Source: Isoetes taiwanensis (Eukaryota; Streptophyta; Lycopodiopsida; Isoetales; Isoetaceae). From it: 64,000 nt of DNA. Below, piece by piece: positions 1-64,000 of this stretch. Where the stretch lies: contig JAJEKV010000190.1 of assembly GCA_021234155.1 (NCBI GenBank), forward strand, positions 54,044 through 118,043. Reading direction: 5' to 3'. Under the pieces are notes generated by a model. It searched no databases and was not told the origin of the DNA. It was given only the letters and a program-made list of their open reading frames with translations. Each line of letters opens with the position of its first letter. Within the stretch, counting starts at the first letter, position 1. The position numbers and the translations under genes are program-made.

Positions 1-1740
1 GTGGCCGAAAGCGCCTTCCGCTTGAGGGCATTTCCCAAGTGTTTGGAGTCGGCGTTTGCTTGGCCTCTAGTCGCTTTCTCCCTCGAAGTTGCTCTTCCAA
101 TTTGATCTTGGGCTATAGTTGTGCTTCCTTGCTTCCTCCCTTGGTAGTCGGCGAAGGAGCTTCCCCGATCTAAGCGCTTAAACTGAAAACATGACTCTAA
201 ACTCATGTTTCTCCACTATATATGTGGACACCCTAGATATACAATAGACATATACGATTTACATTGGGATTTTAATTCATCCACTTTTGCAAAACAACTA
301 CGAAGATCTACCTAATTATTTATACTCCTTTAGGTTTCCTTCCTCGATCGCGCTTTGATCCTTCGGTTTTGCCGCATCTTCTTCGCTCGCTGACTCCGGA
401 TTCCTTTGAGATGCCGCTACTATTGTTGAGCTTTTATGTTCGATCCGAGCTGATCACCCTCAAGTTGCGAAGAGTGTTCGCCGATGTGATCCCTTGAAAA
501 AGATGCTCCTCCTTGTTGTGTATGTTCGTCGCGAGGAATGCGGAACCGCCACGCCCCTACATGCGGTGTGTTGCTGCAAGATTGCTGATTGGCGTGCCAT
601 TGATCGAAGCTTGAGTAGGGTCACCGGCCGCTGTTGCACGGGCATTCTTGAATGTCTTCAAGCTCGAGATCGTGGGTCGGTAGGGCGTGCATTGTCAATC
701 CCCCGCAGTTGAATTTCTCCGAAAGCGACTCCGCTGCTTGGGCTTTGCTTCATTCCGAGGTGGCTCTCCCCGTGGCTCGGAAGTGTGGTCATCTCCATTG
801 CCCTATCATAGCTCCTTCTGGTCGCCTTTGCGGATTTGTACCGCCGCCGGGTAGGGTCGCTCTCCTCCGCCCTTTGGGTCCTAAACCATTCGAAGTCTCG
901 ACTCCTTTGGCCGACGTAGTAAAGCCGCCCTTCCTTTGGTTTCTAGGTGTTCCCGGTCCCAATTCCTGCTTGAGCGTAATATTCTCCTCCTTGGTCTTGC
1001 CCCTAGTGCCGACATGTGCCTTCGAAGCCGGAAATGTTCCTTGATATGCCTCTCCTCCCTCTCATGGTCTCCTACCTTTTTGGAACCGATGAAAGTTCTC
1101 CGCTGGTGCAAGGGAGCCGGAGGCTCATCTTGGTCAGCCTTTTAGGTGCTTTGTGGTTGCCTAGCTTGGTTACTCCTTTTGTTGACGCGGCGCTTTGAGC
1201 TGCCGGGCCGCAAGGTCGCGGTGATCTTCCTCCGGGTTATATATACTCCCCGTCGCCATGAGTTGTCTCCTCGACGGAAGATTATGCCCCTCTCGCCCTA
1301 GCTCGGATGCTAACGCCACATCGATGCCTAACATCTTCCCTCGCACTGTATTTTGTTGTCTCGCTGCTTCTTCCATTTGAAACTCATGTGCGCCGAAGTT
1401 GGTGAAGGCGCTGAGATCCTCTTTCCGATGTGAGCTCGTGGACGGGTAGCCGGGAGGTTGACATCTAGAACATTCTTGGTGCCGCTGGTTACCAATATTC
1501 TTCCCATTTGATGGAGATTGATGATAGGCTCGGTGGTGTCCTGTTCTACTCGCTTGTCTTGCTGAGGTGTTTGTCGCTGTGCTTCCCCCTCTTGGGTCCG
1601 CTTTTTCGGCCTCCTCTCCTTATCCGCTTTGTGCATTGGCCGGGACCTTGATGTCTTCAAGAAGTTGCGCCTTTAGCTCGCCCTCAGGGCTCCGCCCCGC
1701 CCTTCAAAGCAACGCCGTATCCTAGAGTCTAAGAGTCTAC
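1..1740 (-). other. Unclassified GC-richer block, possibly downstream part of element C
   Basis: Several short open stretches lie on the minus strand, the longest about 110 codons at 1328-1660, rich in K, R, E and Q. I recognise no domain. The block lies downstream, in minus orientation, of the H3-like remnant and hairpin leader of copy C, where elements A and B carry their second ORF and gag. It could be a decayed version of those, but I could not align it to either. No splice or start signal is convincing. Confidence 0.25.
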
Positions 1741-2415
1741 TTGAAGGGCTCTCCTACAATATTCGGGCTCTATAAGCAAGCAAGATGGCTCGAGCGAGCG
1801 CATTACTAGAGACATATCTATAATCTACAAGTCTATGGACATTAGGACGGTGGTATGGCATGACATGAGGGTTGTTTTGCAAAGCCCTCATGGTGTTGAG
1901 GTATACTCTAAGGTCCCAGCAAAGTTGGTTTGGGGGGTCCACCCTACACATGGAATGACTTGGGCAGCTCTAGGCTCTAGCTCCTTTCTAGGTATCCCGC
2001 AATAGGGAGGTCAATGTGGCTATATAAGTCAAACTCTATTAGAAGGACACAGTAATTAGGTCAAGGTTTATGCCTTTGGCTCGAGCAGAGGTGGTCTACC
2101 AACAGCTTGGACTTGGGTTGCTATGCTAAGGTCTAGATGACTATAACAAAAGGGTGTTCCCGAGCACTTCTACCTAGGAGTAAGGCATCAGCTTCGTTGG
2201 CCGAGAGCAAGACTTGCGAGCTACTAATGGGGTATGCTTCTATCTACAAACAAACTACAGCTTTGGGAAAGCAATTCAAGGGTTTGAGCAATTTTGGTCA
2301 TTTTGAGATGGGGTTTGACATTTCTATCCTAATTTGAGGTCATAAATGGATTCTAGGCTGTCTAACGGTCCTAACGCAACAAATTTCTCGCGATTTGGAG
2401 CTCAGAGTTCTGCTA
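1741..2415. other. No gene seen
   Basis: Mixed-composition DNA with only short chance ORFs. Bases about 2300-2415, read on the minus strand, resemble the part of element B between its second hairpin pair and its second TATA box (around 39716-39780), so at least this end belongs to copy C. Confidence 0.4.
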
Positions 2416-2419
2416 TGGA

Positions 2420-2700
2420 GGTTCGTATTTGAGGTTCACGCTGCTCGCACCCCATTTTGAGAATGTAGAAATCAGCCTCGGCGCCGACGGTGAGACATGG
2501 GTCCCAATTGGGCTAGGCTTACTCAATTTAAGTGATCTAAGGTGTAATTCCACTAAACTCATCGAAGTTAAGCGTAATTGACCCCTTATTTGGTCGATTT
2601 TTGGAGCTGTTTTGGGCATTTTTAGCATGGTTCATCGCTGTTCTCCATTCCTAAAATCTAGAAATCTGGCCCCGGCGCCGACGCAGAGACATCGCCTCAA
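2420..2700 (-). repeat. Leader repeats of element C
   Basis: Two blocks with a GTCTC...CGTCGGCGCCG core, at about 2655-2700 and 2470-2505, are separated by about 190 bases. The spacer, read on the minus strand, matches the spacer between the two hairpins of element B at 39428-39693, including a shared run meaning 'aaataaggggtcaatt'. They directly follow the H3-like ORF of copy C, the same order as in elements A and B. Confidence 0.65.
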
Positions 2701-2833
2701 TTTTGCTCAAAAGCTCCAATTTGACTAAAACAAAAGCTAGAATTCTATAACTTAACTTAATTAAGTAACTTTATACAGCTTATAATTTACTCTAAAACAC
2801 GCTGTATTAAACAAATTTTATCATTTACTTAAA

Positions 2834-3088
2834 TTAATAAGGTTCTCCTTTGATATGATTGGTAAGTGCATATCTTTCTTTCATTAGAGTTACCCCTTTG
2901 GTGTGTACTGTAAGGGCCGTTGAGTCTTCAAAATGTTGGACCAGCCTTCGCCTCGCTTGACCCCCTCGGCCTCCCCGCCTCGCTCTCGCCTCTCCTCTTT
3001 TTTGTTTCCTTCAAATTCTCCTTGGCCTCCTCGGCTGCTTCGCTTCTTTGTCGAGGGAGTCGAGTGGTCTCGCTTTGGTGCGCGCCAT
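2834..3088 (-). pseudogene. Histone H3-like ORF of element C, internally deleted
   Basis: An 85-codon frame starts MARTKAR, like the H3 N-terminus MARTKQTAR. It runs through an R/G/K-rich stretch and ends with a segment matching the end of H3: LVQHFEDS, then VHTKGVTLM (compare IHAKRVTIM), then HIKGEPY and a stop. One in-frame TGA sits at codon 26. Helices alphaN, alpha1 and most of alpha2 are missing, so it cannot form a full histone fold. Start and end share one reading frame. The leader repeats that follow are those found after the H3-like ORFs of elements A and B, which ties this copy to the same element family. It is a decayed copy; the H3 relation rests on tail plus C-terminal pattern together with context. 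Confidence 0.7.
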
Positions 3089-3231
3089 GTCGACGGAGGC
3101 TTGGTGTCTATCAGATGATGACTCTATCTAGCTTAAGGGTCTTGGTTCTAAGTCTAAGGCTTGGCCATTAATATTATCTAACATTATTACAGCTTAAATC
3201 TAATTAAGGATTATAATTCAAACACAAACGA

Positions 3232-3315
3232 TGCCCGCCTGGCTGGCAAGGGGGGGTTTTGGGGGGTTCAACCCTGTGGGTGGGAGGTTCAATTCCCGCT
3301 ACTGTGGGAATTCTT
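3232..3315 (+). repeat. Possible tRNA-derived (SINE-like) fragment
   Basis: GGTTCAATTCC near 3291 resembles a Pol III B box (GGTTCGANTCC), and a TGGCTGGCAAGG stretch about 45 bases upstream could be an A box. No full tRNA cloverleaf can be drawn, because the middle is a run of G and T. Weak call. Confidence 0.2.
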
Positions 3316-3801
3316 TTAAGATGAGGTTTAAATAGATTAGAAAGCTAATCTAGCTAATTCCTAGGCTGAAATTCGAATCTAGCAATGCTTGAACGTTCCC
3401 GATGGGAGCTTAAAAATTATATTGTCTGATCCAAACACTCAGATCCTTGTGCTTTCAGATTTGCCAATCCAAGACATCTAACCTACAACTATTCAAGTGC
3501 GACATAGTTGTAGGGATTTTGCCTCAACTATCACTGGAGCAACAGAACTCGTGAATTTTGACCATCCTTTGACAACCTTACAGAAAATAGGCCATATCTC
3601 ATGATCTTCATCTAACAAGAATTAGCCTCTTGAGAGCTATGCATGCGAAGCTTTTGAAATCCACAATTTACGGTGAAGATTATGTCCGACAATCTCTTCA
3701 CTTTCACTCAAGAATTGTTACAAATGGCATGCCGAGATGAGCCCAAAGCATTTCTTTGCTTGCTTTAAGTTTATCAGTAAAGGTTACTTTATCTCTTTTA
3801 G

Positions 3802-3930
3802 TGGTTGTATTGGCAAGCTGCATACACTGACCCTAGAACAAAACTTCGTTATGTAAATGCTGAGTTTTTCAAAAGAATCGAGCCCTCTCTCGATGAACTT
3901 GTGCAAGGCTATTTATATCTTGAGAGGTAT
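3802..3930 (+). pseudogene. Exon-like fragment of INO80 subunit C / YL1 C-terminal domain protein
   Basis: The frame reads YTDPRTKLRYVNAEFFKRI and then VQGYLYLERY. The YTDP(R/K)TxLRYxNAExFKxI pattern is the signature of the YL1_C domain of INO80 complex subunit C (Ies6) and of Swc2/YL1, and the VQxYLxLR part follows in INO80C. A pyrimidine-rich tract ending in TAG at about 3800-3802 looks like a splice acceptor. The CDITG part that normally precedes is missing. No other exon is seen nearby, so this is a single stranded exon or a captured fragment. It lies antisense within the span that would be the 5' leader of element C. INO80C and YL1 cannot be separated on so short a piece. Confidence 0.55.
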
Positions 3931-4596
3931 TTTAATAGAACTCGAGCAACCTTTAGCATTTACAATGTTCTAAGTTTGTTTGAACACTATTTAAAAAATT
4001 ATTTTGTTCTCATTCAATACCAGCTTAATTGGAAGCATTTGACAACATGTTCAGAGGTCGCAGCATTGTTTTTCTTAACGGAATAACAAGTTCCAAATCA
4101 AAACAAATTTTCAATCCTTTGCAAGTATCCTTCCGGGTTTGAAATGGTTTTAACATGAATTGCTTTTTGGAAAATAGAGGCATAACTTCATTCCTTGAGA
4201 AGTAAGGCCATGCCGAAGTTGTGACTAACAATTACATTCTCAGAAATGCTCGCTTCCTCGCCCCACGGGCCAGACAAATTGGAGGAGACGCCTAGAGCGT
4301 AACAATAAAAAGTACCTGTGTATGTTCCCATGGAGTCGTGGTTACATGGATTACTTCTCCTATGATCGATTAGTTCTCGGACTAAATCGATAGACTAGGA
4401 AACATTCATATAATTCATGTCCATATCTCCATTCCGGGTTTTAATTACACTCATAATATCGCATTTATTCTAACTCATGGGAACCGTATGTTCCTATCGT
4501 ATGTCCTGTGAATGCATAAATCATAATATCGCGTATCTATTCTAATCTATTTCAGCTCGCCATCGATTTCTTTTCCTATTATTTCGCTTAAGGGGA
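3931..4596. other. No gene seen
   Basis: Open frames continue past the INO80C-like piece but show no recognisable domain. The bases just left of 4597 contain no primer-binding site, so the LTR to the right is not followed by a normal internal region. Confidence 0.4.
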
Positions 4597-6290
4597 TGTG
4601 ACGCCCCTACCGCATAATGTGCCCCCACCGTGATACAAAACAGAGTTCATCCCCCATACCACCTCCATGCTAATACAGGCTCCTCCACATGACACCGCAA
4701 CCGGACGGGTTCCAAAAGTGGGAAGAGTGGAAGGGTCATTGCACCCCGCCTCCCCTCAGGCCTACCTAGTCAGCTGGAAGCGCAAAACATACATGTCAAG
4801 AGCACATACATCAACATCATATGACCATCACGGCGATGGTCCTCCACATATCCCGATAGACAAAGACCAAAGACATCACATAGGGAATCCTACCCAAGGC
4901 TCGACTCAAAGGGATGATGACGGCTTTGGTCTCCGTGAGTTCATTGCGCATGTAATTCATGGCAATGGATTTACCGGGTATATGAACATGGCTTAGGGTT
5001 GTCCACTCCATCCGCCCGTGCACACTTTGCGTAGTAGGTGAAAAGTGTTGGGACTCGATCAGAGTTCACGGACACATAGCCAATGTGGCTATTCCTCGGT
5101 TTCATCTCCCCAGCCCGATAGCGTGTAGGGATCTCTCCCTCCGAGATCTACATGCCGACTAAGGTGACTAGAGGGCCACCGCCTCAGATTCGACTTGAAC
5201 TCAATGGAAGGTCATATCCACCACCACTCAGTGCAATGAGCCCATGCCTTGCCCACACGCAGCTGGCAAGCCATTGACCTAGTCACAATGATCCCCCGGA
5301 GCACTAACACACCATAGGGATCGCTCAAGAGTCGAACACCTAACCTCCTTATAAGCCGCCTCGCCCCTTCACCCACAAACTGTGTGTGGCTCTTGTGCAC
5401 AGTCAAGATCTATAGTGTGCTAGAGAGGCTAATCTAGGAGCATCTACTACCAAGCTTTAGGGTCTCTACCCCTTCCCAATACAAGGAGTTCACAGAGATA
5501 CATCATCCATATACATATCACGTAAGAACTAAAGAACAAGATCTAATCTATATCATAGAGTTAGGTTCTTTAGTTAGAATCACATCTAGAGTTCTAGAGG
5601 GCTGCTATGGGCAATTTAAGAGGCTAAACCTAATGATTCGATGGTCAAAATGGGGTTTAGACTACTAAATTGCCTAAATACCTGATCCTTGAGTTCCTCC
5701 TCCCGACTAACTCACCATCCCGCTGAAATGCTCAATCAAGGAAAACTAATGATGCGCTTCTCTGCATTTAGTTCTGGGAGGCGGCTTTGGCTCTTGAGGC
5801 AGCCAAAACAGGGCTCTAAAACCCTAGAAACTAAAAAAATGGGCAAGTTAGGGTTCTCCTACTTAAATAGACAAGGGGTGGTTAGGGTTTCCAATTATCC
5901 CCTTTAGGCATGTGGGATAATTGGGGAAAAGGGCCCACTTGCCTTTAAGGGCTAGGGTGCCAAATGTGCCCACATGGAAATGTAGGCACCCAAATGTGCT
6001 CACATGGAAATGTGTGCACAAATGAATGTGTACATTGGAAAATGTGCACATTAATTGCACCTATGGGTATGGGCCCACTTGGCATCAAGTGGCCACATGG
6101 AAATGTGTGCCCACATTAATGTGTACATTGGAAAATGTGCACATTAATACTAATGCACATTCTAGCAAGTTGCCCCCCAGGGGCTACCCACTTGGTTACA
6201 CGCTACGCATTACGCCGTACGGGTGGCGGGTACGCTGACGCGGCGCAGAAATATACGCCCCGGAGCGTGATATCGCGGCTGAACGCCACA
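4597..6290 (-). mobile_element. LTR of family B, probably solo or a 3' LTR
   Basis: Reads TGTGACGCC at 4597 and ends CGCCACA at 6290; the reverse complement aligns along its length with the LTRs of element B at 35756-37392 and 47311-48954. It holds a TATA-like CTATTTAAG near 5862-5873 (minus) and a telo-box-like stretch just downstream. It also has three to four copies of a sub-repeat built on CACATGGAAATGTG and ACATTAATGT at about 5960-6150. No 5-base target duplication is seen (GGGGA versus ACTTC). The bases right of 6290 read, on the minus strand, TTTGGGGAAGT, similar to the polypurine tract of element B, so it may be a 3' LTR whose element has been lost. No pol sequence is seen to its right. 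Confidence 0.8.
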
Positions 6291-9200
6291 ACTTCCCCAA
6301 ATCATCGATATACCATCTCAACTTTGTTTTGTATTTCTAAATCCAATAGCTAACATGTAGCCCTCGCCATATATACTCTCCCTTATCCGCTTTTATACAT
6401 CCGCTTGTCATTGTTGGGCATTCCCGACAATGTTCCATTAATGGCAAACATGAGCTTTGTCCGATGGCTCATGTTCTTTGCAAGGTTGTTCTTCCTATAG
6501 TTGTTGCTAATCCTTTCAATAAACTTAGGTAATTTTCATTAGGAAAATTTCTATAGAACTATTTCTATAGAAAGAGTTAATTGACGACGCTGTAAAGCCT
6601 AAATCAAGATTTTTACAAGACATCTCAGATATAGTCGCTGTTAATCCTTTCAATAAACTCGTAATTTTTTGAGCTTGTTTTTCTACCGATAGATACATAT
6701 GCCATATGCAACAAGGTTAATGCAGATTCGATCACACCATTCCTGTAATTCCCAATATTTGCTGCGTGAAAAGCAATTTGATTGTAACTATAATCTATAC
6801 CTCATGAATCCGTAAGTTAGAAGTAAGAAAGAGATCCCGTGGCCTCGCATGAAGGAAGTGTGATGGCAATGGACATTTGTTTTGTTATTCGGGTAATGTT
6901 TAGGATCTTGTGAAAATATATCGAAAATGGATGGTTAGGTTAATGTGAAAACTTTCACGTGATACGCTCGTGATACTTTGCTCTTCCCTATGTGTTCAAT
7001 GGTTCTACATCATGGAGGAAGGTAAATAACTCGCCTTAAAACCCATTTTCCTTTCTGCCTAATAAAATAGTGTGTATTTGTAGGGGAACGACATGTTTCA
7101 AATGCTTGTTTGTAGGCGCAGGATCCCACAGTGTATTGTTGATGGTATATTACCTTCTTTAAAAGTTTCATTATATTTACCGCTTTCATATCTTGCTTTT
7201 TGTGGAGCCATAACTTTATAAACAACATAAAATGAGAGAGTAGAAACTAATCTTTAGTTCTATCCATTAGCATCAAGGAAAAGAACCTTCGTGGGCATTG
7301 CCGGTGTTTGTGCTAGCATAGTGACCTACTATTAAGATTGGCATCCTTGCATGCCTAAGGTGTAGTCTTGTTAGTCTAATTTACAAAAACCTGGCCTTGT
7401 TTAAAGGACCACCACGCTGTAACTCTAGGATGGACGACTCATTGTGCTATGCGTAATAATTGCCTCAAACATAGCTTTATATGATTAGTCAAAGGCATTT
7501 ATCTTTTGGAATGTTGGGTGACATATTCTCTTATATGAGGTGGAGTCCTACATGGGTGCATGTTAAAGCCTTTACTCATGCAATGAGAGTCAAGTCAAGT
7601 TCACAGGATGAAAGAGAGACCACAATGAGAGGAATCACTTTGGCAGCTTCCATTATTGTTTAGCTTTAGGATAAAACCTAGATGTAGATTTGCAAATGAC
7701 AGAGACTAGATATATGTTCCATCCTGCTTATAACTTTCCATTGGGCGCATTGTTTGTCCATTCTTGCATGACCAGCTTATCACTAAACGCTTGGCATGGA
7801 TTGAGTTGCTCCTCAACCATTGAAGCTCCAAATTTGATGCTTGATGATACCGGGACACACCTCGAGTCAAGAACACTATTGTGAGTGCAATTTCAAGCCA
7901 AGCAAGGAGTTAAGAGCACGCAGTAGCCTTTTGCTTAATGTAATTGAGGGAGGTGAAAAGTTCTAAGGTGGTTTCTTGATGTGTCACAAGAGCTATAGTC
8001 CCGGCATAAAAGATATATATATTTTGGCAGGATGGTACTTCGGGTGCTTAAAGACAATTTTGAGTTTATTGTCTCTAGAGATGTAGGGAATCACTAGAGT
8101 AAATTTAAATTAAATCAATATCCATTGAGATTCATGAGGGAATACATTTGTACCAAAGAATTTGTCCCAAATTAAACCTCAATTAGGGCCATGCCCGAAG
8201 TTATCCCATTTTTATCTAATTGGGTGCGCGCTAGTGGCAAAAAGGATGTAAAAACAAGGTGTTGTCTAAGGATGGGTTGCCCTCGCTTGAGCATGCTACA
8301 AATAGGAATCGTTAAAACCAGCCCAAAGCAAAAATTATAAATTTGATTACTTTGTATAGAATCACAAATTCCTTGTTTTGGTTTGTTTCGGAAAGTCTTT
8401 CATGCTTTTTGGTTGCCCCTAAGGGGCAAGCCCCTCATTGAGGGTTTTGTGGCATATTCTAGGTAAATCTTAATATGCCAATGACTACTCCAAACCTATC
8501 ATAGGTCAGAAAATATCGGGTTGCCCTTTGTAGTTGGAGAGGCACTCTTTGAAGCCCCAAACCCTGCTCCCTTTGCTCAGATTCAAGAACATCAAACAAT
8601 TGTGGTAAGCCTTGCAAGACAAAGATTCTCAAGGCCTTATGGATAGGGTTTCTTTGTAGAATAGCAAGGCAATCCGCGCCTACCTACTTTTGCACTAGCC
8701 CCATGTTTTTCATCATTGACAGCTTTATTCAAGCTTATGTAGATTGATAAGCTCCCAAATCAGCATATCCATTATTTTAGAAAAAGACCTCGTTATCTTG
8801 AATCTATCTCCGGTTTTAAAATCGATGGAAATTTGTCGCTTGAAGAAAGGGTAGAAGATTGCTCGAGTTCCGTGACAAAGAAACAAAATTTTCCAACATT
8901 TTTAGATTCCGCAACCCCTCGCTTAGGAAAGCTAAATTTTATACCGAAAGCAAGCTGAAAAAATAACAGCCCTACATGTAGTTTAGGGCTCCAATCTCCA
9001 AGCAGCAATAAAAGCAGAAAAGGCCCCCAGAAACAACCTACATCGGGCTATAAGCATGGTCGAGCTCTGAGAAGGCAAAGTGCAAGCCTCTTTGCTTCGC
9101 GGCCCTAAAATCTGTTGTATTTAGGAAGCAAAATCAAATAATGTCTTTATGCTTTGTTAGGCAATGCATTCGGCAGATCATTGCCGCAGATGGGGATGTA

Positions 9201-9836
9201 CCATGATCAAACTTGCCTTAAGAGCCGAGATCCATTATAGAATTATCGAACCGCCACGAAATACGCTTTTCCCTATCCACTTCACATCAAAAAAGGTATC
9301 GCCTCACAGAATTATCTTCTTAACCCTCGAGCCGCTTTTCCCTTGCAAACATCTCAGATATGTACAATGCCATCCGCTTCAACATATTCGCCCGCCAGTA
9401 CCTTGCTTCCTAGAAATGAACACGAGCCCAAAAAATACAAGCAACACGATGGAAAAATATGAAGATGCATTGCCACACCCACTCATTCCCCGTGGGAGCT
9501 CCATCGCCATTCGACCGGCCGGAGTTTCATCCGGCAGAGGGGGGCCATGCATCAAAACAAAGTAAAACAGGAGAAAATGGACTAAAGGATGAAAGCCCAC
9601 GGGCAAAGTGGCAATTGTTCGATTTTGTAATAGATGCATTATCCGGGTCCATTCAAGTTTATTTGGCATGCTATTTGCATAAGGTGCACACATAAGATGC
9701 ACACATCCACCCACATTGTACATTCCACAACCCCTCACAACCTTCTATAATTGTAGGGATTTAATAACATCTACTTCCATTATGTCATGACAAGATTCCG
9801 GGTTAAATTAGCTTAACCCATTACATTTTTACATTA
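6291..9836. other. Gene-less AT-rich region
   Basis: No protein domain, tRNA or clear repeat recognised on either strand. Open frames of 60-130 codons at 7010-7228, 8793-9008 and 9164-9738 look like chance. A hairpin at about 8413-8429 (TTGCCCCTAAGGGGCAA) has no flanking transposon signal. Confidence 0.45.
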
Positions 9837-9988
9837 AACCTTTTAACAACCTTGAACATTACCTCATTCAAGTGTTATGAATCAAGGAATTTAAACAAAG
9901 AGTTGTAACTAGATTGAACCTTTAACAACCTTGGAATATTACCTCATTCAAGTGTTATGAATCAAGGAAATTTAAACAAAGAGTTGTA
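9837..9988. repeat. Tandem duplication, two copies of about 75 bases
   Basis: Two copies sharing AACAACCTTG, ATTACCTCATTCAAGTG, TTATGAATCAAGGAA and ACAAAGAGTTGTA, at about 9837-9908 and 9916-9987. They differ by a few bases. Confidence 0.85.
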
Positions 9989-10350
9989 TGATGAACGCAT
10001 AAATGCAAACCTTGGTTGACGTGCCCATGTTACGGACTACAAATTTTTAATACTTTCGAGACATAAAACATAGTCTTCACTTGTTCTTGATTCTTGTTTA
10101 GAGCCTCACAAATGCAAGTTTCCAAACTACTTTGTGTTATAACCATGTGTGAGAAACAAAAACTGGACCGACTAACTAGCAATTTGAAATCAAGTATTAT
10201 GAAAAAAGGGCAGGTGGAAGTCTATGTGCCTTATGAGTCCCACCTTAAGGCCGGGCATTAATCATGGGCATGTAGAGTAGATGTAGTGGAGTGTCATGTG
10301 CAATTTGGATAAACCTTTATTCTTAAGACCAAAATCAAGTTCAACTAATA

Positions 10351-10378
10351 CTAGTTATGGTGCCCGGCGTTGCCGGGC
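10351..10378 (-). mobile_element. Candidate Helitron 3' terminus
   Basis: On the minus strand a GC-rich hairpin GCCCGGCAACGCCGGGC is followed by 7 bases and then CTAG, next to a T. This fits a Helitron 3' end: a short hairpin just before CTRR, inserted into an AT dinucleotide. The element would extend right of here, but no 5' TC end or Rep/helicase coding was found, so it would be non-autonomous. Confidence 0.45.
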
Positions 10379-11449
10379 TTTAGTAACAATTTGAAGAGAT
10401 GGTTGTTCTATGTGTTGATTAGAGTAAACAATCTAGCTTGCAGGGGGCAAGGGTGGTATAAAGCAAGCTTTTAAGATTCGTTGATAAGGATAAAGAACTA
10501 TTGTGCAAAAAGTTATGGATTTGGTCCCACATATTGAAAAGTAGAAATTTTATAGTGCGTTGTTTTTGTTTATGAGATAGTTCTATCGAAATGATTTTGT
10601 TGTGCAGCATTGGTAGGCTTTAGCAACCTATAGAAATTTGTATTCTAATGTGAAAGCAACTACAGCTGTAATTTGGATTGTGTCAACTATAAGTATTGTT
10701 TGATTTAGAAGGCAGAATTGGTAATTACCATTACTCATGATTTTGTTCTGATTGAGTAGGTCTTGATGATGTGAGCGAATTGAATCTCTTCTATTTGAAT
10801 GGTGAAGGAATGGAATGCACAGAGATGTATGTGATAGTTTTATCCCTTAATGAAATTTGGAAGGTGTAATATGTAGTTATAATGTCGTATCAAAATGTAT
10901 ACAACATTTACTATGAAAATTGTTATTGGATTAAGAGTAGAACTAAGGAAACAACATAGATTAAGACGTATCTTACCTTAGTTTGTTGGAATATGGGAGA
11001 TTAATTTATTAGGTTAATTTATTAGGTTTCGTTGGAATATGGGTGATTATTAACTTGGGCACCCATATGTTGTCATGGCAACTATTAAATTAGACTATAC
11101 CAATAGTCGAGCTTTAGTACAAAAACAAAGCGCATCAATTTACGAATTAGTTTGATATTGCAGTGCAAATTCTTAATTTCTAGTCTTAACCAAACCCTAC
11201 ATCTTATCTTTACAAAGGACCCCATGTCCAACATGAACAACATTTGAACCCATATGACCAGAGTGTCTCAACTTGTTTCACCAAACCTTGTTTCACCAAA
11301 CATGCAAAACATGATCTGGCTGTCAATGGATAAAGCTTATGATACATGATTATTTGTGATTATATTCAAATTGTTGCAATGTGGCAATAAATAGATTGTC
11401 ATAGTAAGTATTCCACAGAATTAACAAAGCAGAGCATTAGCGTGTAAAA

Positions 11450-11558
11450 TATGAGCAACACCATAAATTTTGTCCACAATACTTCTCTATAAATACACTT
11501 CCATGAGCAACACCATAAATTTGTCCACAATACTTCTCTATAAATACAAAAACCAGCC
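11450..11558. repeat. Tandem duplication, two copies of about 54 bases
   Basis: Units start ATGAGCAACACCATAAATTT and share GTCCACAATACTTCTCTAT before AAATACA. The copies differ by one T in a short homopolymer. Confidence 0.9.
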
Positions 11559-12091
11559 ATTTCTGTTACAAATTTAATTGTTCATGGAGTTTTAATAGCG
11601 TTAAGACATAGTCAAAATTGTTAATAGCTTTAAGACAGCCAATTGTTGTTATAAATAAATCATAAGGTTAGGTTGACTTGAGGGTGAAAACAATTTGGCA
11701 GCGACGATCTATGAAATATGATGCGCAAGTGGATATGATCTGACCTTGGTTATGATAGGAAAACTTGTACATCACCACTATGGCTTGTTAGAGAGACACA
11801 ACCCCATATGGTGATTTGGTCAAAAAATAATATCTTATACTTTTAAACAAACGACACAACGACACAGCAGATAGACACAATTATATTATGAATGTGAGAA
11901 CAGAAATATGAAATGTGGCAAGAACGCAATTGTAAGATATTCCTACACATTGTCAAGTTGTCGATTGACTTGGTCATAGGGTCCGCATTCTGTATATCAT
12001 TGGTTGAAAGTTCTGCCAGCAATTATGCAAATATATGTACAACAACATTGAGGCATCAGAAGCGTACTACAATCTTTGTTGTCTACTTTTG

Positions 12092-12130
12092 AGTGCTTGT
12101 TCCTCCATTTGTGTGCTTGTTCCTCCATGG
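12092..12130. repeat. Tandem duplication, two copies of about 19 bases
   Basis: GTGCTTGTTCCTCCATTT is followed at once by a second GTGCTTGTTCCTCCAT. Confidence 0.85.
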
Positions 12131-14850
12131 AACTTGCAAGAAGCTAGAGCACACCATTGATTGCAGCAAAACAAAGGAGTTATCACTTATTACATCAATA
12201 ATAAAGCAAAGATGGGCTTTCAGAACAAAAGAAAGGTGCAAACTTGAGCTTCTGATCAACATTCTAGTATCAAGTAAGAAAAAAGAAGGGTGCAAATCAA
12301 ATAGCTTCTAGTCAACATTCTATTATAGGAAGGACATAAACATTGATTTATGTAGCCCCATGTTCTACATATCCAACAAATAACTCTAGCAGCAAATAGC
12401 TGGATACACCACAGAACCAAAGTAACAACATTTTTTTTTATCTGAGTCATCTTTAATAAGTGACATACACCTAGAGAGAAGGTCCACGGGATAAAGACTA
12501 TGCAATAGCAAGGACTTAAAAGCAGAGAGTCATTCTTCGCTGGATTAAGAAATCAAATCTAAGCTATCTCTATTTCCTGAATGAATACTTCTCAGTAGTA
12601 ATGTACTATAGCAGAAGGATTTAGATAGATAGGGCACAATAAATGCTCTATTTTGGGCTGGAGAAAATAATAGTATAGAGCAGACATGGTAGGGTGGATT
12701 GAGCTTTCTAGCTGCATCTTGTAGAAATAGATAACAATGCAAAATCTTTGTTTCATGAAAAACAATCAGTAACATTAGAAAAGCTCTCACATCTAATCTT
12801 GCTCCATCATGCAAAAAGAAATTACAAAATGACTTTGTTTAGTTGCAGCAAACAGAATATAAGGAAGCCAAATGCCAGTGAAATGGAGGCCTAGAAATGA
12901 ACATATTAAATCCTAAATCTCTAGTTCTTTGAGCTGAAATCTACTTCTTCAATAGCTTTTCGACCTTCCGATACCTGCATGCACCTAAAAATCATGAATG
13001 TACATACCAATCATGAGTTAATATGACATCTGTTGGCATTGAAGAGATACACCAAAATATTCAACAGGAACAAATGCATGGAAGCAATACATGAAATATT
13101 CAATAGAAGCAAATAGAGTCAGCTTTCTCAGAACTAAAGAAGCCATTAAAAATTGTTTGATTCATGATTTTTTCAGTGATTGGAATTACTCTTTCATGCT
13201 ATAGGATGCATGCATCCTCTGGAAGAGGTGAGATGAAGCAGACTTGAAGAATATTCCAAGCACTGGAAATGTGCATTGCTGATTAAATTTCAGTCATTTT
13301 CTTTGTATTCTAGATGGATGTGACAGCAACGAAGGATAAGTATTTGGATATACTTGAATACCACTCTCTACAATAGAAAACAAACAAATCCATACCTTGC
13401 TAATTCTGATGTCTTTTCTTCTCCTTCCTTTTATGCAACACTATTTAGAAAGCGGCAGTTACCAAATACTGCTACAATTATCAGAATTCATCCTGCACTC
13501 AGGCTATCCACAAAATCCTGGTCCATAGACCCATATTTTGCAACACAATAAGCATAAAAAATAACTGCTTTATGGCTATCAATGTAGCTATGAATGCCTG
13601 CATAAACAATCTTTTATATTCAGATTTAAAGCAGCTTCTTTGCCATTCCTGTTAGTTTATTCACTTTAATAAACCATATCCATTTCTAATATACAAAACT
13701 GTGTGCCCTATATACTTGTAGACAAAGCAAAGAATCCCCATAAGAAAAAAGGCATGAAGTTCACCTCACAATTAAACCCAATTTGGTAGAATTTGGGGAT
13801 AAGACGTACTACGTGTTGGTGCACCGTTAGATGGCAATAGTACATACATGTTGGTGGAGAACATTGCCAATTCAACATTGTTGGAATAGCAACATTACTT
13901 TGCACTTCGAATGTGATTATAATGATCATGATGATGGATTAGAAGGCAGGTAAATAGATCCTTCGTGATATTTTTAAGAAAGATCGCAAGACTTCAACAT
14001 GCCCAAAGCCACCCAATTATTAATAAATGGGTGTCGCCTCATGAAGTTGTAGGGTAATTAGAGCAATGCCTATTTCCAGAGGAACAATACTAAAATTTGA
14101 CACACAGGATTTGTACCGTGAACGTTGGTTATGAGATATCAAATGAAAGACACAACGTAGTCATACCAAACATATCTCGCATGAATCGAGGATGTCGCCT
14201 TCTCTCGAAGCCTTTACACCTAAGCCCGTGGCTTCCTCTTAAAACTGCAAGAATTAACCACCCATATGATTATCTAAAGAGTAATCAAGAAATATATGTG
14301 AAGTAAACTCGACAGAGCTAATCCGCTTTCTAATGCTTACCCCACTTCTCGCTTTTTGATGCTAACCGTGAGAGCCGACATGCAAAACCAAGCCTTCCAA
14401 CCTCGCCTCCAAAGAATTTCTTCTAAAAAATGTGTCCGATATTTGTTGGCATGGATCAACACATTAGATTTGCTCCTCCGATATGTAGAACATTTGCTCT
14501 TGCAGGTTTGCTCCCCACATTTAACCTCCATCGCTTCACCCCACGTATCGATGATGGAAGATAACAAAGGGCTCCATGTGATGATGCCGTGGATTTTGGG
14601 CGCATCTATGGCAAGTTCCTAGCTCGCGGGCCTTGCAAACATGCCCACACGGCCTGCAGAACTCACCCACAAGCTTTTGAGCTTCAAATTTTGACCAGAC
14701 GCCTGGTCTCATGAAAATAGTCCCTCAAGCTTTTGCAAATTTGCCCACAAAGCTAGATCCCTCGCAGATCCGGCCATGCAAACCACACCTCGCTTGTTTG
14801 CCAACAACCGGATTTGCCTCTGCCAAAATAAGCCATGCCATCACAACCTC

Positions 14851-14892
14851 CTTGCCTCCTTACGCTGTATGCTTGCCTCCTTACGCTGTATG
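14851..14892. repeat. Exact tandem duplication of 21 bases
   Basis: The unit begins CTTGCCTCCTTACGCTG and is repeated without change at 14851-14871 and 14872-14892. Confidence 0.9.
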
Positions 14893-16208
14893 CAAGGACA
14901 TCACAAAACCCTCGTCTGCCCTAAAAAAAAATATGCTCGATCCTTGCATGTCAAGCTCTGGACAATCATCTCTGTTACCCACCGCCCATCTAACAGGGGA
15001 AACATTGTATTGCATGCATATAAAATCATTCGACACCTTTGGATAGCCTAAAAACCCCTTCTAAATAATAGCACGAAAACTTATCCCGATTTTTGGAAGG
15101 ACGGAAATATGTTCTGGCCGCCGGAAACCATAAAATCTTAGGAAATCAATTAAAAAAAAATTCCAAAAACATTTTCTGCCATACCGGAAAATCCCAAATT
15201 AAAAAGATTGATGACTTGAGCGTTGGCATTTGACAAAACTTGTGGAACATATGCAATATTCCTAGCTTGGAGGTAAATATAAGGTAGAGGGTAGGTTACA
15301 TGAATAATCTACTCAACATAAAATTAGGGTTAATAGTAGGGTAAATTGGGATTAGATTTGGTGTAAAAGTAAGGAATAGGGTTATACTATTGTTGATGAG
15401 ACATTAGCAACATGTGCACTGAGGTCAGAGTTGCTGTCAGATTCACCATGAGCTCAAGGACAAATATTTTTATCACAAGACATCCGTTGCTCAACATTGG
15501 CATGCCTCGTGAGAGAGCCCGAGACAAATGAGACAGATGCATTTGTTGATAAAGTCGTTGTATAAGTATTCTATTGTTTTGAAGTAGCAATTTTGATTGA
15601 TTGAAAAAAATAACAGACTTTGAAGTATTATTTAAGCCACTTCACCCTCCGGCCATGGAGGGCAACCCTCCTGCGCAGCACCTTGTTTTTTTTTTCTTTT
15701 TTTTTAATTGAAAGCATATTTGTATATTAATTATAAGGTATAAGTTAACAAAAATTACTTTTTACAGGGAAGTATAACCCTAGTAGGTAGATAAGTGAAG
15801 ATAGATGATAATAAAGTAAAGCACAGTTTTGATATGGAAAAAGGTCTTTGATGTGACTCATGTGCCTGCCTAGAAGTATGATTTGAGGTTGAAGTTGCTG
15901 GATTTTCTGCCCCTGCCTCAAACCATGACTGTGAGAATGCAGAATGCACAAAGACATGATTCTGCTTTTGCCATGTTAAAACGACCTTTGCTATCCTTGG
16001 CTTCGCATAGCATACCCCTTCTTGTGATCCGGATTCCGGTCGCAAATAAAGAATTGCAAAGGCATGGCTCCTCATGACTGTGGGACCGAACACTTTGATC
16101 CATTGTTGGTTGGCATCCGGATCAATCCTTTTCCACTTGAGCTTACATACCAGCACGAAAATAATTCCTGAAATTCCAACAAGAGAAATGTGAGAACCAT
16201 AATTAACC

Positions 16209-17566
16209 TTATGCAGCAGCAATAATCCATTTGATATCATATTCAATTTGCTTGATAACATGCCTTCCGTGAGTTATGTCACGCTTAAATATGAAATTAT
16301 TTCTTCCTTTCCAAATTCTCCACGTAAGAATATATATCCTCCAATCATTTGGGTAGTTTGGCATAAAGAAGTCCAAAGAGTCAAGGGAGTTAAGATCATA
16401 TCCCATCGTAGTAGAAGCAAGCTCGAGGACCCATTCCACCAGGTACGTAACCTAAAAGGTGCTCCTCGCCTTCCCTCGAATTCAAGACATCCGGGGCATA
16501 CATCCCAATCTGGCCATGTGAAGCTTGTGCCTTTTCTCGATTGGTTGCCAAAGCCTTATGCCAAAGCCGACAACGCAGGATTTCACTTTGGGGATGGACC
16601 TGACCACATAAATTTTAGGTTCCTAATACATCTTTTCTTCCCCAATCTCGCCATTTGTCGCAGAGATAGCTTCGGGTTTCTCATAAGATATCTCGAAGCG
16701 CATTCCAACCGCGGAAAACCCGCAGTAACCATTATGGTTCCAATTGAGGTCCTCCTCCGCCCACCCGCCTCGACAACATCGCGTATATATTATTGTTTAG
16801 CATCTCAAGAGTTTTCACCTTCTTCGCACAAAGACCGAATTCCTAAAGGGGATAATCCCATGGTCATCAAACATGTCCCTGATGTGATGTATTCCCTTAC
16901 TGCTCCAAAGCTTAGCCTGTTCCGGAAAGTGGCATGCTTAACAAAGGGACGGATCATTAGTGGGGAGCGTCGGGTTCCAGAAAATCGATTGATCCATGGA
17001 TAGCCCTTCCTTCCAAGTGAACATTCCTTTAACCATATTCCAAGCTCTTATCCATTTCTTAATTAAGCCTGGGGTGGAATTAGGAACCGTGAAGGGAAAA
17101 TAGATAGAGTGGAGTAGGTTTAATTTTAGCTTCCTCCATCCATAAGAGAGACACTTGCCCAAGTAATGTTTGATAATTATGGAGACCGGATGGTTAATTC
17201 TATTATAAGCTGCCTTGTAGAAGTATTTGGCTGCCAAAGCCACCCCCTGCTTTTCAATATTAATGACATCCAAACCCTAGATTCTTGCTTTTGCAAAGAT
17301 TCCTCCATAGCTACCGGGTCCAAAGATTCTTATTCCTCACATGAAATAAATATGCCAATGATACTTTGGAGCTTGGACGACACTTTCTTAGGAGCTAAGA
17401 TGACAGAAGATTGATAAACATGGGATGAGGAGATAACAAAATTAGCTATAATAGCTCTGCCCTGCTTGGAGATATATTTGGAATTTAAGCTGTCCAACTT
17501 TTTCTGAAATTTTTCTATAATATCTGACCAAATATCAGAAGGGCTCCCCCTTAGAGCTAGGGGCAT
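16209..17566 (-). pseudogene. LINE-2 RT thumb and C-terminal zf-RVT-like region
   Basis: Frames at 17330-17566 carry the segment after the palm (MPLALRGSPSDIWSDII, then KFQKKLDSLNSKYISKQGR), which matches the YLGxPxG...WxxWxxKxLSxAGR region of plant LINE RTs. Frames at 16938-17273 and 16209-16439 give the tryptophan-rich C-terminal part (WKLRIWNMVK-type and IWKGRNNFIF). They belong to the same protein as 17575-18162 and are separated by frameshifts and stops. Confidence 0.7.
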
Positions 17567-17574
17567 CCTAAGAT

Positions 17575-18162
17575 TTAAGAAGAACTGGTGGGGAGAATAT
17601 ACTTACAGCCCAAGAGAGCAGCTGTTTGCTCTCCTTTTACCTGGTCTCTGGCCACAACTTTGGATTTAATGGGATTGATCTTATAGCCCGAGGCGACTCC
17701 AAATTCCTCCAGAATAGTTTGAGTGTTGGAAAGGGACTTGTTATCCATGGAAACTAGAAGAAACGTGTCATCTGCAAAATGTTCATTCAAGATTTGATCC
17801 ATTTCCCCATTATCTGGGAGGGTAAGACCTTGGATCACATTAGTCCTTTTGGCCTCTTCCAATTTGCTATGAAGGGCCTCCATTATAATAAGAAAGAGGA
17901 AAGAAACCAGTGGGCATCCCTGCTTGACACCCCTTTGCAGGGGGAAGAAAGGGTCAGATTCTCCATTAATTAATACTGAGGATCTGGAATTTGAAAGAAT
18001 TGCTCTAAATAGGAGAATTACCTCATTCGAGAAGCCAAGAGCACTACAGCATTTGAAGAGAAAGTTCCAACTAACCGTGTCGAAAGCCTTGGTAATGTCG
18101 AGCTTGATAAGGGCTATATCCTGATTAGAGTCTTTAGCCCAATTCAAATTTCTAGCAATCAT
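17575..18162 (-). pseudogene. LINE-2 reverse transcriptase palm domain
   Basis: An uninterrupted frame of 195 codons holds RT motif A (LIKLDITKAFDTVSW), motif B (RGVKQGCPLVSFLF) and motif C (FADDT with both catalytic Asp). It copies LINE RNA into the target site by target-primed reverse transcription. Further fragments on the minus strand at 18180-18600 (PIEF, a LITLIPK-type stretch, GRFI) extend the domain upstream after frameshifts. It is one of the best preserved frames in the window, but the protein is incomplete at both ends. Confidence 0.85.
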
Positions 18163-19272
18163 TAAGAACTACATTACCTAGAATGAACCTGCCTTTCAAA
18201 TATGCCACCCGAGAGGTACCGGATGATTCTTTCTAATACAATCTTGAGCCTCCCCGCAATGGTGCCCTAGATGAGCTTATATATGACATTGGTTAGCTTA
18301 GATTGGCCTATAATCCGAAGGTAACAAGCATATCGGGCCTTTTAGGAATTAGCGTGATAAGGCTGGTGTTTATTCTCGCATCCATACATTTCATATCCCT
18401 GAATTCATTAGCCAGATAGGTGACGCATTCTCCAAGAATAGGCCAAACTTTGATAAAGAATTCTATTGAAGTCCGTCAGTGGCTCCTGCTTTTTCCCTTT
18501 TCCATATCTTTCGCTATCCAAAAAGCTCCTCACCGAGAAAGGCTTTTCGATACTTAAGTTTTCCTCAATACTTACCTTAGCTTGATATTGATGGAACCGG
18601 CCCATGATGGCTTGGGGTTGTCCCCATTGGTTCCCATAATTTCGCGGAAATGGTCAAAGATCGCCTAATTTGATCCGTCCTCATATGAGATGTCTTCATC
18701 CCCAACTCTTATTTCAAAAATATGATTCTTCTTAATCCTACCCTTTAGCTTTTAGCAAAGAAGAATTTGAGCCGCTTTTTCATCATCCTTTATTTCCTTT
18801 ATCTTGGCTTTGAGCTTCCATGCTTCAGCTATCTTTATCTCTTTCTCTTTCGATTTCTTCTCCCCTCGTGGGCATTGGGAAGCCTATCCCCAAGTTCAAG
18901 GATCTTAGAAGCTTGTTGAGGTGAACTGCTTGTTCCCATTCTTTAAGCCATTTCTTAATGGCTTTTAGCCACTTTGATCCACCAATACATTCACCCCCGA
19001 TTTCCCAATTGGCTTGGGAAATTTAGCTAAAAGCCCCCGCAATGGAGAAAATTACATGCATGGGGAACAAGAGGGCGAAGCTTCTATAAGCTAGAGAGAG
19101 GATTCAATTGCATCTTCAAATATACCTCTGCTCGCAAACTCCCATGATGAATTTGTCTGCATCTTTCATGGAGCAAACAATAGCACCAAGAAGTTTGCTT
19201 CACATCACAAATGGAAATCCCATTCATTTAGCAAACATGATCTCTAGTTTTTCCGAATGTTGGTTCCTTTTG

Positions 19273-20910
19273 TTTTTTTTTTTTTTTTTTTTTTTTTTTT
19301 CGACAAGCTTTATTCACCAACTAAAACCAGAGTAACATAAAATGCAAAGACAGATTATAACCCCAAAGGGACAAACCGATCCAACCGAGCACAACCACCG
19401 CCTATGCAAAAAGAATGAATCAAGGTAAGTATGCCATCAAGATTTTCTTCTTTTGATCAAGAGAAGAACAATTGTAAGCCATAACAATTTTATTTTGCTT
19501 CATCAAGAACAATGTCATCCGCAAGATTCACGCCTTAAAGATAAACAACCTCCTTCTTCCAGATTGACCATAAAAGCCACCCACATGCGAGATTAAAAGC
19601 TCGCTTTTTTGTAGTTTGGGCCAAGCATCGATAGATAGCAAGCAAAATTTGTCGGGCTAGATCTAGACGAGCCAAATAGGATCAACAACCAAGACCATAC
19701 CGGCCGGGCCGCCACAAGAGAAAACAATGCTCAATACTTCAACCCTTTGTCGGGCATAAAGGACAGAGCAATCAAACCGACATCCATTTTATTGACTAAC
19801 CTGTTGACTCGAGGCATCTATGGATCACTTGCCACGATATTTAACTACTACTTTGGGATGAAGCAGCCTTATCCCATACCCATATCCAAACACTTTTCCA
19901 TTGTGGTCGAGGGACCTAAAGATGCCACCTATTAGATGGGGGCGTGATTTCGCAATGCACAAGCAATTTATACACGTAAGACACAAACCGCCTCGGGCCG
20001 GATATCCCGATGGCAACCCCATACGACTATCTCAACTGTGGACCGTAATCCTCGTGGGCAACAATGCAAAGAATATGATTCCGCATTACTCATTCCCATC
20101 TGCATAACAAGAACTTTGTTCTAAATGCTTCCCATGACTTGAGATGACCGCACTCATACCAAGCCGCAATAGTGCTAATACCAAATACCACCCATCGCCG
20201 GGCCTTTTGGATGAACAACCACACTTAGAGGCACATTCTCCGAGTGTCCTCAACGGAATCCACCAAAGATGGAGCGGACAAACCAAGACATGCCTCGATT
20301 AATATGGAAAAGAGACCGACAGTCCCAAGCAGCAAGCAACCCCTTTAGAAAGGGAGAAGCATTAGGATATGGATGCATATGATAAAGCAAAGCCCAATGA
20401 AGGAGGGGCTTAATGGTGGCCTTATGAAATGGGAGACAATGTCAATCGACCGCACCAACAACCTCGTGCCAGAGAATCATCCTTACCAATGAAAATACTC
20501 CAAATGAACTTTGATATCATCACCTTGCTTTGGAGGTGAAAATCCAACATACCAAGACCACCAAAGCCTTTAGGTTTAATGCATTTCGCCCAAGCTACCT
20601 TGACCACCGCTCCTAACTCATTTCCACCCCAAATAAAATTTCTGACGATACGCACAATCTCCTCCATCTTACACTGTGGAGCTAATAGAGCAGATGCCAT
20701 GTAGACATGAGTATTACTAAGAACACATTTAGCAAAGATAGACAGCTTTAGTCAGATTCCACCAAAACAAGTGCTTTTGCAACCCACTAATGATTTCATC
20801 CCAAGCATCTGAAGCAGAGACGTGAATTCCAACTGGGATACCAAGCAACTTTGTGGTATTTCCACGTAGAAGAATCTTCCATGGATAGTCCAAAATACAG
20901 GGAGGGATGG
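19273..20910 (-). mobile_element. LINE-1, 3' piece with poly(A) tail
   Basis: A 28-base T run at 19273-19300 is the poly(A) tail of a minus-strand LINE. Above it are RT thumb and zf-RVT frames: 20422-20700 (IVRNFIWGG, then VAWAKCIKPKGFGGLGMLD) and 20729-21010 (LLGIPVGIHVSASDAWDEII). The latter runs across into element A's LTR only by chance. The coding sequence stops being LINE-like exactly at 20910, where element A begins, and resumes at 32968 on its other side. Confidence 0.85.
20906..20910. repeat. Target site duplication of element A, left copy
   Basis: GATGG directly precedes the LTR start TGTGACG; an identical GATGG follows the other LTR at 32968-32972. Confidence 0.85.
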
Positions 20911-22506
20911 TGTGACGCTCCCTGCTAAACGTACGGCGCCCGGCCGCACACTCGGCAGGAAATCCCCCATCCGGCTCAACAACCGCATGGGCCCTTCGTC
21001 TACCCCGCACTCTGAGGTGACTCTTAGTGCGGAAGGGAACACGGTTGGTGTCTTGGCGCCGCCTTCCCCTATGGGCTCCTATAACAAATGAAGTTTATAT
21101 CAATGTAACTAGCATCAACATATACAAATACTACCTCGAAGGGTAGTGCATCACACATAAACCAAGGCAAAGATGATAATCACGAACCATAAAACATGAG
21201 AGCTCCTGCTAGGCCTCAAGATAGAGCAGACCGAGTCATGGCAATGGCGAGGGGTCGGCATAGAACAATGGCTAAAGTTGACCACTCCATCCATCCCCGT
21301 GCATACTTTGCAAAATGGGCTAGATCAGGCTCGACAGACTCTAGCCTTCCTGACACGCAATCCCATGGCATCACCCATCGGGACTACCCAGTTGCATCTC
21401 CCCGTCCGATGAGGCAGAAGGGTTGCATCTCCCTTCCCCAGATCTAGAGGTGCTGGGCGCTAGAGAATCGCGGGCGACACACGATTCGCACTGACCAACC
21501 CCCAAAACGAGAGCCAAGCCAACACTTGCAGCCTTCCGAGAGGCAGGGCAACACCATTGCCCCCAGAGGTGTTCCGGACCCATGCTCGCCCACACGGCGT
21601 GACCGACCATAAGCCTAGCCCACTATGGGATCCCCCGGCCCCCACTCTGGGCAGGGATCCTCCTCCACTTTCTCTCTAGCCCCAAGTATATGGTGCTGAG
21701 TCATATCATAGCCTCAATAGCCTGGGTGGGCTCCTATGCACAAAGCCGCAACTAATAGGAACTAAGGATCTACTCTAGAGCATACTACATATGGCTCTAG
21801 GTCTCTACCCCTTCCCAATACAAGAGGAGCAAACATGATCAACCATCATCACATAATCATCACATCATGAGAATAATCATAAGAAGAACATCTTAACCTA
21901 ATCATACAACTAACTAATGGTTAGGGTTCCTTGATTAGGGTTCAAGATGTTGAATATGGGTTCTAGGATGGCTCTACTCTAGATAATTAAGATACTAGCA
22001 CATCCGAATGCTAATTCCATGCATGAGCTATCACAACTACTATCCTACATACCGCCTCCTCAAGCTCTCCCTCCAGATCCGTGTGCCTCCATGGTCTCCG
22101 ACTCACGAGATGCCGCCCTACTCCAAGAACGAAGCCCACCCCGCCGGGCTGCCGCACCGCCTATGCCACAACAAACCATGTTCAAACGAGGTTTCAACGA
22201 AGTAGGTGAGTCTCCGGGTGCTAGGGCTGGAAAGAGGTCTAGGTTAGGGCTTTATGCCTATATAAGCTAGGGTCCACCCTAGGATGCCACGCGGCACCAA
22301 TCGGTGAGTCCCGCGGTGGCGGTGCCCCACAGGTTAAGGCCACGCGGATAATGGCTTAATCCTATGGTTGGCTAAGTTATGAGAATAACTTAGCCCATGC
22401 CCCTAGTGCCACAACCTATGGTATACAAGGCTATGAAGATAGATTTGTATAGTGATTTTATCCAGAATATAATGTATTTATGACGATATTCCCCTCGACC
22501 GCCACA
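20911..22506 (-). mobile_element. 3' LTR of element A
   Basis: Plus-strand reading TGTGACGCTC...GACCGCCACA gives TG...CA ends on the element strand. It aligns throughout with 31316-32967, differing mostly by short indels in GC-rich spots. A minus-strand TATA-like CTTATATAGG lies near 22257-22266. A conserved block at about 21278-21312 is shared with other LTR families in the window. Confidence 0.9.
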
Positions 22507-22517
22507 TTCTCCCCTTA
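22507..22517 (-). other. Polypurine tract of element A
   Basis: On the minus strand CTAAGGGGAGAA directly abuts the TGTGG start of the 3' LTR. This is the usual place for the plus-strand DNA primer. Confidence 0.75.
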
Positions 22518-22519
22518 GG

Positions 22520-23400
22520 ACAATGCCGCCCCCAAAGATTGCGCTTAAGGTGACGATCCTACCTTATGCCCGCAAAACATCAACATGTCATAACCTTTAA
22601 TTTAGTTTAGCAATCAAGTTTTATTAGTTGTGCTGTCAAAATTTAGGCTATATTTGTACTTATACAAAATTATATAGCCTTAACAATCGCTATTTCTTAT
22701 AATAATTCAAAATACTATTGTAAGAGTTATTAGGGTTCATAATCTAAATTATGGCTCCCCCTATCTTCTCGTAATGCGCCTCCTCGCTGAAGTCCACCTT
22801 CTACTTGCCCGCAAAAGGAGCACATTACGCTAGTTTAGTTAATAATTTGTGGTTTTAGGGGACCACCCTCTTTACCTCCTTGAGCCGAACCATCGACTCA
22901 AGGTTGTCCTACTACCTTGCCCAAGATCATGGCCCTTTCGGATTTGAGCTTAAGGATCATTTAAGATGCTCCCATCATCGCCCATGATCGAGTGCTACCT
23001 TGTACTTCTGCTACCCCTAAGTGTCGAAAATTCCCCCTAGTGCATCATGCCCCACTGGTTTGAAGCTAGGAACGCCTCACGCATCCCATCATCACAAGAT
23101 GATCACTTTAACCTTCACCATGACCCTCCTACGCCAGTGTGTGGCGCATTCTCGCATCGTGGGCATAGAGATCATCCGATCGATGTCCCATCATCGCCCA
23201 CCATGCCTCATTCTCACTCACATGACCCTAATGGTCATATGCTATTCTTGGTGCGTGTGGCCTAGAGAATGCCCTAAAGGCGATCCCATCATCGCCCACA
23301 CGATCTGTTGTTCGCACATGCACCCTAGTAACTAGAATGCATGCGCCAAAGCTTAAGGCTAACTAACAACATACTAGCTAACCACCCGGCAAGTCGGGTC
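22520..23400 (-). other. Long 3' non-coding part of element A
   Basis: About 0.9 kb between the end of the integrase/chromodomain ORF and the polypurine tract, with no coding signal. Element B has a similar 0.9 kb tail at 46380-47299. Confidence 0.5.
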
Positions 23401-23439
23401 ACCAAGCCTGAGACCACTCGCCCATCAAACTCCTTTTTC

Positions 23440-24600
23440 ATAAACTCGGGTATTGCTTCTCCAAGTCTTGCTTCAATACCCATGTCGCATCTTCCACGGG
23501 CAAGTGCTTCCACTTAACCAAATACCGAGGAACTGAGACCTCCTAGTCTTCTTTGAATGACTTATCAAGAAGCAATTCAGCACTATTTCTACTTGCTCCT
23601 CCGGCCATTTCCAACAAGGTTGGAGTATCCAAAACCTCCTCGTGGTTAGGATTGTGCCTTTTAATAAACTTACGTGGAAGACCTTGTGAACCTTGAGATG
23701 GGCCGAAGATCCAACTTGTAGGCTTGAGAGAGCCCACTTCTCCAAAAATCTTGAACGGACCAGCCCACCTAGGGGCAAGCTTCTGCAGCTCCCAACCGCA
23801 GCCTTGGCTTGCTTCACCTTTATCTTCAACCGTGACGCCATCGCCTACCTTGAATTCTCTTTACTTGCCCCAGGCTTGTCGGCTACACTCTTTCCGCCGA
23901 CTTCTTGCCGCCAATAAGTAACCCCTTACTTCTTCCACTAGCCGCCTGATATCCCCTAACATCCGGCCGGATACTTCTACCTTGGACACGTGGATTGTGC
24001 CGTATCCCGGGTTAAGCACCGGCACCCGTAATTTACTATGAAAGGAGACATCCGAGATGACTCCTCGCTATAATCGCTGTAGGCTAATTCTCGCTGGCAA
24101 TCGCTAGGCGCATTCCACCAAGTGGATGTACTCATCCCACTTGGACCGCTTGTTCCACACATAGCTTCAAGCATGTCTTCAATGATCCGATTCGCCCCCT
24201 CCGCCCCGCCATCTGCTTGGGGGATGATATGCCGGCTCATGGAGAGCTTCGCCCTAATGGTGCCGAAGAGGTCCCGCCGTAAGGCACTCATAAACTTGGA
24301 ATCCCTATCGATATTATCTCCCGAGGCATGCCATGGAGTCTGAAAATCTCCCTTACAAATAACTTGGCAAGATTCAATGCGTGTCAAGAGTCTTGCAAGG
24401 CACAAAATGTGCCATCTTAGATAACTTATCTACGACAACCATCAATGCATCCTTGCCTCAAGAGTTCTAGGATACCGTGATGAAATCCATGCTTATGACC
24501 TCCCACTTTGCATTTGGCACCCTAATGGCTCAAGAGCACTGAACTGGGTTGCTCGCTTTTGGTCTCACGACATAACCGGGTAATCCCGAATATATGCAGC
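23440..24600 (-). pseudogene. Element A integrase with C-terminal chromodomain
   Basis: Minus-strand fragments in order: the start of the DDE core (MDFIT, then LMVVVDKLSKMAHFVP near 24430-24500); the core with DRDSKFMSALRRDLFG and the Glu-containing NRIIEDMLEAMC (23977-24405); the GPY/F-type module (KVHKVFHVSLLK near 23660-23690); and a chromodomain at about 23440-23590 reading YLVKWKHLPVEDATWVL. The chromodomain keeps the Y and W positions that form the methyl-lysine cage. Integrase inserts the cDNA; chromodomains of related elements steer it to H3K9-methylated chromatin. Several frameshifts interrupt the frame. Confidence 0.85.
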
Positions 24601-24649
24601 TATTCCGCTTCTTCATTCCCCGCCGTTAGCTACTTCAATCTTGAAATAG

Positions 24650-26130
24650 GTCTTCATGAAGCCAAAGATGGTTCTCGCTATTGGGTCTGTTATGTGTGTC
24701 ATGAAGAATTAGCTTCCTTACCCCCGATGATTCTGCACACACAACTTATGCTTGGATACAACAAAGTTGCCTTCCTTCTTATAATGCTTGAAGGCTTCCC
24801 CGCCTTTATCCTGCTCTCGCTTCCTTTGGAAAGACTTTCCCATACCTCCTTGAAGTCCACATCCGCTGGCAAGGACTCCTCAATCTTCTTGCCAAACTCA
24901 CTGAAGAGTGGAAATCGTGATTACAATGCGCCCTTGTCTCAATTGGTCTCCCCGAGAGGGCATCCGCTACAACATTAAGCTTACCAGCTTATATATAATA
25001 TCAAAATCATACTCCTCAAGGAATTCCATCCACCTCCTTTGCCTTAAGTTGAGGAGTGGCCGGGTGAAAAGATAATCAAGGCTCGTGATCAAGATCCAAC
25101 CTCAAACTTCCTTCCCAAACAGATAATGCCTCCATATCCTCAATGCCCCGACAATGGCTAGCAGCCCCTCGATCATGGGTTGGGTATGCTGTTCGGCGCC
25201 GCTCATCTTCTTCGAAGTCGTAGGCTTACTTACCCTTCCTTCTTGCATCAAGACTGCCCTCTGCTATCTTGCTTGCATCCGTTGTTACCAACTTATCTTT
25301 ACTCTGATCCTAAGAACAAGCACCGTGTCAAGAGTTAAGGCCTCTTTAAGCTTCTCAAAAGAAGCTTGGACTTTCTAACCAATGGCTAGTCCAATCCTTA
25401 ATCTTCTTGGCCTTAGTGAGGTCCCACAGAGGGGACGCCCACTTAGCAAAGTCCTTCACGAACTTTCTCAGAATATCCCGCCAACCCGAAAGCTTTACTT
25501 CGCCACATTCCTTTGGGCTGGCCAATCAACTATTGCCTCAATCTTAGATGGATCTGCGGAGATTCCTGATGTTACTACATGCCCCAAATACTCCACTCTA
25601 CCCTGCAAAGTGGCACTTAGAGAGCTTCCCATACAACCGATGATGTCTCAACTTCTCCAACACTTTCCCCGAGATGCCGACAATGCTCCTCAAGGGACTT
25701 GTCAGAGATTAGATGTCGCCAAGAAGACAATAACAAACTCATCCAAGAAGTCTCTCAAGATGTCGCTCATGAGGCGATAAACGCTTTTCGGAGCATTCGA
25801 TAGTCCAAAGGGCATTATCAGAACTCAAAATGACCATACCGCTCGAAAGCAGCCTTTATGGATATCCTCTTTTTATTCTTATCCGATGGTATCCTGACCT
25901 CAAATCAATTTTAGAGAATACCTTTGCTCCTTGTAACCGGGTCCATTAGGTCATCCGCCTTTGGCAATGCATACTTGTTCTTTATCGCCTCGCTTATTAA
26001 GCCGGGCGATAGTCTATGCACATTCTTAAGCTCCCATCTTTCTTCTTCACAAAGAGTATAGGTGTCTCAAAGGAGACACACTTGCTCTTATAAATCCAAG
26101 CTCGAAAGCAATTCCCGCTGCTTTTGAGCT
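24650..26130 (-). pseudogene. Element A reverse transcriptase and RNase H, plus integrase zinc-binding start
   Basis: Minus-strand order: RT fingers (KNKYALPKADDLMD near 25930-25980), an AFERYGHFEF stretch, then the catalytic region near 25700-25740. There the FxDD motif is broken by a small deletion (DEFVIVF is readable but the DD is lost). Next comes the connection domain (VEYLGHVVTSGISADPSKIE, 25550-25620), then FVKDFAKWASPLWDLTKAKK. The RNase H end ([20 protein letters not shown]) is at 24990-25060, and the HHCC zinc region at 24650-24800. Typical Ty3 pol order. Loss of the RT Asp pair as read here would abolish activity. Confidence 0.8.
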
Positions 26131-26399
26131 CAATCAATTTCGGGTGCTCATTCTATATGGCGCCATCGTAGGCTTCGCGATCCTGAGCCAATGTGATCTC
26201 ACATTCCACACCCCTATAAGGTGGCAAAATGCGGATTTCATCCGAAATACATCCTTGAACTCAAATAAGCCTTTGCTATCCGCTCAAGCAACTCATTCCC
26301 TTTTTGGGTCATTTCCTCCCGCTGCCTAGCTCAACCGCTTCCATCCTCAAGATGTAGTCCACCTTATTCTTTTCTATACTCTTCCTTAGTCGCTTCAAA

Positions 26400-26780
26400 G
26401 AAGTACACCGCATGGGAGAATCTAGCTTCTTACCTTTCACTATCAATTTGCGCCATCCGTGCCGCCATGGTGACTTCATTCCTGGCCGCAATCAATCATG
26501 GCTTTGGTCGGGTTTCAAAAATTCCATCCCCACTATCGATCATATCTTCCATGTCCATGACTTCGCCCCCATCGGCCACTTAGCCCCACTAAGGTCTATG
26601 TCAAAGGTGATCCTCCTCCCCTTAGTGTGCCGAATGGCCAAGCTTGCCATAGCTACCGGCCTTGGCTTAGACTTCAATACCTTGTTCTTCATTAGAGCAA
26701 AACCAATCTAGGAGATGCAAAATTATGAGAGCTACCGATCTATGAGGACTACATAAGGATTACTATCTATGATCCCATCC
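26400..26780 (-). pseudogene. Element A aspartic protease
   Basis: Fragments VVLIDR and SSHNFASPRLV, offset by a one-base shift, mark the D[ST]GxS active site. Further on, a VGMEFL-type stretch and an MIDCGQE-type stretch match the second conserved part seen intact in element B (LIIGMEYLGPAGAIIDC). It cuts the Gag-Pol polyprotein. Frame broken. Confidence 0.65.
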
Positions 26781-27239
26781 GCATGACATGATGACCGATT
26801 CTCTATATCACCTGCCTCAATGTTTGTACATATGTGGCACTCACCATCTATGAAGTCCTCGCCCTCCCGCCGGGTCGCCGCCCCGCCCGCCTCGCTGGGG
26901 AGTCCTAATCCAAGAGTTCTCGCCAAGGCCGACCGCATGACCTAATGGACAATCATGTGTTCGTGGCCCCGGGCCGGAAGCACCTCAAGCATAACTTTTT
27001 CTCAATGCATTCCCGCTCTCTTTTCCTTCGCAAAACTGCCTAGGAGACGCTTTAAGAGCACCAGCCTCGATGCATTCTCCCAGGGGCTTACTGGCCCCCA
27101 AAAGCTTTGTTCTCACCCTTTACCTTGCCGCTGACTCCCCCGATGGTGTAGCCGCCGATTGCTTACCCCTATATTGCCCCCGACATCAAGCAATAACTCT
27201 TACCCCGGCGGGTTGATCAAGTCCTCACTGGAGTTGCCG

Positions 27240-28130
27240 GTGCCTCTTCCAAACTTATAGCTTTATCTTCTACCGCGTAACCGACTTCGGGTTGATTGCT
27301 CTAACAAGCCTCTTGATATTGCTGCTCAATCCCTCAATGTAAGTATCCACGGCTTGCCTCTCGAGACTCCAGAACATGCACCGAGCCTCATAAATTCTTC
27401 TGATACTTAGCCACCGATAGCTACCCGATTCAACCTCAGAAAACCGCCGACCGCCTACTAGTATGAGACCTTGGCACATAGTGCTTATGAAAAGCCTTGT
27501 CAAGGTCTTAAACCGCGCATTGTTCCTCTTCAGCTTGTTGGATTTAGCATATCCCTTCCACCAGATCCTTTGCCGTCCAATAAGGTTAGTCAGTAGTAAC
27601 TTTCCCTATGTCCTTGTCTTTCATACCGTATGAGTTGCCAAATTCTTCCATTTCATCAAGCCATGCTTCAAACCTTCCATGCCTCGACTGCTTTCCCCAG
27701 AACCGCCGAGCCTTTGTCTTCCATACATTGCTCATAGCACTATCCACCTTTTTTCGATAGTCATCCGCTTTTCTTGCTCTTTTCCTGCTTTAGGTGTGCC
27801 CGGTCGACTCGCTTCTGAGCCGAGCCGCCCTCACCGGAAGAGCTTATCCGATGAGCCGGAGCTAGATGATGATGGACTCCCCGTTCTCCTCTTCCTTCTC
27901 CTATCCCCGACGCTCCCGGGTTTGTAGAGTGTGCTCAGATCTACCGGAACTCCTCCTCCGAGATGATAGGTTCCCTCGGCTGCCGATAGATCTCCCTTAT
28001 TCACCGATAGGTCGCTATGTCCTACATTGTCTCCCCAAAGATAAGAGTGTTCTCCGCCTTGGAATCTCCCCGGTATGAGTAGTCGATGAGGTCTGTGTTT
28101 TCCCTGCGGTGCTATCATGCCCAAGAGCTC
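27240..28130 (-). pseudogene. Element A Gag with SR-rich N-terminus
   Basis: The N-terminal part (27831-28124) ends with an RRRKRRTGSPSSSSSGSS stretch, as in element B. The capsid-like part follows: FEAWLDEMEEFGNSYGMKDKD, a tryptophan-rich stretch, and at 27270-27503 RRIYEARCMFWSLERQAVDT then YIEGLSSNIKRLVRAINP, which is the Retrotrans_gag pattern. Gag forms the particle that holds RNA and enzymes. The zinc-knuckle region expected near 26750-27200 is too broken to point to. Confidence 0.75.
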
Positions 28131-28469
28131 GCCGATTCAAGACCCCGCTCCCGAGTAGGACAAGTTGAGGATGTCATTCGCGAAAATGTACTCCTCCCCG
28201 CCGATGACTATCTGCGACAAAGCCGTGATGCCGACCGGTGGGCTCCAGAGTCGTTCTCACGCCGCCGCCATGCCTCAACGCGATACCTCTGATTCTTGTT
28301 GCCTCCCCGCCTCCCCATTCTCGGCCCCGCCCCCCTAGTCGCCAGAGTCTTCATGGATCTCAGAGATGGTGCCCCCCGGACGCCGCGGCCATAGTATTCG
28401 TGAGGCGAGGACTCTATATTCGTGATTTGATCCCACCCCTACGCATCAAGTGGCTTAAGTCTAAGGGCT

Positions 28470-28869
28470 GAACAGAGGGTTCCCCCACTTTGTTGATTGA
28501 CTTATAGTGCATGAAGAGGGCAAGGGCTATCCGAAATGAAAAGGTACCTATGCCTATTATGTCCGCAGTCATGTAATCTGCATGGTCCTAGTCCTATCCC
28601 ATAGTCGCTTCTTGCCTTTGATCCCCGCCAACTCTCACCTAAGGCTTGGGTAAGTGTCTCAAGAGAAACCCACCCCTCCCCTAGGAGGCGCCTAACTTCC
28701 CAAGGCAGACTCGCCGGTCATATTGGCACATAATGTCCGTGGTAGTAGGGTGTTCTAGTCAAGGTTGCATGAAGATCAAACAAGTGATCAAACACGAGAA
28801 GGCTTGATCTACGTGAAGCCGATGGATATGGCTTGCAAAGATTGTACCATCTCTCGGTTGCCGGGCCAT
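28470..28869 (-). pseudogene. Element A ORF2 remnant, function unknown
   Basis: A start context ATGGCC with an RDGT stretch corresponds to the start of ORF2 in element B (ATGGCC, SDGT). Downstream sequence is G- and R-rich in several frames with no domain I recognise. The distance from here to gag is about 0.7 kb, against about 1.8 kb in element B, so most of ORF2 is deleted or unrecognisable. Confidence 0.35.
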
Positions 28870-28976
28870 TGAGCGTGCAAGGGTGTAGAAAATGGCTTGC
28901 AAGGATCGCTGGAGGTTCGTAAAATCGCCTAAGGGGCCGGGAGCAGCTCAGAGAAGGAAAAATGGCAAATGGGACC

Positions 28977-28986
28977 TATTTTTATA
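28977..28986 (-). promoter_or_regulatory. Second internal TATA box of element A
   Basis: Minus strand TATAAAAATA is followed by GGTCCC, the same setting as TATAAATA-GGTCCC in element B at 39875. It lies about 110 bases before the ORF2 start. Conservation in two elements supports a real promoter element. Confidence 0.6.
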
Positions 28987-29149
28987 GACTATGGGTGACC
29001 CTCGGGTTCGCGGCAAAAGGTACCTACCTAAGACGCACCTTTGGTTCTATGGCTCGGTGTCTAAATGAACTACCATGAAGTGCAAACTTAAGCAAAACAA
29101 AGCAAGAAACACTACATGGCAATTTGTTGGATCAAATTTGGCTAATTTG

Positions 29150-29440
29150 GGCCAAGGATGGGCTGACCCGGTGAATCCGGGCATGATGGCCTCCGCCGCA
29201 GCATGGACGCAGACGCCGCTTTTGGCGCTGGCTCACACCCTGGCCTGCTTTTGGGCCAATTTTTGGTCATTTCGGGAATTTAAAGATGCTAATATGGCTA
29301 ATTGGGCTAATTCTAACCTAACTAGCAACTTATTTTGAGCAAAACCGACATCTAAAAGCATGATTTTGGGCCCAGGCCGGGAAATCCGCAAACGCCACCG
29401 GCCGGGGACGCAGAGGCCTTAGGCGCATGGCCTCACTTGG
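29150..29440 (-). repeat. Leader repeats of element A between H3-like ORF and ORF2
   Basis: Two GC-rich blocks with ACGCAGA(G/C) cores (about 29165-29245 and 29370-29435) are separated by an AT-rich spacer that resembles those of elements B and C. They follow the stop of the H3-like ORF by about 0.2 kb. Confidence 0.55.
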
Positions 29441-29648
29441 TTGGCCCTGGATTTCAAAGATTTTGATGATTTTTTGCCAAAATTTTGTTGTAGTCATGAT
29501 TTCTAGGGTGTTTCTAGACATGCTATGAAGAATTCCTACCACAATTGGGTTCTATTTCCTATATTTCAAGCATACAACATTTTTCTAATTTACGAGGGAA
29601 AGTAACTTTATATTAATAAGAAACACAATTACATGGGAGTTTCTTTTT

Positions 29649-30753
29649 CTAACAAAATTTACAAAATTTGAGGCCTAAGGCCTCTCTCTCTCTAATCCTC
29701 CTTGCTAAGTGAATATCCTTAGGCATAAGGGTAACTCTCTTAGCATGGATAGCGCATAGAGGTTCCTTCCTCAAGAGCCGACCAGCTCGCCGAAGCCTCT
29801 TGCAGGCCCGGTCATTAGAGGGGTAACCCTATAATCGGTCCGAATCGCTGCAACACACTCTCTAAGAAGACGCCGAAGGGCGCTTTCCTTATCGAGATTC
29901 GCACATCCGAAGTGCCGGACTCCCTAAACACCCGGGATGTGCTGTTCGCCCGTGGTGAACCCTCTTGGGTTTTTCCGCCTAGGTGGGGTGGCTTGGGCTG
30001 GTTCTTCTTCGCCTCGCCACCTTCCCACGACGCTTGCACCTCCCCGGGCGGCAATACTTTTATTGTACCTCGGCCCAACGACGGAAGGTACTTCCTTGTA
30101 TGCCACCATCTTCCGCTTTTAAACTCGCTGGGTCCCATTGAGAGCGAATGCCCGCCCCTACCTTTTTGCTTCTTCACCACCTTAGGTGGTTCCCGCCACT
30201 TGGGGTAGGGTGGCCTAGCGCCGAGGTCCTGCTGCCCCTCCTCCTCCTCTTCCTCCACTTGTGGCTCCTCCTCCGTTCGGGTTTTGAATAATTCCATCTG
30301 GCCCGGGCGCAGGCCCGGGCTGCCTTCTCTTTGTAATGCTTTTCTTGCTCCTCAGCCCCTTCCCGCCTCCCGCTTTCTTTCGGCCGCGTCTCTCCTCCTG
30401 CCACTCCGCACTTTTTCCTTCCCCTTTCTTTTGGGCACCGAGGGGCCCGCTTTTCTGGCCCGTGGTGGTGCTGCCCTCCACCGCTTCTTCAACTCGCTCT
30501 CCACCTCGTGTCCGAGGGCCCCGGGCGGCGCTGACTCGGCCCGCTCTTTGTGTTCCCGCCGCGAGGGGCTGCCATCGGGCTGCTCTCGCATCGTGAAAGC
30601 TCGGTCCGCCGGGCCGCCGCTGAGGGCAATTCGCTTCCGTGCTTCTCGGGCCGGCAGGTGCTCGAACTTTCTTCACGCGGTTTAATTCACCGCTACCAAG
30701 GCCATAGAGGGTGGGGCCCACCAAACTTCCTAGCTGTTTGTTTGGTGCGCCAT
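29649..30753 (-). pseudogene. Histone H3-like ORF of element A (H3 tail, long linker, H3 fold)
   Basis: It starts ATGGCG at 30753; two bases are missing, after which the frame reads TKQTARKFGG (30746-30717), nearly the H3 tail TKQTARKSTGG with K4 and K9 positions. A G/R/P- and K/E-rich linker of roughly 270 codons follows. The histone fold is at the end: IRKAPF and, one frame over, RRLLREC (29875-29855; alpha1, H3 has IRKLPFQRLVREI); LQEASASW (29805-29782) then LEEGT (alpha2, H3 LQEASEAYLVGLFEDT). Next comes [19 protein letters not shown] (29756-29700; loop 2 and alpha3), with stop at 29651-29649. Spacing between alpha1 and alpha2 fits canonical H3. Several frameshifts separate the pieces, but the last 37 codons are open. 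It lies on the element's sense strand between leader and gag. Confidence 0.85.
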
Positions 30754-30837
30754 ATCTTGTGGTTCGTGAAATGGGTGACGAAGGTCGAGCAAGAGAGAGG
30801 TGAAGGTGAAGGGTTGAGAGAGAGAATGAGGTGTCGA

Positions 30838-30845
30838 TATTTAAA
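30838..30845 (-). promoter_or_regulatory. TATA-like box before the H3-like ORF of element A
   Basis: Minus strand TTTAAATA lies 85 bases before the ATG, with a CT-rich leader between. It occupies the place of TATAAATA at 37939 in element B. Confidence 0.4.
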
Positions 30846-31297
30846 AAAGGAGGGTCCCCGGAATATTCTCCTACCATAATTACCCCTATTTATTAGCCCC
30901 CTACTAATTACACCATATTTAGCAATTATTTAACTATTAATGTATATGTTAAATCTATATTAATTGATATTATACTTAAATTTTCGAATTTTTCTAATGG
31001 TTCAAGTGCAATTTATGAATTTGCTTCATTTTTCACCGGGTCTCCTCGATTGGCATGATTCTTCGACCCATTTTAGGTGAAATTTGATGCAGATGCATAA
31101 TTTTCACTCCAAATTTACTAGAAGATGAGTTTGACTCACTCAACTTTCGTCTAACACTTAACCTAAGTCCCCACTCCACTACCTAGGAGAAAAATTTTTC
31201 CCCATTTTCGCTCGATGGTGGAAATGTTTATTTCACACCCCTATAGGCCTGTTAGACTACTTCATGGTTATGGTCGCTAGTTCTTGGTCAACCAAGA

Positions 31298-31314
31298 ACA
31301 TCGCCTCGATACCA
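31298..31314 (-). other. Primer-binding site of element A
   Basis: Just inside the 5' LTR the minus strand reads TGGTATCGAGGCGATG, close to the plant initiator Met-tRNA site TGGTATCAGAGC. Element B has an equivalent at 37395. Confidence 0.75.
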
Positions 31315-31315
31315 T

Positions 31316-32967
31316 TGTGACGCCCTCGCTAAACGACGGGCCCTCGACACTTCGGGCAGAAATCCCCCATCCCGCCCAACAACCGCATGGGCCCTTCGCC
31401 TACCCCCGCACTCGAGGTGACTCTTAGTGGGAAGGGAACACGAAGGTGTCTTGGCGCCTTCCCCTATGGGCTCCTATAACAAATGGGCTTATATCACGCC
31501 GTAACTAGCATCAACATATACAAATACTACCTCAAGGGTAGTGCATCACACATAAACCAAAGCAAAGATGATAATCACGAACCATAAAACATGAGAGCTC
31601 CTACCCCGCTGCACTGTAAGGAGGATGACCGAACGCCAGGGCCTCAAGATAGAGCGCAATCGAAGTCATGGCAATGGCGAGGGTCTGGCATAGAACAATG
31701 GCTAGGGTTGACCACTCCATCCGCCTCCCCCCAGGCATACTTTTGCAAATGGGCTAGATCAGCTCGACAGACTCTAGCCTTCCTGATACGCAATCCCATG
31801 GCATCACCCATCGGACTACCTCCAGTTGCATCTCCCCGTCCGATGAGGCAGAAGGGTTGCATCTCCCTTCCCGTGATCTAGAGGTGCCGGGTGGCTAGAG
31901 AATCGTGGGCGACACACCCATCTGCACTGACCGAAACCCCCAAAACGAGAGCCAAGCCAACACTTGCAGCCCTCGAGAGGCGTGGCAACACCATTGCCCC
32001 CCCGTGAGGTGTTTCGGACCCATGCTCGCCCACACGGCGACCCCACCATAAGCCTAGCCCACTATGGGATCCCCCCAAGCCCCCCACTCCCGGCAGGGAT
32101 CCTCCCTCCACTTTCCCTCTAGCCCTCAAGTATATGGTGCCGAGTCATATCATAGCCTCAATAGCCCGGTGGGCTCCTATGCACAAAGCCGCTAACTAAT
32201 AGGAACTAAGGGATCTACTCTAGGAGCATACTACATATGGCTCTAGGTCTCTACCCCCTTCCCAATACAAGAGGAGCAAACATGATCAACCATCATCACA
32301 TAATCATCACATCATGAGAATAATCATAAGAAGAACATCTTAACCTAATCATACAACTAACTAATGGTTAGGGTTCCTTGATTAGGGTTCAAGATGTTGA
32401 ATATGGGTTCTAGGATGGCTCTACTCTAGATACAAGATACTAGCACATCCGAATGCTAATTCCTGCATGAGCTATCACAACTACTATCCTACATACCGCC
32501 CCCCTCAAGCTCTCCCTCCGTGCATCCGCAGGCCTCCATGGTCTCCCACTCACGAGATGCCGCCCTACCCAAGAACGAAGCCCACCCTCAAAGGGCTGCC
32601 GCACCAGCCATGCCACAAGAACGCCATGTTCAAACCCAGGTTTCAACGGTAGGTGAGTCTCCGGGTGCTAGGGCTGGAAAGAGGTCTAGGTTAGGTTTAT
32701 GCCTATATAAGTTAGGGTCCACCTAGGGATGCCACGCGGGCACCAATCGGTGAGTCCCGTGGTGGCGCGTCCCCCAACAGGTTAAGGCCACGTGGATAAT
32801 GGCTTAACCCTATGGTTGGCTAAGTTATGAGAATAACTTAGCCCATGCCCCCTAGTGCCACAACCTACTGGTATGGTATACAAGGCTATGAAGATAGATT
32901 TCTTGTATAGTGATTTCCATCCAGAATATAATGTATTTATGACGATATTCCCCGACCGACCGCCACA
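31316..32967 (-). mobile_element. 5' LTR of element A
   Basis: Starts TGTGACGCCC and ends ACCGCCACA on the plus strand. It pairs with 20911-22506 over its full length. A minus-strand TATA-like ACTTATATAGG lies near 32701-32711. It is followed by the target duplication GATGG at 32968-32972. Confidence 0.9.
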
Positions 32968-33908
32968 GATGGGACCCGCCCAACGCCCACAAAGTCAGTA
33001 TATTTTTGCCACCCTACAAGAACTCCCCGATGCTAAGGAGAATGTGTCTAATAATAGCTTAGCATTAGAAGATTCCCAGCCCTCGCAATTAGGAACAAAA
33101 AGTATCACTCCCGATATTGGTTACATACCTCTTGAGAACCATCATTCCATTGGGAGGCCTTGAATAATGCCATCTTGGGTAGCCACAGAAAGAGCCGATA
33201 ATACTTCTGCCACACCAGAAAAAAGCAAGGGTGCTAAGGGACAACCTTGCCGGAATTCCTCTACCCACTACAAAAATATCCGGCGGCTCACCTCGAAAAG
33301 GCAAGATCCGGGTGATGTATGGAGCTTCATGACATTCCTTGTGAATGACTCTCCAAACCCAAGTGCAAGAAGACACTTCCAAGAAACCCCAATCAACACT
33401 ATCGTAAGCTTTAGCAAAATCAAGCTTAAGATACACCGCCTATGACCCCGCAAATCGGCCCAATATATTCCTCCATATGCAGCAGCCCACGCTTGTTGAG
33501 AATACAACGACGAGGGAGAAAGCCGATTGTGTTGATGAGATAGCGCCGCCAAGATATCTCTGGACTCTTTTCTCGCCAATGTCTTAGCAAAGATCTTGTA
33601 CACAGAGGGAAAGCAATGTAATAGGTCGCCAAATAAATAGTCTTGGGTTCCTTGCTCTTTGAATGAGAGAGATACAACCTCAGATTCAAAATCTTATCAA
33701 GGCTCCTAAATCTCCTAAAACTCACAAAAGGCATCATATATGTCATCCTCCAACCAAATTCCAAAGACTTCAAAGAATTCAATAGGAAAACCATCAAGAC
33801 CCGGACATTTGTCCCTTTTCAAGAGAGCCACAACCGCTTTTAAGTCCTCCTTCATGATATTAGACTCAAGAAGCAACCTCCGCTTCTTCGTAAAACAATG
33901 CGACGGGT
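32968..33908 (-). mobile_element. LINE-1, middle piece (RT palm)
   Basis: The minus strand continues LINE RT coding across the gap left by element A. CPGLDGFPIEFF near 33800 is the RT entry motif. LKLDFAKAYDSVDW at 33389-33436 is motif A. RGI with a shifted LSTLAFFW is motif B. A mutated motif C reads IGSDT where F/YADDT is expected, followed by a VPNCEGWESSNAKLLL-type stretch. At 33909 the sequence switches to element B integrase. Confidence 0.85.
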
Positions 33909-35755
33909 TATGGATACAAAGAAAGCTCTTCACCAAAGAGATCTTCAGCTTCATGGCATGCCAAGGGAGATTATCTCCCACAGTGGATCCTAAGTTTATG
34001 AGTGCCTTCCGCAAGACCTCTTTAATAATTATTCGTGATAAAGCTATCCATGAGCATCGCATATCATCCTCGCATCGATGGCCAAACAGAGCTTTACCAA
34101 CAGATTTTGGAGGACATGCTACTAACTATGTCCGAATAAGCAAGGTATGTGGAAGAATTTATCCACTTGGTGGAGTTTGCATACAATAGCACCAAGCAGA
34201 ATCATCCCAAATGTCGCCAAGTATGATTAATTACGCTATCGCTGTTTAACCCCGCATTAATTTGGCACAACCCCGTCAAAAGTGGAAGTTTCAAGCAGCC
34301 AGATGTTACCGATATGCAGCAGCTCGTGGAAGAAGTTAGAGGATATTTGCTAGCAGCAAGAAGTCGCATTTAAGAGCATCGCCGCATAAGCATCGAATGT
34401 ATGAGAGTTCAAAGTTGGAGATGATGTTTGGCTCAAGATCAAGGTGAAGCGCGCTCAAGATTGGGAATTGCAAGAAGCTTGCTCCAAGGTGGGCTGGACC
34501 TTCGTAATAGTCAAGAGAGTAGGTAATCAATCCTACAAGCTAGACTTGCCAAAGACACCTAAAGATTCATAAGGTCTTCCACGTGAGTTTGTTGAAGAAG
34601 CACACTTCAAATCCGCACGGTCTTGGACACTCCAACGCTTGTTGGAAATGACAAAGAGCAAATGGAAATAGTTCCGCACTGATTCTTGATAAAGCTTTCA
34701 AGAAAACAAGGAGGTCGGAGTTCCTCCAATATTTGGTTAAGGGAACACTTACCGGTGGAAGACGCCGACGTGGGTACTTAAGAAAGATCTAGTAAAGCAA
34801 GTACTCGCAGCTTTATGGAGCAATGGGACGGCAAAGTCATCTCCTCAAGAAATCGCTCGTGCATGTCGATTTGTGTAGATTAGTTCTTGTATACTTAAGA
34901 TTAATTCTACGATGCAACCTATGCTAGGTATGGGTCGCATGCGCCGCTATCGATGATGGGACCACTACGGTGATCTCTAGGGCGCAGTGTAATGTCAATG
35001 TAGGCATGACCGCTGCTTTTCGGCTAAAGTGGAAGGTAGATTAGAAAGTCTACTGTCCCACTTAAGTAGACGCACCTCGAGAAAGGAGGTCATTAAGGAA
35101 TGCACCGATAGGGAACACACCTCTAGCCCCATATATGCTTTGATAGGAGGAATCAGCCTTCACGCCCTTTATATGGGAAGGACCTATCCTCCACGCCGGG
35201 CAACTAGGGTGTAGGCATGAGCGCATATAGGCATATAGGCCGCCTCCACGGCCATAATGGAAGATTCACCCTCTTCCTACGAGATTAGCCATGCATCCAT
35301 GTAGATAGGTGGGTGGTCACCATATAACCAAAATTTTATTAATAATTAAAATGGTACTAACATAGTGTCGACCGGCAGCAGCCAATAGAGCCCCGAGGGG
35401 CAAGGAGATCGAAGAGGAAAGACTTGCAACACAAATTTTGTTGGAATGTGTTGCAAGGAATGAAGAGTACCTAACAATAATTGTAGTTATGAAATGATAA
35501 ATTCTCGATAAACTTAATTGTCGCGGATAAGTAAAACTATCGAAGTAACTTACTTAAAGATGTTATGAATTGATAAGTTATTTCATAATATAATGGCGCC
35601 ATAATGTTCTAAAAATATTACCTTAAGGTAATCTTAATAAATGTGTAAATATCATAGTAGTATATCGTATGTATCAGGGTGATTGCAGGTTAGGATGATC
35701 CCAAGGTGGGGAGACCCACGATGCTGCGGACAACATCATTTCAAGGTGGAGAGAA
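33909..35755 (+). mobile_element. Truncated tandem copy of the 3' end of element B
   Basis: It aligns along its length with 45487-47310: late integrase core, GPY/F module, chromodomain near 34700-34790 and the long 3' non-coding tail, ending in GGTGGAGAGAA right before the LTR at 35756. The left boundary at 33909 lies inside the integrase core, next to LINE-1 sequence. Two elements thus share the LTR at 35756-37392, as after unequal recombination between LTRs. Confidence 0.85.
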
Positions 35756-37392
35756 TGTGACGCTTCCAGACGCGATACGGTCCCGTGACGATAATCGCAT
35801 CGCCACACGCCGCATTACGCACCCCGACCGACGGTAATGTACCGACGCAGCCAAGGGGTAGCCCCTAGGGGCAACTTGCTAAGAATGTGCATTAGTATTA
35901 ATGTGCACATTTACCAATGTACACATTAATGTGGGCACACATTTCCATGTGGACACTTCATGCCAAGTGGGCCATACCCAAGTGTGCAATTAATGTGCAC
36001 ATTTACCAATGTAATGTGGGCACACATTTCCATGTGGGCACATTTTGCCACCTAGCCATTAAAGGCAGTATCCATTCCCACTATCCCACATGCCTAAAGG
36101 GGATAATTGGAAACCCTAGCCAACCCCATGTCTATTTAAGGAGGGAAACCCTAACTTACCCATTTTTCGCTTTCTAGGGTTTAGAGCTCGCTTTGGCTGC
36201 CTCAAGAGCTAAAACCACCTCCCACTCTCCCGAGAAATTGCACCGCTAGTTTCCCCGATTCGAAAGTGTTTCAAAGAGGGATGGTCAACTCCAGTCGAGG
36301 AGCCACTAAGGATCAGTATTTGGTTAATTAAATAGTCTAAACCTTATTTCACCATAGAATCAGAGGTTTAGCCTATTAAATTGCCCATAGCAGCCTTCTA
36401 GATCTCGAGATACTAGCCTCTAACTAAAGAACCTAACTCTATGATATAGATTAGATATAGTTCTTCGCTTCTTCCGGGATATATATGGATGATGTATCTC
36501 TATGAACTCCTTGTATTGGGAAGGGGGTAGAGACCCTCAAGCTTGGTAGTAGATGCTCCTAGATTAGCCTCTCTAGCACACTATAGATTCGCCCCGGTGG
36601 GCAAGAACCACACCTGGGTTGGGGTGAAGGGGCCGACCGCTAAGAAGGAGGTTCATGTTCCGACTTTGAACCATCCCTCTCCGTGTGTAAGGCCTACCAG
36701 GGATCATAGTGACTAGGTCTAATGGCCTACCACCGAAAGTGTGGGTAGGGCATGGACTCGACACCGAAGTGGTGTACACTTTCCGCTGGTTCACCAGATA
36801 CCCGCAAAGGGGTCTCTAGTCACCTTGAGCCGCATGCATCTCTCGAGGGATCGATCCCTTCCTGCCCCATCGGAACTGGGAGGATGAGACCCAGGAATAG
36901 CCCCTTTGGCTATGCATTCGGCGGGCTACAGTCAGGTCCCGACACTTTTCAGCCTTACTCGCAAAGTGTGCACAAGAGGGGCGGATGGAGGGACAACCCT
37001 ATGCCATGTTCATATGCCGCCTAAATCCATTGCCATGAATTCTCGTCAAGAATGAACTCGAGACCCAAGCCAGCCACCATCCCTCGAAGTCCGAAGTCTT
37101 GGGTAGGACTCCCCATATGTATTGTGCTCACCTTGTTTATGCAGATGTGATGGACCACCCTTTGAGGTGGTTATGTGCTTATGTTATATACTGACATGTA
37201 TGTTTACGCTTCCGCAGCTAGGTAGGCCCCCGAGGGAGCGGGTAAAATGACCCCTTCACTCTTCCCACCGAACCCGGCCATGGTTGCAAAGTGTCATGTG
37301 GAGGGCCCCGGTGACGGGCATGGAGCCGGTATGGGGATGAACTCGGTTGTATACCTCGGAGTGCACCGTGATATGCAGTAGGGGACGCCACA
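35756..37392 (+). mobile_element. 5' LTR of element B (shared with the upstream partial copy)
   Basis: TGTGACGC...GGGGACGCCACA. The U3 part has two long sub-repeats (35891-36050) built on AATGTGCACATTTACCAATG and ACATTTCCATGTGG. A TATA-like TCTATTTAAG lies at 36131-36140, and a plant telo-box AAACCCTAA at 36146-36154. A block at about 36961-37000 is shared with LTR family A and the LTR at 51866. Confidence 0.9.
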
Positions 37393-37394
37393 AA

Positions 37395-37410
37395 GGTATC
37401 GTGAGCAATG
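37395..37410 (+). other. Primer-binding site of element B
   Basis: GGTATCGTGAGCAATG two bases after the LTR end resembles the initiator Met-tRNA complement TGGTATCAGAGC. The following TTCTTGGTGACCAAGA is also conserved in element A. Confidence 0.7.
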
Positions 37411-37599
37411 TTCTTGGTGACCAAGAGCAAAGCACCCACCATGTTCCCAAGAGCACTAACTTGATAGGGCCCTTAAAACCCTCGAAAAGTGGGAAAAATT
37501 TTTCTCATTTTTGTAGTAGATGCTAAGCTAGTAACAGTTAGAAGTGACTGAAAACATAAAAAGACTGAAATTGGTGAGCCAACTTCCAAAGTAGGAATT

Positions 37600-37863
37600 C
37601 ACACGTCACTGCCGTGACGTAAAATGAGATTCTCATTTTCGGCCAAGGGCGAACGCAGAGACATTCAAATTTGAAACATACAAAAAGTCATAAATTACGT
37701 AAAAGTAACTTGATAATTCTAATTATGAGTTAAGAATTAGTAAAATTAGCATGTTATATGTGTAGAAAGCATAAAATATAGCAAGAGGGTTCACATGTTC
37801 TTCACACCTCGCCTGTGAAGCAGAAATGAGCTTTTCATTATCTATTCAAGCAACGTGAGACCA
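37600..37863 (+). repeat. Hairpin leader cassette 1 of element B
   Basis: Two stem-loop repeats, at 37600-37663 and 37802-37863. The first holds AAAATGAGATTCTCATTTT, a 9+1+9 palindrome. The second has CAGAAATGAGCTTTTCATTA. Both resemble the pair at 39428-39693 in sequence and order. Confidence 0.75.
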
Positions 37864-37938
37864 TGTTTAAATTTAGGTGTTTTAGATGTTTTAGGCAACC
37901 CAAAAGGTAGTTTGAAGTTTGACCTAAAAATCGACCCC

Positions 37939-37946
37939 TATAAATA
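37939..37946 (+). promoter_or_regulatory. TATA box before the H3-like ORF
   Basis: TATAAATA lies 112 bases before the ATG at 38051, followed by a C/T-rich leader containing AAGGCGATCTT. The same layout recurs at 39875 before ORF2. Confidence 0.6.
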
Positions 37947-38050
37947 GACCTCCTCGACCCCTCATTTTTCGCTGCATCCTGCTTAGAAAAATCTGCTTCC
38001 TTTGCCAAGGCGATCTTCCGCGATAGCTCGGACGGGCGAATCGGCCAAAC

Positions 38051-39298
38051 ATGGCCCGCGACAAAGCGCACCGCCGTAAAGCCTCACGACGCGATCCTAG
38101 CCAAAGGACCCCGGCCTGATTCAGAGGATATTGCAAGAACGCCTTTTCTGGCAAGGCGAATCTTCTTCCAGCGAGGAGGAGGAATCGGACCGGAGCGACC
38201 AAACGGAGGTCATAGAGGAGGAGCGGCCAGACATTATATGGAGCAAATTCTCGAGGAGATCGCAGAGGAGGAGAGGAGAAGCAGGGAGCAACGGGAACAG
38301 ATAGGGCAGCCGACAGTCGAGGAGCAACTCGAGGCTTGGGCCCGTCTGCAGGAGGAGGAGGAGAGAGGGAGGCAGCGGCAGCCGCGGCTTAGCCCTGCCG
38401 AAGAAGCAGACCTCGCGGCCTTCATCAGTAAGTATGAAGACAAGGAGCCACGAGCAGAGGACTAAGAACCGAAGACGCACTCCAACCACAAATGGCGGGT
38501 CAAGAAGAGGAAGGCCAAGAGCATCAAGGCGGGCGCGTAAGAGTCGTTATTGGTAAGCCAGCTGGTCCCGTGATCAATGAACCATCAGGCGAGCAAACCC
38601 CACCTTCTACCGACGACTCGGACGAAGATTACGTCCCCAACACTGAGGGGGCAAGTTCCTCGAAACCCCCAATCGCAGAGAAGGAGGTACCGGAGCCGGT
38701 GGTACCTGATGAGCAGCAGCCTGGACAGCCGCAGAAGCCCCCACCTTTCCCGACGTGGGATAGGGTTAAAGCCCCGCGGCCACAACGGAGGTATACGCGG
38801 ATAGACCCGGCCAAGGTCTATCAAGAAGATTAAGGAGCACAATGCCTATATGGCTGGCGGGGAGGCATACAATGCTTATTACCGCTAAAGACAGTGGTAA
38901 CGGACAATTGAAGGCGGACACCCGACGAGGAGTCAGACCCTGAAACCGCCACCACCAAAGCCCAAGCCTCCCAGAGCACCAGGGAAGAAGCGGACCAAGA
39001 GCAAGCAGAAGGAGCAGAGGGCCCTCAAGGAAATCCGGCACTTCCGCAGAAGTTACGGACTCTTGATCCCTGCACCGCTTTCAACGCTTTGGTCCGAGAA
39101 GTCATGCAGAGTACAACACCTTACACGCGGGTGACCGATGAGATGTTGCCGTGGTTCACAGGAAGCGCAGAGGCTAAAATAGTGCAGATTTTGAAGATTC
39201 AACGCCCGCACCGCGGCACGCCAAGAGGGTCACGCCATGAGGCAGATATATTTTTAGCCGCATTACACATCAAGGAGAACGCCTTTGAACTTTTGTAA
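38051..39298 (+). pseudogene. Histone H3-like ORF of element B (H3 tail, acidic linker, H3 fold)
   Basis: Starts MARDKAHRRKASRR, like the H3 tail MARTKQTARKS. A linker of about 290 codons follows, first acidic (38160-38465, many E with a LAAFISKYE stretch), then proline-rich (38492-38833). The C-terminal part is an H3 fold in several frames: RALKEIRHFRRSYGLLI (39018-39068; alphaN, H3 ALREIRRYQKSTELLI); FNALVREVMQ (from 39080; alpha1, H3 FQRLVREIAQ); AEAKIV (alpha2, H3 AEAYLV); FEDS then HAKRVT (39217-39234; loop 2). It ends ADIFLAA and HIKEN (alpha3, H3 DIQLARRIRGE). The stretch after LVREVMQ to AEAKIV is 25 residues, as in canonical H3, without the loop-1 insert usual in CENH3. At least three frameshifts separate the pieces. 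The acidic linker is histone-chaperone-like in composition only. Confidence 0.85.
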
Positions 39299-39427
39299 AT
39301 AATGAAAATTTTGTTAATATAAGGAATTTTTGTGTAAATAATGAGTCCAATCTTGTTTAATTAAGTTAAGATATCGATTTCGATTTTATTTTGGTTAAAT
39401 TGGAGTTTTGAGCAAAATTGAGACGAT

Positions 39428-39693
39428 GTCTCACACGTCGCCACAGACGTAAAAATGAGATTCTCATTTTCGGCCGGGCAACGCGGTGAGACCATGCCCA
39501 AAATGCCCAAAACCGCCTCCAAATCGACTAAATAAGGGGTCAATTCTGCCTAACTCGGGCGAAGTTTAGTAGAATTACAGCCTTAGATTATCCAAATTGA
39601 TTAAGTTTAGCCATTTAGAACTCCATAGTCTCACACGCCGCCACCAGACAGAAATGAGCTTTTCATTATCTGGCCCGGCGCAACGCAGAGACC
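39428..39693 (+). repeat. Hairpin leader cassette 2 of element B
   Basis: Two stem-loops. At 39428-39493, outer arms GTCTCAC / GTGAGAC enclose the palindrome AAAATGAGATTCTCATTTT. At 39627-39693, outer arms GTCTC / GAGAC enclose CCAGA...TCTGG and AAATGA...TCATT. The inner sequences differ but pairing is kept. It duplicates the pair at 37600-37863. Confidence 0.8.
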
Positions 39694-39874
39694 TCCTCGC
39701 CCATTTTCTTCACCAAATGATCTCCAAATTGTTGCAATAGGTTCATTAGTCCATCTTAGCATGCTCAAACCCTAGAAGTAGTCTTCAAACCCCCAATTGC
39801 ACCCTTTAATAGATCGTAATCACCCAATCTCAGTAAAGTCTAGGTCATCCAAAAATTAGGGTTTTTCCCTTTTC

Positions 39875-39882
39875 TATAAATA
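39875..39882 (+). promoter_or_regulatory. TATA box before ORF2 of element B
   Basis: TATAAATA followed by GGTCCCCC and a leader with TTAGGCGATCTTT, 123 bases before ATG at 39998. Matches the cassette before the H3-like ORF and the one in element A at 28977. Confidence 0.65.
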
Positions 39883-39997
39883 GGTCCCCCATTTCTCATT
39901 TAGCACCCTGCAAGTTTGCTCTCCACTGCTTAGGCGATCTTTCAGCTCCCTGAGGTGCTTCTGCATCCGCTTGATATTCCCTTCTTCGCTAGATCAA

Positions 39998-41450
39998 TGG
40001 CCACCGCCGACTTCAGCGATGGTACAAATAGCCAAAGGCCCATGTCGCCGAGGCGGATGTCAACGACATCTTCCAAGTCTTTGGGAAAGAAATTGATATC
40101 CAAGTTACGCTAAATGCAACCCCAAAGATATAGGCAAGTGTTAGCAGAGTTTCAAGCTAGGGTAGGACCCTCCCTTGTTCAGTTCCCCCTGCATAGGATA
40201 TTTCGCTCCCTCCATCCCTTCATGTACTTTGGGCTATGTCCCCAACATCGCCAAGTACTTAACTAACAAGGCGCAGAGGGTTACCAGACTACATGGTCCC
40301 GACAGCCAACAGACCAAGTAGTTCTCTTACACCGCCGCTTTAGCTATTTTCCTATCCCACCGCGTTCCGAAACCCAATGGGGCAACCCCTATCCCTCCGA
40401 TGGAGGCGGACCCCATAGCAGTCCAAGCCGAAGAGCGATGCTTTTGGCAAGACAAAGAAGAGCAAGAAGGAAGGGAAGAAGAAGAGGAGTCTGGACGCAT
40501 CTAAGAGTACACCGAGCTAGACTCGAAGAGGAACGGCGACATAGCGTAATAGGAGCTGGTCAACTTCGAAAGCGAGCCGCGCATCTATCGTAGTTGTTCT
40601 CCCACTTGGGCTAGGCATCACAAGCCTAGCCCCTATCATCATCAACGAGAGGAGTATCTACTCCTCACCACATCCGTAACCTCCCCGAATGTAGGGAGAG
40701 GGAGTCCGATTGATGAACTGCTTCCACCAACCGCGGCAGACCGACATGGACGACTTCATCGCCCCGGGGAGTCTCGACTTCCCGCCTCAAGTCGTGGAAG
40801 CCGACACCTACTTAGGGAAAGCGACTTCCGGCATCCAAGCATACAAGAAAGATAAGGCGTGCTATGGAGACCAGAGACCGCCATCCGAAGAAGAGTTCCT
40901 CGCCATCCGTGAATGGATGGGGATCAAAGGCAAGACCACTAGCATCCCGATGCCGAGTCCTCGACACCACCTCCCCGCAAGAGGAGAGAAGAATCGACCA
41001 GCGTAGTCGACTCCACAATCAAGATTACCGAGCTCACCGAGATAGAGGTCGCATTTAATATGCATAGCATAGAGCAGAGGCCAAACAAGTGGGGAATCAT
41101 CCATGACCCACAACGACAAAGTCACCGAGGTACTACCGCCATCGCCGCTAGACGGAGAATAGCGTGGTACACCGCAAATTCAGCCCTAGGGGTGAGGAAG
41201 GAGTGTTCATGCCGATTGCACTCTCGCTTCTAAGCAGCACACCCGAATAGCCGCAAATGTCGACTATCCCAGAGAGCAATGGCACTTGACCTTCTTCGAC
41301 TTCATACCCCATCGACGCCAAAGAGATTAGCTGCGGTCGCGCCCTCACATCCGACCGCAGAGTGGAAGACTTGGCGCAGAGCCTTGCCTGCGCTCGCCAA
41401 GCCGCCTTCGTGAACTCATTCGGTGGGAACGGCCCAAGTTAAGAAGTTCC
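39998..41450 (+). pseudogene. ORF2 of element B, unrecognised protein
   Basis: Begins ATGGCC with ADFSDGTNSQ and continues through frameshifts. Coding-like stretches: DVNDIFQVFGKEIDIQVTLN (about 40050-40110); GYVPNIAKYLTNKAQRVTRL (about 40230-40290); an E-rich run near 40440-40500. Then MDDFIAPGSLDFPPQVVEAD (from about 40746), PPSEEEFLAIREWMGIKGK (about 40880-40935), STIKITELTEIEVAFNMHS (about 41010-41070) and REQWHLTFFDFIPH (about 41265-41310). I match no known family. It has its own TATA/leader cassette. It could be an extra structural or regulatory protein like the unknown ORFs before gag in some giant Ty3 elements. Confidence 0.45.
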
Positions 41451-41689
41451 TTGAGGATAACCCATCTTACCGGCGATTTCAAGATTAGTTAGACTCTTGA
41501 TCCCGGAGACTTTTTGTACCAAAATATTATATAATATAAATATAATTTCTTGTTGCACTTCAAATGCTTTGTTGATGTAATTTGTGTCCCCAACTATACC
41601 AACAAACATAATAATGCAAGAGAACAAGCTAAAACTAACTATATAGCCATGAACTACTTGTGTATGCAGCTAGAGGCCTAGGCTCAGGG

Positions 41690-42940
41690 GAACGACAATG
41701 CCGAGACCATATGGAAGAACAGAGTCCACCCAGGCCACCCCCAGCAAGGAACCTGTTCGAGGAATTTGGACCCATAACCCCATAAGAGGAAATATCACAT
41801 ATGAGAACGGACTTGGAGCAGATAAAGGCTTTGCTGGCCGCACAAGCAGGAGCGGGGTCGGTGGGCAACGCTCAGTTGCCTCAAGCATCAGCTCGGAAAA
41901 CGGGAAGGGACAAGAAGAGGAGCAAGAGAAGGAGGTCCTCCAGCTCGGAATCCTCCGACTCAAGTTCAGATTCAGACTCCGACTCCGAGGAAGACGAAGA
42001 GCAGACCCAGGACCGAACAGATGGAAGGCAGAGGAACACTGCAGATGCAAGGCGGAGGGACGCCATAGAGGGACGACAAAGGGACACCAGGGCCTCTGAC
42101 TACCAGAAGAAGGTAGATTCTCGCGACCGGCAATGTATGGAAGGTCTCTGAATCGAACAGCCTTCTGGGAGAACAGTCGATTAGAAGCAGAGGCATGGCT
42201 GGACGAAATGAGTGAGTACGGCAATGCTTATGGCATGAAGGATAAAGACAAAGGCAGAGTGGCAACAGCCAACTTGAAAGGAGCCGCACGGATTTGGTGG
42301 AAGGGTTATGCAAAGGCACATGGCTTAAGCAGGGATGCTTGTAAGTTCAGAAAGTTTGCTAAAGCCTTCAAGCCATTACGTCCCCAAGGGAGCACAAGTC
42401 CAAAGATGATGCAAAAGAAGTTCTACAAAGTTGCAACAGGGAAACAAATCAGTCCGAAATACACAGAGGAATTCATGAGGCTAAGACTTTATGTGCCAAA
42501 GGGCTTAAAAACATGCGGTAGAGAGCTACATTGAGGGCCTCTAATGAGGAGATCCGCAAGCTTGTAAGGGCAATAAATCCTAAGACAAGATCGTGGCAGA
42601 GTCCAAGGCAATAAGCTTGCAAGGAACAGACCTCGTAATAGCGGGCGAGGCAGCAAAGATTACCGTGATAAAGGCAAGGCAACAGGGAGTTATAGCCCTA
42701 GGGCAAACCACCCAGTCCAAATTAGAGCCCCATATGGTGGCAAACTGTGGGAACAAAGCAGAGAAGAAGCAGTGTCCTTCAAGGACAAGCTGTGAGGGGT
42801 CAAACTACTCCAAAGAAGTGCGATCCTTTTTGCAGCTATGCCCAAGGAAAAGAGACAGAGTGCATAGAAAAAGCAGCTTTTGCTTCGTGTGCTTCCAACC
42901 AAAGCATAGGACAAAATAACTGCCCCTTACGCCATGAGTG
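41690..42940 (+). pseudogene. Element B Gag: SR-rich arm, capsid, zinc knuckle
   Basis: 41801-42151 holds a basic then S/D/E-rich arm (KKRSKRRRSSSSESSDSSS). 42133-42534 is capsid-like: NRTAFWENSRLEAEAWLDEM, YGMKDKDKGRVATANLKGAA, RIWWKGYAKAHG, then FAKAFKPLRPQG and EEFMRLR, the Retrotrans_gag pattern. A CX2CX4HX4C knuckle (CFVCFQPKHRTK, then C after a one-base shift) is at about 42880-42925. Gag binds RNA and forms the particle. Two or three frameshifts; the arm composition resembles RS domains of splicing factors. Confidence 0.8.
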
Positions 42941-43015
42941 CAAAGACTAGGAGTTGGGAGATTGGGACACTCATTCGACGACGACGGGCGAGGAAGGCGA
43001 CTACATCTGTGGTGA

Positions 43016-43615
43016 GTGTCACATCTTGCCGCAATAGATACAGAAAAGCAGAGAGCCAAGATAAAAGTAATTTCCACGAGAGGGAAGGCCAAGACCAAGT
43101 CCTTCATAGTCTTGATAGACTCAGGAAGTAGCCATAACTTTGCATCCCCCAGAATGGTTCAAATGTTGAAGTTGAAACCACTAAAGTCAAAGCCAAGGCC
43201 CGTTATCTTAGCAAGTGGAGCAATAAGGCAGACGGCAGGCAAGAGAATTAACTTCGACATCGGCTTGCCAGGGATTAATATCCAGATGGGGGCAGAAGTA
43301 ATGGGCATTGTCAAGTATGACCTGATCATAGGAATGGAGTATCTTGGGCCAGCAGGAGCCATTATTGATTGTGGAAAGCGGAAGGTGACTTTCCCAACAC
43401 CCGACGGCAAGATCATTGAGATCACAGGTAAAGAAGTTGTTCCCATCATGCAGTGTATGTCTTCTAAACGGCTGCTCAAGTGCATCAAGAGCGAGCAGGT
43501 AGCATACATCTTCAAGCTTGAGATTGATGAACCAGAGTCAGGAGAAAGCAAAGAAGACAAGGTGCTCAGCAAGTTGTCGAAGCAAATAGCTAAGCTGATC
43601 ACGGAGTTCCAATGA
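43016..43615 (+). pseudogene. Element B retroviral-type aspartic protease
   Basis: A 199-codon open stretch with the active site VLIDSGSSHNF (Asp at residue 35), a flap-like region, then LIIGMEYLGPAGAIIDCGKR, matching the second conserved motif of Ty3 proteases. It releases mature Gag and Pol proteins. The frame is intact across the domain and in the usual place between zinc knuckle and RT. In the intact element it would be part of the pol polyprotein, so the internal Met is not a true start. Confidence 0.88.
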
Positions 43616-43689
43616 TCTCTTTCCGTGATGAGATCAAACAGCCTTCCTCCTTATGGGGAGTCGAAAGTGAGATAGCACTCGAACCGAAC

Positions 43690-44400
43690 GGTTTACAAGT
43701 AAGGCTCCATACAATGACGACGACGCCAGGAGCTGACGGAGCTAAAGAAGCAATTGCAGGAGTTGCTCGACCTAGGCTTCATTAGACCTAGCGTCTCGCC
43801 GTTCGGAGCGCCCATCCTGTTTGTTAAGAAGAAGGATGGCAGTTTAAGGATGTGCATAGACTATAGGCGCTGAACAAGCACACCATTAAGAATAAGTATG
43901 CGCCCCCCGTGCATCGATGATTTGATGGATCAGCTCCAAGGTGCAAAGGTCTTCCAAAAATCGACTTAAAGTCGCTATCATCGATCGATAAAGGAAGAAG
44001 ATATCCACAAGACCGCCTTCAACGCGTATGGGGCATTATGAGTTCACTGGATGCCTTCGCTTATCGAATGCCCCCGCTGACGCTCATGAGGCTCATCAAC
44101 CATACATCTTCGTGGAGTTCTTAGACACCTTTGTGATTGTATTCTTTGATGACATTTTGGTATATAGCATCCCTTTGAAGAGCACGCATAACACTTAAGG
44201 AGAGTGCTAGAGAAGTTGAGGAGGCACCAGCTTGTACGCCAAGTTGTCGGGCGTCACTTCGCAAAGGGAAGGTGGAATACCCGGGTCATGTGATCTCAAA
44301 GAGAAAGGAATCCTCGACGATCCTCGCCAAGATTGAAGCCGCTATTCAAAGGGTCGGCCAAGAATGTGCATGAAGTCGGGTTTTCTACTAGCAGGTACTA
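43690..44400 (+). pseudogene. Element B reverse transcriptase
   Basis: [20 protein letters not shown] and [15 protein letters not shown] mark the fingers; NKHTIKNKYA, IDDLMDQLQGAKVF and EEDIHKTAFN follow. The palm motif FFDDILVYS at 44142-44168 keeps both catalytic Asp. Then HLRRVLEKL-type and GHVIS-type connection pieces. It copies element RNA to DNA. A few-base loss after CIDYR and several other shifts break the frame. Confidence 0.85.
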
Positions 44401-44539
44401 CAGAAGTTCAGAAAAGAACTTTGTTAAGATAGCGCCCCGCTAATGTAATTTGACGAGGGCGGAGAAGGTGAAAGATTGGGCGCAGCATTGGCACAAGAAA
44501 GCCCAAGTGTGGTTTGAATTGTTGAAGGAAGCTTTAACA

Positions 44540-44960
44540 ACAGCCCCAAATTCCCAACCCCCGCTGACCCGCAGAAAGATAAGCTTGTAGCGATAGACGC
44601 GAAAAAGATAGCTACAAAAAGCAAAGGCTCATGCAAGAAGAGCGGTGGTAGCGCATGATTCCGTGAAGATGAACGACGCCGAACGCTGCCACCCCACCCA
44701 CGATCAGGAATTGCTTGCGTTGTCGTGGCATTAAGAATTTGAGGCACTATCTTTTGGGAAGGAAGTTCCAACTTGATACGTACCATCGAGCCTCCAAAGA
44801 TATATTCACGCAACCACACCTCAACCCGAGGCGAGAAGGTGGATGGAGTTCCTTGAAGAGTATGACTTTGATATAGTCTACAAGCCGTGGAAGCTCATCG
44901 TGGTAGCGGATGCGCTTTCAAGGCATCCCCGACAACTAGAGTGCATTGTAATGCAATTTC
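44540..44960 (+). pseudogene. Element B RNase H
   Basis: Fragments of the Ty3 RNase [59 protein letters not shown] and VVADALSRHP. It removes RNA from the RNA-DNA hybrid. Frame shifts separate the pieces; order and spacing are those of chromoviruses. Confidence 0.8.
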
Positions 44961-45059
44961 GACGCCTCCAAATACTTTGGTAAGAAGATTGAAGAGTCCT
45001 TGCCAACGGACGTGGATTTCAAGGAAGTATGGGCAAGCCTCTAGGGAGGCTAGAAATGT

Positions 45060-46370
45060 ATAAGGAGCAGAAGCCTTTAAACATTATAAGAAGGAAGGCA
45101 ACCTGTTATACCATAAGAACAAGTTGCGACTCAATCATCGTGTAAGGAAATTGATCCTTCATGACATGCACAACAGCCCAATAGCCGCCATGCGATTCAT
45201 GAAAACATACTTCAAAGTGCGCGCAGCAGCCTATTATTGGCCAGAATGAAGAAGCAAGTAGCTCGCTACATCGAGAATGTCAGCCTATGTCGCCAGACGG
45301 CGGCGCAGCTTCAACCTGTGAGCATTAGAGCCATTAGCGTGCCAAACGCTTAAGTGGGAGGTGATCAGCATGGATTTCATCACTGTGGCTTCCAAGAACA
45401 AGAAGGGGAAAGGATGCCTTGATGGTAGTGGTCCATAAGTTGTCGAAAATGGCACATTTTGTGCCTTGCGTAACCACAGATATGGCTATGGATACAAAGA
45501 AAGCTCTTCACCAAAGAGATCTTCAGTGCCATGGCATGCCAAGGGAGATTATCTCCGGCAGTGATCCGGTTTATGAGTGCCTTCCGGCAAGACCTCTTTA
45601 TAATTATTCAAATAAAGCTATCCATGAGCACGCATATCATCCTCGACGGATGGCCAAACGGAGCGGACCAACAGATTTTGAGGACATGCTACTTTAACTA
45701 TGTCCGAATAAGCAAGGTATGTGGAAGAATTTATCCACTTGGTGGAGTTTGCATACAATAGCACCAAGGTGAATCATCCCAAATGTCGCCGCTTATGATT
45801 AATTACGGCTATCGCTGTTTAACCCCGCATTACTTGGCACAACCCCGTGGTCAAAAGTGGAAGTTTTGGCAGCCAGATGTTGGGCGATATGCGCCAGTGG
45901 GAAGAAGTTAGAGGATATTTGCTAGCAGCAATAAGTCGATTTAAGAGCATCACACAAGCAATCGAACAGTGAGAGTTCAAAGTTGGAGATGATGTTTGGC
46001 TCAAGATCAAGGTGAAGCAGCAAAGCTCAAGATTGGGAATTGCAAGAAGCTTGCTCCAAGGTGGGCCGGACCTTCGTAATAGTCAAGAGAGTAGGTAATC
46101 AATCCTACAAGCTAGACTTGCCAAAGACACCTAAAGATTCATAAGGTCTTCCACGTGAGTTTGTTGAAGAAGCACACTTCAAATCCGCATTTAAGTCTTG
46201 GACACTCCAACGCTGTTGGAAATGACAGAAGAGCACCGAAATAGTTCCGCAATTGATTCTTGATAAAGCTTTCAAGAAAACAAGGAGGTCGGAGTTCCTC
46301 CAATATTTGGTTAAGTGGAAACACTTACCTGGGAAGACGCGACGCGGGTACTTAAGAAAGATCTAGTAAA
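45060..46370 (+). pseudogene. Element B integrase with C-terminal chromodomain
   Basis: HHCC zinc region at about 45118-45300 (LILHDMHN...CRQ). DDE core: first Asp in MDFITVASKNKK (45370), second in IISGSDPVY (about 45548-45574), Glu near 45680 after a shifted stretch. The GPY/F module at about 45990-46170 reads VIVKRVGNQSYKLDLPKTPK, then VFHVSLLKKH. The chromodomain at about 46255-46365 has LQYLVKWKHLP; its ATW part is frameshifted. It integrates cDNA and may target histone-marked chromatin. The chromodomain is the same type as in element A. Confidence 0.85.
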
Positions 46371-46379
46371 GCAAGACTC

Positions 46380-47299
46380 CGCAGTTTATGGAGCAATGGG
46401 ACGCAAAGTCATCTCCGGGCGAAATCGGCTCAGTACGTCGATTTGTGTAGATTAGTTCTTGTATAGTTAAGATTAATCACGCATGCAACCCATGCTAGGT
46501 ATGGGTCGCATGCGCCGTTATCGGCGATGGGACCACTACGGTGATCTCTAGGGCGGGTGTAATGTCAATGTAGGCATGACCGCTGCCGCTTGGGCGAAAG
46601 TGGAAGGTAGATCCAAAGTCTACTAAGTAGACGACTTCGAGAGAAAGGGAGGTCATTAAGGAATGCACCGATAGGAAAAACACCTCTAGCCCCATATATG
46701 CTTTGATAGGAGGAATCAGCCTTCACGCCCATATACGGAAGGACCTATCCTCCACGCCGGCAACTAGGGTGTAGGCATGAGCGCATATAGGCATATAGGC
46801 GCCATCTCCACGGCCATAATGGAAGATTCACCCTTCCTACGGAGATTAGCCATGCATCCATGTAGATAGGTGGGGTGGTCACCATATAACCAAAATTTTA
46901 TTAATAATTAAAATGGTACTAACATAGTGTCGACTGCCAATAGAGCCCCGAGGGCAAGGAGATCGAAGATGAAGACTTGCAACACAAATTTTGTTGGAAT
47001 GTGTTGCAAGGAATGAAGAGTACCCCTCAACAATAATTGTAGTTATGAAATGATAAATTCTTGATAAACTTAATTGTTGTGATAAGTAAAACTATCGAAA
47101 GTAACTTACTTAAAGATGTTATGAATTGATAAGTTATTTTATAATATAATGGCGGCCATAATGTTCTAAAAAAAATATTACCTTAAGGTAATCTTAATAA
47201 ATGTGTAAATATCATAGTAGTATATCGTATGTATCGTGGTGATTGTAGGTTAGATGATCCCAAGGTGGAGACCCACGACCTGGACAAAGATCATTTCAG
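46380..47299 (+). other. Long 3' non-coding tail of element B
   Basis: About 0.9 kb without coding signal; its last third is AT-rich (46900-47230). It is nearly the same as 34800-35740 in the truncated tandem copy. Confidence 0.6.
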
Positions 47300-47310
47300 T
47301 TGGGGGAGAA
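47300..47310 (+). other. Polypurine tract of element B
   Basis: TTGGGGGAGAA directly before the TGTGACG start of the 3' LTR. Confidence 0.8.
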
Positions 47311-48954
47311 TGTGACGCCTCCAGACGATAGATACCGTCCCGTGATCGATAATCGCATCGCCTCACACACGCACACGCCACCGACCGACGCTGTAGCCAA
47401 GTGGGTAGCCCCTAGGGGCAACTTGCTAAGAATGTGCATTAGTATTAATGTGCACATTTTACCAATGTACACATTAATGTGGGCACACATTTCCATGTGG
47501 ACACTTCATGCCAAGTGGGCCATACCTATGTGCAATTAATGTGCACATTTACCAATGTAATGTGGGCACACATTTCCATGTGGGCACATTTTGCCACCTA
47601 GCCATTAAAGGCAAGGGCCCCATTCCAACATCCCACATGCCTAAAGGGATACTCTTGGAAACTCCTAGCCAACCCATGTCTATTTGGCTGAGGAAACCCT
47701 AACTTACCCATTTTTCAAGCTTCTAGGGTTTTTAGAGCTCTGCTTTGGCTGTCAAGAGCCAAAACCACTTCCTGCATTCTCGGCCCCAGAGAGAATTGCA
47801 CTGGCTAGTTTCCCCCTGATCTGAGTGTTTCAGCGTGATGGCTCTAACCTGTGTCGAGGAGCCACTAAGGATCAGGTATTTGTCAATTAAATAGTCTAAA
47901 CCTTTATTTCAAATATAGAACAAAGAGGTTTAGCCTATTAAGCTGCCTGTATATGTTCTAGATCTCTAGATACCTCTAACTAAAGAACCTAACTCTATGG
48001 ATATAGATTAGATATAGTTCATTTTTCCGTGATATATGGATGATGGGATCTCATGAACTCCTTGTATTGGGAAGTGTAGAGACCAAGCTTGGTAGTAGAT
48101 GCTCCTAGATTAGCCTCTAGCACACACTCATAGATCTGGCCTGGGTATGCCAAGAACCACACTCAAGTCAGGGTGAAGGCCACCAAGAAGGAGGTTCATG
48201 TTCCTCGACTTCTGAACGCATCCTCCGGGTGTGTGCAAGGCCTACCAGGATCATATAGTGACTATAATCTAATGGCCTATCACCGAAAGTGTGGGTAGGG
48301 CATGGACTCGACACCCGTGAAGTGGTGCTACCTTCCAAAGGGTTCAGCTCATACGGGCAAAGGGTCTCAGTCACCTTTGGAGTCAGTAATAGTGATCTCC
48401 TGGAGGGAGCGATCCCTTCCTTATTCTACCTGAACTGGGAGGATGAGACCTGTGAATAGCCCCTTTGGCTTAATCGGGCGGGCCAAGGCCAAAGTCCCCG
48501 ACATCTCTTTCAAACTTACTCCGCAAAGTGTGCAGCCGAGGGGCGACGGGAGGGACAACTCCTTATGCCATGTTCATATGCCGCCTAACCATTTCCATGA
48601 ATTTCGTCATAATGAACTGAGACCTGCCGGCTACCATCCCCTCGAAGTCCGAAAGTCTTGGGTAGGACTCTATATGTATTGTGCTCAATTCTGTTTATGT
48701 AGATGATGGACCACCTTGAGGTGGATATGTGCTTATGTTTATGCATAATCGACATGTATGTTTACGCTTTCCGCGTAGCCAGGTAGGCCCCCGAGGGAGA
48801 TCAGGTAAATGACTCTTCACTCTTCCCACTGAACTCCGCCATGGTTGGGTAAAGGTTTCATGTGGAGGGTCTCAGACGGGCATGTGGAGCCGGGTATGGG
48901 AGGAACTCCGGTTGTACTCTGCGAGTGCACCGTGATACAGTAGGGGATGCCACA
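47311..48954 (+). mobile_element. 3' LTR of element B
   Basis: TGTGACGCC...GGGGATGCCACA; pairs with 35756-37392. U3 sub-repeats at about 47440-47590. The TATA-like stretch is altered here (TCTATTTGGC). The shared block is at about 48530-48565. Confidence 0.9.
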
Positions 48955-49330
48955 TCCGCCACTGCCCAACCATTACACTACCGTAAAATGACTGATCACC
49001 ATCAATCTCTATAAGTCGACCATCATGTAAAGGCGTGAGCTATTGTTCTCGCTCTCGAATGAGCTCTAATTTCACTTCTATCTCTCTTTCCAACTCGACC
49101 ATATTGAAGTCGCCAACGAGCAACCATGCAACATTCGCCTAAGCCGGAGAACTTACTCTCGAGTTGCCCACAAAGCACCACTGGCGAGGTTCTATTATGA
49201 GCACATACATTTATCAAACCCCATTCTGGCCCTCATCTTTCCATTTGATTATTATCCAACCTATCCGCTTTGGAGGCAGTGACATCCACAGATTTACTTC
49301 CATGCAATACATACACTTTAGATCACAGCA
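48955..49330 (-). mobile_element. LINE endonuclease fragment, likely 5' part of LINE-1
   Basis: Minus strand: INVCAHNRTSP (INVYAPN-type), then a W..L stretch, then AWLLVGDFNMVELE in another frame (49070-49120). GDFN is the Asp-Asn signature of the APE-type endonuclease of L1 elements. It abuts the LTR of element B. LINE-1 lacks its endonuclease at 33.9 kb and runs in the same direction, so I infer this is its missing 5' end, with some sequence between endonuclease and RT lost. Confidence 0.7.
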
Positions 49331-51865
49331 GACACCACATATTATAGTCCTGGCCCAAATACATTAGCTACTTTTATGTATCATCACAAGGCATTTATGT
49401 TTTGGGAGGCAATAAAAGGTCATAGAAAACTTAGATGGTGTAAAGACAACTGTTTTCTTTTACTTGGGGAAGAAGCCACTTCACATTCCCAAGACAATGT
49501 GTCTATGTATAAAATATTATGTTCCACCTCCATACTTTAATAGAGCCACCAACCATGTCCATTCCTGCATGGTTCTCAAGGAGGTCAGCCCACTTCGCCC
49601 CGGAACTTGGCACGGGAGCCTCCTCCTGCTCTGACCCTTCCATCAAGAGAAACAAGACTTTGGTGAGGAGAGCCTCCTCTCTGCCTTCTACCCCCCATTA
49701 TTTTGTCAGACCGCAAGGGAAGAGCCTCCTCCCTCTCTCGCTTCCACCCTTCCATGCAATCATATCGTGGAAATGCTCATGACATGAGACACATGTTGAT
49801 CAGCTCTTATTAAGTAAAATTTTTTCCACTAATATTTGTCTATCCTCATGTAATATTTTCATGATGTTTTGAACATTTTCATGCCGCCTTTGCAATTCCC
49901 GATCTTCTCAGAACTCAGCCCTAGCATCCTCTTCTCAAAAGCGGGAGTATGGCCACCTTCATGGATAGTGGTTTTAAAGGTGCTGGTAGTGGAGTAGCAA
50001 CAATGCAGGGTAGCTTGATAGAAGGAACAAATGTGAGGCAAGGGGATACAACAGAGGGGGAAGTGCATAGAGGAAGAAGGGACCATTGGTAATATCTCTT
50101 TAGTAATGGTAAATTTGCACAAAGTAAGTTGATAAAATAAATCAAGAAGCTGAGGCCATTGCTAACCGCAAAGCATACTGAAGATAGCCACTTTCATAAA
50201 TCCACACGTACCAAAGACTCACTGCAAAGAAGAGAAACACAAATTTTAGCACCATCAATAATAGGAATGGGGCTGATGAGTACCTGTAATTCATTAGCAA
50301 TACTCTATAAGAAATCCATCAAGAGATGGAGGAAGATTAGGAATAGAAAACCAACATGGCATCCCTAAGAGTGTGAGTCGCATCAGAGAAAATCCAAAGC
50401 AGTAAAGGCTGGTACAAAATATAATCACTCCACATCGGGTCCACACCACGCGTCACCGCCATTCCATACCCACAAAGATCATCAAAAAACGATCAAAAAG
50501 AACTTCTTTATCCAAAGATCTTTAAAGCACGACATGTGGCAACCTAATCTCAAGACACCGGTACCAACCAATAGCCAAGCTTCCTAATGCCAAGAAATGC
50601 CCAGATATTGAATAACCACACTAAACGACAAATAAGTTACTAATATACTTCAGGTAAGTCATTATCAATTCCCAACCATCATAATTCCACGCTTGGTTAT
50701 ATTCTTACACACTGTGCTGATAGAAAACTTCATTTGCATAGTAAATCAAGCTCCAATCAGTCTCCTTTGCTCAACTCACCCAAAAGATTACCGAGATCTC
50801 TTTTATTGTCCCTAATCATCACATCAATTAGTTGTAGCAATACGATAAAGTGACGTGAGTTGGATGACAGTCCTTGATCCAATCAATACCAAAGCCCTCG
50901 CTAGCATTTACTCCGCGGTTGAGGACCTTCCAAGGGAATAACGGGCCATTCTTCCATTCTATCCCCATTCTCAATTTCAAGAACACTTCAAGTACTCCCC
51001 AATACTCGTAAGGAAATAAATACACATTCATACAGAAAGGCCCAAGTCATGACATGAGGCAAGCCCAAAATGGCTGTGACGGAGAACAACAAGCTTGTCC
51101 ATGCCGAGAAAAACTCTATTTATAAGGGTTAGGTTTCATCCCATACTAAGATTTCAAGACTTCTTTAATGAAGACGTGGGCATCGCATTTTAAGTGTTAA
51201 GTGGAAGATGTTGTATTTTGGGGTTTGAAAAAATGGTGACTACCGCTTATGAAGAACAAGAATTTCTATCCCTTTGGAAAGCAAGAAAGGATGCTTGGTT
51301 GAGCTTATTCAGAGCCATAATCTAACTCTAGCAAGAACTAAACTAGAGTCTTTAGCTGGGATGTGATAAGAGTAGACCCCACCATGTGTCTCACACAAAT
51401 GTACCATCTTCCTCGTGAGAATCTCCGAATCACAAAGAAATAGAAATAACAATTTGGAGGGTTATACTCTTCGATCATTATCCCTAATAAATTTGAGGAT
51501 TATGGCTAGCAATTCCATCAAGAAGAAGAGGAAAACTTATTTCAAACTTAACACTGTACCCCAGCATGCCTTCTAAATAAAGAAATCTAGGACTAAGGAC
51601 TAGCCTGGAATATCCCCGAATCAGATGGAGTTTCTAACGCTTATTCTTTGGATGTTGAAACAATATTCTTAATTCCCTGTGTGGAGTTTTAACATTATTC
51701 TTTGATGCCATGAATGTGAGCTTCAAGCAGACAGAAGTTCTAATCTAGTTATCTTTCATCAAAGTTTAAAAATGTTTTCATCATCATTTCCAGTAAGATG
51801 CCGTGATGTCATTTCTATTTATGCAATTGCATGCTGATCCCTACTACTTGAGGATCTTACATAAG
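49331..51865. other. No gene seen
   Basis: Short ORFs only (for example 49519-49782 and 49859-50145), with no domain. Some could be the 5' part of LINE-1 (ORF1 region), but no zinc knuckle or RNA-binding motif is seen. Confidence 0.4.
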
Positions 51866-52870
51866 TGTGACGCCTCCCCTGCACTCATATACGATGTCTT
51901 CATCATATAAATACGTGAAACTCTCCCATGGCAATCACATCATCGTGAGAAAGGTTCTCCATCTACCCTGCCACTTGGGATGGTCAGGCCCTGAGTGAAG
52001 GACACTAGGTGCCATCTGCCCCATTTCTAAGGGGAGATCCTAGATAGCTGGAAGACAAATTTCATGTTGTAGCATCCGCACACAATACATCGAATAGTAT
52101 GCCACCTCAAGGGTACCCATCCATCATCAATAATGTTTTAATAACATCCCAACAACAACATAACATATGCAATGACATCAATTTGGGGCTCTAAACCAAG
52201 GCCTGTGACTTTAGGAAATCAACTGACGTCAAGGCCTCGATAACAAATGCATCTTAGAATCAGAAAGCAATGGTGCTGGTCAGATAGAACAATGGTGTAA
52301 GGGTAATCCACTCCATCCGCCTCCTGCACACTTGCGATAAGTCAATTCATGCTATGACGTGAGTTATAGCCTCTGAGACGCAACTCATGGATTCACTCCC
52401 ATGAGACTACTCGGTTTACATCTCCTCAAACCGGCTGAGACAGGAGGAAATGAATTCACCTGCACCATGATGTTTCCATGGGTGGTTAGAGGATCACCGT
52501 ACAACACCACTGTGACCACGATCCCAGATCCGACTTCAACTTCCCCAAAATCCACAATGACTGGCATTTCATCGAGCCCAAGACGCCCCTTTAGGCACAC
52601 ATATCTTGTGACCCATGGGGGTGTCGTATCTACACCTACCAACAACACGAGGACCACTATAAGCCTAGCACACTATAGGAATCCTATAGTCAACCAGGTA
52701 GGATCACCTCCGCTTCACCATCATGCTCTCATGGTCCGGGTGTTGAATCACAACACAGCATCCACGGCCGTGGGCTCTTGTGCACAGCCGCAATTACTGA
52801 CGAGAAGCAAGCATCACTAAATCTAGAGATAGATTTTATGTCTCTACTCTTTTGACCTCAACCCGCTAGA
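51866..52870 (-). mobile_element. Diverged LTR (family E), related to the LTR of element A
   Basis: Starts TGTGACGCCTCCC. Several blocks align in order with the element A LTR: the AGAACAATGG...CCACTCCATCCGCC block at 52287-52325, the CCCATGAGACTACTC / CATCTCC...GAGACAGGAGG stretch, and a GGGCTCTTGTGCACAGCCGC stretch near 52770. The right end is not definable. No primer site or polypurine tract is seen, so it is probably a solo or broken LTR. Confidence 0.5.
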
Positions 52871-54560
52871 GAGTCAAAGACAATAAGCCAACTTGGAAAT
52901 TATGCCCAAATTGGGGTTAGAAACTCCATCACTTAAGGTGATCACCATACAAGAATTCTTGAAGAAGAAACTCAAATGTCAAGTACTCACAACTTTCCTA
53001 ATTCAAAAATAAGGGGTCCTCGTACTCAAATCATGTAGTTGGTATAGACTAGCTGGGATTTCGGTGGGTCAAATGATTGTGGACTGTGTAGAAAGTTAGG
53101 CATGCAATGGGAAAGATCTTGATCGAAACTGAAATTAAATCATGAGATATTCAATCTCAAAGTTGAGTCAATTTTGGTCAATACTACCAAAACCATGCAT
53201 GCATCTCGAGTTTTGGAACTTGAAAGCTGCGTGAGGGATCTTTTGAGAGATTTCAAAATCAGGTGGAGTATAGGTTTCAAGGATCTAGGGCAGACAATCA
53301 ACTTTATTTTGATCACTAAACTATTTTTGCATCGCTTTTGTGAATAATGTACCAAAAATCATATCGCATTTAATGCAAAATTATAACTGAGTTTGGTGGT
53401 TTTTCTGATCTTTGTGCACACAGTGCAAATATAGTTGAAAATGAGGTAACCGGTCATATGCAAAGAATGGATTGGTAACTTCATCAGAAAATGTTTGTAT
53501 GGCAAGAATACTAGGAAATATGATAGCCAAATTTTTAATACTTATGTGTACTTTTCATTGATGTAAAGGTAATAAGATGATATAGGTCATAGGATCATAA
53601 ATCAATCATCGTAGAATTCCCAAAAGATCATGTAATAACATCAATAGGATAATCAGCCCAGCTTTTCTCTTTCTTTCAAATCGAACTGTGAAATGCTCAA
53701 AACTTCATGAACGCTCTTCAGATCATGCTCAACATGTATCAATGTTGAGGTTTGATAAAACTGGGGTTTCTAAAGTTATGTTGATCACCCAAATTTATTT
53801 TCAAAAGTTTTGTGAATCCGCATCTTAGCTTCAATTATGGGTTTGTTGTAGCTAGGAGAAGGGAAAGAAAGATTGAGGAATTTAAGGCAGAAAACCGAGG
53901 TATCGCATTCAATGATATTTCTAATTTAGGGTCTTATCGAGGGAATCCTATGACATCTTTCGAAAGTATATTTTGAGATCTCTACTTTTAAAAAAAAATC
54001 AATTTTCAATGGTTTAAATAAGAAAATCAAACCTTAGGTTTCTTGGGAATCTCTAGGATCTTGAGGGTGCCTCCCAAGAATTTGGGGCATATCCACCTCA
54101 CTCACGTGGGCATAGAGCATCTCATGGTATCTAGAATGGTACCCAAGTTATTCACCTAGAATTCTAATGTCTATAGTAGGTTTGTTTTTCAAAGGCAAAG
54201 GCAAAAAATGGGATGGAATATGGGATAGAAATGATCTTAAGGATAAGACAAGGAAGGAGGAATTGATGAATCAAAGCAAAAAATGGGCAAAGCATAGAAG
54301 GATGAGATGGAAGATTTGAGACAAAAAATCCTAGGATCACCATGGTCTTCTAAACTCTAACTTCCAATCTCAAAAAGTATCTTCCAATCTTCTTAACCCC
54401 AAAATCTTGTAAAGCATCTTTGACTATTTTGACTCCTGCTAAAATGGAGTATCTCCCATGGAAGTTAAATCTAAAGATAATTATCCTTTGACTCTCCACA
54501 TCAATGTTGACTACCAAGCTCTTTCTTTGACTTAGTCTTCCTAGCTTCCAATACATAAAC
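52871..54560. other. No gene seen
   Basis: AT-rich sequence; frames of 60-70 codons only. The first part may still be the right part of LTR E. Confidence 0.4.
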
Positions 54561-54565
54561 TAACA

Positions 54566-54590
54566 CTAGTATGTTGCCCTTTGGGGCAAC
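54566..54590 (-). mobile_element. Candidate Helitron 3' terminus (second)
   Basis: On the minus strand the hairpin GTTGCCCCAAAGGGCAAC is followed by ATA, CTAG and T. Same layout as at 10351, but the gap between hairpin and CTAG is only 3 bases, shorter than usual. No 5' end found. Confidence 0.3.
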
Positions 54591-54767
54591 ACCCTTAATC
54601 CCATGAAACACACAAGAGAGCAATCATCTAAAGCATCTATCATCATTCTCAAATAGACTCAGAATATATCTAATCGCTCATCTACTCAAACAAGGGTTAA
54701 TAACACAAACTATAGTAAAACTAACCAAAGATTCCAATGGAGCCAAGATCACAAGAACACCACAGGA

Positions 54768-57095
54768 TGTGAGTTTTGTTGTGATTATCTCTAAGCTATA
54801 ATAAATAATATAAGTGACGTGGGCATAAAGGGTGATGTGGCAATGAACCATGGGAAGGAAGTAGAATTAAAAAAGGCCGAGAATGAGAAAAGAGGGAAGA
54901 GATCGTGAGTGACAAGAAGAGAGAGAAATAGTGATTTGAAGAAGTTTATTTTAGAGGTAAGATTAAGCCTGATGTTTGTTTAAAAAAAAAAGGAATTCAT
55001 CTTGAGAGCAACAATAACTATTAATTGCTCTATCCTTATTGCTCTATCCTTATTGCTTTTTTCATCATTGATCAAGTATTTATTCTATGAATGTGCTAAA
55101 TCAAGGGGTTGTGAAATTCTACACATCGCATCTATGTATACATCTCATACACCCCATACACCTAAATACATATATACCTACATGGTATAGTTGAATCCAT
55201 ACACATAAAAAGAAATGCGAAACTCACTCATTGCATTTACGTAATGTAACAAGAAATGAGGAGCAAAGAGAGGAAGAACATATATCAAAATGAGTAAGAA
55301 CTCTACCATTCAATAAAAACGACATGAAAAACTGCATTTTCAGTGAGTTGGAGTCTTCTTTTCCTCGACCAACTGCGAACCGCTCGATTCTACAAAATTA
55401 AACCGCAAAACTTGAAGCCCGGATTCATAAAGCAACAACTAATAGGTCAGCCTTTCCCCTTCCTCGGGATCCCTTTCTTCACTTTTAAGACATGATGACG
55501 CTGATTTTTCGATTTTGCGCTATATTTGTTGTTTCGATCTGGCGATTTGATTCATGATTTTTCTGATTAGCGCTTTGATTTTGATTTTGCTTTATCCTTT
55601 TTTTGCTTTGATTAAAGAAAGTTTTTAATGAACTGGTGATAGCTTTTGTTTGCGATTTTACATGATGGTTTGATTTAGAATTTCATGATGTCGATTTCCG
55701 TGGATTTTTTACTTTGATATTTTTCTGACTGTCGACGGACCTCGACTTGATATGAACGATGACAATTAATTCTTTTCATGAACGACCATGAATTAGGCAA
55801 ATTTGGGAACCTTATTTTGGGGTATCGCAGAAACAAGTGCTCTGTAATTTTGATTCTTTGCGATCAGGCTTCTAAACTATGAGTTGGATATTCTTGTAAT
55901 GAACTAAGGGCCGAATTTTCCATTGCCAACTCCACTGGGTAGATTCCTCCTGATCATTTTGCCGTAATGAAGGAATTGGTCACGCTTAATCGGAAAGGGA
56001 AGATGGTCTTCATAAGAAAGGGAATCCAGCGATTCCCAGATATCTTTTGGTCCGGCCTGGGCTTTACAAGCCATGTCAGCCATGAATCGTAGGTAGACAA
56101 GAAAGATCAAAAATAAATAGACACAAAGATCACAACGATGCAAACATAGAGCCTAAGTGGGGTTAGATGTGAGAAAACAATCAGCTCAAATCGATGGGTT
56201 CTTGGAGCCACAGTAATAAAATCCCCAAATGCCTAGTTTTAACTCCTATGCTGGATTATGCTATGAAATCTTCATGTGGAAAGGAAGGCCTACTGGGATG
56301 GGTTGTTGTCTAAAATGGAACCCAGCAAGCGGTTCTTTTGGCCATCAATCTTACCTCTCTTTCTCTCTGAACAATCGATCGCTTATCTACACCGTCAAGT
56401 TCAAAGATGGTCGGCGGATTTAGGCAAAGTATCTAGTTAGTTTGAATTCGTTATATCATAGTAATATAATACAAGAGATATAAATCAATGAAAAGAAATA
56501 ATAAAACATTATATTGGTGGTTTATTGGTTGCTGGTTTTCAAGCTAGCGACTGAGTTCAATTCTGCCTAGGCAAGGTGGTTACCTAGGTATTTCTTTGAG
56601 TTCGCTTTAGGCTTAGCTAAACTCCACAATTGTTCAGTGTAGATCATTCTAGTTTTGCTAGATATTCTTTGCAAAGATCAATTTAAACATCCTTTATCTT
56701 TTCTTAAAAGATTTGATTTCCATCTTAAATATTGATTAAATAGGCTATAAGATATTTCTATAAGAAGGCTAAAATTACTTGATCTTTTATCATGTTGCTA
56801 GCCTAGCTCCATCTTTGTCCTGCCCAGCTCTCCTGTGGAGAATCAAGGTAAACTTTGAGGCCAATGAAAAGAATACCACACCAGCGCAGGGCACCGATGA
56901 AGCTCAAGGTGAGGACTTACATTGGTCAGCCGCTTAATCAGATGAAGGTGGTCTCATGAGCTAGAGACCAGTAGCTCGTGATGCCGCACATGCTATTTTT
57001 GCCAGGGTCGAAGGCGCGTGCTTTGCGCCTGCGGATCCGGAGGTATTTGTGTTATGTATCTGGTATTAATTGGTGCCTGAATGGCGACCGCTACA
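54768..57095 (+). mobile_element. 5' LTR of element D
   Basis: Two separate parts recur downstream. 54768-55012 plus 55795-55907 match 58710-59056, and 55915-57095 match 61160-62415. In this copy the parts are adjacent, so I read 54768-57095 as one 2.3 kb LTR (TGTGAG...GCTACA). The 0.78 kb at 55013-55794 is absent from the other copy: an insertion here or a deletion there. It contains a 14-base tandem repeat at about 55022-55050 (ATTGCTCTATCCTT). Confidence 0.55.
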
Positions 57096-58700
57096 AAATT
57101 TTGTCTAGACTTCCAAATTTTGTTATGCAATAACGCTGATTGGCAAATGATTATTGACGAGGTGAAAAAGGTTTTATTGCTACAGACAATTATTTCGGGA
57201 CCAAAATTGAAGAAGTACAGAAGATAACTGAGATAAAGGATAATTATAGTTTGAAAATAAGAATATTGAGATATGAACAAGAGTTTGTATTCCTAATAGA
57301 TCACATTAAAAAAGAAGATATTAAAACAATGTCACAAGAATATCAAAGTCATCCGTGGTTTGCAAGATATAATACAAGGTAAAGAGAGAAGTTTCTTTAT
57401 TGGGATTAAAAGATTATGTCCTGTAAGTACATCCAAATTTGTGTGATGTCTACTTGTTAAGGACTGAACAGATTAGGGCACCGCCTTTACAACAATACTC
57501 ATTCAAAGAAAATAAACTATCAAAGATGGATTTATAGTAGGATTGCTAAGAACACAAACAGAAAGGATGCTATCCTTGTGGTGGATTGGATGGTGTTAAT
57601 CCAAACATGCCTACTTCTTTCCTGTAGCTAGAAAACAATAACAACAAGGAAACTCCTGCTAATATCTTTATTCACATATCTTTCTGCTTACATGGCATTC
57701 CTACAAGTGATTGTTTTGTGATAGAGATCCGGGTGTTTACCAGTAACTTTTGACTTCGCTTTTCAAGGAGTTGGAACCTTCCAATTGCAAGATGAAGGCC
57801 ACTTACTACCTGTAAAACTCATGGGCAAACGTAAAGAGTAAACAGGTTCTTGAGGTGATATGTTTATGTAATGTCAAGACACCAAAGAAATGGGAAGGAT
57901 TGTTACCTTTTAGCAGAGTTTGCCTGAAGGGCCAATTCTAAACAGAATCTATAGGAATGACACTTTTAAAGCACTTTGACAGGATCACAGGTTCCAAATA
58001 AATTGGTATAATCCCATTAAATCCAAAATTTCTTAGATGCATGTTGAGGAATATGTAGACAAGTGTACTATAAGAAGCATGCTAGCGTGGCTAACAACAT
58101 AGACAAGTAATTTGAAACAAGCATAGAATACATAGGGAATTCAAGGTGGGAGTAATTTTGTATATCTTCGTGGTCAAACCAAAGAAAAGTCAACTCGTAG
58201 AATTGGAAAATGTATGCAAACTTGTCTTAAGATATATTTCTGTCCTTTCAAAATCATTAAAAGGATGGGGAATCTAGCCTACCAATTAGAGCCGCCACCA
58301 CATGTAAAGATTCATGATGTTTTTCATGCCGGCTTTATTAAAACCCTCTTTACATGATTGAGATCATGCTTCCGGATTTGCAATTAATCCAGAGAATAAC
58401 ACTTTGAAGTAATGCCATCCAACACAAAGACGGGAACTAAGTCAAGGGGTAGAACGACCAAAGAAATCTTTATACACGGGCTGATTACCCTATAGAGGAT
58501 GCAACGCGGATGGAGTTAAACGAGGCTTCAAGCAAAATGAGCAAAGATTTTCCAACCTTTCAATCTATATCATGCCATGGAATGGGTTGGCTATCTAAAA
58601 GATGTATCAAATGTTAAGCATGTACATACGAAGTTGTGAAGGAGTATATTTGGCAATAATGTGATATTTATTCGACGAGGACGCCGAATCTTTGGGGAAG
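57096..58700 (+). pseudogene. Element D integrase remnant with chromodomain-like end
   Basis: Fragments in order: an HHCC-like stretch near 57340; DRDPGVYQ and SLFKELEPSNCKMKATYYL (about 57720-57810); TPKKWEGLLPF (about 57880-57910); FKIIKRMGNLAYQLELPPHV and KIHDVFHAGFIKT (58235-58355), the GPY/F module. EDATRMEL-type and DFPTF stretches (58490-58560) resemble a chromodomain end. No gag, protease or RT is found between the LTR and here, so most of the internal region is deleted. Confidence 0.75.
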
Positions 58701-58709
58701 GGGATAACG
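58690..58709 (+). other. Polypurine tract of element D
   Basis: TTTGGGGAAGGGGATAACG directly before the LTR start TGATGAG at 58710. Confidence 0.65.
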
Positions 58710-61700
58710 TGATGAGTTTTATTGTGATTATCTCTAAGCTGCTATAATAAATAATAAGGGTGACGTGGCATGGCAAGTGATGGCAATGAACTAAGGGAAG
58801 GAAGTTTGAATTAAAAAAGGCTGGATCGAGAACGCGGAGAAAGAGGGAAAGCAAGTGACGAGGACAAGAAGAGAGAGAAATAGTGATTTGAAGAAGCCAT
58901 TTGGAGTGTGGTGATTAAGCTCCGAGGTTTGTTTAAAAAAAAGGGGAATTCATCTTAAGAGCAAGACACCATTCATTGGGGTATCAGAAACAAGTGTTTT
59001 GTAATTTGATTCTTTATGATCATTTAAACTATGAATTGATGGTTTTGTAATGGAACTACACAACCAAGGGTCTATAACAATGGTGATCTATGGTCAGAGG
59101 TAGAGTGATTCATGAGCAACATTAGTCTGAGAAGTGAGAGGGCCGACATAACATTGTTAATGTGGCAAAGGGATTCCAGAATATGAGGAAGTTTGGTTGT
59201 CAAGCTTTCATGGGATTGCAAAGATCATTACTGGCTTGTCAGTCTCAACCACATTTTCATCTAAAGATGATTGCTATTTGCATTAACCTCATGTGTTTGA
59301 TTGTTACCTTCTCTTGCCAGATACCTTGAACACACAATTGATTTGGAAGACTTGATTAGCAACATGGGCTGCTGCTGCACCTTCATTTTCATCTTCATCT
59401 CTGATTTGTATCTCCATGCTCCCAAGGTTGCACCTAATTTCCCCGCCATCATCTCCAATTGTTTCCAGCCTTGTGGTGTCACTTACTTTCAATAAAAGGC
59501 ACTAAACTCAGAGGCTCAAAACCAGGATTTGATGTTGTCCAATGTCATGATGACTTCTAAAGCTTTGTATATAATTGTGGCTAGGTCTTGCTTGCTTGGC
59601 TCAAAGATAACGCATTTTTCAACATGTAATTTGCTCTTCTTCTTAAAGCATTTTTAAAAGGCCCAAAACCGAGCACGCCTAAGGGTCGCACTATGTGATG
59701 TGTGGGGTGGTAAAATAAAGAGATGCACTCCTATTTCTTGGCTGCTAATATAGTGTCAAGATCCACATGAGAATTGTGGCCACTAAGCACTAGCAAGTGT
59801 GTGGTGTTGTAGATCAACTCCTCCCGGGTACTTTCTACAAAAATGATCGACTAACCAGCCCCTAAAAGTTCTTGTCATCCAAGCTTCACCTTGACAAGCC
59901 ATAACAGCACCCTGTTCACATCTTGCTACATAGTCACCTCTTATCCTCTCTCCCCTGAAGATATAAAGGCCCTATGGAAAGCCATCCGCACTAACACAAG
60001 TAAGCACCGCCACCCATTCTCTATTTCATGACAATTTCATGCACATTCCTCTTTCCTTTCTTGGCAACTCTCATTCCAAACCTTACTCAGCCTTTGGACA
60101 CTACTACCGTGATTCCAAATTCTAGGAAGGTGGAAACTTAACTCATCCAACACCTTTTCAAATTCCATCATAGAATCCCAGCCAAGGTAGCGCTTACAGG
60201 ACCCGCCCCGCACCCACGTTTCAGCAGACCTTATTGCTATCTCCGATGCCTGGCTCTTGAAAAAGCTTCCACCACTTCTGCCCTCGAACTCCATCCTCAA
60301 ATGGAGTTTTATTCATCACATAAATTTCAGCCACAAACTCCTTTCAACATGTCTAAATTCTAGCTGGCATCCTCGATCCGCCCTTTCAATGCCCATTCTA
60401 CCGGGCCTGTTTTTCTTTCCTCTACCATATTATAGATGTTTATCTGTTTTGTTCAATCTCTACCATAATGCCAATTTTAATTGTGGACCTTGTGGAATAC
60501 CAAATTCTAATCGCTTCCTCTTTATGCTTATCTCATTCTTTCCCAATGAGATCCAAGGTTGCCTTCATGTCTTCCTCAAAATTCCATTTAGCTCTTCCTC
60601 TTTCAAATAAACCCTTCATTCCCATCATGTTCTCATCTTTCCTCTTCTTAGTCTTTCTGGCTGCAACACGCTTTGATCCTCTTGTGAATTGCAGATTTGA
60701 GGTTTAATATCGCTTGGTTTCTCTTCCTAACCATGTCAACACTTTGGTTGTCCGGGAGCGTGACAAGCAAGGTGGTGGAAGCAAGTGAAATGAACCCATC
60801 AAGAACTGTTAAGACAAAGATTATGGCGGTCTGATTCAAAATCTGAAAGCAAATCGATATCGAGCACTGGAACAAAGGCGCTAATGCATGCATTCAAGTC
60901 GAGTATTGAGCTACCAAATAGGTTAAAGGCACAGGGGAGGAACGATTCTCGCTTTCCATGCAAACAACATGCAAAATAAGATGTACACCGATGGCGTGAA
61001 AAAGCACTTCGAAGCAGAGCAAAAGAATTGCGAAGATACCACAGGGAAAAACAGAAGCAAAAAGCAGGAAGCAGAAGGTCGAAAGTAAAACATGGAAGAA
61101 CGTGATGGCAAAATTAGGGCGAGCTTGGCGATCTAATTCCCAGTCAGGCGCAAAATATGATGATTCTCCCCACGCCAACTCCACCGGTAGATTCCTCCGA
61201 TCATTTTGTGCAATGAAAGGAATCTAGATGGTCACGGCTATGCTGGAAAAGGGAAATAGATGGTTCATAAGAAAAGGGAATCCAGGTCATGATTCTGATA
61301 TCTTTTGGTCTCAAGTTCGGCTTCACAATCCACGCCAAGAAACCATGAATCGTAGGTAGACAAGAAAGATCGTACAAATAGACATTAAAGACGAAGAACA
61401 TATGCAAAACACAGGAAACAAGGGTTAGATGTGTGAGAAAATAGAATCAGCTCTAAATCGATAGTTTCGAGCCACAAGCGTCAAATCCCTCACCAAATGC
61501 TTAGTTCTAACCCCTCGATGCTATGGATTATGCTACTAAATCCTTCCTCGTGGTGCTACGGCCACCGATGGGTTGTTGTTCTGGTTAAAATGGAACCAAA
61601 GAAGCGGTTCTTTTGGTCATCAATCTACTCTTTCTCTCGCTGGAATAACTGATCTAGTCATCTACACTCTCCTCACTAAGCCAGCTAGATGGTTTCATGG

Positions 61701-62415
61701 ATTTAGGCAAAAGCATTCGAGTTAGGGTTTGAATTCATTATATCATAGTAAATACAAAGACAATAGATATAAAATCAAATGAAGAATTTTTAAAGATTAT
61801 ATTATGGTTTATTGGTTGAAGCCTTTGCCTTTAAGCTACGAACAATTCACCTTTGGTCTAGGCAAGTGGAAACACTTAGATATTTCTCTTGAGTTCGCTT
61901 AGGCTTAGCTTAAACCCAATAATTGTTCAAGTGTAGGGTCATTCTAGTTTTCATAGATATTTCTTTTCAAGATCAATTTAAACATCCTTGTTATTGACTT
62001 AGAGTTTTATTTTTGCAAGATTGATTTCCATCTTACATTGATTAAATAGGCTATAAGATGTTTCAAGTAAGAAGGCTAAATTACTTGATCTTTTATCATG
62101 TTAAGGCCTAGTTGCACCTTTGGTCCTCTAATTTTCCTGTGTGAGACTCTAAGGCAACCGAGGCCACGAGTGTTAAGCCACCACACTAGCCAGTGAGTAC
62201 TGATGAAGCTCGCTAGTGAGGACTTGACATTGGTCATACTGTTGCACCTAGATGGCTGGTGGTCTGCTGAGCCAGAGACCGTGAGGCTCAGTGGATGCCG
62301 CGAACATGCTATTTTGGGCTGTGGGTCGCATATGCGTGTCTCCACCCGTGGATCCCGCGAGGTATCAGGTTATGTATCTAAGTATTAATTCCAGATTCCA
62401 TGGCGGACCGCCACA
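58710..62415 (+). mobile_element. 3' LTR of element D, interrupted
   Basis: The left part (58710-59056) and right part (about 61160-62415, ending CCGCCACA) align with successive parts of the 5' LTR at 54768-57095. The 2.1 kb between (59057-61160) is absent from the 5' LTR, so it looks like a later insertion. Confidence 0.55.
59057..61160. other. Insert inside the 3' LTR of element D, unclassified
   Basis: Frames of up to 117 codons (60257-60610 plus; 60894-61184 minus) without recognisable domains. No terminal repeats or target duplication could be fixed. Could be a non-autonomous transposon or unrelated DNA. Confidence 0.35.
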
Positions 62416-63414
62416 CATGGTACAGATCAGGGTTTCGGTTGGGACAAAGACTTTCTTTCCCTAATCCTTCCAAACTAATTTGAAGTGTAGAATCAGATGG
62501 GACTGACGGTCTTTCAAAATAAGTAAAGCTACCTCCTCGCCAATTGAATTAGGCCATGGCAATTCTTAATTAGCTTGCATTACTAATTAATTTCATTATT
62601 TAGCCTAATTAGACTAAGTTAAAGGTAATAAACCTTTTAGATTAGTCCTCAATGGTCTGGACATACCAAAGACGGTTAGGTAGTTAAACAGTATGTCAAG
62701 ATAAGTATGGAACGTCAAGCATTCTACCCCTCTAGAATAATAATGTTGTCTCACATTTTCATGTATGTGTTAATGTAAAAAATAATTAATTGCCGTGCGT
62801 AACATATATTCAGCATATATATACCTTATGTTTGTTCGTGGCTTTATCCGTCGTCTTTCCGCTCAGATCCTACTGCTCACATGACTTTGGGATTTGATTC
62901 ATGCCCATGGCCTGGCTCGGCATAGATTCTATATAGATGATCCTACCATCTGTGTTGATTTGAACATGATCGCTGTCCGAGATCCTACTACCATGCTGTT
63001 TTGAACATATCATTAACGGCAGTAATGCGGGTTTTGGGAATTATACATTATAGATCCTGTCCATTGTTCTTGGACTTATGATCAGTTTCATCCAAGATTC
63101 TATGGATCATGTGGTCGACATCCTATGGCACATGACTTTGGGAATTATATGTACCGCATCCTATGACTCATGTTGCTTAATTATTGTCACGCAGAGATTC
63201 CTGACCCTTGATCGAGTCCCAAGATCCAGCCGGCTCACGCTGAATGCCTATCCCTAAGGAGAGGCTTAAAATTTTGCATTGTGTGGGATTAACTCTGGCC
63301 ATTGACCTCTAGTCACCCATTCTCACCATTAGACCAACATTAATTCAATGAACAATTTGTATTTTAAACATACTCTATGGGCAATCTTTAATTAAGATAA
63401 AGTAGAGTACATTC
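62416..63414. other. No gene; loosely repetitive stretch
   Basis: From about 62860 to 63240 there are imperfect recurrences of GATCCTA(C/T), CATGACTTTGGGA(A/T)TT and CATG at irregular spacing of 40-100 bases. These suggest a decayed tandem array. Nothing else seen. Confidence 0.35.
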
Positions 63415-63419
63415 TATTG

Positions 63420-63975
63420 GTTCAAGAAAGTTCTAGATTGTTCTGAAGGCTCTAGAAAGTTCTAGAACTCTAGAAAAGTTCCGTGACTATAGAAAGTTCT
63501 AGAATATATAGAAAATCTAGGGGAATCCTGTGAAAACCTTCCGTAAAGTTACAAATTGTTCTAATAAGTTCTAGAATGTTCTAGAATGTAGGGAATCTAC
63601 AAGGAAATTTAGGAATACTCTAAAGTCTCTAGGTAATGGAAAGTTTTAATGTTCAGAAGTCCTAGAATGTTCTAAATAGTTTTCAATGTGAAGCAATCTA
63701 GTATAGAATCTTAACAAATCTAAGAAAATCCTGATAAAAATGTGTGAGAATCTAGAAAACATTTATAAGTCTAGTAAATCTCTTAAAAATCTAGGGAATC
63801 TAAGGAATCTTCATAAAATCTAAGGGAAAGCAGGAAATATTGATGAGATCTTAGAGTATCTAGGGGAATCTTATAGAATCTTTGAATCTCATATAATGTA
63901 AGGGAACCTAGGGCAATCTTAGGAGCAAAATCTAAAGGACTTAAGGGATCTGCAGAATCTTGGAGAATCTAGAAT
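63420..63975. repeat. Degenerate simple-repeat tract of TCTAGAA / GGGAATCT units
   Basis: Dense short repeats. The left half is rich in GTTCTAGAA, with perfect TTCTAGAA palindromes near 63459, 63497, 63569 and 63579. The right half is rich in AATCTAGGGAATCT-like units. The tract continues to the window end. Confidence 0.75.
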
Positions 63976-64000
63976 ACGTAACTGGAACGAAGCATAACAA

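Follow-up and report, generated by a model that had tools for sequence, protein, structure and literature searches.

The window, by which we mean the whole 64,000-nucleotide stretch of Isoetes taiwanensis DNA analysed here, holds three LTR elements, A, B, and C, and in each of them a broken gene for a histone H3-like protein (ORF1) occupies the same place, the leader of the element (Table 1). Elements A and B carry a second extra ORF (ORF2) downstream of the H3 ORF; both ORF2s begin with MA and have DGT within their first ten residues, and the ORF2 pieces of A and B that we tried against Pfam matched no family.

Table 1. Features of elements A, B, and C in the window, in order of position
Feature	Position	Strand	Details
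ORF1 remnant of element C	2834..3088	-	MARTKAR, then FEDST..VHTKGVTLM; fold mostly lost
LTR of element C (aligned part)	4597..6195	-	76% identity to 5' LTR of B
3' LTR of element A	20911..22506	-	purine tract adjoining; target duplication CCATC 20906-20910
pol of element A	23433..26131	-	terminal chromodomain-like stretch 23524-23433
ORF2 of element A	from about 28869	-	between H3 ORF and gag
ORF1 of element A (H3-like protein; gene broken)	29649..30753	-	tail RTKQTARK 30749; C-terminus 29759-29679
Primer binding site-like sequence of A	31303..31314	-	TGGTATC..
5' LTR of element A	31316..32967	-	target duplication CCATC 32968-32972
5' LTR of element B	35756..37392	+	TGTGACG...CCACA
Primer binding site-like sequence of B	37394..37406	+	
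Putative promoter of ORF1 of B	37938..37947	+	CTATAAATAG; 113 bases 5' of H3 ATG
ORF1 of element B (H3-like protein; gene broken)	38051..39298	+	tail 38051, spacer, H3 fold 39018-39298
H3-type tail start, element B	38051-38086	+	MARDKAHRRKAS
alphaN, element B	39018-39068	+	RALKEIRHFRRSYGLLI
alpha1, element B	39080-39109	+	FNALVREVMQ
alpha2, element B	39167-39184	+	AEAKIV
loop 2, element B	39217-39234	+	HAKRVT
alpha3, element B	39242-39262	+	ADIFLAA
Putative promoter of ORF2 of B	39874..39883	+	CTATAAATAG; 123 bases 5' of ORF2 ATG
ORF2 of element B, broken	39997..41490	+	between H3 ORF and gag; end approximate
gag to protease of element B	41674..43612	+	weak Retrotrans_gag, RVP_2
pol of element B	43739..46390	+	67% identical to A 26131-23439; chromodomain-like 46238-46321
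3' LTR of element B	47311..48954	+	purine tract GGGGGAGAA 47302-47310 just 5'

The original prediction, made from the letters of element B, had named six peptides running from an H3-type tail start to alpha3, and all six are indeed found where it placed them (38051-39262, plus strand), spread over three reading frames, so that there is no intact ORF. Tail and fold are separated by about 930 bases encoding a charged spacer, which comes to 302 residues when the pieces are joined and is 40% E, Q, R, and K; the tail itself reads ARDKAHRRK and keeps only K4 and K9 of the H3 tail, and its start ranks second of 1403 plus-strand ATGs by likeness to MARTKQTARKST. In a frameshift-tolerant local alignment, the canonical H3 core scores 82 against element B (peak end 39234); 150 dinucleotide-shuffled versions of the window had a mean of 39, a standard deviation of 3.5, and a maximum of 50, which corresponds to a fitted p of about 7e-8. 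Pfam PF00125 matches the joined fragments, with X at the joints, at 4.7e-11 (43.5 bits, cut-off 26.4), the single-frame piece 38901-39131 alone reaches 0.047, and 38912-39295 alone has no Pfam match. The canonical spacing from alpha1 to alpha2 that had been claimed for B also holds, the alignment to canonical H3 being free of gaps from alphaN to loop 2. A histone signal is thus significant in B by both Pfam and shuffles.

A scan of both strands with the H3 core gives three peaks above shuffles: A at 141 (ending at 29679, minus), B at 82, and C at 74 (ending at 2843, minus); the maximum of a 12-shuffle null was 42. The best scores for H4, H2A, and H2B in the window were 43, 38, and 40, all within 12 shuffles. 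The full-length H3 query added a fourth peak of 52 at 30267 (minus; 12 shuffles reached at most 44) which lies within A's own spacer and which we put down to the basic, tail-like composition of that spacer and do not count as a locus; the idea that ORF2 might be H2A-like was dropped at a score of 33, inside the null.

Element A has the highest score of the three: i) its tail, RTKQTARK, stands at 30749 (minus) in a frame different from that of its ATG; ii) a 27-residue H3 C-terminal piece at 29759-29679 is found by plain tblastn at 1.3e-9; and iii) PF00125 matches at 4.7e-14 when the pieces are joined and at 5.6e-9 for a single-frame piece. In both A and B, alphaN, alpha1, loop 1, alpha2, loop 2, and alpha3 are all present and in order; of these six fold parts, C keeps the loop 2 region. 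The C remnant is detected by tblastn against the window at 9e-4, and its start, MARTKAR, which keeps MARTK, ranks first of 1443 minus-strand ATGs by H3-tail likeness; it has no Pfam match, and with the open relative P0001 (below) as query it scores 45, inside the null. C is therefore the weakest of the three candidate loci, and its assignment as an H3 remnant stands on the H3 score, the MARTKAR start, and DNA similarity to B. At all three loci the H3 gene runs through several frames and contains stops.

Element A has all four of a TG...CA LTR pair, a primer site, a purine tract, and a 5-bp target duplication; element B has an LTR pair with the same end type, a primer site, and a purine tract, and we take the primer-site-like sequences of both to be of the initiator-Met type. 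No target duplication was found at the outer ends of B, as expected in a tandem array; the stretch to the left of its 5' LTR (33906-35755) repeats B's pol end and post-pol stretch and belongs to another copy, indicating that B sits in a tandem array with a shared LTR (33906-48954). Since the K2P distance between B's two LTRs is 0.228, as against 0.089 between the post-pol repeats, the two LTRs may not be a true pair. In C, the leader (2490-2850) is 74% identical to B 39272-39634, the primer site is missing, and no gag was identified in this decayed minus-strand element.

In B, Pfam finds RVP_2 at 1.5e-9, above the cut-off, and Retrotrans_gag at 0.0031, below it; the gag and protease pieces of A gave no Pfam matches, and A 27544-27669 is 71% identical to B gag over 127 bases. 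The start of B gag (41786-42148, plus) is Arg/Ser-rich and then acidic, with a weak likeness to SR-25 (0.0018, below cut-off). The pol genes of A and B align over about 2.8 kb at 67% identity, whereas alignment of their LTRs is confined to short pieces. None of 10 broken gag-pol pieces passed the Pfam cut-off (one matched SH3_Tf2-1 at 0.0063); against the PDB, one gag-pol piece found a reverse transcriptase/RNase H chain at 0.074, Ty3 at 0.17, and unrelated G-alpha chains at 0.2, and among five window pieces so compared a useful match came from one RNase H-like piece only. On both strands the highest chromodomain-like score falls at the end of pol, in A (57, YLVKWKHLPVEDATW) and in B (42); in 60 shuffles the mean was 39 and the maximum 58, so that A lies just below the maximum and B near the mean. 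The elements are likely Ty3/gypsy chromoviruses, a label based on the protease, the order of the genes, and this sub-threshold chromodomain match. Elsewhere in the window, outside A, B, and C, a reverse transcriptase piece (RVT_1, 17578-18168, minus) matches at 1.4e-20; tRNA and Rfam scans had no matches.

The H3 region is present in all three elements of the lineage that have a leader in the window, and is not peculiar to the copy in which it was predicted. When the DNA from the 3' part of the H3 gene into its 3' flank is compared, the scores are 51 for the A-B pair, 128 for C-B, and 54 for A-C, above null maxima of 36, 41, and 37. In none of the three comparisons did any of 200 shuffles reach the observed score, and the A-B alignment extends beyond the H3 stop. 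No link between A and B could be drawn through the remaining DNA, where similarity was not clear against 200 shuffles: the score was reached by 100 of 200 for the spacer, 24 of 200 for the tail, and 4 of 200 for the leader ahead of the ORF. Because these parts are not clearly similar, they have either changed fast or may differ in origin. The residues RHF are common to A and B; at this site canonical H3 reads RKY, and the six open relatives described below read RKY, KKY, or RRY. Since the pol genes of A and B are just 67% identical and no more than short pieces of their LTRs can be aligned, the H3 gene is old in the lineage; and since the cassettes of A, B, and C resemble each other past the H3 stop despite unlike LTRs and 67% pol identity, a single old acquisition is indicated. 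We consider it very probable that this lineage of elements has an acquired H3 gene among its parts.

The H3-like protein has relatives with open reading frames. With the joined B fragments as query, 5 of 6513 candidates were found at E <=10, all five with a Histone domain, at E-values of 2.3e-6, 1.3e-5, 0.013, 0.085, and 0.22, two of them below 1e-3. The C-terminal part of P0002 as query brought 210 candidates past 1e-3, and among the best 120 of these 210, over which the comparison was made, six close relatives stand at <=3e-17, followed by other H3 variants from 1.5e-12. The six (P0001, P0002, P0003, P0057, P0123, and P0124) come from contigs of 1.2-2.2 kb; they are 194-402 aa long, match Pfam Histone at 6e-25 to 3e-36, and are built alike, with a charged spacer, a Pro-rich linker, and an H3 fold. 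Two of them, P0003 and P0123, have the full tail MARTKQTARK, MARTKQTARKTE, and the other four start within the spacer; in four relatives the spacer measures 171-282 residues and is 44-56% E, Q, R, and K. K4 and K9 are retained in P0003, P0123, A, and B, which is every visible tail apart from that of C. A structure predicted for P0123 as a monomer, from six sequences, has long spacer helices (pLDDT 80-95 at residues 91-250) and a poor H3 part. A separate profile search, in which 6598 of 8000 scored candidates passed (120 listed), was dominated by ordinary and tandem H3, and a scan of viral contigs with the family alignment produced 119 pattern matches, none of them confirmed.

B and A relate differently to these proteins. 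B scores 105 with P0001, 100 with P0002, 99 with P0124, and 85, 71, and 67 with the rest, against 82 with canonical H3; when the linker is included P0001 is the best of three traced queries for B, at 120 (60 shuffles, at most 51). For A, canonical H3 at 141 is far closer than the relatives at 77-101. Loop 1 is one residue longer in all six relatives, but of canonical length in A and B. In a table of 24 H3 fold positions across the eight sequences (A, B, and the six relatives), R83, H113, K115, R116, T118, D123, and L126, which are positions of DNA contact or of the H3-H3' joint, are kept in 8/8, and R69 in 7/8. The other 17 of the 24 positions vary, including R63, R69, and R72: R69 and R131 are missing in B, E97 and D106 are missing in A, and R63 is substituted in B and in 5 of the 6 relatives.

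The breaks in the window copies can be compared with the decay of the surrounding element DNA. Over about 1.6 kb, the LTR copies of A differ by 43 indel events and 112 substitutions and those of B by 47 indel events and 308 substitutions; the LTR and post-pol repeat pairs show 25-30 indel events per kb, half of which, about 12-15 per kb, falls to each copy (14-15 per kb from the LTR copies). At that density, broken frames would be expected in an H3 gene of 1.1-1.25 kb even if it had been whole at insertion. Indels are frequent relative to substitutions in the LTR pairs of A and B and the differences are often clustered; the high share of indels could in part be assembly noise.

The leader of B also contains candidate promoters. 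CTATAAATAG occurs twice in the window, both times on the plus strand and in the B leader, ahead of ORF1 and of ORF2, where 0.025 occurrences are expected per strand; each of B's two extra genes thus likely had a promoter of its own, judging from the sequence. Element A has CTATAAAAATAGG 118 bases 5' of its ORF2 ATG and AATAAATAGG 141 bases 5' of its H3 ATG, but these TATA motifs are looser and not rare (CTATAAAAATAGG is expected 1.3 times per strand). Apart from these motifs, blastn finds a hairpin-capable module of about 60-80 bases in the B leader before ORF1 and before ORF2 (37599-37656 and 39431-39484, plus), further copies of which can be made out by eye near 37795 and 39627 (plus) and, decayed, in C near 2696 and 2502 (minus). 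Two facing ACGTCA hexamers lie at 37603-37620 (plus), 5' of the H3 ORF of B; this hexamer is a motif of plant histone promoters.

Hosts silence LTR elements largely by way of histone H3 marks. The explanation that we favour, with moderate confidence, combines an acquired H3 gene kept by the lineage with an H3 variant, made by the element, which enters nucleosomes and weakens silencing; of its two parts, the nucleosome mechanism is put forward tentatively, as one possibility. According to this explanation, i) a chromovirus-like lineage would have acquired a host histone H3 gene on a single occasion, prior to the separation of the A and B/C families, and retained it in first position in the internal region, with the second extra ORF and gag-pol following; ii) the gene would be transcribed from its own promoter or from the LTR; iii) the H3-like protein would enter the nucleus, pair with host H4, and be deposited in nucleosomes on host or element DNA; and iv) its altered tail, in which the end with K4 and K9 is retained and the remainder is swapped for a long, charged, probably helical spacer, would block or misdirect host silencing marks, favouring expression or integration of the element. 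The basis of this explanation is the H3 homology, the common place of the gene in three elements, the DNA similarity of its 3' end, and the TATA boxes of B. It is further supported by the seven fold positions kept in all eight sequences, the six open relatives, and the retention of K4 and K9. Counted against it are the three broken copies, the varying fold positions, the closeness of A to canonical H3, the two relatives with which B scores lower than with canonical H3, the four relatives that start within the spacer, the lack of clear similarity between A and B in spacer, tail, and leader DNA, the score of C with P0001 inside the null, and the TATA motif of A, which is not rare. In a bolder form, the lineage might build its own nucleosomes, a selfish H3 on element DNA or integration sites being partly beyond the reach of silencing marks and working beside the chromodomain integrase; we regard this form as somewhat unlikely.

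The main rival to a nucleosome variant is an element H3 that acts off the DNA, its tail and helical spacer binding and sequestering H3 writers, readers, chaperones, or H4. The retention in P0003 and P0123 of the first tail residues, with K4 and K9, ahead of a long charged stretch in place of the remainder would suit such a decoy, as would the long helices predicted for the spacer of P0123, but a pure decoy would have no need of the seven DNA-contact or H3-H3' positions that all eight sequences keep, and we judge it unlikely.

Slightly less probable, in our estimate, is a chance passenger, a copy of a host H3 gene that the element picked up but never put to use. The gene is broken in all three window copies, and a review of plant LTR elements puts transduced host genes on record (PMC7264820); the breaks, however, are accounted for by decay after insertion at the per-copy indel density given above, and neither the common place and similar DNA of the gene in elements whose pol genes are 67% identical, nor the conserved fold positions, nor open relatives of up to 402 aa are what a useless passenger would lead one to expect.

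We also considered whether the element had captured a centromeric H3 (CENH3) that steered it to centromeres. B does score slightly better with Arabidopsis CENH3 than with canonical H3, 90 against 82, and trees that unite B with the whole set of CENH3 rows, or with those of plants, are not rejected (p-AU 0.37 and 0.45). Against this, two other plant CENH3s score 81 and 69 with B; A scores 141 with canonical H3 and 87-96 with three plant CENH3s; and B is closest to P0001, P0002, and P0124. The loop 1 of CENH3 is longer than that of H3, whereas A and B have the canonical length. In the trees, the rows of both of which were hand-chosen from the listed proteins, the extended relatives fall outside the ten CENH3 rows, and B groups with the relatives at a support of 99/99 on a very long branch; A and B both have very long branches and all tested placements were left unrejected, so we make no use of tree placement for either. 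CENH3 identity is not supported by these comparisons, and we hold it to be very improbable. Finally, unrelated H3 pseudogenes or random peptides that came to lie in the elements by accident might account for B peptides in several frames, but the three loci share one position and a similar 3' flank, and their H3-core scores (141, 82, and 74) all exceed the maximum of 50 seen in 150 shuffles. The idea is already contradicted by these results and deserves hardly any credence.

We found no report of a histone gene in an LTR element in the open-licence PMC literature; the word histone is absent from the main text of the review on extra ORFs in plant LTR elements (PMC7264820), and the section on a survey of 121 angiosperm genomes mentions no histone among the extra domains (PMC9289625). 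Among the sources cited, the nearest precedents are a transposon gene and the histones of viruses. In Pyrenophora tritici-repentis, a hAT DNA transposon carries an H3-like gene (H3L) and, like the elements here, combines the H3-like ORF with another ORF of unknown function (PMC3538342); but it is a DNA transposon of a fungus and its copies are nearly identical, whereas the H3 genes here sit in LTR retrotransposons, go back to an old acquisition shared by families that have diverged, and have a long spacer that sets the tail apart from the fold. Among viral histones, a bracovirus H4 has an N-terminus lengthened by 38 residues, and single H3s also occur in viruses; they resemble the element H3 in being one histone with an extended or altered tail; entry into host nucleosomes is known for H4 and otherwise presumed, but these histones belong to DNA viruses and their relatives, and the main text of the review describing them does not use the word retrotransposon (PMC9145170). 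Orchid Ty3/gypsy elements carrying an m6A demethylase ORF offer, with a different gene, a case of plant Ty3/gypsy elements that, like the lineage here, retain an acquired host-type gene (PMC9289625).

If our preferred explanation is true, an element lineage with an H3 of its own would directly counter host silencing, and would offer a natural experiment on the tail positions of H3 that matter for silencing. It would also add LTR retrotransposons, which in many plant genomes are the commonest mobile elements, to the viruses and DNA transposons that carry histones.
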